A stretch of 64,000 bases of DNA from Strigops habroptila (taxonomy: Eukaryota > Chordata > Aves > Psittaciformes > Psittacidae), in contig NW_022651105.1 of assembly GCF_004027225.2 (NCBI RefSeq), forward strand, positions 620,924-684,923. Reading direction: 5' to 3'. The notes under the pieces were generated by a model that saw nothing but the letters and a program-made list of their open reading frames with translations, was not told the origin of the DNA and did no database searches. The translations under genes were made by a program, and so were the position numbers. Positions 1 to 64,000 of this stretch are shown piece by piece (within the stretch, counting starts at the first letter, position 1; each line of letters begins with the position of its first letter).

Positions 1-499
1 TGGAAGCTGACAGGTTCTAATGGATCCAAGGGTTGGCCTTGCAGGAGAAATGGGAGCTGTAATTGCAGTTTCACTTGCATGTCACAGAGCACCTGAGCAA
101 TTAACTGCTGCTGTAGGCAAGGGGCTCCTGTGTTCTCCTTGTTTCCATAGCCTGGCGTTCAGAGCTGTGCCAAGGACTGATGATGCTCTAGGAGATACTG
201 TAGGCCTCTTCTATTGCTTAAAGACCGTGTCCTTTAGGCTCCCTTGGTGTCTCAAGTTGGCTTCAAAAAGGAGAAGACACTTGCAGGCACGGCACAAAAG
301 GAGAATGGATCCTTTTGCTATTGCCTTAAAAGATCCGTGCTGTAGCAGGCTTTTCTTTTGGGGTAAGATGTTGGTCAGAATCCTGGACAAAGACTTTGGT
401 TGGAGCTCTTGATATTTCTGTTCTTGTTGTGGTCCCTTCTGTATACTGAGACAGATGGGTCCAGCAAGGGGCTGGAGACCTCATGCTCCCCTTCTCATT

Positions 500-600
500 T
501 CCTATTGTTATGTACTGCTATTGTTGGTATTCTTTCTATTATCATTATATTTCACCTTATTTTAGATGTTAAACTGTTCTTATCTCACCCCACGAAACAT
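500..600 (+). mobile_element. possible remnant of an avian ERVL-type LTR
   Basis: An AT-rich stretch of short T/A runs leads into a segment that resembles the part of avian ERVL-like LTRs preceding their downstream end. It is a short, old, broken fragment with no internal region and no matching partner in the window. Recognition is from memory of the family, so it is tentative. Confidence 0.25.
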
Positions 601-2689
601 GCTACGGTAGTGACTTGGAGCAGGGAGAAGGACACCTCTTATAGGTGCTTTGGGACCCTTTGTCGGCCATGTGGGCTTCCTGGTGCGAGAGAGGGTTGGG
701 GGCAAGGAAAACAGGAATCTTATCTCTAGGCTTGCTTATATGGACCTGGTAGATTGAATAGGACTGTCTTATGGATGAGACAGGTATTTCTGGTTGCAGT
801 CACCTCTTTGGAGGCATGTGGTTCTCAAAAGCAAATGCCATGCTGTAGGCTGACGTGGCAGATCTCCACTGCTACTAAAACCCAACCTGCCTGGTCTAGT
901 AGGTGGCAAAACAGCAACGTGGGCTGGTTAATAAAGGATTGTTAATGTAGGCAGGCAGCGGTGGAGCCACTTCTAAGCTTGATGTTGACTTCCAGTGAGC
1001 AGTGAGCTTGTTTCTTGCCACATTAGCCTGGCAATCCTGAGTGAAGTGAGGTTTCAAGTCCCAGACTGTTTGCTGTGACAGTGGAGCTGGTGGGTTACAC
1101 AATATACCCGTCAGAGCCATGAATCACCTATTATGTCTTAAAGCTTCATCACCCACCCACCTAGTATACGGAGGGGACTCAGGTACAGGCAGGCTTCAGG
1201 TAGAGAAATACCCGAGTCAATCATCCCTTTTAGGAAGATATTTAGGGAGGAATTCAGGCTGCAGTGTATTGCTATAAGCATATTTTCTATCGCAGCAACT
1301 AATTTGCCATTCCTGTGTATGAGCGAATTAAATCCTCAATTGCAAACTGAAATGGAAGCATTGCCCTGTGGATTTTCCGTTCCCTGACTGGAATCAGGCT
1401 CGTTTCTGCTCTATTTGTGTTCTTGTTATCAGAATGCATGTGAGTAGTAATTTATCCTTCTTTGTTAGCTGAACCTGGATCCTCCTCATTGATGTGTGGG
1501 CTGAAGAATACAGCATGTATGGAGTTGGGACATGCACTTCCTTTGGCTCGGAGGAGGGAAATGGTCCCACAGGAGCTTGGTGGCTCTGTGCTGTCTCATA
1601 TACTTCATGGTAAACCATGTCTTGGAGCAGGGTGAGATCCTGGGCTGTGTTCAGTGGTGGCAGAGGTGACCATTGAGCTTCAGTTGGAGTTGTGGGGGTC
1701 TATAGATTTGAAGCTGTAATTAGAGACAGCAGCGAGGATGTCATTAGCAGAGAGCAAACCATGGTCAAGCAGGCCTGGACGCTCGAGGTCAGGGAGATAC
1801 AAGCCAGCATCGGAAGAGAAAGCCACAACTAATGCTTATTGCCCTGGCATCTAGTTTGTTCCTTGATTTTGAGTGGTTTGGCCTCTCTATGCTGTTCCCA
1901 TGCTCATTCCTTGCCTGCCAGCAGCTGATGCTCTTGGAAGAACTAAAGAACTTGGATTATGGAAGAGGGGAGAGAAATGCCTGGAGGACCTTTACCAGTG
2001 GTGCTCAGAGCAAGGACGTGCCAGGTTCAAGGTCCTGCGGCTCCGGCTGGGCTGGCTGTATGTTTTCAAGGAAATTTGGCTTCAATGGATCATGTTTTGG
2101 TTGGCATCTGGCGCGTCAAGGAGAGGACTAACATACCAGCGCTGCACTGAACCCACTGCAGTGCCCAGGGCTCTGTGCAGATGGGAGCAGGGAGGTGGAT
2201 CAACGGATGCAAATCAGCATCACAAGCTTCTGTGGTGCGGTGCCAACGTGGCCAAAAACCATCTGGCAGCAGAGAGGGAGAGATGCTGGATGGTGTTTCC
2301 ACACTGAGGAGTTGGCATCTTGTTCGAGTTGCTCTTCTTCCCCCTTTGCTTGACAGCTCGTCCTCATTGCTGGGTTGTGCTTCAGCAGGTTTGTCCTGTC
2401 TGGAGGAGGTGACAGGAGCTGTGGGGAGTACAGAAGATCCAAATCCATGGAGATAACAACAGCCTGTGCTAATTCAGCAGCATCCCCTTCATTGTTCACT
2501 GAAGAGAAGAAGAACAAGCTAGAAATCTGGTCTAAAGAGCTTTAAGGCTCAGATTGAAATCCAGTCTCGTACTTGACCTTTCATGTCCTTTACCACCTTG
2601 GGGCTCAAGGAGTTCCCAGCAGCACAGGAGCTGCTTCAGAGCGTGTAGGGAACCTCAAAAGCATCAAAATGTTCCCCAACTTTTCCCTC

Positions 2690-2800
2690 TTCCAGTCGGA
2701 AGCTGTTCCTCCTCCTCCCATCCCTTATCCAAAGCCCCTCTCCAAGTTCCCTGTAGCCCTTTTAGGCACTGGGAGCTGCTCCAAAGCTGGATGCAGGACT
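2690..2800 (-). mobile_element. CR1 LINE fragment
   Basis: The stretch reads like the reverse complement of the CR1 3' untranslated region: a segment on 'aagcccctctccaa' followed by 'actgggagctgctcc'. The same order occurs in the clearer copies near 40.6 and 57.3 kb. It is short and diverged. Confidence 0.6.
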
Positions 2801-4411
2801 GCAGGGAGGGTTCAGCTGCAGCATCTGTGTATGAAGAGCACCAGCACTACATTTTGGAGGTGACACCAGTCTTGCAGGGGGGGATGTCCACACATTGTCC
2901 AGTGCTGAGCCCAGAAGCCCCTGGAGGGCATGGCATGGCCAAGAGAAGTGCTGAGCAAGCAGAAACAGCCTGGGGCCAGCCACAGCCTGGGTGCTTTCAC
3001 CTCCCCTCTCTCTTTGTGTTTCAGAAACAAGAGAGTTCAGCAGTTTGAGGAGGTTTCTGATGCATTGGGCTGTGCTGGAAGCGTCTCCTGGCCTTTTCTG
3101 CATCCCTATACTCAGGATGAGTCAAAGGCTCATGCTGCTCCCAGTCTCCGGAGCTGTGCTACAAACATCAGCAAGAGCAGTCATTGCAATGCCACCACGG
3201 TGCTCAGCCCTGCACCAACTGCTTCCACGTGTCTCCCTGCGAGAAACAGGGAAAAGCCCTGCATTTCTGTACCATGAGGGGAAACGCTTCTCCTCTCTGC
3301 TTCTCCTATGCGCAAGGAGAGCGCGCTGGGAATCTGGGTCACTGGGCTGGGATAAAAGGAATTGCAGCGTCCATGGGGTGGGACAGAAATTCAGCTAGGA
3401 ATGTGGCGTTCCTGCCTTCGAGGAGCCACTTCTCCTCAGCTCCAGGCTGTGTCTGAGCCCCTTCCCACGACTTAGCAAAGCTGCGCGATGAACCAGCCAC
3501 AGGATGTTTGCGCTCGTGATGCCTCCCCCAGGGTGATGTGCAATGGTGTTTCGCTTTGGTTGGGCTTCCTTCCCTCTCTCATTTTAGCACACGGTGCTTT
3601 AAAAAGCCTATTCCCTTATTATTGTTTTGTATTTCCTTCGGTTAGAGCGGAAAACACTGAGATGGGCAGCGCAAAAGGGGGAGTTTGGATAATGATGGGA
3701 AGGCCAACCTGAGGCCGTTCTGCTTTAAAAGAGGCAGCTCCCGGCGTTCTGCAGCATGGTACCCACCTCTACATGGTCCCCACCTCTGCATGATACCCAT
3801 CTCTGTATGGTCCCCACCACTGCACGGTCCCCACCCCTGCACGGTCCCCACCCCTGCACGGTCCCCACCGCATTCTGAGGGCTGCAGGAGATGAGAACCC
3901 TGCCCAAAAGGATGCTACCGGCCCTGCGGGCATCTCCCAAAGAGGCAGCCTCGCAGCCCTCCAGTCTGTACCTGGGAACAGACGCTATTTCTGGGAGCTC
4001 GACAGCTAAACATAGCCCAGCTCCCTGCATTAACCAAGCTGCCAGCTCCTTGATTTATGGGAGCAGCAGCTCTTGCTTAATGAGAGCAGTTGGGCGGCTG
4101 CCAGCCCGCAGCATATGTGGAAACGGGTCCTTTGGAGGGGGGGAAGATGGGAAGGGGGGATGCTGAGTGCTTGGCATGGCAGGTTTGAGGCTCTTTCCTG
4201 CCTTCCCAACCCCCTGCCCTATAAAAAGTGCTCTGCCTGCAGCGTATGGCTCAGCAAATCTACTGCGTGCCTTGGGCGAGCTGAGGGGTGAGCAGGGATA
4301 GATGGGGATAGGGAGGGGTTGTCTTCCTTACCCAAGGGATGCTCCTGCTCTTCCAGGCAAGGAGAAGAGGTACGGGCACTTATCTCCCCACAGATGTGCT
4401 CCCCAGCTATA

Positions 4412-4520
4412 AGATCGTAGAATCACAGAATGGTTTGGGTTATAAAGGACCTTAAGATCATCCAGTTCCAATCCCCCGTCATGGGCAGAGATGCCTCGCA
4501 CTAGACCTAGTGTCATGTTA
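4412..4520 (-). mobile_element. CR1 LINE 3' end fragment
   Basis: It starts with the classic reversed CR1 tail ('agaatcacagaatggtttgg'), continues with 'aggaccttaagatcatccag', then decays. It is a 5'-truncated copy, as is usual for CR1. Confidence 0.85.
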
Positions 4521-7500
4521 AGCCAGGGCTTAATGCCCTCAAGGTGCTCTTAGCTGTGCTGAGGCCACAGGGATCCATTGCCATGCACTGCTTCCCTATG
4601 ATATAGTCTAGAGGCCAGCAGCATGGATAGGAATTCATTTTCATTCCTTTACACCTGACCCTCATTGCTTTCAGCTTGCACTTGCCCTGCATAAAGTGAT
4701 GCTCTAGACGATGGAGCTGGGGTGAGAGGTGTGTCCCCCATTTCCAGCTCTGGCATCACCCTAAGGAATCACCTCGGACGCTGCATTATGTTCCCAGACC
4801 TTCCACATTTCAACAGCTGTGGATATCCCAGGAGCAAACAAAAGGGTGTTTTGAACAATGATCTTCATTGTCACTTTGGCTCTTCTGTAAGTACCGTAAC
4901 TAATGATGCATAATGGAAATAATCCATCGGATGCAGGCGGCTCGTAGGAATACAGGAATTACAGGGGATGAGTTGGATGCTTTGGATCGCAGATGATGAG
5001 TAACGAGATCCAAGCACTGGAGGCAACATCCAGGCAAAGCTTCTTCCTTTATAGATCTTTATTAAAGGACATATTTACTCTGTGTAGGCCCAAGGGCTAC
5101 TTGCAGCCGTCAAGTGAAGGAGCAGGGAATGGATTAATGTCTATGCAACATGTTCACGTTTGTGGAGGGGTTTTTGTGTGCTTCAGCATCGCAAGGCAGT
5201 TTGTCCTGAAGAAGTTTTCAGGGCTGGGATATGAAGCTATCATAGCACTGATGCAGAGCCCTATGCAGCAGGCATAGACCCACATCTCGCTCAAGCTGTA
5301 GCTCGTGGTCGCATGAGAATCTAAGTGCGAAACAAAGGGTGGATGGGAAGCCCTGAGAACATTACACTGTGTTTCGGTTTGCATGTGCCCTACTACAGAA
5401 CTTACCCCTGCTGAGACAGTAATTGCTCGTGGTGGTTTAATGAGCTTAGAGCAGTATTCTGTTTGCCTGGGCATTTATTGTTGATCCCCCCCCCCCCCCC
5501 GAAGCAACACAAATAGGATTTTCCCTCATTCCTGCTTTCTTGGGGAAGAGAAGAGGAGGAACAAATCCTCCTGGGAACCTTTTGCTTGTAATATCCAGCG
5601 TGAGTTGACTTCAGAGCTTCCCTGTGGGTTGTAATTACACATGGTTGGCTTTTACCCCTTAACAGAGCACTGTGCATGGATATTGTCCCATTTGGGCTGT
5701 ATCCTTAAGACGCCGGGATGCTGTCATCTGGCTGGGTGCCGGTCACGGATGCACGTGAGGATGCTGGGCTGTGTAAGCGTAGTTGGGAATGGGATGTACT
5801 GGCAGGAATGGGGATGACTGATGGGCACGGCACTGCCAGCTGCGTGGTGAGTGGGATGGAGCCATCAGCCCGTCGTATTCCAAGAGCTGATGACACGTGT
5901 GTGTGCACGGATTAACTGTGTCATTTGTGCAAATAAAGGGGTGACGAAGAAAAGCCAGGAGAGGAGAGGGCATTTGGCCACTTAACACCAAGCTGGGTTT
6001 GTTAAAGACAGTGTTAGCCCTTGAGCTTGCTTAAACACACAAGAGTTATGCAAAGCAGTAGTAGGACACGGTGTAGGGCTGCAAACTGGCTCCGCAGTGG
6101 CCACCTCAGCTTGAAATCTTGCTGGTCATTCATCGCTGTGGCAGGGGCAGAAGGGAAACATCCATCTCATGCCATTCATTTACCTTCTGCAGATGAATTG
6201 GTCAAATCCTTCAAGCTGTAGGGTAGCAATGGGGAGCATGGTGATGGCTCTGCCTATGGTGATGTGCTAAAGTGGACAGATACGTCATGGGCTTGCCTTC
6301 TCTAGGGAAAATCAACAAGGAGATGGTATTAAACACAACCCTCCTGCTAACCCTGCAGACACCTCCATGAGAGGGTGAAGGAAACCAGAACCATCTGCTA
6401 AAGAAGTGGTAGTTGAAGCTTGGCACATGCAGAGCGGTGTCTGTGGTTAACCTCAACGCTTGGGGTTGGGTATTAACTGATGCGCAACGGGAGAAACTAA
6501 GTGTGATGTGCACCCGCTGCTGTAGCTGGGCAATAGCCCAAGTCCTGGCAACGAGGTCAGTGAGTGCTCATGTGTTATGTTTGGTTCTGGATCCCTTTTG
6601 GGTGTCAGTGGGGTTGTATTTTCCCATCTGCTGTGGCTGTGGGGCTGGTGTGTTAACTACGAGCTGTTGTGTTAGCTGGCAAGTGCTGCAAGAGCTCGAG
6701 AGCAAGAGTCTTCCCTCTCAGCCTTGCTTTGACAGAAAGGGTCACCCAGGGCAGTATTTCTCAGCTCAGATTTATTGTTTATATTTTTTTTCTACTATAG
6801 TTTTTATATTTAGGTTCTATTTTTATATTTAGATTCTATTTTTATATTCTATTTAGATTCTATTTTTATATTTATTGCTTCTATTTTGCAGAGGAGAACC
6901 ACCCCCATGTTCTCCACCCTCAGTCTTGGCTTGACTCAGTTCTAGAGGCTGGAGGCTGACCTTGCATGGTGTAAAGGATGCTGGAGAGCTCTGTACCACC
7001 ACCGTGCTCCAAACCACAGCATGAATGACCTGCAACCCCCCAAAACCACGTGTGAAACCTTGAGAAGACATGCTCAAACCAAGTGCTGGTGCTCACACCA
7101 CGGGCTGAGCATCCGCCTTCCACTGGTGGCTCTCGCTGGGATAACTGGGACTTGAGCCATTCCCTGCTTCATTCGATGCGTTGCTGTATTTGGGAAGAGC
7201 TCTGAGTCAAAGAAAAGGGATAAAAAGTCGATTCATGCTCTTAATTCAGTCAAATGGGGTTGAATTTGCAGCCACCCTTCACGGTCACCCAGCGTTACAG
7301 CTCCAACTACGGAACACCAAGAAGGTTTTCAGCCCAGCCAAACAAATGAGGTGGGAAAAGACACTTTCCTCCCCTCTTCTCTATGCTGGGAATATGTTGT
7401 GAATGGTCTGAGGTGCTTTTTTTTCCCCTCCCTCTACCTTCTCTCCTTATTTTAAGGCAGGAAACGTGCCGCGTCCAGCGTTCTACATTTCCGCTGCCAT

Positions 7501-9067
7501 TTTCCAAGGGTTTCTTTAAACCTGAGGATAACGCGGGACTTTTTAAGGTGGAAAAGGGCCTCAAAAGGACCGATCGAGGGTGGGAACAATAATTAGGTTT
7601 GAAACATCACGTTCAAAATCGTTCCCTTCACGTCTTATCCCAATCCCTTCAGGAATCAGAGGTGTTCTGCACCTTGACATGCACCAGGCCACAGGGAGCC
7701 TTTTTCTCACCTCACGTGTGGGTCTGTTTGCTTTATCCCTCCAACAACTGGGTCTTGCTCCACCTCCATCCCCTCAGCTATGAGGTACCTGCTGCCTGGA
7801 GGCACCCAAATCCCTCAGGTTCTCTTTTTGCCTCCAGAAATGCATTAGTAAACCTGCGGGCTCTATTTTCTCTCTTGTTCCTATGGAATCAGAGTTAATA
7901 ACCGGAGCGGTGCAGGGAACATCTGATTCTGCACAGGTTTAACACTGTAATTAAGCCGTTCCTCAAGCTGTCCATCAAGCACCCTCTGAATAACAAGGGA
8001 AAGCTTAATAGACTTTGCCTGTGCAGTCTTATTCCAGCCTCTCCTTCCCCTTTGCTGCGCAGGGATTGCATTGCTTCTGCTGCACCCTTTGAACCTCTGC
8101 ATCGCCACCAGGAATGGGGAGGGAAATGGGATGAGCAGCCCCATCGAACAAGTTTTCCACCCCAAGAAAGGGTTGAAAAGTGGAAAACCAGCATTTCTGT
8201 GCAGCCCGATGGATGATTCCTTACGGATTTCCCCCCTCCTCCACACCAATGTGCCTGATGCTGCCTTCACTTGCTTTAATCGTTCTTTAAAGGCCCAACC
8301 AAACCCATTTCCCAGCTCAAAGGGCTTCTTTCAGGCAAACCAGCCCCAGGAATCCTGCCCTGAACCTGCTTCTGCTTTGGAGAAGGAGGTTCATTTACGT
8401 GCAGCTTTGGGTGCTCAGAGGTTCCTCCCGGCTCCTGTTGTTGGGAGCATCAGCAGCATCCCAGAACCAACGGGCAGCAGAGAGACAACCCCATTTATCA
8501 GGCTATTGAGCAGGAACTTGCCCTGCTCAGTCTATTCCCTTTCTTCAGGCCTGGGCTGCTACTTCCCAAGCAGGCACTGGGTGGATTTCTGCAGTATGGG
8601 CAAGGCAAAAAGGAAACTGTTCCTCTGAGCAGCTGATTTATCAAGGGTTATGAAATGAGGAAGCACAAGGAATGGCCACAGTGAAGGGGAAACACCACAT
8701 TTCCAGCCCTTGGTCTCCAGAGGTAAAAACCCCTTCATCATCTGACGAGGCTATCAGCTGTGTATAAGCTAAATGGGTCCTTAAATATGCTATGAAGTAT
8801 TTAAAAGACCATTAAGGAAGAGAGGGAGGGAGGGAAAATAGCGCTGGAGAAGGGAAGGGTGAAAGCATTAAGTGGGTGCACCTGCCAGACCCCACGCTGA
8901 TGATCCCATGGGATGGGAGCTGGCCACAGCCATGCTCTGCTGCTTCCAGCCCTTGTCTCCCAGCTGAGGAAAGGGCTGGGATGGTGAACGTGGTGCAAAG
9001 GACACGTGGGAGCCGCGTGGCTCATCCTCTCTGCAGGAGCTGCCACGTCCCTCCTCCAAGATGGAAT

Positions 9068-9220
9068 TTCCCTGGAGTTCTGGGCATAGATAGATAGATA
9101 CAGACAGGTATAGAGACATAGATATAGAGCTAGGTAGATATAGAGATGGCTAGATAGATATAGACAGATAGATATAGAGATAGATACATATATATATATA
9201 TAGAGAGAGAGATACATAGA
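9068..9220. repeat. GATA/TAGATA-like microsatellite
   Basis: Imperfect tagata, agata and tata units run for about 150 bp and end in a short (TA)n and (GA)n stretch. It sits in the gene-poor flank. Confidence 0.85.
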
Positions 9221-9789
9221 TAGCAAAGATGCTCCCAAAGTAGGGAAGAAGAGCCTGAAAACAGGGGAAAAGCAGGGGAATGCTTTCCCTGGGGAAAAGC
9301 AGGGGATGTTTTTCCCTTTTTCCTTCTTTTCACCTTTTTTAATCTGTGCTCAGCTCAAGGAAGAGAATTCAATCAAATTGAATCAAATCGAGTAGAGACA
9401 AAGGGAGGAGAGGGGAAAAATGAGGTAAATTCTTTATTGATCTTTCATTTCAAGCAGATTTCCAGATGGCCTCTGAGGATGGGGAGGGAGGAGGGGTTTG
9501 CTCCTCTTTTAGCACCAGATCCAAGCCCAATCCACCTTCTTTTCCTCCCATCTCCCCTGCAGGCACAGAGGGATGAAACCAGGCTCTGCCCTGCACCTCC
9601 CTTGCTTCCCTCCAGGAAGGCTGGTGCTTTCCAACTCATCCATGAAGCCAATGCAATGGTATTGACACTATGGAGAAGATGGGTTTGAGGTTGGGACCTT
9701 CCCTGACCTTCCGTGCTTCCTGCAAATCTCAAACCTGAATCCTGAGCAAAGGGTCTCTTCCCACTGAACAAAGCCTGAGCAGAGCTGCT

Positions 9790-10210
9790 TCACACCTTCC
9801 ATAGGGAGCCAGGCTGAGAACACTGGGGCTTGTTCAGCCTGGAGAAGAGAAGCTGCGTGGAGACCTCAGAGCAGCCTCCAGTGTCTGAAGGGGGCTACAA
9901 GGATGCTGGAGAGGGACCTTCATCAGGGACTGGAGTGATAGGACAAGAGGTGATGGGTTCAAACTGAAACAGGGGAAGTTCAGGTTGGAGATAAGGAAGA
10001 AGCTCTTCTCTGTGAGGGTGGTGGGACGCTGGAATGGGGAGAAGCTGTGGCTGCCCCATCCCTGGCAGTGTTCAAGGCCAGGTTGGACACAGGGGCTTGG
10101 AGCAACCTGCTCTAGTGGAAGGTGTCCCTGCCCGTGGCAGGGGTTGGAGCTGGAGGAGCTTTAAGGTCCCTTCCAACCCAAACCATTCTAAGAGTCTATG
10201 ACCCTCTGAT
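9790..10210 (+). mobile_element. CR1 LINE 3' part
   Basis: The copy carries the standard CR1 3' landmarks in order: 'cagcctggagaagagaagct', 'gatgggttcaaactg', 'ggtggtgggacgctggaatg', and the tail 'cccttccaacccaaaccatt' followed by 'tctatga'. It is 5'-truncated. Confidence 0.9.
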
Positions 10211-11300
10211 AATCCACCCTCCACCACTCAACCTAAGGGCGAGGGTAAAGAATTGGGGCTCCTGCAGCTCAAAACAGTGAAGCCACAGGCAGCTGATGGC
10301 TGTTGCCATGGCAGGAGCATCTCCATCCCGCCTCGCTGCCATAGCAACAGAGACTCGCTCGGAGCATCATCCCCCCTAAAAACACCACTCAACGGAGGGA
10401 CACAGCTCTCCCCGCACCCCCAAAGTGGGCTGCGATGGTGCTGAGCTAAGGGACAGGCAGCGAAAGGCCCGAATGAACAGCCCAAGCCAAGGAATGTGCT
10501 CAGGAAATCACCTCGATGAATTCCTGCGAGCGCTGCGCCGGGAATTCCCTGCACCCAGCAGGAATTCATTACAGATACAGCCCAGCACGAAGGGGAGGCC
10601 ACACTGGAGTCACTGGGAGGGAAAAGGGGGGGGGGGGGGAAAAAGGGAAGAAAATCCTTTAGAAAGGAGAAAAGGGGACAGGAAGCACTCAGCATCCTTC
10701 CACTTCTGTCTTTTCCCCTCTTTTACAGCCACCACCATGGGCTCAACACTTTAGTTAGACAGGACCCCGCTACTGACCCTGCTTGAGCCCAACACAGCAC
10801 AATAATCACTGCATTTTAAACGGCTTTACACAGCTGAGCACTCCCTGTCCTCGTGGGATTTGCTTCCAGAGGGCACGGGGGGGTGGATTTGCCTTTCTCC
10901 AGGCATTTCCAGCCCCCAAACCACGGGAGCCAGCCACAACGCCAGAGGCAACGTCGCTTTCTGACGTTAAGGTGGCATCTTCTCGCTGTGTTTAGAGCGA
11001 GCATCCTCCCAAGGGATGCTCAGGTCACTTGTTATTAATATTGGGGGGGGTTTGGGGAGAGGTTTTGAGTCTTGGTGGTGGTAAAGTCCTGGCATAGGCC
11101 CCTCTGATGCTTTTCCCAAGGGATACAGGAAGGAAAGGCGCTGAGGCAGGGATGATTCTGGTACTGGAGTGCCACACGCTGGCTGTGCTGCACCAGGCAG
11201 CATCACAGGCAGAAAACAGCCCCACGACCCCACAAACACCCGCCGTGTCCTGCACCCCTGACCCAGGGGTGCCTGGGGGTGTAGACACCAAAGGGGAACC
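10211..11300. other. spacer downstream of DHX34, nothing recognised
   Basis: This is a GC-rich spacer with a poly-G run near 10627 and no repeat family or coding exon that I can support. It lies beyond the DHX34 polyadenylation signal. Confidence 0.5.
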
Positions 11301-11318
11301 CCAACCTCCAGACCTCTG

Positions 11319-11324
11319 TTTATT
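11319..11324 (-). terminator. DHX34: DHX34 polyadenylation signal AATAAA
   Basis: AATAAA lies on the minus strand about 240 bp beyond the DHX34 stop codon, which gives a compact 3' UTR of roughly 11300-11564. Confidence 0.7.
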
Positions 11325-11564
11325 TACAAGGGGGTTTTAAAACAAGGCAGTGAAATTGGGTTGCCCCGCGCTGAGGACACCCGAGAGCATCGGTGCTGAG
11401 CCACAGGAGCCACCAAGAACACCCCTAAAGCACCAAATCCAGCCAGACTCACCCAACAGCAATGGGGTTGGCAGTGCTGGGGGGTGTTCCTGCTGTTCTG
11501 GGGGTCTCCTGCTTCTCCTTGGGGATAGGGGGGACCCTGGCACATGCCAGTGCCCCCATCCTGG

Positions 11565-14500
11565 TCACCGGTGCTGCTTCTTGTGCCGCAGGATCTCGGT
11601 GGGGGTGAAGGTGAAGTCCTGCTGGCAGATGTCACAGTGGTAGGACCTGTGGAGGGCTGAGGTCTTGGATGAGCTTTCGGCTGCTTCTTCTGGGGGGGCT
11701 GTGGAGAAAAACAGGGATGAGAAGCAGATCAGAGCAATCGTGAGGAGAAGGACTTGGGGTGTTGGCGCTTCAGTGTGCGCTTGAGCCCAGAAACCCCACC
11801 GTGTGCTGGGCTGTGTCGAAAGGAACGTGACCAGAAGGTCCAAGGAGGTGACCCTGCCCCTCTACTCTGCTCTGGTGAGACCCCACTTGCAGCACTGGCT
11901 GCAGTTCTGGTGTCCTCAGCACAGGAAGGACATGGAGCTGTTGGAGCAAGTCCAGAGGAGGCCACAAGGATGAGCAGGGAGACAGGGTGAGAACATTGGG
12001 GCTGTTGGCCTGGAGAAGAGAAGCTGCGTGGAGACCTCAGAGCAGCTTCCAGTGTCTGAAGGGGGCTGGACATGGGACCTTCATCAGGGACTGGAGCGAT
12101 AGGACAAGGGGTGATGGGTTTAAACTGGAACAGGGGAAGTTCAGGTTGGATCTAAGGAAGAAGTTCTTCCCTGTGAGGGCGCTGAGGCGCTGGCACAGGG
12201 TGCCCAAAGAAGTGGCGACTGCTCCATCCCTGGCAGTGTTCAAGGCCAGGTTGGACAGAGCCTTGGGCAACATGGTCTAGAGGAAGGTGTCCCTGTGCCC
12301 ATGGCAGGGGGTTGGAACTGGATGATGTTAAGGTCCTTTCCAACCCAAACCGTTCTCTGATTCTATGCAACCAAAGCTCTGCAAGACCCCCAGGTCATCA
12401 CACCCCTGAAACCTGGCTCACTGCCACCCCTCTCCTTGGTCACCCATAGAGCAGAGTCATCAGCAGGGCTCCCTGCAGGAAAACCCAGGCTGGCTGTCAC
12501 CAACTGTCCCTATTTTAGGGAGGGAAACTCACCCTCGAAGGGACGACAAGAGCTTTCATGGCACATCCGCTCCAGGGGGGTGAAGGGCATGTGGAGGTCG
12601 CAGTGGGGACACGTCCAGAAGCTCCGCAGGCAGTCGCTGTAGAGGTCTGTGTCCATCTGTGGGGTACAAAGGGGATGCTCAGAGGCCTGGAGGGTGGCAG
12701 GAGGAGCAGCAGGGCGGCAGAGGGAGGTAACTCACAGCCAGGCAGTTGTAGGTGAGGAAATCAGTCACCCTGTGGCCTCCTTTCACCTCGTCAGGTGCCA
12801 TCTCCATGCCCTGGAAGAGCCCCGGGAGCTGGGGAGCCGCAGCAACCATCTGAGGACCAATGTAGAGGTTCTGCTGCTCCAGGCCAGTGAGCTGGCGCAG
12901 GCGGTACGGCACCTATGAGGGGACATGGGGACATCAGCTCCAGCTCCCCCCAACTCCCTGCCCAGCCTCCAAGGTGCTGGGTATGGGTTAGAGCCACCTG
13001 CACTGTGGTCACAAGGGGCATCAAAGCTGGCAGAGGGCCTGGAGCACAAGTCTCATGGGGAATGGCTGAGGGAATGGCAGGGTTTAGTGTGGAGAAGGCT
13101 CAGGGGGGACCTTATCACTCTCTATGACTACCCAAAAGGAGGTTGTAGTGAGGTGGGGTCGGTCTCTTCTCCCAAGGAACAAGTGATAGGACAAGAGAAA
13201 ACAGCCTCAAGCTGCCCCAGGGGAGGTTTAGATGGATACTGAGAACAATTCCCTTCCCCAAAGGGTGCTCAGGCATTGGAACAGGCTGCCCAGGGCAGTG
13301 CTGGAGTCACCATCCTTGGTGACAAACCACGTAGACAAGGCCCTCAGTGCCATGGGTTAGCGGTGGCCTTGGCAATGCCGGGCTAAAGGTTGGATTTGAT
13401 GAATCTAAAGGTCTTTTCCAACCTGGTGGCTTCTCTGATTCAGTGCTTCACATCACCTCCATCTGCAGGAACTCCAGCAGCCCCTGGCTCAGCACGGACA
13501 TATCCCTGTTGCTCGGCCGACGGCCCAAATCCTCTTCCCGGTTTTCCAGCAGCTGGTGGAGGAGTTTTTCCCAGGCAGAGCGGAGCTGCAGGGCCGTGGA
13601 GAGCAGGCGCACGGCAGAGTCCCCGTCTGGGATGGTGACCTCCAGCCAGCCATCGGCCACCAGCCGGGCGCAGTCCGCGCTGGTGTCCAGCGAGCGGGAG
13701 AGGAGCAGGAGAGCCTGGAGGAGCAAACGCAGCCCCTGTGGGGTGAGGAAGGCTTCCAGAGGGCTTGGAGAGGAGAAAGAGGAGGGTGAAGGGCTCACCT
13801 GTAGGGCTGGCACCCGCACGCAGTTCACCAGGTAGGGCTTGTTGGTCTCCAGCAGCGAGACGAAGGCGAGGAGCTGGTGGTGGCGGCTCAGCCCCTCCTC
13901 AGGGTCTGCAGGGACATGAGGGGTGGCAGATGCATCCCAAGCTCTCCCCATCCCTTGGGATGTGCCGACCTCCACAGCCAGCAGCGCCTTCATCCCACGG
14001 GAAACAAAGCCGAGGAGAAGCAGAGCCAATTCCTCTGGGATTGAGGTTGTTCTCACCTTTGGCCCCACCGCGCTCTCCTTTCTTCTTGTTATGGAGCAGC
14101 TCCGGGCTGGTGGCGAAGACAGAGGTGGGATGAGGCACGACACCCTGCTTGGTTTTGGTGTGGAAGATCTGCAGCAAGAGGAAAACACGTGTTGAGGGAG
14201 AGCAGGAGGCTGCTGAGGACCCCGGGATGGGGACAGGGCAGGGGGTAGGACCTGCTCCGAGTCCTTGCGGCTACTGTTGAACTGGTCGGGCAGAGCCAGC
14301 TGAGGGTAAAGGCCCCGGCACAGCACCAGCTTGAGCAGGGCGAGCTGGGAGGAGGACAGGGCCGAGCTGGACACGGCCTGGAGCTCGGCCACGTTGTGCC
14401 GGAGCTTGAACTTGACATCCTGCAGGCAGAGAAAGGGCGTCAGGGGCCCGGCCGGCTGCATCCCGCCTCCCAGAAAGGGTGCGGGGATCACCTGGATATC

Positions 14501-17500
14501 GATGCTGTGCTTGCCCTTCCCATGGGAGCCACCATCCTTCTCCTCCTCGTCGCTGGAGGAGGCGTCTGCTCCATCCTGCAGCCGCAGCACCTTGCGCTTC
14601 CGACCCTCTGTCTCCCTGTGGGAACGCCAGAGGCGGTGCAGCTCCCGGCGCTCCCGGTGCCGGCTCTGCCGGCTGTAGCTGTCGCTGGGCTGGTTGGAGG
14701 CTTCCTCCAGCAGTTGGTGGTCTCGAAGCAGCTCCTGGGGTGGGGGGACAGGGTGGTTGAGCCCCCACAGCCACAAGATGGGCAGGTTGGGGGCGCAGGG
14801 GCGAATTCCAAAGGCAAATCCCACCACTTGGCAGGGTCCGGTCCTACCTGGAACTGGCGCCGCAGGTTGGCAGCCTCATAGAGCCGATGCTCCTCCAAAC
14901 CCCGCCGCCGGCACCACTTCCGAGAGCTGCCACCACGCTCCAACTTCACCTGCACCGGGACAACCCCCGCTCAGCCCCCGGCAGGGCCACAGCATCCCTC
15001 CTGCACCCCCAAACCCAGCCCTACACGCCACCCCAAAGCAGAGCTTCCCCTCCAACCCCAAACGCGTGTCACCCCTCTCCCGAGGCAGGAATCCCACCTG
15101 GACCCACTCGTTGAAGATGTTGAGCAGCGTCAGGGGGTCTCCGTGGGGGCTCTCGAGGGGCCGCCGGGCCGTGGCGCAGTCGGGGTTGGGGTGTGTGGGG
15201 CGCAGGAAGGGGGACGGGACGCTCAGCACCGCTGCCACCGTCAGCGTGGGCTCGGCCAGGCCAAACAGGGTGCCCAGCACCAGCATCTTGCCTGGGGGTG
15301 AGGGCAGGGTGGGCAGCGAGGGTTGAGGAGACACACCCCCCCCCACTCCACACTCCTCACACCTTCAAAGGGGTGCTCTGTGTTACTCACCCACCACCAC
15401 GTCCACGGGCAGCTGGGCCAGAAGGTTCCCGATGGGCGTCAAGTGTTCAGCCTCATCCAGGGCTCCCTGCTCCTTCAGGTACCTCATGGCTGTCTCCAGG
15501 CTGGAGGAGGGAGGAGGCTCCAGGAAGGGGAAGGTCCGGGGGTCACCCAGCCCCATGCTCTTCAACTGGAAGAGAAGCACACATAGAATGAGCCCAGTGA
15601 CGATGGGAAGCGTCTGGAGCTTCACAAAGCCCCCCAAGAGACATCCCACCCCCCGGCGCTTGAGCCACATCCCCAATCCCACACTTGCCTGGCCGGGTTT
15701 CCCCTCTCTGATCCCCCCAATCTCTACTGAGGAAAGCCCCCCAGGACCAGAGGGATCCCCAACGTTACCTGCAGCACCAGAGCATCCAGAGCTACCCGTT
15801 GGATCTCGGGCACAGGGTAGGGGGAAAAGGCATTGTAGTCGGATTCGGCGTAGAGCCGGTAGCAGATGCCGGGGCCGGTCCTGCCGGCGCGGCCCTTGCG
15901 CTGCTCCGCGCTCGCCTGGCTGATCCAGAACTCCTGCAGCCGCTGGAGCTTGCCCTGAGGGTCGTAGCTCATCTCCTTCACCTTCCCTGCAGGGAGCAGG
16001 AGACAAGGAGCAGCTCAGGGCTGCAGGGAGGCAGGAGGAAGTTGGTTTCACCCCCCAGCAGAGAGAGACCTCAGCGGGGCTTTTACCTGAGTCGAGGACG
16101 AAGCGCACCCCGTCGATGGTGACCGAGGTCTCGGCGATGTTGGTGGAGAGGATGCACTTACGGACACCGGGAGGGGGAACATCAAACACCTGGAGAAGGA
16201 GAAACGATGGTGGCACGGCCAGCTCCAGAGAGCAGAGCAGCCCACAGAGGAGGGAGGTGGCACCCCAAGAGCCCCCACAATCAGGGGGAGCTCTGGGAGT
16301 CCAGAGAAGGGCCATGGAGCTGCTGCGAGGGCTGGAGCAGCTCTGCTCTGGAGACAGGCTGAGAGAGCTGGGCTGGGGCAGCCTGGAGAAGAAAACGCTC
16401 CTTAAGGGGAGACCTTAGAGCAGCTCCAGTGCCTAAAGGGGCTCCAGGAAACCTGGAGAGGGGCTTTGGACAAGGCATGGAGGGACAGGACAAGGGGAAT
16501 GGCTTTAGAGGGGACATTGAGATGAGCTCTTAGGCAGAAATTCTTCCCTGTGAGGGTGGTGGGACACTGGAATGGACTGAATGGAGAAGCTGTGGCTGCC
16601 CCATCTCCGGCAGGTTGGACACAGGTGCTTGGAGCAAGCTGCTCTAATGGAAGGTGCCCCTGCCCGTGGCAGCTTTAAGGTCCCTTCCAACCCAAACCAG
16701 TCTGTGGCTCCCTGATTCTCCACAGTGCCAAATTCCAGCCAATCCCAGGGTCACCCCTTCACCCACCTTGTCCTGCTCTGCCACGGAGAGGGTGCTGTGC
16801 AGCGGGAGCACGATCCAGCGCTGGGTACACGTAGCATAAGTCTGTGCTGCCTCCAGCACGGCGCCGATCTCAGCCACCCCGCTCAGGAACACCAGCAGGT
16901 CCCCTCGTTCCTCGGGCGGGTACTTGTGGTCGATGGCCTGCATCACCCTGAGGTACGGCATCGGATCCAGGCGCTCCCATTTCCCTGCCTTCCCCGCCGC
17001 AGCCGCTTCTTCCCTCGCAATGGGTTGGTAGATGACCTGCAGGAGCAGAGGGGAAGAGCGATTCACGCCTGCCCCACGCCGGGATTCATCCCAGAGATCC
17101 CCCTCCAGCCTCACCGAGATGGGGAAGGTCCTTCCAGGCACCTGCAGCACCGGAGCATCCCCGAAGTACCTCGAGAAAAGGGGGATGTTGATGGTGGCCG
17201 ACATCAGCACCAGCTTCAGGTCGGGCCGGGCGGGAAGGAGCCGCCGCAGGACCCCCAGGAGGACGTCACCGTGGAGGTGCCGCTCGTGGACCTCGTCGGC
17301 GATGAGGACGTGGTAGCCCGGGAGCGCCGGGTCCCGCTGCGCCTGCCGCAGCAGCAGCCCCTCGGTCAGGAAGAGCAGGCGGGTGGCGGCGGAGCGGGTG
17401 CTCTCGAACCGGATCTGGTATCCCACCTGCAGCGGGAGGGAACGCGGCTCCAGCCAAGGCAAGTCGGGTACAAGGCGGGGGGCCATTGGAAGACAATTGG

Positions 17501-19720
17501 GATGAAACGAGGGTAAAACTGAAGAAAATTGGGATGAAATTGGGAGAAAATTGATGAAATTTGGATAAAATTTGGATAAAATCAAAGAAATTTGTATAAA
17601 ATCTGGACAAAATTGAAGAAATTTTGATAAAATCTGGATAAAAGCAAAGAAATTTGTATAAAATCTGGATAGAATTGAAGAAATTTGGATAAAATGTGGA
17701 TAAAATTGAAGAAATTTGTAAAAAATCTGGATAAAATTGAAGAAAAATTGGATAAAATCTGGGTAAAATTGAAGAAAAATTGGATAAAATGTGGATAAAA
17801 GTGAAGAAATTTTGATAAAATCTGGATAAAAGCAAAGAAATTCGTATAAAATCTGGATAGAATTGAAGAAATTTGGATAAAATGTGGATAAAATTGAAGA
17901 AATTTGTATAAAATCTGGATAAAATTGAAGAAAAATTGGATAAAATCTGGGTAAAATTGAAGAAAAATTGGATAAAATGTGGAAAAAATTGAAGAAATAT
18001 TGATAAAATCTGGATAAAAGCAAAGAAATTTGTATAAAATCTGCATAGAATTGAAAAAATTTGGATAAAATGTGGATAAAATTGAAGAAATTTGAAGACA
18101 ATTCAGATAAAATTGAAGAAATTTGAAGACAATTCAGATTAAAATGAAGAAATTTGAAGACAATTTGGATAAAGTTTGGATAAAACTGAAATTGGAAGTC
18201 AATTTGGATAAAATTGAAGAAATCTTGATAAAATTCGGATAAAATTTGGAAACAATTTGAATACAATTCAGATAAAATAGAGGAAAATTGAACAAATTTT
18301 GATAAAATCACAGAAGTTTGAAGAAATATGGATAAAATGGAAGAAATTTGAAAAAATCTTGATAAAATCGAAGAAATTTGAAGACCATTTGAATCAAATT
18401 GAAATTTGAAGACAATTCAGATAAACTTGAAGAAATTCCAAGACAATTGGGATAAGATTGAAGAAAACTCAACTCCAAGAAAACCTCAGAGCAAACCGGG
18501 ACAAACCAGACTGTTTTCCTTGGAGAGGACCCCAATAACCACCTCATCCAACCACCCAAGCACCTCAGGGCTGCCCAAAACTCGGTCTATCCCAGAATCC
18601 CAGCCTGGTTTGGGTTGGAAGGGCCCTTAAAGCTCCTCCAGTTCCAAGCCCCTGCCACGGGCTGCAGGTTTCCTGGAGCCCCTTTAGGCCCTGGAGCTGC
18701 TCTAAGGTCTCCCCTTGAGGAGCCTTCTCTTCTCCAGGTGCCCCAGCCCAGCTCTCTCAGCCTGGCTCCGTGGCAGAGCTGCTCCAGCCCCTGCTCATCC
18801 TCACGGCCTCCTCTGGGCTTGCTCCATCACCAACACCCACCAGGTCCTGCGTCCTCAGCCCATTCAACCACCAATTTGGGGGCTGTCAAACTGATAGTTG
18901 CCACGTGTCGAGAACACGATTAACCCAAAACTCAAGCTCTGAGGAGCAGCACCCACAGCCCTTCCTCCACCCAGGGCCACCGGGGGAAGAGCCCAGTGGC
19001 TCCCAGTGCCACGGCAGAGCTTACCTGGCTCCCATACTGGTGCAGGCTCTCGAAGGCCACCCTCTTGGCCAGCGAGATGCAGGCGATGCGCCGGGGTTGG
19101 GTACAAGCCACGTGGCTGTAACCGGCCGCCAGCAAGAACTGAGGCACCTGAGTGGACTTCCCACAACCGGTGTCCCCAGCGACCACCACCACTTGGTGCT
19201 GAGCCACGGCGCGCAGGAGCCGGTCCCGGTATCGGGCTATGGGAAGAGCAGCCCGTTCCCGTTGGAGTTTGAGCAGTTTGGAGAAGCTTTGCTTCTGGGT
19301 GAAGTCCAGGTAGTGCAGCAGAGCGCAGCGGAATTCCCAGCGGCGTTCCTGCGGGACACCAGCATCCCGGCACCGGGATCCCCACAGCGCGTTCTCCACG
19401 TCGGGGCTCAGCACCGAGAGGTTGATGCGGTAGCGGGGGTCGTAGTGGGGGGGCAGGTTGAGGTGAGGGGTGGATGTGGGGGGCTCTGCCCCATCAGGGG
19501 GGGCTGGGGCTGGTTCTCGTCCCGGTTTCTGGCTCTGGAAGCGCCGGAGCCGCTCGAAGAAAGCCCAGAAGTTGGGAATCTCCTGGGAGCTGATGGGATC
19601 CTGCTCACGGAAGTAGAGCTCCTCCAGCCGGCGCTGTGTGCTGGGACAGTCCCAATCCCATTGGGAAGGGGAAGGATCCCGCTCCCGCCGCCGGGATCTG
19701 CTCTCCTTCTCCCGAGGCAT
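11565..19720 (-). CDS. DHX34: DHX34, DEAH-box RNA helicase of nonsense-mediated decay
   Basis: DHX34 is an ATP-dependent RNA helicase that helps activate UPF1 in nonsense-mediated mRNA decay. Coding exons: 19720-19025, 17426-17115, 17036-16767, 16189-16087, 15986-15769, 15565-15391, 15291-15098, 14949-14848, 14734-14492, 14419-14252, 14168-14057, 13905-13799, 13714-13457, 12912-12736, 12656-12533, 11698-11565. All phases join, giving about 1,130 residues (human about 1,143). Visible motifs: GDTGCGKST (182-190), DEVH (275-278), SAT (307-309), STNIAETS near 441, [10 protein letters not shown] near 489, the OB-fold region, and a C-terminal Cys2-His2 finger ([10 protein letters not shown]). The acceptor of exon 13 was placed at 13714 because it gives the human spacing; an acceptor 21 bp upstream would add seven residues. 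The exon 10 donor (GTCCTA) is weak. Introns carry four CR1 copies and an AT-rich minisatellite. Confidence 0.95.
11770..12370 (+). mobile_element. CR1 LINE in DHX34 intron 15
   Basis: A 600-bp 3' CR1 segment runs from 'gtccaaggaggtgaccctgc' through 'gagaccccacttgcagcact' to the tail 'ctttccaacccaaaccgttc'. It lies antisense to DHX34 and includes the end of the CR1 reverse transcriptase reading frame region plus the 3' UTR. Confidence 0.9.
13010..13445 (+). mobile_element. CR1 LINE in DHX34 intron 13
   Basis: This is an older CR1 subfamily ('ggaacaggctgcccagggca', 'ttccaacctggtggcttctc'), antisense to DHX34. Its 3' end lies next to the splice donor of exon 13. Confidence 0.85.
16300..16725 (+). 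mobile_element. CR1 LINE in DHX34 intron 3
   Basis: It carries the CR1 3' landmarks 'gagagagctgggctggggca', 'cttccctgtgagggtggtgg' and 'cccttccaacccaaaccagt'. It is antisense to DHX34 and 5'-truncated. Confidence 0.9.
17480..18470. repeat. AT-rich minisatellite in DHX34 intron 1
   Basis: About 1 kb of irregular units built from 'ggataaaattgaagaaattt' and 'aatctggataaaagcaaag', strongly purine-rich on the plus strand. It is an AT island inside a very GC-rich gene. On the minus strand it is open for long stretches and encodes a repeating Phe-Tyr-Pro-Asp-Phe-Ile pattern. That reads as a by-product of the repeat, not as protein. Confidence 0.9.
18600..18830 (-). mobile_element. CR1 LINE fragment in DHX34 intron 1
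   Basis: A reversed CR1 3' end: 'ggtttgggttggaagggccc', then 'tttaggccctggagctgctc', then 'ttctccaggtgccccagccc'. It lies sense to DHX34. Confidence 0.85.
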
Positions 19721-19779
19721 CGCTGCGGTTGGAGCCGGAGCCGGTCACCTGTGCCAAGAGCATGGATGGGGTGAAATGG

Positions 19780-20590
19780 GGGTCCCCTCAGAGCCCCCCC
19801 ACGCCCAGACCCGGCCCCTCAGGGCCCCCCCCCACCCAGACCCGGTCCCTCAGGGCCTCCCCACGGCCAGACCCGGGCCCTCAGAGTCCCCCCACACCCG
19901 GAGCCGGCCCCTCAGGGCCCCCTACACCCAGACCCGGCCCCTCAGGGCCCCCCCATACCCAGACCCGGCCTCTCAGAGCCCCCCCGCACCCAGACCCGGT
20001 CCCTCAGGGCCACCCCGCACCCAGACCCGGCCCCTCAGGACCCCCCACGGCCAGACCTGGGCCCTCAGGACCCCCCACGGCCAGACCCGGCCCCTCAGAG
20101 CCCCCCCACGGCCAGACCCGGCCACTCAGGGCCCCCCCACACCCAGACCCGGTCCCTCAGAGCCCCCCCACACCCAGACCCGGCCTCTCAGGGCCCCCCC
20201 CCGGCCAGACCCGGTCCCTCAGAGCCCCCCCACACCCAGACCCGGCCCCTCAGGGCCCCCCCACACCCAGACCCGGCCTCTCAGAGCCCCCCACACTCAG
20301 ATCCGGTCCCTCAGGACCCCCCACGGCCAGACCCGGCCACTCAGGGCCCCCCCACACCCAGACCCGGTCCCTCAGAGCCCCCCCACACCCAGACCCGGCC
20401 CCTCAGGGCCCCCCCACGGCCAGACCCGGTCCCTCAGAGCCCCCCCACACCCAGACCCGGCCCCTCAGGGCCCCCTACACCCAGACCCGGCCCCTCAGGG
20501 CCCCCCCCCGGCCAGACCCGGCCCCTCAGGGCCCCCCCACGGCCAGACCCGGCCCCTCAGGGCCCCCCCACGGCCAGACCCGGCCCCTCA
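19780..20590. repeat. GC-rich minisatellite in the DHX34 5' UTR intron
   Basis: About 26 copies of a roughly 31-bp unit built from 'cccccacacccagacccgg' and 'ccctcagggc' or 'ccctcagagc'. It lies between the coding start exon and the CpG-island promoter. Both plus-strand frames stay open through it only because of composition. Confidence 0.9.
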
Positions 20591-20639
20591 CCCGCTCCGG
20601 TCCCTCAGGGCCCCCCCATACCCAGACCCGGTTCCTCAC

Positions 20640-20790
20640 CCGCTCCGCTCCCTCCGCCGGCCCCGAGGCCGCTCCCGCCGGGCCCGGCCTGCTCCGCGGC
20701 CGGAACGCACGGACAGGAAGCAACGCCAGGGCGCCAGGGGGCGGGGCGAGGGGCGGGGCGAGGGGCGGGGCTTCCCGGAGCTGCCCGTCC
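20640..20790 (-). promoter_or_regulatory. DHX34: DHX34 CpG-island promoter and noncoding exon 1
   Basis: On the minus strand a donor (GCGG|GTGAGG) closes a noncoding exon at 20640. A matching acceptor (GGCACAG) sits just upstream of the ATG exon near 19748. Upstream of the exon lie three ggggcgggg GC boxes (about 20737-20770) and an ETS-like site (aggaag, about 20715). The exact start site cannot be seen. Confidence 0.55.
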
Positions 20791-21625
20791 CCGTGTTCCC
20801 CCGTGTCCCCCCGTGTCCCCCCGTGTCCCCCCTGTCCCCGTGTCCCCAATGTCCTCATGTCCTCCCATGTCCCATGACTCCATGTCCCTGATGTCCTGTG
20901 CCCCGCCATGTCCCATGTACCCCTGTCCCCCCATGTCCCCCCATGTCCTTTTGTCCCCCCATGTCCCCCCATGTCCTTTTGTCCCCCCATATCCCATGCC
21001 TCCACGTCCTCCCGTGTCCCCCCGTGTCCCCAACGTCCTTATGTCCCAATGTGCCCGATATCCCCATGTCCCCCCATGTTCCCAATGTTTCCCCATGTCT
21101 CCATGTACCCCCACATCCCTATATCCCAAATGGGTCTATGTCACTCCATGTCTCCCTTGTCCCCATATCCTCTTGTCCCCATGCGCCCCATGTGTCCCCA
21201 TGTCCCCAGTGTTCTCCCCTGTCCCCTGATCCCCATGTCCCCTGCAGTCCCTGCTGCCCCCCCATCCCTGTCACACCCAGCCCCAACCATCCCCGTTGCC
21301 CCCAATTGCCCCCATTGCGTCCAACTGTCCCCTCCATCCCCAACCATCCCCATTGTGTCCAACTGTCCCCTCCATCCCCAACCATCCCCACTGATGTCCA
21401 ACTGTCCCCTCCATCCCCAACCATCCCCATTGTGTCCAACTGTCCCCTCCATCCCCAACCATCCCCATTGTGTCCAACTGTCCCCTCCATCCCCAACCAT
21501 CCCCACTGATGTCCAACTGTCCCCTCCATCCCCAACCATCCCCGTTGTGTCCAACTGTCCCCTCCATCCCCAACCATCCCCATTGATGTCCAACTGTCCC
21601 CTCCATCCCCAACCATCTCCACTGA
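20790..21625. repeat. two minisatellites between DHX34 and C5AR1
   Basis: Positions 20790-21240 are loose units of 'ccatgtccccc'. Positions 21290-21625 are about eight copies of a 38-39-bp unit containing 'tccaactgtcccctccatcc'. No gene lies here. Confidence 0.85.
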
Positions 21626-21820
21626 GGTGAAACCACCCCCTGGGGCTGATCCCACCACCCATGGCAAGGACCTTCTGGAGCAGGGACGGAAACGCCGCAG
21701 CCCCGGTTGCGTCACCACAAGCTCCAGAGTGACCAAAGCAGCAGAAACATTGCTCAATAACCCACCAAAAAGCAGAACCAAGGCTCAGGGGCCTGCTCAA
21801 GGCTTGGTGGAGCTTCAAGG

Positions 21821-21826
21821 TTTATT
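21821..21826 (-). terminator. C5AR1: C5AR1 polyadenylation signal AATAAA
   Basis: A minus-strand AATAAA 285 bp beyond the C5AR1 stop codon; the 3' UTR is about 21800-22110. Confidence 0.7.
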
Positions 21827-22110
21827 GGTGGTGGATCTTAGATGTAGGGCTGGAACGTAGAACAGCTCCTATGGGGCTGACAGCAGGTTGGAGCTGGACA
21901 TAGGGGCCATTCCGAGGCTGGAGGAGCAGGAAAACATGGTGTTGGGTGCAAGGACAAGGGCCTCATGCTGCTGGCAGGCCACCAAGGGGGGGAGGAGGTC
22001 CCCACGGCACACACAACGTGGGGCAGCTGGTGAGGAAAGGGGGCAAAGGAGACATCATCATCTCTGCATGGCCTCAAGCAACACAACTGATGTTCCACCT
22101 CATTTTGGGC

Positions 22111-23163
22111 TCACACCATGGTGCTGACGCTGTTGTCCTCCGCAGTGGACTTGGTCTTGGCCCTGCTGTCACCCGTGGTGCTGGTGGGCTCGTCGCTCAG
22201 CACTCCCCGCAGCACAGCCCGCCACGACTGCCAGAACCTGGCCTTGAAGTCCTGCCCCATCACCACGTAGATGATGGGGTTGATGCAACTGTTGATGTAG
22301 GCGATGCCGGCCACGATGGGATCCGCATCCAAAGCACCCTTGAACAAGGCGCTGCGCGGGTGGGAGGAAGCCAGGATCAAGCCCACGGCGTGGTAGGGCA
22401 GCCAGCACACGAAGAAGCTGACGATGACCACCAAGATGAGCTTTGTGGCCCTTTGCGAGCGGGTGAAGCCCTTGCTGTGGACGCGCGCCAGCAGCAAGCC
22501 ATAACAAGCCGTGATGACCACGAAGGGCACCACGAAGCCGAAGACAAAGCGGACGCTGGCGGTGACCAGCTCGGTGACGCGCTGGTGGCACCCGACGGCC
22601 GAGTAGTCCAGGACACACGTGGTCTTGAGGGCGAAGGCGTCGTGGCGCGTGGTGCGGAAGATGAAGGAGGGCAGGGTGAGGAGGGCGGCCAAGCCCCAGG
22701 CAGCCGCGCACGCCCCACACGCCAGCGCCGGGCGCCGGTGGTTGTGGCACCACACGGGGCGGGTGACCAGGGCGCAGCGGTCGGCGCTGATGGCCGTAAG
22801 GAGCAGGACGCTGGCGAACATGTTGAGCACGGTGAGGGAAGGCAGGAGCTTGCAGGCAAAGCGCCCCAAAGGCCAGTGGTGGTCCCAAGCCAGCGGCAGC
22901 GCCAGGAAGGGCAGCGCGAGGCAGCACAAGAGGTCGGCCACCGAGAGGTTGAGGAACCAGACGCCGTTGACCGTGCGCCGAAGCTCAAAAGCCGTCACCC
23001 AAATGACGGCCCCGTTGCCCAGGACGCCAAGGAGGAAGATGAGGGCGTAAAGGGCCAGCACGGCGCGGTAGCTGTGCGGGACCGTGTAGTCGTCCAGGTC
23101 GTATATGGAGTAGTCATCCCAGATGGAGTCGTTGTAGGTGTAGTTGGCCATGGAGAAGTCCAT
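22111..23163 (-). CDS. C5AR1: C5AR1, C5a anaphylatoxin receptor (seven-helix GPCR)
   Basis: This is a plasma-membrane receptor for complement C5a that signals through Gi in myeloid cells. The single coding exon encodes 350 residues, the same length as human C5AR1. The N terminus has N-glycosylation sites (NYT, NDS) and a run of acidic residues and tyrosines (DDYSIYDLDDY) of the kind that is sulfated and binds C5a. Seven hydrophobic segments follow, with FLLGVLGN in helix 1, WFLNLSVADLLCCLALP in helix 2, DRC in place of DRY after helix 3, FFVCWLPYH in helix 6 and NPIIY in helix 7, then a Ser/Thr-rich tail. The start is the ATG at 23163; a second ATG four codons later is possible. C5AR2 is the alternative, but the DR of the DRY motif, the RPVWCHN loop and the position beside DHX34 favour C5AR1. 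Confidence 0.9.
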   Translation of the reverse strand: MDFSMANYTYNDSIWDDYSIYDLDDYTVPHSYRAVLALYALIFLLGVLGNGAVIWVTAFELRRTVNGVWFLNLSVADLLCCLALPFLALPLAWDHHWPLGRFACKLLPSLTVLNMFASVLLLTAISADRCALVTRPVWCHNHRRPALACGACAAAWGLAALLTLPSFIFRTTRHDAFALKTTCVLDYSAVGCHQRVTELVTASVRFVFGFVVPFVVITACYGLLLARVHSKGFTRSQRATKLILVVIVSFFVCWLPYHAVGLILASSHPRSALFKGALDADPIVAGIAYINSCINPIIYVVMGQDFKARFWQSWRAVLRGVLSDEPTSTTGDSRAKTKSTAEDNSVSTMV

Positions 23164-23205
23164 CCTCAAGCTCCCGGCCTAGAAAGCACCCATCATTAGG
23201 TCATT

Positions 23206-24200
23206 ATGGGTTGAACGGACCTTCATGATCACCTTCAGTGACCATCTAAGCCACTCCCCGCACCATGGGCAGGGGCATCTTCACTAGACCAAGGTGCTCA
23301 AAGCCCCATATATCATGTCCCACAATGGGTTTTGGGTTGAAAGGACCTTCAATGATCATCTAATCCACCCCCCGCACCATGGGCAGGGGCATCTTACCTA
23401 GGCCAAGGTGCTCAAAGCCCCATATATCATGTCCCACAATGGGTTTTGGGTTGAAAGGACCTTCAATGATCATCTAATCCACCCCCCGCACCATGGGCAG
23501 GGGCATCTTACCTAGACCAAGGTGCTCAAAGCCCCATATATCATGTCCCACAATGGGTTTTGGGTTGAAAGGACCTTCAATGATCATCTAATCCACCCCC
23601 CGCACCATGGGCAGGGGCATCTTACCTAGACCAAGGTGCTCAAAGCCCCATATATCATGTCCCACAATGGGTTTTGGGTTGAAAGGACCTTCAATGATCA
23701 TCTAATCCACCCCCCGCACCATGGGCAGGGGCATCTTACCTAGGCCAAGGTGCTCAAAGTCCCATATATCATGTCCCACAATGGGTTTTGGGTTGAAAGG
23801 ACCTTCAATGATCATCTAATCCACCCCCCGCGCCATGGGCAGGGGCATCTTACCTAGGCCAAGGTGCTCAAAGCCCCATATATCATGTCCCACAATGGGT
23901 TTTGGGTTGAAAGGACCTTCAATGATCATCTAATCCACCCCCCGCACCATGGGCAGGGGCATCTTACCTAGACCAAGGTGCTCAAAGCCCCATATATCAT
24001 GTCCCACAATGGGTTTTGGGTTGAAAGGACCTTCAATGATCATCCATGGGCAGGAGCATCTTCAGCAGACGAAGGTGCTCAAAGCCCCACACTGGGTTTT
24101 GGGTTGAAAGGACTTTCAAAGATGATCCAGTGCAACCTCCTATGATGGGTTGGTTCAAAGCCCCGTCCAACCTGGAGATGGGGCATCCCCACAACAGGTC
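23206..24200 (-). repeat. 114-bp satellite made of a CR1 3' tail
   Basis: Seven junctions ('cccacaatgggttttggg') are spaced exactly 114 bp apart from 23319 to 24003. Each unit is the reversed CR1 3' end ('gggttgaaaggacc', 'caaggtgctcaaagcccca') closed by the short non-CR1 link 'tatatcatgtcccaca'. Units are nearly identical. The outermost copies are diverged, and the right-hand one runs on into more CR1 sequence to about 24200. It lies in the presumed first intron of C5AR1. Confidence 0.95.
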
Positions 24201-24810
24201 TCTCCCCTTGCGGAAGCTCCTCCAAAGCAGCGCCACGAGATGCTCCTCAATGTGTGGCACTGGCCCCTTGGCCCTGCCCATGGTCCCCCTATGGTCTCCA
24301 TGGCCACCAGGAAGTCGGCATTGCCCCACTTCCTCGCCCCACTTCCCCCCGGAGCCACGGCCTCATGGCGCAAGAGCTCGGATGAGGAAACACCAAAGGA
24401 GCTTCAGCTCCGGCGCCTTCTGCGGCAGCAGGGAGGGGCCCATGGGGATGAGCTGGGATCAGATCCCAAAGGACAAAGATCGCGATTAGATCCCAAAGCA
24501 CCAAAGTGGGGATGGGGGAAGGCGGGAGGAGGAGGAGGAAACCCCAGGGCAGGTTTGGGAATGCTCCAGCGATCCAGAGCATGAGAAGAGACCATCACCA
24601 CCCATCGCCAATCATCATTATCATCACCCAGCACCACCCATCACCAATCATCATTAACCATCATCACCCAGCACCACCCAGCACCACCCTCCTGCCCTCA
24701 ATGGGGAAGATCTAGCCCAGAGAATCCCTGATGGGGATGGGATGGATGGAGAGCCCCGAATCCCACCTTATCCCACTGTTCCATCCCAGCAAACCCACTG
24801 CATTCCCTCA
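24201..24810. other. rest of the presumed C5AR1 intron 1
   Basis: No gene is seen. It contains a loose (catcacc)n stretch at about 24590-24700. Confidence 0.5.
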
Positions 24811-24811
24811 C

Positions 24812-24860
24812 CTGCGTCCCAGCGCTGCAGCCCGGTGCGGTCCCGACCGGCTTTTATATG
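24812..24860 (-). promoter_or_regulatory. C5AR1: probable C5AR1 promoter: TATA box and short noncoding exon
   Basis: On the minus strand ATATAAAA (about 24852-24859) stands 30-40 bp before a GCAG|GTGAGG donor at 24812. An acceptor-like TTCTAG lies just before the C5AR1 ATG exon (about 23181). This would give a very short 5' UTR exon. In mammals C5AR1 also has a short first exon, there holding the ATG; here I see no ATG in it. Confidence 0.4.
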
Positions 24861-25244
24861 GCCCCGGCCAAGGGGAAGGAAAAGGAGGAGCAACAAGAAG
24901 AGATCGGCCCCAAACTGCCGTTTGGGGGGGGGGGGAAGTGGGGCTGGGAAAGCTCCGGATCCCGATGGAATGAGGGGGGGGATCCCGGATGGACACCCTG
25001 ACACGGGGGGATGATCCCACCCCATGATCCCAGGGGATACCACCAGGGAATGCTGCTCCTTACTGAGTGTCCCCACTGGTCCCAGGGGGGGACAGGGAGG
25101 AGCAGGAAGGCTCCAATGCCCCAAAACCTCCTCCAGAGTCCCAAAACGCCTCATTTCACCCCAGAAAACAGGAGGCCCCCCAAGACGCAACAAGCGGATT
25201 CCCATTGACAGGACCCCCCCTGCCCCAGCTTCCCAGGCATGGAG

Positions 25245-25690
25245 CTAAAGGGGCAGCCCCATGAGCTAAAAGGGGAACCCGAGGGCTAAAGGGGAACCCG
25301 GAGCTAAAGGGGGACCTGGATCTAACGGGGGGACCCCAGGAGCTAAAGAGGGACCTGGATCTAAAAGGGGGACCCCAGGAGCTAAAGAGGGACCTGGATC
25401 TAAAGGGGGGACCCCAGGAGCTAAAGGAAGGATCCCAGGAGCTAAAGGGGGACCTGAAGCTAAAGGGGGACCCAGGGGCTAAAAGGGGGGATCCAGAAGC
25501 TAAAGGGGGGACCTGGCGCTAAAGGAGAACCCCAGGGGCTAAAGGGGGGAGCCAGGAGCTTAAGGGGGGGTCCTCGGGGCTAAAGGGGCACCCAGGAGCT
25601 AAAGGGGGACCTGGAGCTAAAGGAGACCCCAGAGCTAAAGGGGGGACCTGGGATCTAAAGGGGGGGTCCCCGGAGCTAAAGGGGGACCCC
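25245..25690. repeat. minisatellite downstream of CCDC9
   Basis: About 20 units of 20-25 bp on 'gagctaaagggggacc'. They are the reverse complement of the units in the array at 26985-27905. Confidence 0.9.
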
Positions 25691-25734
25691 ACGGTTCCCC
25701 AGATCACGGCTCCAGCCCGGAGCTGTTGTAGACG

Positions 25735-25740
25735 TTTATT
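25735..25740 (-). terminator. CCDC9: CCDC9 polyadenylation signal AATAAA
   Basis: A minus-strand AATAAA 130 bp beyond the stop at 25869. It supports the view that the CCDC9 transcript runs this far and that the small exons at 27.9, 26.9 and 26.0 kb are real. Confidence 0.65.
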
Positions 25741-25868
25741 AACAAAGAACTGGGGTGTCCCCCCCCCCCCGCACCTGGCTCCGGGGCACGGGCCAGGATC
25801 GGGGGTGTCCGTGTCGCCCCCCCGGCGGGTCCAGCACAGCCGGAGCCCCCAGAGCCCCTTTGGAACCT

Positions 25869-28800
25869 TCAATGACCGACGGCGCATCCCGGCTCCAGCG
25901 CCGGCACCGCAGCTTCCCGAGGGATGTGGGGGGGAGCGGGGGGGGGGTCTTCCCTCCCTCCCTCCCTCCTTCCCGGTGCTTCCTGAGGCTCCCAGTGTCC
26001 AGGTGCTGCCGGGATCACGGCGGGAGCGAGCCCGGGGCCGGAGCGGCCGCTCGGGGCCGGCGGAGAGCCTGGTGGTCCTGGGGGGAGAGCGGGAGTGAGG
26101 GGGGGCGGGAATGGGAATGGGGGGAAGGGGAAAAGGAAAGAGGAGAAAAGGAAAAGGAAAGGGAAAGGGGGAAGGAGAAAGGGAATGAGACAGGAAATGA
26201 GAGGAAGGGGAATGGAAAGAGGAAGAGGAGGGAGGGAAAGAGGGAAAGAAGGGAAAGGGGAAAAGGGAAGAGGGGAAGGAAAAACGGAAGGAGAAAGGGA
26301 AAGAGAAGAAGAAAGGGAATGAGGGGAAGGGGAATGGGAGGAGGAGAAGGAAGGGAATAAGAGAAGGAATGAGGGGGGGAATGAGGGGAAGGAGAATAGG
26401 AAAGGGGAGGAGGAAGAGAAAGGCAACGAGGGAAAAGGAGAACGGGAATGAGGAGAAACAGAATGAGGATGAGAATGAAGCTGCTGTCCCCATTCCCAGC
26501 CTGCCCCCCCATGGGCAGTGTGGGGCTGTGGGGTTCGATTCTACCCCGTGCTCCCAATTTTCCAAGCCTGGAGCATTATCCCAAGCCCACAACCTTCCCC
26601 CCGCTCTGCTCCTCCGGGGCAGGACAGACAGACGGACACACCGGGACACAGCGGGAGCCGCGGCACCCGCCACCCCGGGGAGCTCCAGGGAACCACCACC
26701 GGATGCCAGGGAAATACCGGGAGCGAGAGGCGGCAGCTCCGGGTGTTGTGCAGGAGGAGGCAGTCTGTCAGCGGGAGCGCCGGGAAGCAGAGGAGGGAGG
26801 ACAGACAGACAGACAGAGCCCCACGGCGGGCGCGGGACCCGCTAGTGCCCGGCCGGAGGTGGCGAGTGCTTACGGAAACGCACCCGGTGGAAGTCCGTGA
26901 TCTCCACGGTGCCGGGCGCCGGATCCAGGGCTTCTGGGCACGGAAACAGGGAATGAAGAGGGCTCCGACCCCCCCCATCCCACCAATGGACCCCCCTTTA
27001 GCTCCAGGTCCCTCTTTAGCTCTGGGGTCCCCTTTAACTCCGGGGTCCCCCTTTAGCTCCGGGTCCCCTCTTTAGCTCCGGGTCCCCACTTTAGCCCCTG
27101 GGTCCTCCTTTAGCTCCAGGTCCCCCCTTTAGTTCTGGGCTCCCCTTTAGCCTCTGGGTCCCCCTTTAGCCTCTGGGTCCCCCTTTAGCTCCAGGGTCCT
27201 CCCTTTAGCTCTGGGGTCCCCCCTTTAGCCTCTGGGTCCTCCTTTAGCCTCTGGGTCCCCCTTTAACTCCGGGGTCCCCCCTTTAGCCTCTGGGTCCCCC
27301 TTTAGCTCCAGGGTCCTCCCTTTAGCTCTGGGGTCCCCCCTTTAGCTCCAGGTCCCCCTTTAGCTCCAGGGTCCTCCCTTTAGCTCTGGGTCCCCTCTTT
27401 ACCTCCGGGTCCCCACTTTAGCCCCTGGGTCCTCCTTTAGCTCCAGGTCCCCCCTTTAATTCTGGGCTCCCCTTTAGCCTCTGGGTCCCCCTTTAGTCTC
27501 TGGGTCCTCCTTTAGCTCCAGGTCCCCCCTTTAGTTCTGGGCTCCCCTTTAGCCTCTGGGTCCCCCTTTAGCTCCAGGGTCCTCCCTTTAGCTCTGGGGT
27601 CCCCCCTTTAGCTCCGGGGTCCCCCCTTTAGCTCCACGTCCCCCCTTTAGTTCTGGGCTCCCCTTTAGCTCTGGGGTCCCCCCTTTAGCTCTGGGTCCCC
27701 CTTTAGCTCCAGGGTCCTCCCTTTAGCTCTGGGGTCCCCCCTTTAGCCTCTGGGTCCCCCTTTAGCCTCTGGGTCCCCCTTTAGCCTCTGGGTCCTCCCT
27801 TTAGCTCTGGGGTCCCCCCTTTAGCTCCAGATCCCCCTTTAGTTCCAGGTCCCCCCTTTAGCTCCAGGGTCCCCCCTTTAGCTCCGGGTCCCCCCCTTTA
27901 GATCTGGAGTCCCCTCAGCACCTCTTATCTCATCCTCCGCCTCCTGCTCCGCGTCGAGCCTCACTTCATCCCTCTGGGGGGACTCCAGGGGGCTCAGCCC
28001 TATAAGGGGGGAGACCAGGGTGAAGCTCCCTTGTTCCCCCATATCCCAGCTCTAGTGCCCCCCACTTGGGGATGGGGGGCACATGCGGGTCCTGCCCCAT
28101 TGCGGGCGGGGGGTGGCGCTGGGGTTTGGGGGACGCACTGGGGGGTGCTTCCTCCTTGTTCAGTGACCCTGTGCTGCCGTCGTCCTCCTCCTCCTCCTCC
28201 TCTTCCTCCTCCTCCTCGCTGCCATCTTCATCCTCATCCTCTTCGCTGACATCCTCCCATTGCTCTTCCTCCTCCTCCTCCTCCTCCTCCTCCTCGGGGG
28301 TCAGGGAATGGGGGGGCTCCAGGGGGGGCTCGGTTGGTGTTTCCTCTGTCTATGGGCATTCAGAGTGAGAGTATCAGAGGGGTACCGGGGTGGGGGTACC
28401 CAGAGGGTGTTGGGGTATCAGGACACTGGGGGGGGGGGGGGGGTGTCAGGGGGATATTGGGGTACCAAAGGGGTATTAGGGTACCAGGGCACTGGGGTGG
28501 GGGGCATTGGGTGGGGGGCACCAGAGGGGTATTGGGGTACCAGAGGGGCATTGGGGTGGGGGGCACCAGAGGGGTATTGGGATACCAGGGGGGTACCAGC
28601 ATGGGGGGCACCAGACGGGTATAGGGATGGGGGTACTAGAGGGGTGTCAGGGTATTGGGGTACCACAGGAGTATTGGGGTGCGGGGCACCAGGGCAAGGG
28701 GCATCAGGGGAGTATCAGGGTGGGGGCACCAGAGGGGTATTGGTGTGGGGGGTACCGGGATGGGGGGTTTGGGGGTACCGGGATGCTCTGAGCCCCATTG

Positions 28801-31800
28801 CTTCACCTCCCAGCTCTCGGCCGCGGGCGCTGGCTCTGGCTCCTTCTCCTCCCAGCGGTTGTCGTGCATGCTGCAGGGGGAGATTCCAGCCGCTGGGAGA
28901 CTCCACCGGGAACAGAGCCCCCGGAGCCCCCCCCCCACCTCGGGACACAACCGACCTGTAGGACTTGGCCCCGAGGCCCCGGCCCCGGCCCCGTGGCTTC
29001 TGCTGGGGCAGGAACTCGCCCAGGGTGGGGGGTTTGGGAGCCGGGCGCCGGAGCTCCTCCCTCGAGCCCGAGTCCCAGGCGGGAGCGGCCGCGGAGCCCT
29101 CCAGGAACCTGGAAACAAAGCGGGACACGGTGACACCGGGACACGGGTGGCAATGGGAGATGGGTGACACCGCGATGAAGGTAACAATGGGAAACGGGTG
29201 AGACCAGGATGCAGGTAACAATGGGAGAGGGGTGACACCGGGATGAAGGTAACAATGGGAAACGGGTGAGACCAGGATGCAGGTAACAATGGGAGAGGGG
29301 TGACACCAGGATGAAGGTGACAATGGGAAACGGGTGAGACCAGGATGCAGGTAACAATGGGAGAGGGGTGACACCGGGATGCAGGTAACAATGGGAGAGG
29401 GGTGACACCGGGATGAAGGTGACAATGGGAAACGGGTGAGACCAGGATGCAGGTAACAATGGGAGAGGGGTGACACCAGGATGAAGGTGACAATGGGAAA
29501 CGGGTGAGACCAGGATGCAGGTAACAATGGGAGAGGGGTGACACCAGGAGACAGGTGACAATGGGAGACAGGTGACAACAGGACATGGGTGACAACTGGA
29601 GATGGGTGATAGCGATCGATGGGCGACAATGGGAAACAAGGGGAGATGAGTGACACTGAGACAAGGGCAACAATGGGAGAGGGGTGACACCAGGACATAG
29701 GTGATGCTAGGACAGGGGTGACACCAGGACAGGGGTGACACCGGGATAGGGGTGATGCTCAGACATGGATGACACTAGGACATGGGTAACAATGGGAGAT
29801 GGGTGACACTGGAACAAAGGTGATGCTGGGACATGGGTGACAGTGGGAGACAGATGATGCTGGGACACGGGTGACAATGGGAGATGGGTGACACTGGGAC
29901 AAAGGTGATGCTGGGACACAGATAACAATGGGAGATGGGTGACACTGGGACAAAGGTGATGCTGGGACATGGGTGACAGTGGGAGATGGGTGACAGTGGG
30001 ACAAAGGTGATGCTGGGACATGGGTGACAGTGGGAGATGGGTGACACTGGGACAAAGGTGATGCTAGGACATGGGTGACAGTGGGAGATAGATAATGCTG
30101 GGACACGGGTGACAGTGGGAGATGGGTGACACTGCGACAAAGGTGATGCTAGGACATGGGTGACAGTGGGAGATAGATGATGCTGGGACATGGGTGACAA
30201 TGGGAGATGGGTGACACTGGGATAAAGGTGATGCTGGGACATGGGTGACAGTGGGAGATAGATGATGCTGGGACACGGGTGACAATGGGAGAAGGGTGAC
30301 ACTGGGACAAAGGTGATGCTCGGACATGGGTGACAGTGGGAGACAGATGATGCTGGGACATGGGTGACAATGGGAGATGGGTGACAATGGGACGAAGGTG
30401 ATGCTGGGACATGGGTGACAATGGGAGATGGGTGACAATGGGACGAAGGTGATGCTGGGACATGGGTGACAATGGGACACGGGCGACGCCGGGACACGGA
30501 TAACACCATCCCATTCCCTACATGCTGTCGGACTTCTCGGCGTCCCACTCGCGCCGCCACTGCCCGCCGGGCTTGCGGTGCCGCGCCACCCGCTCCCGGT
30601 CGATGCGCTCCCGCTCCTGCTTCCAGCGCAGGTACTCGGCGCGCTCCCGGCCCGTCATGGACAGCGTCATGTCCCCGGCGCCCGCGTGGCGGCCCTGGGC
30701 AGCAGGACAGGCTCGGATCCCATGGGAACAGCCCCGGGAATGGCGCGGGGGGGTGATGGGGACACACGTACGGGGCTCGGCCACATCCGGTCCCGCTCCA
30801 TCCCTGTCTTGACCTTATCGAAGTCTGGCCCCCCCCAGTTGCGGCCGTGGCGGCGGCTCCCATCCCTCCGGTCGGAATCCTGGGATGGGCCCGAGCGGCG
30901 AGGGTCGTCCAGGAAGTTCCGCACCGGGTTCTTCTCCGGGAGCCCGTCCTGGGGGAGAGAAGGAAAGGGGAGGGAAAGGGGAGGGAAAGGGGAGGGAAAG
31001 GGGAGGGAAAGGGGAGGGAAAGGGGAGGGAAAGGGGAGGGAAAGGGGAGGGAAAGGGGAGGGAAAGGGGAGGGAAAGGGGAGGGAAAGGGGAGGGAAAGG
31101 GGAGGGAAAGGGGAGGGAAAGGGGAGGGAAAGGGGAGGGAAAGGGGAGGGAAAGGGGAGGGAAAGGGGAGGGAAAGGGGAGGGAAAGGGGAGGGAAAGGG
31201 GAGGGAAAGGGGAGGGAAAGGGGAGGGAAAGGGGAGGGAAAGGGGAGGGAAAGGCCCCCCCCCCCCGCTCACCCTCTGGCTCTGCTCGTACTCCGCGATC
31301 TTCTCCATCTCCTCATTCATGCGCTCGATGTTCTGGCGCCGGCGCTGCTCCCACTGCAGCACCCCGAAACCCCCCCTTTGTACCCCAAAACGCAACCAGA
31401 AGCACCCCAAAACCCCTCTTTGCACCCCAAACCCACCCTTTGCACCCCAAAACCTACCCAGAGGCACCCCAAAACCTACCCAGAGGCACCCCAAAACCCC
31501 ACCAGCTGCACCCCCAAACCCTGCCGCCCCCCCCCCCCCCAAGCACCCACCTTGGAGGCCTGGCTGGGGCCGGCGCTGCCCCTCGCCACCAGTTTGACCA
31601 GTCCCCGGCCCCGCGGCCGCCAGTCCCCGGCGCTGGGCCCGGCCCCCTCCCAAGCGGGGTCACCGGGGGGGTGTCCCCGGGGGGGGCGGCCGCTGGGACG
31701 GGGCCCGGGGGGCCTGGAGCCGCGGCCGAGCCGGGGGGCCCCCGGCGGCTTCTTCTCTTTCCCCGGGCGCTGCTCCTGCACCGGGGCAGGCGGGGGACAA

Positions 31801-33093
31801 TGCGGGGGGGGGGGGGGGGTCAGTAGGACACCCCCCACACACACACCTGGGGGGTCCCCAATGTCCCCAACTCACCTGGGTGGCACCGGAGGGGTCCCGA
31901 GCCCGGTGCAGGGTGGTCACTGCCACCCCCTCCTGCTCAGCCTTCTTGCGGTCCTCCTCGATCTCCTGTTGGGATGCGGGAGGCGGGGATGAGGCGGGAT
32001 GCGGTGGGATGCAGGGATGAAGGCGGGATGTGGCGGGATGCAGGAATACAAGCGGGATGCAGGGATGATTTGGGATGCAGGGATGAAGGTGGGAGGCAGG
32101 AATACAGGCAGGATGCAGGGATGATTTGAGATGCAGGGATGAAGGCAGGATGCAGGGATGAAGGCAGGATACAGGGATGATTTGGGATGCAGGGATGATT
32201 TGGGATGCAGGGATGAAGGCAGGATGCAGGGATGAAGGCAGGATGCAGGCAGGAGGCAGCGATGATTTGGGATGCAAGGATGATTTGGGATGCAGGGATG
32301 ATTTGGGATGCAGGGATGAAGGCGGGATAAACCCCCCCCAAACCACATTCCTATGTGCATTTTGTGGGGGTGAAGGATGGGATGAATCCAACCGATGCCC
32401 TCCTTGCACCACACGGAGCCCCTGCCCGCCTGGAGCCAGAGATTCATGGGATGCCGGGATCGGGGAGGCTGGAAGAGGCAACCTTTGGCTGGATAAACTC
32501 TTCCCAACATCCCACCTGGATGGGACCGAGCGCACCTGGTACCGCCGGATGATGGCCTCGTTCTTCCTGCGCAGCGCCGCGATGCGCCGGTCCAGCTCCG
32601 CGTCCTTCTCCTCCTTCGAGCGCAGGTCCAGCGCCGCCGACTGCCGGGAGCGGAGCGGGATGAGAGCGGGGAACGGAGCCACGGACCCGAACCGGAGCCA
32701 CCGAGCCCGAACAGGAGCCACGGACCCAAACCGGAGCCACCGAGCCCGAACCGGAGCCACGGACCCAAACCGGAGCCACCGAGCCCGAACCGGAGCCACC
32801 CGAGCCCGAACCGGAGCCACCCGAACCGGAGCCACGGACCCAAACCGGAGCCACGGACCCAAACCGGAGCCACCCGAGCCCGAACCGGAGCCACGGACCT
32901 AAACCGGAGCCACCCGAGCCCGAACCGGAGCCACCCGAACCGGAGCCACGGACCCAAACCGGAGCCACTGAGCCCGAACCGGAGCCACGGACCCAAACCG
33001 GAGCCACCGAGCCCGAACCGGAGCCACCCGAGCCCGAACCGGAGCCGCCCGAACCCGAACCGGAGCCACACGAGCCCGAACCGGCCTCACCAT
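25869..33093 (-). CDS. CCDC9: CCDC9, coiled-coil protein linked to the exon junction complex
   Basis: CCDC9 is a nuclear RNA-associated protein reported with exon junction complexes. Coding exons: 33093-33091 (ATG only), 32640-32536, 31965-31876, 31775-31551, 31353-31273, 30948-30772, 30694-30522, 29108-28956, 28870-28807, 28349-28139, 27999-27922, 26933-26874, 26077-25869. Phases join throughout, giving about 542 residues (human 531). Family blocks: the N-terminal helix SAALDLRSKEEKDAELD, EIEEDRKKAE, an RG-rich stretch, RRQNIERMNEEMEKIAEYE, NPVRNFLDDPRRSG, GDMTLSMTGRERAEYLRWKQ, HRKPGGQWRREWDAEKSD, PPTLGEFLPQQK, MHDNRWEEKE, then a Glu/Asp tract around QWEDVSEED. The last three exons do not look like human CCDC9; I accept them on consistent phase-1 junctions, total length and the poly(A) site. 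Otherwise the 28349 exon would read through to a stop at 27966. Confidence 0.88.
26095..26470. repeat. purine-rich tract in the last CCDC9 intron
   Basis: About 370 bp of almost pure A/G on the plus strand (ggaaagg, gaggaag units), irregular. Confidence 0.85.
26985..27905. repeat. minisatellite in a CCDC9 intron, inverted copy of the 25.3-kb array
   Basis: Roughly 40 units of 20-25 bp on 'ccctttagctctggggtcc' with frequent variants. The units are the reverse complement of those at 25245-25690. Confidence 0.9.
28370..28790. repeat. minisatellite in a CCDC9 intron
   Basis: Units such as 'ggggtaccagaggggtattg', 16-30 bp, with a G run at 28430-28443. Confidence 0.85.
29130..30500. repeat. two related minisatellites in a CCDC9 intron
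   Basis: Positions 29130-29570 hold units with 'aacaatgggagaggggtgac'. Positions 29570-30500 hold units of roughly 50-60 bp with 'acatgggtgacagtgggaga' and 'gacaaaggtgatgctgggac'. They fill almost the whole intron between the 30694 and 29108 exons. Confidence 0.9.
30960..31255. repeat. near-perfect 11-bp repeat in a CCDC9 intron
   Basis: About 26 head-to-tail copies of 'aaaggggaggg' with almost no variation, all-purine on the plus strand. The period of 11 leaves all three plus frames open. Confidence 0.95.
31966..32345. repeat. minisatellite in CCDC9 intron 2
   Basis: Units of about 17-30 bp on 'gggatgcagggatgatttg' and 'gatgaaggcaggatgcag', just upstream of the 31965 exon on the minus strand. 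Confidence 0.85.
32665..33085. repeat. minisatellite in CCDC9 intron 1
   Basis: Units of about 20-39 bp alternate 'cggagccacggacccaaac' with 'cggagccaccgagcccgaac'. They begin 6 bp past the ATG-only first exon and fill the intron. Confidence 0.9.
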
Positions 33094-33230
33094 GGTCGCG
33101 GTAACGGCGGCCGGACGGGACCGGGCCGCGACCCGCTCGTACCGGCTGTACCCGCCCCTCCGTCCCGCGCGTCAGCGCATGTTCCGGTTCCGGTACGGGC
33201 CAGGCGGGAGAGCAGGGCATTAAAAGGGCG
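33094..33230 (-). promoter_or_regulatory. CCDC9: CCDC9 CpG-island promoter
   Basis: This is CpG-dense sequence directly upstream of the CCDC9 ATG. It has two overlapping ETS-type sites in 'ttccggttccgg' (about 33184-33195). No TATA box is seen. Confidence 0.5.
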
Positions 33231-33294
33231 ATGGGGAGGGAGAGGTGGGGCCCACCGTGGGGCTGGCGGGGCGGAGCGGCGCCCGAGTCACCCC

Positions 33295-33540
33295 CGTGTC
33301 CCCACTCGTGTCCCCCCCCGTGTCCCCCTTCGTGTCCGTGTGTCCCCTGTGTCCCCCCATATCCCCATGTCCCCCCATATCCCCATGTCCCCCCATATCC
33401 TCATGTCCCCCCATATCCCCGTGTCCTCCATGTCCCCCCATATCCCTATGTCCCCTAATGTCTCCCCATCTCCCCATGTCCCCCATATCCCCGTGTCGCC
33501 CCATGTCCCCCCATGTCCCTCTCTCCACACGTGTGTCGTG
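33295..33540. repeat. minisatellite upstream of CCDC9
   Basis: Loose units of 'ccccatatccccatgtc', 12-18 bp. Confidence 0.85.
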
Positions 33541-33785
33541 TGTCGTTGTCCCCCTCCCAACTTTTTCCCGCCGCGGTGGGCGTGGCCTCGCCGCCCCGTC
33601 CCTCTCCCCCCTTCCGCGGGGGGCGTGGCTCCGCCTCGGCCACGCCCCCCGCCTGTCTCCATGGCAGCTGCGGCTCTGGCCGCGGCCGCGCCACCCGATT
33701 GGCTGAGCCGCGCCGGGCGCGTGGCGCCGGGGGGCGGGGCCAAGGGGCGGCGGGAGCGAGAGTGGGGACACGGGGGGGGGCGTGG
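33541..33785. promoter_or_regulatory. CpG island between CCDC9 and BBC3, no gene assigned
   Basis: A CpG-rich block has several gggcgtggc / ggggcgggg boxes and a CCAAT box in reverse (gattggctg, about 33697). An ATG at 33661 opens a short frame that I do not recognise. It looks like a promoter, but I cannot say for which transcript. Confidence 0.35.
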
Positions 33786-34850
33786 AGGGACCTATAGAGG
33801 GACCTATAGAGACCCATAGAGACCCATAGAGGGACCTATAGAGACCCATAGAGACCCACAGAGACCCATAGAGACACCTACGGAGGGACCTGTAGAGGTA
33901 CCCATAGAGGGACCTATGGAGGGACTTATGTTGGGACCTACATAGAGACTCATAGAGACGCATAGAGGAACCTATAGTAGTAACTATAGCTGCACCTATA
34001 GCGGTACCTGCAGGCGCATCTATGATGGTACCTATAGTGGTACCTGCAGGTGCACCTATAGTGGTACCTGTAGGGGTACCTACAGCTGTACCTATAGCCG
34101 CACCTACAGCCAGACCTATAGAAGTAGCCACAGAGTACCTACACCCACAGTGGTGCTTATAGAGCTGCTCCTACACCGATACCCACAGCCGTTACCTATA
34201 GCAGTGTCCACCGTGCTGCCTGTAGGGTCACCCATAGACAGGGTCACCCATCGATAGGGTCACCCATAGGGTTTTCCATAGGGTGATCCACAGGGTTATA
34301 TATAGGGTTATCTATAGGGCTTCCATAGGGTTATCTCTATGGTTTTCTATAGGGTTATCTATAGGGATATCTATATGGTTATCTATAGCGCTATCCATAG
34401 AGTTATCTACAGGGTTATTTATAGAGTTATTTGTAGCATTATCTATAGGGTTATCTATGGGGCTATCCATAGGCTTATCCATAGGGTCACTATAATATTA
34501 TCCATAGGGTTATCCATAGGGTTATCTATGGGGCTATCCATAGGACTATCTGTAGGGTTATCTATGGGGTTATCCATAGGGCTATCCATAGGGTTATCTA
34601 TTGGGTTATCTATAGGGTTATCCATAGGGTTATCTATATGGTTATCTATGGGCCTATCCATATGGTTATCTATAGTGCTATCTATAGGGCTGCCCATAGG
34701 GATATCCATAGGGCTATCTATAGGGCTATCCATAGGGCTATCCGTAGGGTTTCCATAAGGCTATCTATAGGGCTATCCCTAGGGTCACTATAGGGCTATC
34801 TATGGGTCTATCCATAGGTTTATCCATAGGTTTTCCATAGGTTTGTCCGT
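33785..34850. repeat. TATAGGG-type tandem repeats upstream of BBC3
   Basis: It begins as 'acctatagagacccatagag' units (to about 34200). It then becomes about 50 units near 12 bp, 'ccatagggttat' or 'ctatagggctat', which are close to palindromic. Open frames here arise from the repeat. Confidence 0.9.
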
Positions 34851-35030
34851 GGGGTTCCCGCACTGTCGCGCTCTCCGCTGGATACAGGGGCCGCCGCGGG
34901 CGCTGATTGGCTGCGGCGGAGGCGGCTCCGTCCTATCAGAGCGCGGCGGCGGCAGCGGCGCGAGGGGAGGGGAGGGGGGAGGCCGGAGGGCGCGGGGGGG
35001 GGGGTGGTGGTGGTGGTGTAGTGGTGTCCG

Positions 35031-35050
35031 AGGTCAAAGGTCAAAGGTCA
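35031..35050 (+). promoter_or_regulatory. triple AGGTCA direct repeat (DR1-DR1)
   Basis: AGGTCA occurs three times, each pair separated by one A, with no mismatch. DR1 elements are bound by HNF4, RXR heterodimers with PPAR, and COUP-TF. It lies about 240 bp upstream of the p53 element. Confidence 0.6.
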
Positions 35051-35291
35051 GGATTAGGGGTCCCGGTGTCTTGGTGGGGGGGGTCGGGTCGGTCCCATTT
35101 GGGGGTCCCGGGAGGGGGTTCCCGGCGGGGGGGGGGCGGGGCCTGGTTGGACCCTTCCCGCTGTTACCGGGCGGCGGCGGCGGCGAAACCTGCCCTGGAA
35201 ACGGCGGGAAACGGGGGGGGGGGAGGGGCGCCCCCCCATCTCCCCCCCCCAACATCCCCCCCCCCCCCCGGGTCCTCGTTGGTCGCCGCCG

Positions 35292-35311
35292 CCACAAGCC
35301 CGAACTTGTTC
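35292..35311 (+). promoter_or_regulatory. BBC3: p53 response element upstream of BBC3
   Basis: Two half-sites abut with no spacer. CCACAAGCCC keeps C, WW, G and YYY but has two purine mismatches. GAACTTGTTC fits RRRCWWGYYY perfectly. The layout parallels the main human PUMA p53 site as I recall it: a CTGCAAGTCC half-site directly followed by one built on ACTTGTCC. It lies 130 bp before the exon 1 donor. Confidence 0.7.
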
Positions 35312-35454
35312 GGGGGGGGGGGGTCTGGGGGGGGTGGTAGGGGCGTGTCGGTGACGTCACAGAGGGGCGGGGCCGCGCCCCGAGCGGGCAGCACAGACCG
35401 AGCCGGTGCCGGCGCGACCGCGCGGTTCATGCGGCTGAGGTGAGTGCGGGACGG

Positions 35455-35700
35455 GGCGCCCCATAGACACCCCATAACTGCCCCACAGCACCCCATAGAC
35501 ACCTCATAGCTGCCCCATAGACACCCCATAGCGCCCCATAGCTGCCCCATGGCACCCCCTAACTGTCCTATAGACACCCCATAGCACCCCATAACTGCCC
35601 CATAACCAGCCTATAGCCACCCCATAAACACCCCAATAACCACCCCATAACCACCCCCCAAACACCCCATAACCGCCCCATAAACACCCCCCCCACCCGC
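35455..35700. repeat. minisatellite in BBC3 intron 1
   Basis: Units of about 10-16 bp on 'ccccatagcaccccataact', starting 15 bp after the exon 1 donor. Confidence 0.85.
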
Positions 35701-35769
35701 CCGTGGGGCAGCACGTGGGGGGGGCAGCAGGAGGGCGCGGCGGGGATCGAGGGTCACTCGTGGCGGGGG

Positions 35770-36240
35770 GGGGGGGTGTGGGTGTCCCCCGGTCTCCTCG
35801 TTCCCTCCGGTCCCGTTTCCCCTGTACCCGTTGTCCTGTTCCCGGTCCCATTCCCGCTCCCCCGTTCTCGTTCCCATTCCCGGTCCCGTTCGCGCTCCCA
35901 TTCCCCCGTTCGCGTTCCCGGTCCTATTTCCCCGTTCCTCTTCCCGGTCCCGTTTCCATTCCTTTTCCCGGTCCCGCTCCCGATCCCGTTCCCAGTCCCT
36001 CTCCCAGTCCCAGTCCCTCTCCCAGTCCCGGTCCCGTTCCCAGTCCCGATCCCGGTCCCCCGTTCCCAGTCCCGGTCCCATGGTCCCATTCCCGGTCTCA
36101 TTCCTCCGGTCCCGTTCCTCCCTCCCCGTTCCCATTCCCATTCCCATTCTCGATCCCGTTCCCCCTTCCCATCCGATTCCCATCCCCTTCCCATCCCTTT
36201 CCCGTCCCATTCCCGTCCCGCTCCCGCCGCCTCGGGCCGT
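35770..36240. repeat. CCCGTT / CCCGGT minisatellite in BBC3 intron 1
   Basis: Irregular six-base-based units ('cccggtcccgttcccattcc'). A similar-looking array lies in PPP1R14A intron 1. Confidence 0.85.
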
Positions 36241-36422
36241 GCCCGGTTTGTTTACAAACACGCCCGCTCCCTGGGGCGCCCCCTGGCGGGCGCGGCGCCC
36301 CCCGCACCCGCGTGTATTGGGGGGGGGGTCTAAGGAAGGGGGGGGGTGGTTTGGGGGTGGCCTCCCCCCCCCCCCATTGACACACACACACACCCCCCCC
36401 CCCGCAGAGCCCCCCGGCAGCC

Positions 36423-37795
36423 ATGGCCAGACCGCTGCGGGAACGGAGCCCCCCCGCGCCCGCCCTGCCCGCCCCTGCCGCCTGCCTGCGCCGGGGGGGC
36501 CGCGGCGCCGTGTGCCCCCCCCGCGCCCCGCCGCTGAGCTGCGCGTGTCCCGGGGAGCCCCCCCCCGCCTGCGGCATCTTCCGCTGCGGGGCACGGGGGG
36601 GGGACCCCCCCGGCGCCACCCACAGCGGGCACGGTGAGTGCCTTTACCCATGGGGGGGTCCCGCTGCCCATGGGGGGGTCCCTCTATTCGTGGGAGGGGT
36701 CCTTTTACCCATAGGGAGGGTCCTTTTAGGTTGGGGGGGTCCCTTTACCCATGGGGGGGTTCCCTCTACCCTTAAGAGGGGGGTCCCTTTACCCATGTGG
36801 GGGGGTCCCTTTACTTGGGGGGGTTCCCTCTACCCTTAGGAGGGGAGTCCCTTTACCCGTAGGGGGGGTCCTTTTAGGTTGGGGGGGTCCCTTTACCCAT
36901 AGGGGGATCCCTCTGCCCGTGGGGGGGGTCCCACTGCCCCTGTTACAGGTGACAAGTCAGAACATGCCCCCCCCCAATGTATTTGGGGGTTCCTATTGCT
37001 CCCCCCATACGCTGCCTACTCCTGACCCCCCCCCCCCCCCCCCCACTCTCTCCAGGCGAGTTCCCCCCCCCCGGCTGCCGGGGAGCACATGGGGCCCCCC
37101 CCCCCCAATGGTGGGGTCCGGGGGGGGGTCCCCAACGGGCGGGAGGTGGGCGCCCGCCTGCGCCGCCTCGGGGACGCCTTCCAGCGCCAGCACGAGCTGC
37201 AGGTGCGGGGGGGGCACCCCGAAACGGGGGGGGGGGGCACCCCGACACCACCCCCCATTGTCCCCAGTGTTATCCCCCTATTCCCAGTGTTATTCCCCCT
37301 CCTTTCTGCTCAAGGGAAAGGAAGGGGGGGCCCTAACTTGGGGGGGCACCCCAAAATTCCCACACACTCCCCCCCCCCCCCCATAGCCCCATTCCCAATG
37401 GGATCCTCCCTCCTTTCTGGTCACCAGAGGGAATGGGGGGGGGGGGGGGGGGGGCGGTTATTTGGGGGGGTTGTTATGGGGGGGCTGCTATTTGGGGGCT
37501 GTTATTGGGGGAGGCTGTTTTGGGGGGGGCAGGCACCCCAAACTGGGGAGGCTGTTATTTGCGGGGGGGGCACCCCAAAATCCGACATCTCCCCCTATTC
37601 CCGGTGTTCCTCCTATTCCCTCTTGCACACCACAGGGAAGGAGGGGGGTTGGTTTTGGGGGTGGGGAACCCCCATATTAACACTGCCCCCCCCTTGCAGC
37701 GGGAGCAGCGCGGTGGCGGCGGTGGCGTGTTTTGGGGTCCCCTCTGCCGCCTCATCTCACAGTTGTTGGGAGCCATCTACAACCTGCACGAGTAG
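36423..37795 (+). CDS. BBC3: BBC3 (PUMA), BH3-only pro-apoptotic protein
   Basis: PUMA binds BCL-2 family proteins at mitochondria and triggers apoptosis after p53 activation. Three coding exons are seen: 36423-36633, 37056-37202, 37700-37795, about 150 residues (human 193). The start is MARPLRERS in an excellent context (gcagccATGG); human PUMA also begins MAR. Exon 2 encodes EVGARLRRLGDAFQRQHE, fitting the BH3 rule: V, L, L, G-D, F at the required spacing (37146-37181). Exon 3 encodes REQRGGGGG and the hydrophobic tail VFWGPLCRLISQLLGAIYNL, comparable with the membrane-seeking end of PUMA. Exons 2 and 3 join in phase 0. Exon 1 ends in phase 1, so it does not join exon 2 in frame unless the C12 run at 37095 is one base too long or another exon exists. 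Position between CCDC9 and SAE1 is the human order. Confidence 0.85.
36640..36945. repeat. minisatellite in the second BBC3 intron
   Basis: Units of 'ggggggtccctttacccat', 20-30 bp. Confidence 0.8.
37203..37699. other. BBC3: last BBC3 intron
   Basis: G-rich intron with long C and G runs (for example 37437-37455) and short repeated 'ggctgttatttggggg' units. No other feature is seen. Confidence 0.6.
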
Positions 37796-37799
37796 GGCC

Positions 37800-38060
37800 C
37801 GGCCTGCACCCCAAAACTGCCGGGACCCCGGAACCTGGGTCCTACCTGCACCCCAAAACTGCTGGGACCCCGGAACCTGGGTCCTACCTGCACCCCAAAA
37901 CTGCCAGGACCCCGGAACCTGGGTCCTACCTGCACCCCAAACCCTGGGTCCTACCTGCACCCCAAAACTGCTGGGACCCCAGAACCTGGGTCCTGCCTGC
38001 ACCCCAACCCCTGCCTGTGTCCTGCCTGCACCCCAAACCCTACCAGCACCCCAAGGCTCA
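37800..38060. repeat. tandem repeat in the BBC3 3' UTR
   Basis: About five units of roughly 42 bp with 'ctgcaccccaaaactgc' and 'ggaacctgggtcctacctgc', starting just past the stop codon. A second set of 'tatataggggtgtacat' units follows at 38190-38400. Confidence 0.9.
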
Positions 38061-38455
38061 GGTCACCCCAAGGGGTGTCACTGCCCTCCCCCCCCCCAAT
38101 TCCTATTTATTTAACTTATTGGGGTGCATTTTGGGGGCGGGGGGGGGGGGGGGCACTTCCAGGTGTCCCCCCCCCAGCCCCGGTGGGGGTGCAGGTGCTG
38201 TATATAGTGTATATGGGGCTGTATATAGGGTGTACAGTGTATATAGGGGTGTACAGATGGAGGGGTACATGGGGGGGGTGTATATAGGGGTGTACATGAA
38301 GACTGTATATAAGGGGTGTACATAGGGGTGTACATATGGGCTGTACATGGGTGTACATAGGGGCTGTATGTGGGGGCTGTATAGAGGGGGGTACCTATGG
38401 GGGTACATTTGGGGGGGGGCATTTGGGCTGTTCCTGGGTTTGTACCTTGGTTTCC

Positions 38456-38461
38456 AATAAA
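38456..38461 (+). terminator. BBC3: BBC3 polyadenylation signal AATAAA
   Basis: AATAAA 660 bp beyond the BBC3 stop, followed by G/T-rich sequence. Confidence 0.7.
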
Positions 38462-38479
38462 CTGATTTGAAGGAGATGG

Positions 38480-38900
38480 GGGGGTAACGCACTTTGGGGG
38501 TACCCAGGGCTTGGGGGGCACTTTGGGGGTACACGGGGTTGTGTGGGGGGTGCAGTTTTGGTAGCAGGAGGTTTGGGGGTCCATAGGGTTTGGGGGGCCC
38601 TGAGGTTTGGGGGGCCCCAAGAAGTGGGGCTGAAGGGGTGGGGGTTTGGGGGGCCATGAGGCTTGGGGGGGGCCCTGAGATGTGGGGGCTCCATAAGGTT
38701 TGGGGCTGCAGCAGCGGGGAACCGTGGGCTTTGGGGGAGTCCCTGAGGTTTGGGGGGGGGGGGGGGGGCATGGGGTTTAGGTCTGCAGCATATGGGGGGG
38801 GCCATGAGGTTTGGGGTGTCCCATGGGGTGTGAGGCTGCAGCATTTGGGGTTGCCCCTGAGGTTTGGGGGGGTCCAGCATTAGCTCACCCCTTCCCCCCC
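38480..38900. repeat. GGTTTGGGGG-type repeats between BBC3 and SAE1
   Basis: Loose units of 'aggtttggggggcc' fill the gap between the two convergent 3' ends. Confidence 0.75.
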
Positions 38901-38935
38901 CCCCCCCATTACAAACCACTTTCTACAAACCAGCT

Positions 38936-38941
38936 TTTATT
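38936..38941 (-). terminator. SAE1: SAE1 polyadenylation signal AATAAA
   Basis: A minus-strand AATAAA 92 bp beyond the SAE1 stop; a very short 3' UTR. Confidence 0.75.
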
Positions 38942-39032
38942 AACCCAAACCCCGCCCCCCCAACCCGGGGTGTGGGGGGACCCCCCCATTGACCCCCCCT
39001 CACCCCGGGGTCCCCCCCCCCCCCCCCCGTGC

Positions 39033-42000
39033 TTAGGGGGGGCCCAGACACTCCACGGTGCCGTTGCCTCTGATGCCATCGAAGAAGAAGAAGTTGTTGT
39101 GGGGGGGGTCGCGCTGGGACAGGGCCTGGGGGGGGGGGGGAACACACACCCCCAGATTGGGGGGGTCAGGATTGGGCCCCCCCCCCCCCCAAAGGGGGAT
39201 TTTGGGGACCAAGGGGGGGTCTGTGCCCTGTAGACCCCCCCAGAACCAGCCCATACCTTGACCACCTCCTGGCCCAGGACGCCTCCGACCACAGCACAGA
39301 CCGGAGCCATCTCGGAGAAGCAGTAACTGGAATGGGAAGGATCCAATGGGAAAACCTTGGAATGGCACCAAGTGTGTCGTGTCCAACCCCCCTCCCCCCC
39401 CCCCATCTCCCCCAAAACACTGAGGGGCCCCCCCAAAAAGGAGCTTTGGTGCCTCCGCCCTGATAAAAATAAGCCTGTCCAAATGCCGGCTGGATGTGCC
39501 ACATTCCCAGCGGGAAGCGTGTGGGGACATGCAGGAAGGGCTGGGAAGTCCCGGGACCCCCCCTCTCCGGGCTGGGGTTGAGGCCAGGACTCGGTGTCAC
39601 CCCAAGGCCAAGTGTGGAGGGGATTCCTCTCCAGGTCAGGCACCGGAGAGGCCCTGGGGCAGGATGATCCCATGGGAATCATCGTCATTCCCACCTCACC
39701 TGACGAAGTCATCCGGCAGCACCTCAGCGCCCACCCCCAGCGCCTCCAGCACGTCGCTGCGGATCTGGAGCAGCAGCTTCGAGTCCTCAGCGTAGCTCTG
39801 GGGGGATGGATCCCGGCCGTTATCCGTCCGGAATTTCAGCAGCACTGGGACAAGGGAGGGAGCGGAGTCACCCCGCTGCTGGCAGCATTCCCAACGGCTC
39901 TGCCGGCATTGGGAGAAGCCCTTGGTCAAACCTTCAACTTGCTGCGTTTGGGAAAGCTCCGGGTGCTCCCAGCTCTTCCCAAGGGAAGAGGCAGGCTCTG
40001 GAATGCCATGGCATTCCCTGGATGTTGCCACCAAAAGCTTACAGCAAGGGACGCGAGCAGAGTCCCCAAAACCCCTCCAATCCAACCCAAAACCACTGGG
40101 ATTCACCAGCAGATCTGAGCTCCCGTGGCCAGCCGGGAAGAGCAGCAGGAATGGGGAGCAGGGAATGGGAAGCAGGGAATGGGAAGCCGGGAATGGGACC
40201 CTCACCTTGGAGCAGGAAGTAATCCGGGGCCGTGCGTTTCAGCGCCGCTGCCGCCTTCTCCCCGCTCCAGTCCACGGCCAAAGCCTCCTTCAGGGGGCAG
40301 AAGACGAGGCGCTGCCAGGACACGGGATGAGAAGGATGCATGGAAAAGGCACCGGGTTTTCCCAAGGGGATGAGCCCAGGATCATCCTCAACTTCCTCAT
40401 GGAACCATGGAATGATTTGGGTGGAAGGGACCTTCAAGCTCATCCAGTCCCAACCAACGGGCAGGGACACCTTCCATAGGGCAGGTTGCTCCAGCCTGGC
40501 CTTGGACACTCCTCATCCAGCCCTTCTCCATCCAACCCATCCCAGTGTCCCACCACCCTCCGAGCAAAGAGCTTTATCCCAATATCCCATCCAACCCTTC
40601 CCGTTGGAAGCTCTTCCTCCTCACCCCACCCCTCTATCCCGTGTCCAAAGCCCCTCTCCAGCTTTCCCGGAGCCCCTTGAGGCTCTGGGAGCTGCTCCAA
40701 GGTCTCCCCGGAGATTCTCTTCTCCAGGCTGGACAAGCCCAGCTCTCAGCCCGCCTCCATGGCACTGTATCCCTTGGGATCAGAGCTGGGGATGGGATTT
40801 ACCAAGCACAAACTCAGGAGTCTTTGGGAAAACCAGCTCTGGAGCGGGAGGTGTTCAAGGAGCTGAAGGTCTCCCATAGGGACACAGGGAAGAGCTCAGG
40901 GCACACGGGGCTTTCGCATCTCCCAAACGGATCCGGAAGAATTCCAGGCTTGGAATCACACTTCCCCCCCCCCCTCAAATGGCAGGAGGGTGACAGCTGC
41001 TTCCATTGGCATCCCAGGAATATTCCCAGCCCTTCCGAGGGGAAGCTGCACCCCCAAGTGAGGCAGAGGGACACAAAGGGCGGCTCAGCTGCTTCTCCTC
41101 ATGGCCAGGGGGGGATTTCCACTCCTCCCACCACATTCCAGCTGGGAGAGGGAAACAATGCCCGGCCGGAGGCATTTCCATGTGAAAAGGTTTGGCTTCG
41201 GAGCAGATTCCACCCCCAAGACATGGAAAACCTGCTCCGAGGGAGCTCGGTAACAACAACGCAGCTTTCACAGCCTGGAAAACTGGGTGCACCCCGCCCC
41301 TTTCCCATCAAAACCAGTAAGGAATTGCCTCACCCCAGTATGGGAAGCAAGCAGCAGCCGGGTGGGAGCACCCAGAGCTTGGAGGAGGTGTCCAGTGGGA
41401 TTTTCCCACTCACCTTCTTCACCATGGTGGTCTCAGAGGGATCCACTCTGGCTTTCTTGGTGTCCGGCCCGTCCTCCACGCCCGGGCTGGCTTTGGGCAC
41501 TTTGGTTTTCTCCCTATGGAAGTCAAACATGGAAAACCCCCAAGCCTCAGTTGTGCTGCCCCACAGCAAATGATCCTGGATTCATGGAATCATGGAATGG
41601 TTTGGGTGGAAGGGACCTTAAAGCTGCTCCAGTTCCAAGCCAGGGGCAGGGACACCTTCCATAGGGCAGGTTGCTCCAACCTGCTAGGGATGGAGCATCC
41701 AAACCTTCTCCATTCAGTCCAACCCAGGATCATCCTCAACTTCCTCATGGAACCATGGAATGGTTTGGGTTGGAAGGGACCTTCAAGCTCATCCGGTCCC
41801 AACCAAGGGGCAGGGACACTTCCATAGGGCAGGTTGTTCCAACCTGGCCTTAGACACTCCTCATCCAACCCTTCTCCATTCAACCCATCCCAGTGTCCCA
41901 CCACCCCCCGAGCAAAGAGCTTTGTCCCAATATCCCATCCAACCCTTCCTTCTTCCCGTTGGAAGCTCTTCCTGCTCACCCCATCCCTCCATCCCGCATC

Positions 42001-44842
42001 CAAAGCCCCTCTCCAGCTTTCCCAGCGCCCCTTTAGGCTCTGGGAGCCGCTCAAAGGCGGGAGAACCCCCTCCCTGATCCCGGCGGGAGCAGCCCGGCAC
42101 AAGGAATGTTGTGGATGGCTTCTCCTGAGGGAGCAGCTCCAAGCCCTTGGGGGGGTCCTGCCCCTTCCCCACTCACTCCACAAACTCGTGCTCGCCGAGG
42201 TCAGCGAACATGTAGCCGTGGTAGCCGAAAACGTCGCCGGTGAAGAACTTGACGCTGTTCTTGTGGCAGATGTGGTTGATCTTCACCATCACGTCCCGGG
42301 AGCAGCAGGTCAGGCAGACCTGCAGGTGGGAATGCCAATGGGAATGGTCATCCTCCCCCAGCCCAGATCCCTCCGTGCCGGGTGGAAGGCTCCGGCTTGG
42401 TTATTCCTGGTTCATGAGCAGTTTTCCCTCCTGGCGCAGGTGCCTTCACTCCAGGCACCTCCTAATTTTGGTGGGAATGGATGGGCTGGAGCTAAGTAGG
42501 GATGGTTTTAAACGTGTCTATCCCAGGATACACGGATGGGGGGAGCTCCTCCCCGTTATCCATATCCCCCTCCACAGCTCCTGCCACAGGGAGCTCATCC
42601 ATAGGAGCACACCTGGATGTGCTGCTGTTCCTCCTCCCGCCAGCCTGGAATCCTCCAAGCGCCAGCCCCATCCCATCCCACGGGAAGCAGGCGGAGAGGC
42701 AGGAGCAGCAAAGCACCAGCACGATGAAGAGCAGGGTCAGGAATAAGAGCCCCCAGAAGCACCCCCCCTGCCCCGTCGCACCGCATCGAACTGGGTGAAG
42801 AACTCCTCGGGTTTGGTGTCCACGCTCCCGGCATCAGCTTTGACGTCCACCATGGGGTTGAGGTTCTGCGCCCGCTCCAGAGAGGCCTCGGCACGGTTCC
42901 GGCCCAAGGAACCCGCCGGGATGAGGAACTGAGCCCGGGTGTCCTCTTGGGAAACCTGGAATGGGAGGAAAACAGCGGGATGAGGCTGTGGGAGAAGACC
43001 CTGCAAGCTCCAAGTGGAACTGAGACACAACCAGAGCAAGGAAGAAACCTCTTGGTTGCTTCCCGCTGTTCCACAATCCCCATGGATCCGGAGCTGGATT
43101 CCGGGCTCGCAGCTCCCTCTTGTGCCCGAGGAGACGCCAGGCCATGACCTGGAGCCCATGTTCACGAGGGGGGGGGAACATGTTTGCCACAGGCCTCCAA
43201 GCTCCGGCTCGGGAATTTCAACCCCCCCCCCGGGGCTGGTTAGGGATTGTGCCCCAAAATGGAGCAATCCTGCCCCAAAATGCAGCCGTCCCGCCCCAAA
43301 ATGGAGCAATCCTGCCCCGAAATGGAGCAATCCAGCCCCAAAACGGAGCAATCCAGCCCCAAAATGCAGCCGTCCCGCCCCAAAATGGAGCAATCCTGCC
43401 CCAAAATGCAGCCGTCCCAACCCAAAACGGAGCAATCCTGCCCCAAAATGGAGCAATCCTGCCCCAAAATGCAGCCGTCCCACCCCAAAACAGAGCAATC
43501 CAGCCCCAAAATGCAGCCGTCCCCCCCCAAAACGGAGCAATCCAGCCCCAAAATGGAGCAATCCTGCCCCAAAACGCAGCCATCCCACTCAAAAACGCAA
43601 CTGTCCCTCCCCAGAAAGGACCCGTCCCGCCCCAAAAGGGACAATCCCGCCCCCAAACGGGAACAATTGCACCCCAAACCACGACAGGGACACCCCAAGG
43701 CGGCCCTGTCAAGCCCTGGCGCTCACCTGCTGATGGTCCAGCATGGTCAAGCCCTTGACTCCAGCCAGGATGAGGTTCTTGGCCACCTCCGCTCCCAGCC
43801 CCTTCATCCCCACTAGCAGCACTCGGGAGGCTCTTAACCTGCGGCACAAACACCCCTTTGGGAGAGGGAAAAGAGGGTGCAAGGGGACAAGCAGGCAGGA
43901 AAACCACGGTCCTCAGCATCCATTTGAACACCTGGAAGGGGCAGGAATGGGGCCAGGCTGCAGGAAGGAGCCTTCGAAGCTGGAAAATGACCCCTCGGAG
44001 AGAACAGGGGCTGAGGAAGAGGGTTTCCAGCAGGCAACAAGCAGGCGGGAGCAGGGCATTTGCAATTCCAGCTGGGAATGAAGCCGAAGCTGTTTCTCCT
44101 CCCCACACACCCCCCATTTTCAAGTCCCTATAGAGCTCCTGAGGACCTCCCCAGCAGCTACCCTCACAGAAGCCCCTACACAGCCCCCAGTCACCCCCAT
44201 AAGCGTCTATAGGGTCCATTCACATGACAGGCCCCCCCCCCCGGCCTCTATAGACTCCCTTCACATTTCAAACCCCCCCCCAGCCCCTATAGAGCCCACA
44301 ACAAGCTCCTATACACTGCCATAAAGGCCTCCTAGACCCTCACAAGCTCCTACAAGGCCCCCATAAGCTCCTACAGGGGGTCTCACAGGCTGTGGGGCCC
44401 CAGAAGCTCCTCCAGGCCCCTATAGGACTCCCAGAAGCCCCTCCAAGCCCCTATAGAACCCCCAGAAGCCCCTCCAGACCCCTATAGGACCCCCAGAAGC
44501 CCCTCCAGACCCCTATAGGACCCCAGAAGCCCCTCCAAGCCCCTATAGAACCCCCAGAAGCCCCTCCAGACCCCTATAGGACCCCCAGAAGCCCCTCCAG
44601 GACCCCCAGAAGCCCCTCCTCACGCTGCAGGCCGCCCCTCCACAAGCTCTTAGAGGGGCTCTCACAGGCCGCGGGGTCCCTCAGGGTCCTTCAGCGACCG
44701 CAAGCGCCGCCCCCCCCCCGACAGCCCCCAGCCCCACTGACCGCTTCTGGGCCTCGAGCCCCCAGAGCCGGATTTGCCGGTCATACTGAGCCGCCTCCTC
44801 CTCGCTGATGCCGCCGGGGCCTCCCTCCTCCTTCTCCACCAT
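39033..44842 (-). CDS. SAE1: SAE1, SUMO-activating enzyme subunit 1
   Basis: SAE1 (AOS1) pairs with UBA2 to form the SUMO E1 enzyme in the nucleus. Exons: 44842-44742, 43838-43727, 42955-42782, 42319-42177, 41513-41414, 40311-40206, 39844-39700, 39326-39257, 39125-39033. All phases join, giving 347 residues (human 346). Visible blocks: [40 protein letters not shown] (nucleotide-fold glycines), [63 protein letters not shown]-like [41 protein letters not shown], and the C-terminal [20 protein letters not shown]. As in other SAE1 proteins there is no catalytic cysteine domain, which UBA2 supplies. Exon 1 uses a GTCAGT donor. The gene starts head to head with ZC3H4. Confidence 0.96.
40377..40740 (-). 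mobile_element. CR1 LINE in a SAE1 intron
   Basis: Reversed CR1 3' end from 'ggaaccatggaatgatttgg' to 'tctccaggctggacaagcc'. It is preceded by the tag 'aggatcatcctcaacttcct', also found beside two other copies in this window. Confidence 0.9.
41580..42110 (-). mobile_element. two CR1 LINE copies joined by a shared tag, SAE1 intron 4
   Basis: A truncated CR1 (41580-41723) ends at 'ccattcagtccaaccc'. It is followed by the tag 'aggatcatcctcaacttcct' and a second CR1 (about 41748-42110). The same composite recurs at 56990-57410 in ZC3H4. Confidence 0.9.
43245..43640. repeat. 18-bp minisatellite in SAE1 intron 2
   Basis: About 20 units of 18 bp alternate 'ccccaaaatggagcaatcc' and 'ccccaaaatgcagccgtcc'. 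The period is a multiple of three, so the frames stay open. Confidence 0.95.
44220..44650. repeat. minisatellite in SAE1 intron 1
   Basis: Units of about 30-40 bp with 'cagaagcccctccagacccc' and 'tataggaccccc'. Confidence 0.9.
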
Positions 44843-45418
44843 CGCCGCCACCGCCGCCGCAGCCGCCTCACGGCCGCCGCCGCAGCGCCCCCTGGCGGCC
44901 CGCGCAAACGCCGCGCTGGTACCCGGCGCCGCTCCACGTCCACCGGAGGGGAGAACGAGGGATTCACCTCCCGCTCCCGGAGGGTCTCTTACCCTGCAAC
45001 CCCACGGGAAAACCACCTCGAGCGGCTTCTCTCGCCGCTATAACCCCGCAAGAAGGCGTAAAACCGCTTTTCTTCGTTTGAGGAAACCCCTCGGGAGCCC
45101 TCAAACAAGCATCACCCCCCTACCTAACGATGCAGATGGACTCGTCCTCTCCTCACCTCTTCGGCACTTTTCGTGCGTTCCCGCCATCCCTCGTCAAACC
45201 GCGGTGGGGGGGGTGGGGTGGGTGTGTGTGTATGTGGAGAACGCTCGGCTTTTTCCGGCCTCGCTCGGCTTTTTCCGGCCGCCGTGCGGGGCGCTGCCTC
45301 GGCGCCATTTTGTGTGCCTGCCCGTGGGGCGCGGGGCCGGGCCGGGCCTGGGCCGCCCCCCGCTGTACAGTGACTGTGCCCCCGTTCCCCCCCCCAGCCC
45401 TCCGACACCCCTTTCCCC
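44843..45418. promoter_or_regulatory. bidirectional CpG-island promoter of SAE1 and ZC3H4
   Basis: The two start codons are 577 bp apart and face away from each other, as in human. The interval is CpG-dense. It holds a YY1-like 'cgccattttg' (about 45302) and a direct repeat of 'ctcggctttttccggcc' (about 45245 and 45264). No TATA box is seen. Confidence 0.7.
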
Positions 45419-48400
45419 ATGGCCGTGGAGAGCCCGAGTGTCCCCCCCGCCGCCGCCGCCTCCCCCCCCAGCCCGCATTCCACTCCCCCTTCTCCGTCCT
45501 GCCACCACCACGACAGCGGCAGCTGCAGCCTCCCCCGGCCGCCGCCGCCGCTCCAACACCACCACGGCCCGGACGAAAGGTCCAGTAACCGCCTCTCCCG
45601 AGAGCCTTCTCTGTCTGTCTGTGTCTGTCTGTCCGGCTCGCCGGACCAGGTTTGGGGGGGGTGGGAGACGCGGGGAGGGGTTGGGTTGTTGTTGTTTTTT
45701 TGGGGGGGGAGAGGGGAGGGGGCGACCGGTGGTGGTTGGAAATGGGGGGGGTTTGGTTTGGTTTGGTTTGTGTGGGGCCGGAGCCTGAGGTGGGTTGGGG
45801 GGGGCAAGGCCTGAGGTGATTGGGGGGGTGTATGCGGGGGGTGTTAGGCCCGGCTTTGGGGGGGGGGGCAGTGGGGTCCGGGGGGGTGCGAGGAGGAGGA
45901 AGGGTCAGAGGTAGCGATAGGGGGAGTTTTGGGGGGGGGGGGGGTAGGGGAGAGCCGGGCCCTGAGGGCAGTGCAGGGCATGGGGGGGTCATGGGGGGGG
46001 AGAGCAGAGAGGAGGCCAGGGAGAGGTGCGGGGGGGGGGGTTTAGCTGCTTTGAGGGTGTCTCAGTTGCTTGGGGGGGTTATTAGCTGCTTTAGGGGGTC
46101 TCAGGTGCTTTAGGGGTGTTTTAGGTGCTTTAGGGGGGGTCTTAGCTTCTGTAGGGGGGTTTTAGCTGCTTTAAGGGTGCCCTATAGCTTCTTTAGGGGG
46201 GTCTTAGCTGCTTTAGGGGGATCTTAGCCTCTTTAGGGGGGTTTTAGCTGCTTTAGGGGTGCCCTGTAGCTTCCTTAGGGGAGTCTTAGCTGCTTTAGGG
46301 GTGCCCTATAGCTTCCTTAGGGGAGTCTTAGCTGCTTTAGGGGGGTCTTAGCTTCTTTAGGGGCATTTTAGCTGCTTGAGGGGAATCTCAGCTTCTTTAG
46401 GGGTGCCCTATAGCTTCTTTAGGGGGTCTTAGCTTCTTGGGGGGGGGGGGGTCTTAGCTGCTTTGAGGGTGTCCCAGCTTCGTTAGGGGTGCCCTCGCTG
46501 CTATGGGGGGGTGCCCTAGCTTGGTACAGGGGGTCCCTTTGGTAGGGAAAGGCTCATCTCCAGTGCTCCCAGGCCTTTGAAAGCTTACTATATATCTCTA
46601 TATGTCCCTCCCAGGCCCCCCCCCCCCTTGTTTCCTCTGGAATGTATGTGAAGCACCTTCCCCCCCCCCCCCCATAAGTTCAGCCGTTTCCTTTTATCAG
46701 CACTTCTCTGTCTTAGTTCAAACCACCTTAAGCAGGAAGTATGGGCAGAAATAAACAGCTTCAGCATGGCGGGGGGGGCAGGGGGGGGGCAGAAAGAGGT
46801 AGCTCCAGGTCCATAGGGAAGCAGAGAGGGAGATTTCTGCCCCCCCCCCGGAGCAGCACAGAGCCTTTGTGTCGGCGGAGGTTTGCTCCCATGTGAACCC
46901 AAAGGAGAGGCTTGGGCTTGAATGGGGCAATGAGACCTTGTCCTGCCTCTTGGCCAGCACTGAGTAACTTCTGAGTAACCCCCAAGTAACTGCTGAGTAA
47001 CCCCTGTGTAAAGTAAGCTCTGAGCAACCACTGAGTAACCCCAGAGTAACCTCTGAGTAACTTGAGTACCTCCCAAGTAACTTCTGAGTTACCCCTGTGT
47101 AAAGTAACCTCTGAGTAACCACCGAGTAACCACCAAGTAGCCTCTGAGTAACTTGAGTAACCCCCCAAGTAACTTCTGGGTTACCCCTGTGTAAAGTAAC
47201 ATCTGAGTAACCACCGAGTAACCTCTGAGTAACCACCAAGTAGCCTCTGAGTAACTTGAGTACCCCCCCAAGTAACTTCTGAGTTACCCCTGTGTAAAGT
47301 AACCTCTGAGTAACCACTGAGTAACCACCAAGTAGCCTCTGAGTAACTTGAGTGACCCCCAAGTAACTTCTGAGTTACCCCTGTGTAAAGTAACCTCTGA
47401 GTAACCACCGAGTAACCACCAAGTAGCCTCTGAGTAACTTGAGTAACCCCCCAAGTAACTTCTGGGTTACCCCTGTGTAAAGTAACGTCTGAGTAACCAC
47501 CGAGTAACCTCTGAGTAACCACCAAGTAGCCTCTGAGTAACTTGAGTAACCCCCCAAGTAACTTCTGAGTTACCCTGTGTAAAGTAACCTCTGAGCAACC
47601 ACTGAGTAACCACCAAGTAACCTCTGAGTAACTTGAGTGACCCCCAAGTAACTTCTGAGTTACCCCTGTGTAAAGTAACCTCTGAGTAACCACTGAGTAA
47701 CCACCAAGTAACCTCTGAGTAACTTGAGTGACCCCCAAGTAACTTCTGAGTTACTCCTGTGTAAAGTAACCTCTGAGTAACCACCGAGTAACCTCTGAGT
47801 AACTTGAGTGACCCCCCAAGTAACTTCTGAGTTACCCCTGTGTAAAGTAATCTCTGAGTAACCACCGAGTAACCTCTGAGTAACCACCAAGTAACCTCTG
47901 AGTAACTTGAGTGACCCCCCAAGTAACTTCTGGGTTACGCCTGTGTAAAGTAACCTCTGAGTAACCACCGAGTAACCTCTGAGTAACCACCAAGTAATTT
48001 CTGAGTAACCACCAAGTAACCTCTGAGTAACTTGAGTGACCCCCAAGTAACTTCCGAGTCACCCCTGTGTAAAGTAACCTCTGAGTAACCACCGAGTAAC
48101 CTCTGAGTAACCCCCAAGCTCCTCCGCAGGCCCCGTGTGTGGAAGCAGCGAGTTGGTACCATGTGTGTGGCTCAGCCAAGCAGAACCCGCTCCCCCCCCC
48201 GGCCCCCCCCCCGAGCTGCTCTATGAGTGTTTAAAAGCCCCCCCCAAGTGCCCCAAAGCACACGGTGTACCCCCCAAATCCCGCACTCGTAGCCTGTGGT
48301 TCCTTTGCTCCATCCTCATCCCATTGGCGTTGAGTGGCGAGAGGCTGCTCCCGGCCGGGGCGTTTGCCCGGAAAAGCAGCCCCAAAAAGTGACAAAGTTT

Positions 48401-51400
48401 GGTTCAAATCACGCCGCAAAATGTGTCAAAAAGCAGAAAATCCTCCCCCCCTCCCCCCCCAAAAAAAAAGGTGGCAAAGCAAGCACTGTTCCCAAACGTC
48501 AGCACACACCGGCCCCCCCCCGCCCCACGGATAATAGGAAAACCGGGAGCATCCCGGCAGCGTTCCTGCCCTTTCCTTGTCCCCTCCTTTGCCCCGCGGG
48601 TGCCTCGTGGCCCCTCACACCATTCCCGGTTGAACACCACGCACAGAGCTGGGAATTCCCTCCCTTCCCTTCCAGTGACTGGGATTGGGGGTTCCCCCCC
48701 CCCCAAAGCACATGTTCCTGCCCCGCTTCCCGCTTTCCCGCTGGCGCGGGGGGGGGCAAATCCCAGTGTTCCCTCTAAGCACACGGCTCCCGGGGGGGTG
48801 GGTCGGGCCCTCGGGGCTTTGCTCCCTAAAAACAGAAGGGAAAAGCTGTCCCCATCCCTTGCAAAGGGAGCAAACGCTCAGCTCCCACCAGATTCCATCG
48901 CATTCCAGAGGGATTTCCACATCAAACAACAGCCAGGGATGACTTTCCTGCCTTTTTGTCCCTGCTTTTGTGGTCCCTGCAGCTTCCATGCCTGAACTTG
49001 GCCATGGAAGCAGCAAATTGGGATGATTCCCAACGCCCCCCCCGCCCTGCTTTTTGAGGGATGGCAAAGCAGGAATTGTTGGTGTCATCAGGAATTCTTA
49101 GGGATTGGTGGTTGGTTCCCTAAAGGAGTTGTTAAACAGGAGCAGGAGGAGGCAAAACTTCTTCTCCAGGCCTTTTCCTGGTGCCATTCCCAGCTCCTCC
49201 TGGTGCTCGGGATCCCTCCTGTATCCCAGGATCCTGCCTTTTCAGGGACCTGGATTTTCTATCCCAAGGGTGTAACTGTTGGCCTGAGGCTTTGTAGGAC
49301 CAGCTTAAAGCAAAGCCCAAGCCCTGGCATTGTGTGTTATTCCAGGAACTGGGATGTATCCCGGTGCTGGTGTATCCAGCTCCGCGTTAGGGTTTCATAG
49401 GAACAATGGGAAGGAGCCAACCTGGAAGCAGAGAGTAGCTGAGGAGCTCATTCCCTCAGGAAGCTCCATAGGGAGGAGATGGAGCTGGGAAGCTTCCCTA
49501 AGGATAAATGGTGCTTGGAATTAGGGATGGCAGGAGGGGGATTGGCAAAAGGCATCTCCCGTATCCATTACTCCTTGATGGATGTTCTTCCCGCTGGGAA
49601 TTAAACCCAAGCAGGAGAGCTCAGGCCCTTTGGGATCAGGTTGGGATAATCCAGGTTTTGGGGGAGGAATCCTTGTCCTCCTGGAGAGGGAGTGAACTTG
49701 GGCTGGTCTTAAACCAAAGCGTGGCCTAAGGAAAACTGGGAATGCAGAGCAGGAACCAGCCCCATTCAGAGCAGCACAATTCCCGGCCCTGGAATAGGGA
49801 GTGGAGAGTTGGGAATGATCCCTGTCACCAACCCCCCTGCCCGGAGCTCAGGCACTTGCCTTATTATGGGCAATCCTTGGGTTTTCCCACCCCGTTGCTG
49901 TTTGATCCCATCCAATCCCGCAGATCCTTAAACCCCAGCTCCACGGAAGGTGCTTCCTTCCCCCCCCCAATCCCTCCTTATCCTTAAATCCACCTCAAAC
50001 CAGCGGCTCCATCTGCAAGTGCAGAGGCTTTTCCAAAGGCTTCCCCCCTCACGCTTCGCATTCCTGGGATTCAATCCCTGGGATTTCAACCCGGCTCCAG
50101 CGGGAGCAGCTTGGACCCCGCAGGGTCCCCGCACCCCTTGTGTAAACCACTTGTAGGGGTGTTGTAGGGCTCTTCCCGCTCGTTTCTCCCTTAAATCCAG
50201 CCCAATCCCACTTGTTTTCCAGGGATGGGAGCTCTTTCCAACAGGGAGTATTCCCGGTGTAGTGAGGAAGGAGCAGTGATGCTGGGATAAGGGTAGGAAC
50301 AAACACTCAGGGGAGGGTTTACTGCTCCGTGGCCACAACAGCTTTTCATTCCCTTTTCCATTCCCTTTCCATTGGCATCCAGCTTTGGAATCACCCCGTT
50401 GCTTCCCAACACGCTCCCTCTGGATGCTGCTGTTCCAACTGGGTTTAAATCCCGGCCTAAAGCTTTTCCCAGCCCCAAACCTCCTGGAATCCAGCAGGAA
50501 AAGCAGGGTTAGAACCCATCCCAAGGTATTGGGATGAGCAGGATTCCTTCATGGATTAAGTCATGGGTATTAATGGGCTCAATGATGGCTTTGAGCTTCA
50601 GTGTGGAGCTGGGCTGTTATTAACAGGGCTTCCCTCTCCATGAGCCTGAAACATTCCCGGGATGCTTCCAGGGGGTGGTAGTGGCAGGGATCCGTGTCCT
50701 CTCCTCTCCCAAAGTGATGTTTGGCAATGCCGGTGGTGGACATCACCTGGAGTTTGGGTTTGGGTCTGTCTTACCTTAGGGGAAAAGGGAGGAGGAGAAG
50801 GAAAAGGAGGAGAAGGAAAAGAAGAAGGAGGAGGAAAAGAGAAGGAGAAGGAAAAGAGAAGGAGAAGGAGAAGGAAAAGGAGAAGGAGGAAAAGAGAAGA
50901 AGGAAAAGAGAAGGAAAAGGAGAAGGAAAAGGAGGAGAACGAAAAGGAGAAGGAGGAGGAAAAGAGAAGGAGAAGGAAAAGAGAAGGAGGAGGAAAAGAG
51001 AAGGAGAAAGAAAAGAGAAGGAGAAGGAAAAGAGAAGGAGAAGGAAAAGGAGGAGAAGGAAAAGGAGAAGGAGGAGGAAAAGAGAAGGAGAAGGAAAAGA
51101 GAAGGAGAAGGAAAAGAGAAGGAGAAGGAGAAGGAAAAGGAGGAGAAGGAAAAGGAGAAGGAGGAGGAAAAGAGAAGGAGAAGGAAAAGGAGGAGAAGGA
51201 AAAGGAGAAGGAGGAGGAAAAGAGGAGAAGGAAAAGAGATGGAAAAGGAGAAGGAAAAGAGGAGGAGAAGGATGAGGATGAGGAGCACCCCCCCCGGGGT
51301 TTAAATCCCGCTGCAGCAACCTGGGTCCTGTTGGGAGAGAAGGAAAACCCCCGGGAGCAGGCAGAACTCCTGCGTATTCCGTGCTGAACCCATTCCAAGG

Positions 51401-54400
51401 TCCTACAAAGTCTCTCGGGGCCTGTTCCAGAGTCATTTCGAGTTGGGTTTTATGGATGGGGCTCAGGGAATTCTCCCGCGCAAGTTTAGGAATCGTTCTT
51501 TCCCCCTCTTCCATGAGGAATAACAGTTGGCAACCAACGTGCTGCTGCTCTCCTTGTCCTCTCACGGAGCCCTCGTTGTCCTGAACCCCCAACATCCATC
51601 CCGGGAATGGGCCAAACCTTCCTTTCAAGCACCATTCCCAGTCTTGGAGCTCAGCCTGGAAGTTGAGCGCTGGAATGTGGTGCCTTCCCTTCATTGCTTA
51701 TGGGATGTTTCCTCCACAGGGTCAGGTCCAAGCTGAGCGAGAGCATGAGCAGATCCCAGTGGGCAGAGGTGGATCGGTTGGCTATGGAAAACCGGGAATG
51801 AGGGAGCATCCCGCCTGGAGCAAGCAGGTTTGTGGCGCTTTCCCTGCTCACTGTTCCTATTCCCGCTCTCCAGGGAGGATGGGGAGCTGGAGGAGGGCGA
51901 GCTGGAGGACGATGGAGGGGAGGAGGCGCAGGATCCCGCCGAATCCCAGGAGCGGGGTCGGAAGGAGAAGGGGGAGAAGCACCACAGCGACTCGGAGGAG
52001 GAGAAATCCCATCGGCGCATGAAGCGCAAGCGCCGGAAAGAACGGGAGAAGGAGAAGAGGAGATCCAAGAAGAAGAGGAAATCCAAGCACAAGGTGAGCT
52101 GCTCCCGCATCCCCGCTCCTCGGGAATGCCCCCACTGGCATTATTCTTGGGATTCAGCTTGGAGGACAGCAGGGGCACCCCAGCACTCCTTGTCCATCCA
52201 AGGACAAAGAGCCCAAAGGAAACAAGGAATTCCGTATGAGGAAGAGTGTTCTTACCTCAAAGAGAGGTTGTAGATGGATGGATTTGGGAAATCGAGGATG
52301 TTTGTTGCTTAAATCCCGGGAATTCTTTGGACATGGGATGGAGGGACAGGCCAAGGGGGAATGGCTTTAACCTGCCAGGGGGGGAGATTAAGATGGGATA
52401 CGAGGAAGTTCTTCCCTGTGAGGGTGGTGGGACGCTGGGATGGGTTGAATGGAGAAGGTTTGGCTGCCCCATCCCTGGCAGTGCCCAAGGCCAGGCTGGA
52501 GCAACCTGCTCCAGGGGAAGGCGGCCCTGCCCTTGGCAGGACCTGGAGGAGCTTGAAGGTCCCTTCCAACCCAAAGCATTCCATGATTCCATGACAATGT
52601 GAGTGTCCCAGAGAACCCCAGAAGCCAGGAGATGAGCTGGGGGTTCCTGGAGCTGCTCCGGGCTGAACTTCCCTGTATCCTGTCCCGCAGCGCCACGCGT
52701 CTTCCAGCGACGACTTCTCGGACTACAGCGAGGACTCGGACTTCAGCCCTGGGGAGAAGGGCCACAGGAAGTACCGGGAATACAGCCCACCCTATGCTTC
52801 CGTGAGTATCCCATGGGAAGCGGGAGCTGCTCTCCATCCCTCCGGCCCACGGCTCCGGCCCCTCAGCCTGCTTCCGCTGCCCTCGGTTTAGTTTGAATCA
52901 CGAAGCGATGATGTGCGGCTGGAACATTCCCTCCGGGATTCCTCACTAACTCTCTGCCTTTCCCAAAGTCCCACCAGCAGTATCCGTCCTCTCACAGCGC
53001 TCCCATGCCAAAGAAGAGCTATTCCAAGCTGGAGAGCAAGAACTATGGCATGTACGAGGACTACGAGAACGAGGAGTACGCTCCGTACGAGGGAGAGGAG
53101 GATGAAGACCTGGGCAAGGAGGACTATGATGACTTTGTGAAGGAGCTCAACCAGTACCGAAGGGTCAAGGAGGGCTCCCACCGTGGCCGAGGTACATGAT
53201 GGACACATGTCCTCTGCTCGCCGTGGCCCTCATATCCCATGGGATAGCAGGAAGTTCTTCCCTGTGAAGGTGGTGGGACGCTGGGATGGGTTGAATGGAG
53301 AAGGTTTGGCTGCTCCATCCCTGGCAGTGTTCGAGGCCAGGTTGGAGCAACCTGCTCCAGGGGAAGGTGGCCCTGCCCCTGGAGGAGCTTTAAGCTCCTT
53401 TCCACCCCAAACCATTCCATGATCCTATGGAAACCAGTGGGAAGGGAATGGAGGCAGAACGAGTCTGGTCCCATCCCATGAGCATGTCCTGGGCAGCAGC
53501 TGATGGAGGGGCGGGGGCGGTTCAGATCCATTTGGCTTCTTCCACATCCATCCTTGGAGCAGCCTCAACCGGGATTCCCTGGCAGATCCCGTTCCGGGTT
53601 TCCCCTGGCATGGTGCTGTGCTTCCCAACGGGATGCAGCCCATCCCCGGCTCACCCATCGCTGTGTCCGCAGGAGGCCGGGGCCGGGGCCGCGGGTACCG
53701 GGGCCGTGGTGGCCGCGGCGGGATGCGAGGCCGGGGCCTGGGCCGGGGCAGCCGGGGCCGGGGCCGGGGCGAGCCCCCCGAGGAGGAGGAGGAGCTGTAC
53801 GAGGAGGAGATGGAGGTGAGGCGGAGCTCCCCCGGGAGCGATGGGAGCTGGGAATGGGCCCCGCTCCCGCCCCGCTCCTCACGGCCGCCCTTCCCGTCCC
53901 GTCCCGTCCCTCCCCGCAGTACTGCGACGCCGAGGAGCCCCTCGACGAGGACGACTACATGAAAGAGCTCAACCAGTACCGCAGGAGCAAGGAGAGCCGC
54001 GGCCGCGGTGAGGGGGCCCTTCCCTTCCCTTCCCTTCCCTTCCCTTCCCTTCCCTTCCCTTCCCTTCCCTTCCCTTCCCTTCCCTTCCCTTCCCTTCCCT
54101 TCCCTTCCCTTCCCTTCCCTCCCTTCCCTTCCCTTCCCGCCCCATCCTTTCCCTTCCCCTCCCTGTCCCACTTCCCTTCCCTTCCCTTCCCTTCCCTTCC
54201 ATTCCCTTTCCCTCCCTTTCCCTCTTCCTTTCCTTTCCCTCTTCCCTTCCCTTTCCCTCTTCCCTTCCTTTCCCTTCCCTTCCCCTCCCTTTCCCTCTTC
54301 CCTTCCCTTCCCTTCCTTTCCCTTCCCTCCCTTCCCTCCCCTTCCTTTCCCTTCCCCTCCCTTTCCCTCTTCCCTTCCTTTCCCTTCCCTTCCTTTCCCT

Positions 54401-57400
54401 TCCCCTCCCTTTCTCTCTTCCCTTCCTTTCCCTTCCCCTCCCTTTCCCTCTTCCCTTCCCTTCCCTTCCCTTCCTTTCCCTTCCCTTCCTTTCCCTTCCC
54501 TTCCTTTCCCTTCCCCTCCCTTTCTCTCTTCCCTTCCTTTCCCTTCCCTTCCCTTCCTTTCCCTTCCCTCTCTTCCCTCCCCTTCCTTTCCTTTCATCTC
54601 CCTTTCCCTCTTCCCTTCCCTTCCCTTCCCTTCCTTTCCCTTCCCCTCCCTTTCCCTCTTCCCTTCCCTTCCTTTCCCTTCCCTCCCTTCCCTTCCTTTC
54701 CCTTCCCCTCCCTTTCCCTCTTTCCTTCCTTTCCCTTCCCTTCCTTTCCCTTCCCTCCCTTCCTCTCCCCCCCCTCTCCTCCCCTTCCCCTCCCTTTCCC
54801 TCTTCCCTTCCCTTCCCTTCCCCCTTCTTTTCCCTTCTTTTCTCTTCTTTTCCCTTCTTCCTTCTTCTCCCTTCTCTGTCATCCCTTATCCCTTTCACCT
54901 TTCCCCCTCATCTCCTCTTCTTTTTCCTTTCTCCTTTTTCCTTTCCTTCCTTTCCTTCTCCCTTTCCTTTCCTTTCCTTTCTTTCTCTCTCTTTCCTTTC
55001 CTTTCCTTTCCTTTCCTTTCCTTTCCTTTCCTTTCCTTTCCTTTCCTTTCCTTTCCTTTCCTTTCCTTTCCTTTCCTTCCCTTCCCTTCCCTTCCCTTCC
55101 CTTCCCTTCCCTTCCCTTCCCTTCCCCTTTCCCTTCCCTTCCCTCCCCGCTCCAACCCTCCCCCGTTTCCTCTCTCCACAAGGATCGGAATGAGATCCAG
55201 GGGGATGTGTTTCAGGTTTGAACCGAGGCCGTGGCCGTGGCCCCAGAGGAAGAGGGAACAAAGGGATGGGCCGAGGCCGGGGCCGAGGTGGGAGCAGGAG
55301 CGGGATGGGGAAAGGTGGTGGCATGAACGAAGATGACGATTACTACGACGAGGACATGGGGGTGAGCGCCTGTTTTCCTGCTCCCTGCCTCCTGCATGCT
55401 CGAAATCCAGCCCCATTCCCAAGAAAAACCCAAATGGGTCTTCCCAGCAGCCACAAAAGCTGCCCCAGCTCCAAGACCAGCATCTTTCTGGTCTCCAACA
55501 GATCCCTCAGGGGCTTCTCCTCGCTTTTTCATCCCAAATCCCGGTGGTGTTCCCTCGGGGAGACATCCACGTGGGAATTTTCCCTTCTTCCCATGGGATC
55601 TGTTGCTTCCCCTCTCCAATTCCCTACGGACTGATGGGCTGTGCTTCCCGCAGGACGGCGGCGGCGGTGGGAATTACCGCCGGAACGACCACGACAAACC
55701 CCACCAGCAGGCGGACAAGAAGGGCAAAGTGATCTGCAAGTACTTCGTGGAGGGCCGGTGTACCTGGGTAAGGAGTAACCCGGGAGTATCCCCCTGGATG
55801 CATCCCTGGAGCCTTCCCTGAGGCTCCAAATCCAGGCTTTGAGCCGTTTCTAACCAAACCCTGGGCCTGCAAAGCTGTTTTGGAGCAGCTCCTGGGTCCA
55901 AGAGCTGCTCCAGCACGAGCTTCTGGTGATGTTCCTCCTCAGGGCGACCACTGCAACTTCAGCCACGACATCGAACTGCCAAAGAAACGGGAGCTCTGCA
56001 AGTTCTACATCACCGGCTACTGCGCCCGCGCGGAGAACTGCCCCTACATGCACGATATCCTTTGGGATTCGGCCTGGATCAGCCCCGCTTCCACCGCGGG
56101 GATGCACGGGGGAACCTGGCCGAGCGGTTCCTCCTGGGGAAAGGGGGGGGTGCGGAAGGGAAGGAAGGGAAATGAGGGGGGTGGGGGTTTGCTGCTGGGG
56201 TCGATCCAGACGTAGCAGGAACATCCGCTGGGATTTGTTCTCCTTAATCCCGAGCACGGGACTTCCCGTGTAAGCTCTTCCACACCACGGGCAACTGCAT
56301 CAACGGCGATGACTGCATGTTCTCCCACGAGCCGCTCACCGAGGAGACCCGGGAGCTGCTGGACAAGGTACGGGCGGGTGCTGCTGCGCCTTCCCCTCTG
56401 CTTCCCGGCCTCGGGAATGGAGGGAAGAGCTCCCGGGAATCACCGCTTCCTCCTCTCGCCATCCCAGATGCTGGCGGATGACGCGGAAGCGGGGGCCGAG
56501 GACGAGAAGGAGGTGGAAGAGCTCAAGAAACAAGGGATTAACCCCCTGCCCAAGCCCCCCCCGGGGGTCGGGCTGCTCCCAACGCCTCCCCGGCCCCCCG
56601 GCCCCCCAGCGCCAACGTCTCCCAATGGGAGGCCGATGCCTGGGGGTCCCCCCCCGCCGCCCCCCCCGCCGTTGCCCCCCCCAGGGCCGCAGCTGCCCCC
56701 GCCGCTGCACGAGCCGCTGTCCCCGCAGCAGCTCCAGCAGCAGCAGGACATGTACAAGAAGATCCCGTCGCTCTTCGAGATCGTGGTGAGACCCACGGGG
56801 CAGCTGGCGGAGAAGCTGGGAGTCAGGTGGGTGCCACCACGGCCCCCGGGGGGGCTCTTCCCGCTGGGGGCTTGGGTGGGAGGGACCTGGAAGCTCCTCC
56901 AGATCCATGGGCAGGGGCACCTTCCATAGGGCACCCAACTTCCATCCAACCCGTGTCCCACCACCCTCACGGTGAGGAGCTTCTTCAGGGACACCTTCCA
57001 TAGGGCAGGTTGCTCCAACCTGCCAGGGATGGAGCATCCAAACCTTCTCCATTCAATCCAGCCCAGGATCATCCTCAACTTCCTCATGGAACCATGGAAT
57101 GGTTTGGGTTGGAAGGGACCTTCAAGCTCATCCGGTCCCAACCAAGGGGCAGGGACACCTCCATAGGGCAGGTTGCTCTAGCCTGGCCTTGGACACTCCT
57201 CATCCAGCCCTTCTCCATTCAACCCATCCCAGTGTCCCACCACCCTCCGAGCAAAGAGCTTTGTCCCAATATCCCATCCAACCCTTCCTTATTCCCGTTG
57301 GAAGCTCTTCCTGCTCACCCCATCCCTCCATCCTGCATCCAAAGCCCCTCTCCAGCTTTCCCAGCACCCCTTTAGGCTCTGGGAGCTGCTCCAAGGTGGG

Positions 57401-60055
57401 ATAATCCCCAGGGAAGGGATTATCCCAGCACACGGCTGGCGATCCAGGTCCATCCCTCCACCTTTTCCTTTGGTTTCTCTTCCAGGCACCCAGGTCCACC
57501 CCCCCCGAGATTCCCTGGACCAGGAGGACCCCCAGGACCGATGGGGCCTGGACCCATGCACCCCGACATGCACCCGGATATGCATCCTGACATGCATCCC
57601 GACATGCATCCCGACATGCATCCCGACATGCACCCGGATATGCACCCGGATATGCACCCGGACATGCCGATGGGCCCCGGGATGAATCCCGGCCCCCCCA
57701 TGGGTCCCGGCCCCCCCCATGATGCCCTATGGGCCGGATGATTCCCCACATTCCGGAATGATGCCGCCCGGGCCACCCGGCCAGGGCTTCTATGATAACT
57801 TCTACCAGCAGCAAGAAGGGCTGGAGATGGATCATGGAATGATGGGAGACCCAGGTACATCCCCAGCAGCACAGATGGGTTATTCCCGGGATTCCGAGCA
57901 GGAAAGGGGGTTATTTAAGGGATTTGCTTCTATCGGGATGCTCTTTTCCTTGGCAGATGACTACGGAGGCTACGAGGACCTGGAAGGGCCCCCGGGAGAG
58001 CACATGTTCCCTGATCCTTCCTTGGATCACGATGCCCTGTGTGAAGGAGGCCCCCCCGGCCTCCCCAAGCCTCCGGGCAGCATTCCCGACTTCCTGCCCT
58101 CGGCACAGAGGGCTCTTTACCTGAGGATCCAGCAGAAGCAGCAGGAGGAGGAGGAGAGGGCTCGGAGGCTGGAGAGCAGCAAGCAGGAGCGCGAGAACGA
58201 GGAAGGCAAGTGGGAAAAGCCACGGTTTTCCCGGCACATCGGGGGGGGATAACGTGGGATAACGGCGTTGGAGGTGGGAGCTTGGAAAAGGAGGGGGGGA
58301 ATAAGGGGAATCACAGAGGGAATACGGCGTGCTGGGTACCTGGGAGAACATCCCCAGTGTCCCAATGGGATGGAGAGGAGCTGGAAAAGCGGGAAGCGCT
58401 GGCTGGGAGGTGACAGGGATTGGGAGCGGAGGCTGCTGCGGGAAGAGGGAAAGGAAGAAGGAAAGAGGGAAAGGAAGAGGAAGAGGGAAAGGCAGAGGAT
58501 GTGCTTGTCACTCCAGTGACCCGTGGGGCAGGAGCAGGGAATGCCGACGCTGTCACGCACCATCCCCGTTGCAGCAAAACCCGGGAGCAGTTGGGAATGG
58601 GAATTGGGATCGGGGAGAAAGGGCCACGTTTGGGGTCCTCGCCTGCGCTTCCCTTATCCCTTCCTGTGCTCGTCCTCCCACCAGGCGATCCCGGGAACTG
58701 GTATTCCAGCGACGAGGACGAGGGCGGGAGCAGCGTCACCTCCATCCTGAAATCCCTGCGGCAGCAGAGCTCCGGGAATGCCGCGCGCCCACACAAGGGC
58801 CAGGCCGGGGGCAGCGCCCGCCCGGCCGACCCACGCTGCGGGATCCCGCGCCTGTCCCGGAATGCCGAGCCCTCCGGAGAGCCGGGACCCTCCGACCCCC
58901 GCCTCGCCCGCCACATTCCCTCCGCCATTCCCAAACCCGAGCCTCATTCCAGCGCCGGCAGCGGGCAGAAGCCCCCTCTGCTTCCCGACGAGGAGGAAGG
59001 GGAACGGGCTCTCCGGGATAAGCCCATCAGTATCCCTTTGGATGCTCTTCCCGGCCATTCCCTGCGGGATCCCCGCTCCCAGCTCCAGCAGTTCAGCCAC
59101 ATCAAGAAGGACGTTGTCCTCAACAAGCCCAACTTTGCCCGGATGATCCTATGGAGCCCCGAGGATCTGATCCCGCTCCCCATCCCGAAGCAGGAATTCA
59201 TCCCCGTCCCGGCCGCCCTTCAATCCATGCCCGCCCTGGATCCGCGCCTCAACAGATCCCAAGCATCCCTGTCGGATCCCAGGCAGCGAGCGGGAAGCGC
59301 GCAGGGAGATGCCAACTCCTCGGGATCAGGATCGGGGCTCCCGGATTTCGAGCTCTTATCCCGCATCCTAAAGACGGTGTCGGCGGGTGGGAGCCCCCAG
59401 AGCGACAAACCCAGCGACCCGCGGGTGCGCAAAGCTCCCGCCGATCCCAGGCTGCACAAATCCATGGATCCAGCGGCATCCCGAGCTTCCAAAGCCATGG
59501 AGCAGGCGCCGGGGGGTGAAGCGGCTCCGGCCATCGCTCCTATGACCCGCGGCTGCTGACGGGCACCGGGGCAAGCAGCGTCCTCAGCGCCATCAGCCTC
59601 TATGATCCCCAGAACTCCCAACTCGGGCGGCAAAGCCTCCGAGCCCCTTCCCGAGGGATCATCCAAAGCCTCGGAATGCGGGAAACCCCCCGCCAAAGCC
59701 AAGGAGCCGCTTTTTGTCCGCCGTTCCGCTCTGGAGCAGCCCGAAGCCGAGAGAGGAAGCGGCGAAAGCCAGCACGGACAGATACAACAGCTACAACCGC
59801 CCGCGGCCCAAAGCCGCCGGGAGCGGCCCCGGAATGCCACCGGCAGCGGGACGGATCCCGCTGCTTCCCCAACCCGGGGTGCACAACCTCCCGGTGCCCC
59901 CGTGTACGGGATGGTGAAAACAGAGCTCAAATCGGGAGCCGGGAGCCCCTTTGCCGGGAATAAGCCCGGCGCAGGACAGCGAGCAGCAGGACGCCGCTTC
60001 CCTCAAGGATGTCTTCAAGGGCTTCGACCCCACGGCGTCCCCCTTCTGCCAGTAG
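45419..60055 (+). CDS. ZC3H4: ZC3H4, CCCH zinc-finger protein of the Restrictor complex
   Basis: ZC3H4 acts with WDR82 in the nucleus to end unproductive extragenic transcription. Exons: 45419-45579, 51874-52093, 52691-52801, 52969-53191, 53673-53815, 53920-54007, 55216-55361, 55654-55767, 55943-56054, 56258-56367, 56468-56826, 57486-57854, 57957-58205, 58685-60055; about 1,258 codons (human 1,303). Order: proline-rich start, [17 protein letters not shown], Lys/Arg-rich [11 protein letters not shown]-type stretch, KELNQYRR blocks, RGG-like GRGRG, three CCCH fingers ([58 protein letters not shown]), a proline tract, a (HPDM)n repeat, then DPRL-type repeats and the end [18 protein letters not shown]. 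The intron after 56054 is AT-AC; the one after 58205 is GC-AG. Exon 12 needs one C fewer at 57711-57718. The last exon changes frame about five times yet stays conserved throughout, so sequence errors are likely. Confidence 0.95.
46030..46545. repeat. minisatellite in ZC3H4 intron 1
   Basis: Units of about 20-25 bp on 'ttagctgctttaggggg' and 'gtgccctatagcttc'. Confidence 0.9.
46950..48125. repeat. 1.2-kb GAGTAACC minisatellite array in ZC3H4 intron 1
   Basis: Every 80-130 bp a cassette repeats: 'aagtaacttctgagttaccc', 'ctgtgtaaagtaacctctga', 'gtaaccaccaagtaacctct' and 'gagtaacttgagt'. About eleven cassettes vary in how many 'gagtaaccacc' sub-units they hold. Minus-strand frames stay open. 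Confidence 0.95.
48130..50780. other. ZC3H4: unique part of ZC3H4 intron 1
   Basis: This is 2.6 kb of non-repetitive intron in which I recognise no exon, RNA gene or repeat family. Confidence 0.5.
50785..51285. repeat. GGAGAAGGAAAAG polypurine tract in ZC3H4 intron 1
   Basis: About 500 bp of pure A/G on the plus strand, made of gga, gaa and aaa triplet-like units. All frames are open and rich in Lys/Glu or Ser/Phe by composition. Confidence 0.95.
52310..52600 (+). mobile_element. CR1 LINE in ZC3H4 intron 2
   Basis: CR1 3' end: 'gggatggagggacagg', 'cttccctgtgagggtggtgg', 'cccttccaacccaaagcatt', then 'ccatgattccatga'. Sense to ZC3H4. Confidence 0.9.
53225..53430 (+). mobile_element. CR1 LINE fragment in ZC3H4 intron 4
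   Basis: Short CR1 3' end starting at 'aggaagttcttccctgtgaa' and ending 'ccaaaccattccatgatcct'. Sense to ZC3H4, about 35 bp beyond the exon 4 donor. Confidence 0.9.
54018..55150. repeat. 1.1-kb polypyrimidine tract in ZC3H4 intron 6
   Basis: Nearly uninterrupted C/T on the plus strand. It runs from (cccttcc)n through mixed 'ccctttccctcttccct' to (cttttc)n and back to (cttcc)n. Only a handful of purines occur in 1.1 kb. It ends about 65 bp before the exon 7 acceptor. Confidence 0.95.
56055..56257 (+). other. ZC3H4: U12-type AT-AC intron in ZC3H4
   Basis: The intron begins ATATCCTTT, an exact U12 donor. It has TCCTTAAT at 56241-56248, one base from the U12 branch consensus, and ends in AC ten bases after the branch adenosine. 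Joining at these points keeps the conserved residues CPYMHG|DFPCK in frame (phase 1) between the second and third zinc fingers. Confidence 0.9.
56850..57410 (-). mobile_element. CR1 LINE composite in ZC3H4 intron 11
   Basis: Two reversed CR1 fragments (56850-57064, itself broken into two pieces, and about 57090-57410) are linked by 'aggatcatcctcaacttcct'. They are nearly identical over about 400 bp to the pair at 41650-42060. Confidence 0.9.
57550..57670 (+). repeat. ZC3H4: coding 12-bp repeat, (Met-His-Pro-Asp)n
   Basis: Nine or ten copies of a 12-bp unit such as 'atgcatcccgac' encode MHPD within ZC3H4 exon 12. Human ZC3H4 has the same repeat at this place. Confidence 0.9.
58206..58684 (+). 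other. ZC3H4: GC-AG intron in ZC3H4
   Basis: The donor reads GAAG|GCAAGT, the usual context of GC donors, and the acceptor is CACCAG. This junction alone gives the conserved [18 protein letters not shown] in frame. The nearby GTGGGA would break the frame. Confidence 0.75.
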
Positions 60056-60888
60056 AATCCCAACGATTCCCAACCTTCCCGGCACCGCTCGGGGGGGGAT
60101 TGGGGTGTTCTTTTGGTTCTTTGCCATTTATTTGAAGCCCATTAGCGCTCACTTTAGCCGTAGGTCCTGTATATAACCCCCACCCCCCCCCCTTCCCGCC
60201 GGAATTCCAGAGGTTTCCCCCCTCCAACCATGTTTTCCAAGAGAAATCAACGTTTCCTCCGTGCTACAAAGCGGCGTTTCCATCGTTTTCCTGCTTTTCC
60301 ACACCCCCCCCCCCCTCCCAAAACCACCCCTGATCAACAGCATCCGGGGGGGGAAAAATCGGGAATACTCAACTTCCACATCCCAATCCAGCCCTTCCAG
60401 CGGTGGGATTGGGCATCTCCCCCTTCCCAAAGCCGCACTTCCCACCATTCCCACCTTTTTCTACAATCCTTAAGGGGGCAACCAGGGCAAAAACCCCCCG
60501 GAAAGGTGGGAAATGGGCTTTGGATCCATCACTTCCCGGTTGCATCCTGGGGTTTTTTAGCGGAATTCCATGATTTTTACACTTTGGGATTCTCGGGCTA
60601 TTTCCAACACCCCCCCCCACCCCCAAAAAAATGAGCCAAAAGAAGGGAAAAAAGAGAAGGAAAAGAAGTTTCTATCCTTGACATTAAATTATTCCGCTCC
60701 CGTTCCTTTGCTCCTGCGGGATTTTGCAGCTGGAAAAGAGGGATTTGGGGGGGGCTTCCCCCCCAAAAGAGGCCGGACAAGGAATTTGGCTCCAAAGTGG
60801 TGTCTTCCCCATGGATTTGGAGGTGAAGCCCCACAACCCCCTGGACCAGGCGGGTTTGGGGGGTCCGGGGGGGTTCCGGAGCCGTTGT

Positions 60889-60894
60889 AATAAA
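60889..60894 (+). terminator. ZC3H4: ZC3H4 polyadenylation signal AATAAA
   Basis: AATAAA 835 bp beyond the stop, within a G/T-rich context. An earlier ATTAAA at about 60685 is an alternative. Confidence 0.6.
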
Positions 60895-61259
60895 GGTGTA
60901 AATACCGGTGGGAGTCGAGGCTGGAAAACCGGGAATGGCACCCGGAAAATGGGTGCATCTGGGGGTGGATGGGGGACGTGGGGGGGGGCATATGGGGGGG
61001 TTTGAGGTGTCCCCTCCAATGTAGCCCCATAGAAGTGAGTTGGAGGAGGGGGGGCAGGATCCCTCCAGGACCCCCCCGGGAATGGAATGGAGCCGGGGGG
61101 GGGGCAAGGGGGGGCCACTTCCTGCCAGATGTTCCCAACATCTGGATTCTTCCAGCAACAGATGGTGGGGGGGGGGCTGAGAACAGGGCAGCTCATGACG
61201 CAAATGGGGGGCCCTGGGGACAAAGGGGGGTCCTGCCCCCCCTAACTCAACATGGAGCT

Positions 61260-61570
61260 GAAGGGGTTTGGGGGGGGCATCCCCAAATTTAGGGGGGGGC
61301 CGAATTGGGGGGGGGGCAACATTTTCGGGAGGGGGTCCCATTTTTGGGGGGGTCCCAAATATTTAGACGGTCCCTCCATTTTTTGGGAGGGTCCCAAATA
61401 TTTGGGGGGTCCCCAAATATTTTGGGGGGTCTCATTTTTGGGGGTGTCATCCCATTTTTGGGGGTGTCCCCGCATTTTTGGGGGAGTCCCAAAGATTTTG
61501 GGGGTCCTCCTATTTGTAGGGGGGTCCCAAGTATTTTGTGGGTGTCCCATTTTTGGGGGGGGTCGGTCCC
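61260..61570. repeat. minisatellite between ZC3H4 and PPP1R14A
   Basis: Units of 20-30 bp on 'tttttgggggggtcccaaat'. Confidence 0.85.
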
Positions 61571-61604
61571 ACCATCACACTTCACCCCTGCGGCACAATG
61601 AGGG

Positions 61605-61610
61605 TTTATT
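61605..61610 (-). terminator. PPP1R14A: PPP1R14A polyadenylation signal AATAAA
   Basis: A minus-strand AATAAA 71 bp beyond the stop. Confidence 0.7.
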
Positions 61611-61680
61611 GGAGGGGGTTAAATACAGCCCAGTGGGTGCTGGGGGGGGGGGGGTCCGCATGGGTGCCCCCCACCCGCGG

Positions 61681-63150
61681 TTACGGGGGGGGGTCCTCGG
61701 GGCTGGGTTGCTGCAGGAGCTGCTGCTTCGGGAGCCCCTTGAGCTGCACCAGGAGCTGTTGGATGAAGTCCTGGGGAGGGGGGGGGGGGGGGGAGAAGGG
61801 GGTAAATTAGGGAGCCCCCCATTAATTAACACCCCTTCTTTAATTACCCCCCCTTTAATTACACCCCCCCCCGCCCCGCTGCCGCCCGAGATAAGCGGGG
61901 GGAGGAAAAGGCCCCCCCGGGACAACCCGCAAGGAATGTTTTTGCCTTTTAAAGCCCGGTTTGGAGCCGCCGCAGCCAAAGGGGAGACGCCAAAAGTGGG
62001 GGGGGGGGCAAAGGGGGGGGTGGTTGCAGCCTCTGTGTGTGTTCCCCCCAACGCGCGTCCTCACCCCCCTCCCACTCCCCAAAATACTCCCCCCCCCCAG
62101 CTGCGTACCTCGGGGTCGGCGCTGCACGACTTGAGGATGAGCTGGACCCAGGGATGGATGCAATGATGGAGGGGGGGGGGGGGTTACTCGTGTCCCCCCC
62201 CCAACACGCGTGTGACCCCCCCTCGACCCCCCCGAACCCCCCAACCTGCAGCTTCTGGGCCCGTTCCTCGTCCGTCTCCAGCTCCAGGAGCTCGTCGATG
62301 TTCACCTCGTCCGGCATCTCCTCCTCCTGCCGCGGGGGGGTCCCCGGTGTCCCCATGGCCACGCTTGGGGTGCCCCCCTCGCCACCCGGTGTCCCCATCC
62401 CCGACCCCGGCGGGATAACGGAGCCTCCACCACCCCATGGGACCGGAGCCGGTTCTGGGGTCCCCCCATGGTCCGGCCCAACCAGTCCCGGTCCCGTTAT
62501 TGCTCCCGAGCACCCCAAGCATCCCTCCCCAGCCGGGACCCGCGGTCCCGGTGCCGTTATCGGTCCCGCTCTGTTCCCGGTCCCGGTCCCGTTATCGGTC
62601 CCGCTCTGTTCCCGATCCCGTTATAGCCCCGGTCCCGCTCTGTTCCTGGTCCCGTTACAGCCCCTGATCCCGCTCTCGCTCCCGCCCCTATTCCCGGTCC
62701 CGTTATCTCTCCCGGTCTGGGTCCTGCTGTCTCTCCCGCTCCCGTTATCATCTCTGCCACCCCTGTTCCCGGTCCCGTTATCGCTCCAGGTCCCGTTCTC
62801 GCTCCCGCCTCTGGTCCCGGTCCCGTTATCTCTCGGTCCCGCCCTGCCGTTATGGTCTCTCCGGTCCCGTTATCTCTCCGGTGCCGTTTCTGGCCGCCGG
62901 CGCGGCCGCGGCGCCGCCCGTACCCGGCCCCGGTAGAGCTCCTGCAGCCGCGCCGTCGATCCAGCTCTCGGTGTCGAGCCGCCGCTGCAGCTCCGCCGGT
63001 TGTACTTCACCGTGGCCCGGGCCGGGCGCCGCTGCAGCGCGGGGCTGCGGGCGGCGGGCGGGGGGCGCCCGGGGGAGCCCCCTCCGAGGGATCCCCCCCC
63101 GGGGACCCCCCGCCCCGGCCCTGCCGTCGCCCCACGCGATGCGCGGCCAT
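61681..63150 (-). CDS. PPP1R14A: PPP1R14A (CPI-17), phosphorylation-dependent inhibitor of myosin phosphatase
   Basis: CPI-17 inhibits the PP1 catalytic subunit in myosin phosphatase once protein kinase C phosphorylates a threonine near the N terminus, raising smooth-muscle tone. Exons: 63150-62924, 62326-62246, 62141-62109, 61770-61681; about 143 residues (human 147). Start MAAHRVGRR matches human MAAQRLGKR. The key threonine lies in ARATVKYNRR. ELQRRLDTESWIDG, RLQELYRG, MPDEVNIDELLELETDEER, LILKSC and DFIQQLLVQLKGL match the PHIN domain in order. Within exon 1 the conserved frame is broken three times: one base short at the G8 run near 63100, one short near 62993, one extra near 62952. Conservation continues across all of them, so errors are likelier than decay. 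Exons 2-4 join in phase 0. Intron 1 holds a minisatellite. Confidence 0.88.
62480..62860. repeat. CCCGTTATC / CCCGGT minisatellite in PPP1R14A intron 1
   Basis: Units of 12-30 bp on 'ggtcccgttatcgctcccg' and 'tcccgctctgttcc'. Confidence 0.85.
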
Positions 63151-63234
63151 CGCTCGGCGCCGGGAATGGGGCGGCACAAAGGGGCGGGACAATGGGGCGG
63201 GGGCAAAGGGGGCGGGGACAAAGGGAGACCCCCA

Positions 63235-63690
63235 CAGAGCCCTACAGCCCCAACCGAGCCCTGTAGCGCCCATAGAGCCCTATAGAGTGCCCCCAGCTCT
63301 CCTAACTCTATAGTCCCTCTAGTCCCTATAGCGCCCCATAGCGCCCTATGGTCCTACGGCACCCTATAGCTGCTGTGGGACCCTACAGCCCCATAGCGCC
63401 CGCTTACAGCTCTCCTAAACCCATATCCCCTAGACCCCCCCACTGGCCCTATGGCTCCCATAGCCCCCATACCCCCATAGCGCCCTATAGCCCACATAGC
63501 CCTTATAGCTCCTATAGTGTCCAATAGCCCCCATAGCGCCCTATAGCCCCCATAGCCCCCTATAGGGCCCATAGCCCCTATATCCCCTGTAGCCCCTACA
63601 GCCCCTATAGCTCCTAATAACCCCTATAGCCCCCACAGCCCCTATATCCCCATATACCCTATATTCCCCATAGCCCCCCGTAGCTCCGGC
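63235..63690. repeat. TATAGC-type repeats between PPP1R14A and the next gene
   Basis: Loose units of 'ccctatagcccccatagc', similar in kind to the TATAGGG array upstream of BBC3. Confidence 0.85.
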
Positions 63691-63842
63691 TCCCAAGCAG
63701 CGGCTGTGCAGCGCTGTTTCCCGCGCCGCATGCAAATGAAGGGGCGTGGCTTTCGCTCGGCGGGCGTGGCTTAGAGCTCACCTGTGCCGGGGCCGGGGGG
63801 GCGTGGCTTGGCGCCGGGGGCGGGGCATACCTGCGTGACGCA
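63690..63842 (+). promoter_or_regulatory. CpG promoter with octamer site, probable SPINT2
   Basis: It holds an ATGCAAAT octamer (about 63730), three 'gggcgtggc' boxes and CpG-rich sequence directly before the signal-peptide exon. Confidence 0.45.
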
Positions 63843-63969
63843 ATGACGGCGGCGGCGGCGGCGACGTCGGTCATGGCGCCCGCGCGGCTCGTCCCGGTGC
63901 TGCTGCTGCTGCTCCCGCTGCCCGCGGCCGCCCCCGAGCCCGGCCCGGCCCGGCCGCGTCCCCCGCCCG
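63843..63969 (+). CDS. SPINT2: first exon of a secreted or membrane protein, probably SPINT2 (partial)
   Basis: An ATG at 63843 (or 63873) opens a classic signal peptide: a short basic start (MAPARL), the core VPVLLLLLPLP, then AAAPEPGPARPRP. The frame runs to a possible donor (CCCG|GTAACG) near 63969; the rest is outside the window. No Kunitz domain is visible. The name rests on position: in human, SPINT2 lies on the opposite strand just upstream of PPP1R14A, and its first exon encodes only a signal peptide and a few residues. Another secreted protein cannot be excluded. Confidence 0.45.
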
Positions 63970-64000
63970 GTAACGGGGCAGCGGCGCCGCTCCCGCCGCG

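Follow-up and report, generated by a model that had tools for sequence, protein, structure and literature searches.

Gene order and exon structure

The window, that is, the whole stretch of 64,000 nucleotides of kakapo (Strigops habroptila) DNA analysed here, carries the genes DHX34 (−), CCDC9 (−), BBC3 (+), SAE1 (−) and ZC3H4 (+) in this order, as detected by a gene scan of the parts up to 19.9 kb and from 25 kb onwards. DHX34 (11571–15292, minus strand) was recognised by HA2 helicase parts and a DHX34-type zinc finger. CCDC9 (30518–32640, minus strand) is divergent from BBC3. Its N-terminal exons are located at 32640–32536 and 31968–31891, and PF15266 matches at 30700–30518. The CCDC9 region also contains a perfect tandem array with 26.6 copies of GGAAAGGGGAG (30962–31254). 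On the other side, SAE1 (39039–44860, minus strand, nine matched segments) is convergent with BBC3. ZC3H4 (55982–56370, plus strand) was detected by CCCH zinc fingers of the KIAA1064 type, KIAA1064 presumably being ZC3H4. Beyond it, near the window end, the minus strand has a PP1_inhibitor (PPP1R14-like) exon at 62246–62329; we know of no human PPP1R14-like gene beyond ZC3H4. The human order at 19q13.32, which we take to be ZC3H4 (−), SAE1 (+), BBC3 (−), CCDC9 (+) and, further on, DHX34 (+), is the kakapo order turned round. A position between CCDC9 and SAE1 as in human, proposed in a first-pass annotation of this DNA, is borne out by both flanking genes.

The first-pass annotation had placed a bird BBC3/PUMA gene at 36423–37795, with an N terminus MAR, a BH3 helix in the exon 37056–37202 and a hydrophobic tail in the last exon. 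These exons were recovered with GT/AG borders. Exon 2 (36408–36633, plus strand) is coding from the ATG at 36423 over 211 bases (MARPLRERS...SGHG) and ends in phase 1. Exon 3 (37056–37202, plus strand) encodes the BH3 (EVGARLRRLGDAFQ) in frame offset 0. Its core VGARLRRLGDAF, found at 37146, fits the pattern h1-x3-L-x2-h3-(G/A)D-x-h4 and can be aligned to PUMA peptides. Exon 4 (37700–37795, plus strand) encodes the hydrophobic tail FWGPLCRLISQLLGAIYNLHE and ends with a stop codon; it shares 83% identity over 30 residues with a goshawk protein (P0001). An AATAAA at 38456–38461 (plus strand) is a likely polyadenylation signal.

The end of a likely 5′ exon 1 lies at 35429–35439 (plus strand), with the donor GTGAGT at 35440. 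The splice between exons 1 and 2 is supported by the predicted bird proteins P0004, P0011 and P0020, which have matching first residues in a different frame. A second reading frame (35429–36537; 46 residues, beginning with MRLRAPRQPWPDRCG) starts at an ATG in exon 1, upstream of the PUMA start, runs across that start in a frame of its own and stops within exon 2. The matching starts of the same three proteins suggest that this overlapping frame may be conserved.

Candidate regulatory sites

Two sites resemble p53 response elements. The first, CCACAAGCCC GAACTTGTTC, lies upstream of exon 1 (35292–35311, plus strand) and has no spacer, two perfect CWWG cores and two mismatches. The second, TGACAAGTCA GAACATGCCC, is located in intron 2 (36950–36969, plus strand). 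Nowhere else in the 64 kb does a spacerless site combine perfect cores with two or fewer mismatches; both sites are within the BBC3 gene. With this strict criterion, set post hoc once the sites had been seen, two or more sites occurred in none of 3000 local resamples and in 4 of 100 whole-window resamples. A looser pattern yielded 10 sites in the window, fewer than the 17 expected by chance. Allowing spacers of 0–13 bases gave four such sites, two of them outside the gene. The two putative sites have 14 and 15 of 20 bases in common with the published human PUMA element, a likeness that was rejected as evidence since it does not exceed that of other places in the window. Taken together, the sites are only suggestive of a p53 control of the kakapo gene. 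A FOXO-like TTGTTTACA in intron 1 was also rejected: it occurs once, with 0.14 expected, and this was reached in 14 of 100 shuffles. Upstream of exon 1, a perfect CRE palindrome TGACGTCA is present at 35352–35359, the sole exact copy in the window.

Homologs and gene identity

A search of a 5.8-billion-protein set with the kakapo reading across a frame break, described below, gave a best E-value of 1.7e-25. The nine matches of this first search, all from birds, ranged from 1.7e-25 to 1.2e-6. Combined with a second search using a bird profile, 26 proteins were obtained: 22 from 20 bird species, one from a turtle and three others. The turtle protein (P0018, Emydura, E 3e-35 with the bird profile) is named BBC3 and has a Pfam PUMA match. 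Within the window, goshawk P0001 matched exons 2, 3 and 4 with E-values of 2e-14, 4e-12 and 9e-12, against a background of low-complexity spots elsewhere that scored to about 1e-5. BH3 and tail share 80% identity with P0001 over 50 residues, and 24 of the 26 homologs match this stretch at E ≤ 8e-8; the exceptions are P0022 (E 0.13) and P0026 (without listed match).

Seventeen proteins were compared further, after removal of P0003, P0007, P0019 and P0021–P0026, each a near-duplicate, a fusion, a partial or out-of-frame sequence, or a protein without a name. Their mean pairwise identity is 88% in the BH3, 57% upstream and 61% downstream. Six songbird proteins (P0009, P0014–P0017 and P0020) have ILGARLR-LGD-F in common and a tail without the SQLLGAVYNL stretch. 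In its place, most of these six tails have WVAPW-GAAPAAPLAARGGN-like sequences, a changed membrane tail. An AF2 model of goshawk P0001, low overall (mean 57.5, pTM 0.22), has a single helix at residues 130–184 with a pLDDT of about 88–90 over the BH3; the remainder is unstructured. Together with Pfam, in which BCL-2-fold families had no match in the window peptides, this low-confidence model of a homolog is consistent with a BH3-only build with a disordered N-terminal half.

The motif itself does not carry the identification. The window contains two instances of a loose BH3 pattern; 60 Markov resamples contained 1.6 on average and 4 at most. Similarity of the kakapo BH3 to solved PUMA peptides is at chance level. 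For the peptide of exons 3 and 4, PUMA (PF15826) was the sole Pfam family, with 14.7 bits below the cut-off of 26.4. This family is a poor test for birds because 13 of the 17 bird and turtle relatives also lack a match at E ≤ 0.1. At this threshold, the 17 proteins gave PUMA in four cases (best 1.2e-6), Bclx_interact in six (best 0.024) and BMF in two (best 0.054). For BMF (PF15185) and BIM (PF08945), no window-peptide match was listed at E ≤ 10, with filters that remove most weak matches. Pfam does not decide between PUMA, BMF and BIM.

The identification as BBC3/PUMA comes from homologs and neighbours. A different BH3-only gene of the BMF, BIM or HRK type, or a BH3-like stretch arising by chance from GC-rich sequence, would agree with the chance frequency of the loose pattern and with the weak BMF and Bclx_interact matches of some bird homologs. 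It is nevertheless very hard to reconcile with three exons matching, in order, proteins that NCBI calls bcl-2-binding component 3 in five birds and a turtle, and with a location that is the BBC3 position. We consider another gene highly improbable, and a chance BH3 was rejected on the grounds of homologs and neighbours. Three insensitive genome searches addressed a second BBC3 copy. The first gave one extra match, 47 bases of intron sequence (C88); the second, three weak matches with the window itself absent from the list; the third, two further weak matches besides exon 4 of the window. The first-pass assignment to bird BBC3/PUMA stands on the homologs and neighbours. The kakapo locus is very probably the BBC3/PUMA ortholog, most likely a working gene with an error of the consensus sequence in a C homopolymer. 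It belongs to a known kind: an ordinary relative of human PUMA, already half annotated under another name. A limited literature search found no title on bird BBC3, and the main texts of two papers (PMC12954441; PMC8449477) do not name BBC3 or PUMA.

A one-base frame break

As assembled, the gene is out of frame by one base. Spliced at its strong donor (36633), exon 2 finishes in phase 1, but phase 0 is required for reading the BH3 in exon 3. The first-pass annotation overlooked this mismatch. A frame-tolerant alignment to 13 of the 26 relatives, in which the length, not being divisible by three, forces a shift, placed it at 37064 (six homologs) or 37076 (four homologs). Both positions fall within or next to the ten-C run at 37063–37072 (plus strand), the likeliest site of the break. 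The remaining three homologs placed the shift at 37088 (P0009), 37136 (P0015) and 36594 (P0006), and P0004, P0005 and P0011 required further shifts in exon 2. At the kakapo junction of exons 2 and 3 the residues are HGEF, and 12 of 17 relatives show HGEF or HGDF there, so that the joint looks right and the slip seems to be inside exon 3. Frame-restoring splice sites were scanned with GT/GC donors at 36500–36759 and AG acceptors at 36940–37149. For the strong GTGAGT donor, no acceptor in this range brings the frame back. Several weaker pairs do, for example, 36509 with 37056 and 36637 with 37061, but such variants are unlikely.

Exon 3 contains the homopolymers C10, C12 and G9. The Vertebrate Genomes Project paper names the kakapo and describes short indels from the CLR consensus, causing frameshifts, as the commonest errors before polishing; polishing with long and short reads came afterwards (PMC8081667). 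We infer that the assembly analysed is the one of that paper. A consensus error in the C homopolymer is the most likely cause of the break.

If the break were real in the same gene, slippage of the C run would have removed the BH3 in the kakapo, or in this individual, and PUMA would be lost, present as a polymorphism or restored through a weaker splice site. The break is present as assembled and the public protein model P0026 follows it; the kakapo linker and tail are shorter than those of the goshawk; the homopolymers of exon 3 are prone to slip in life as in sequencing; and pairs such as donor 36509 with acceptor 37056 could restore the frame. However, BH3 and tail have kept 80% identity to the goshawk with the key BH3 positions retained, which long-standing decay would not leave, and such indels are the very errors named as commonest before polishing (PMC8081667). 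Harpia offers a parallel: of its two proteins, P0022, a 'splicing factor 1-like' protein from another contig than P0002, exits the BH3 frame after HGEFHPTEDGDHE, and P0002 keeps the frame. A real break is accordingly rated improbable. Its most far-reaching form, with slippage of the coding C10 switching off the PUMA BH3, fixed or polymorphic, in the manner of a contingency-like, homopolymer-gated p53 killer gene in birds, appears slightly less probable still. The consensus error remains the preferred reading.

Naming in public annotation

The locus is already represented in the protein databases. P0026, a predicted 'basic proline-rich protein-like [Strigops habroptila]' of 327 residues, is the exact join of 36423–36633, 37056–37202 and 37700–38325. 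It shares the kakapo splice sites, but exons 3 and 4 are read in the other frame. In contrast to the PUMA reading, no BH3 is visible and the protein continues past the stop of the tail. The unspecific name is probably explained by the frame break, which hides the BH3 from automatic annotation. P0026 scored E 0.61 in the bird-profile search, and its identity rests on the letter-for-letter join. A protein search with P0026 as query (8000 candidates scored) found only itself and no other parrot.

The first-pass annotation had regarded BBC3 as usually missing from bird annotations. The gene is usually annotated, but under another name; BBC3 as a name is absent in 15 of the 20 bird species found, in a census that is incomplete owing to a protein set clustered at 90% and to scoring of the 8000 best word-sharing candidates in the second search. 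BBC3 is used in five species (Phaenicophaeus, Anas, Dromaius, Nyctibius and Larus). The other 15 have different or unspecific names, for example, splicing factor, formin-like, collagen-like, LGE1-like, proline-rich or uncharacterized. The chicken protein is listed as XP_015128536.2, 'LGE1-like'. In Patagioenas fasciata, the model P0007 joins N-terminal exons of CCDC9 to BH3 and tail of BBC3. These genes are on opposite strands in kakapo, and the fusion is likely a misassembly or misprediction.

Proposed function and significance

In mammals, PUMA acts downstream of p53 as a main killer protein, and its mode of action is established. By analogy, we infer transcription, p53 control, binding partners and location of the kakapo protein as follows. 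Damage-activated p53 would switch on the gene. In the product, a presumably disordered N-terminal half would precede the BH3 helix. The helix may dock into the groove of BCL-2-type survival proteins, perhaps also of BAX/BAK, with the hydrophobic C-terminal stretch as a putative anchor at the mitochondria. Mitochondria would then turn leaky, and the cell would die.

Birds retain PUMA, and annotation often conceals its name; this can guide apoptosis and virology groups to the gene to knock out. One-base slips in C and G runs are a simple way for a bird gene to be mistaken for lost. The kakapo slip, if real, would matter for a species that numbered 211 animals after an outbreak in 2019 (PMC9668684).

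Comparison with known PUMA proteins

The kakapo reading resembles BBC3 proteins of birds (Accipiter P0001, Anas P0006, Dromaius P0008 and Phaenicophaeus P0005) and of the turtle Emydura (P0018) in its MA(R/K) N terminus, an (E)LGARLR-LGDAF-like BH3 and an FWG...SQLLGA tail. It differs from them, as assembled, in that exon 3 is thrown out of frame by one base. Compared with goshawk P0001, the linker from VPNG to the BH3 is 10 residues shorter and the C terminus has about nine fewer residues. Human PUMA is similar in gene order and strands, and in the weak match to PF15826. The kakapo BH3 AREIGAQLRRMADDL aligns with REVGARLRRLGDAF of solved PUMA structures, with E-values of 0.6–1.4 that are at chance level when taken alone. 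Unlike human PUMA, the kakapo protein has a glycine in place of the alanine before the BH3 aspartate, and it is shorter.
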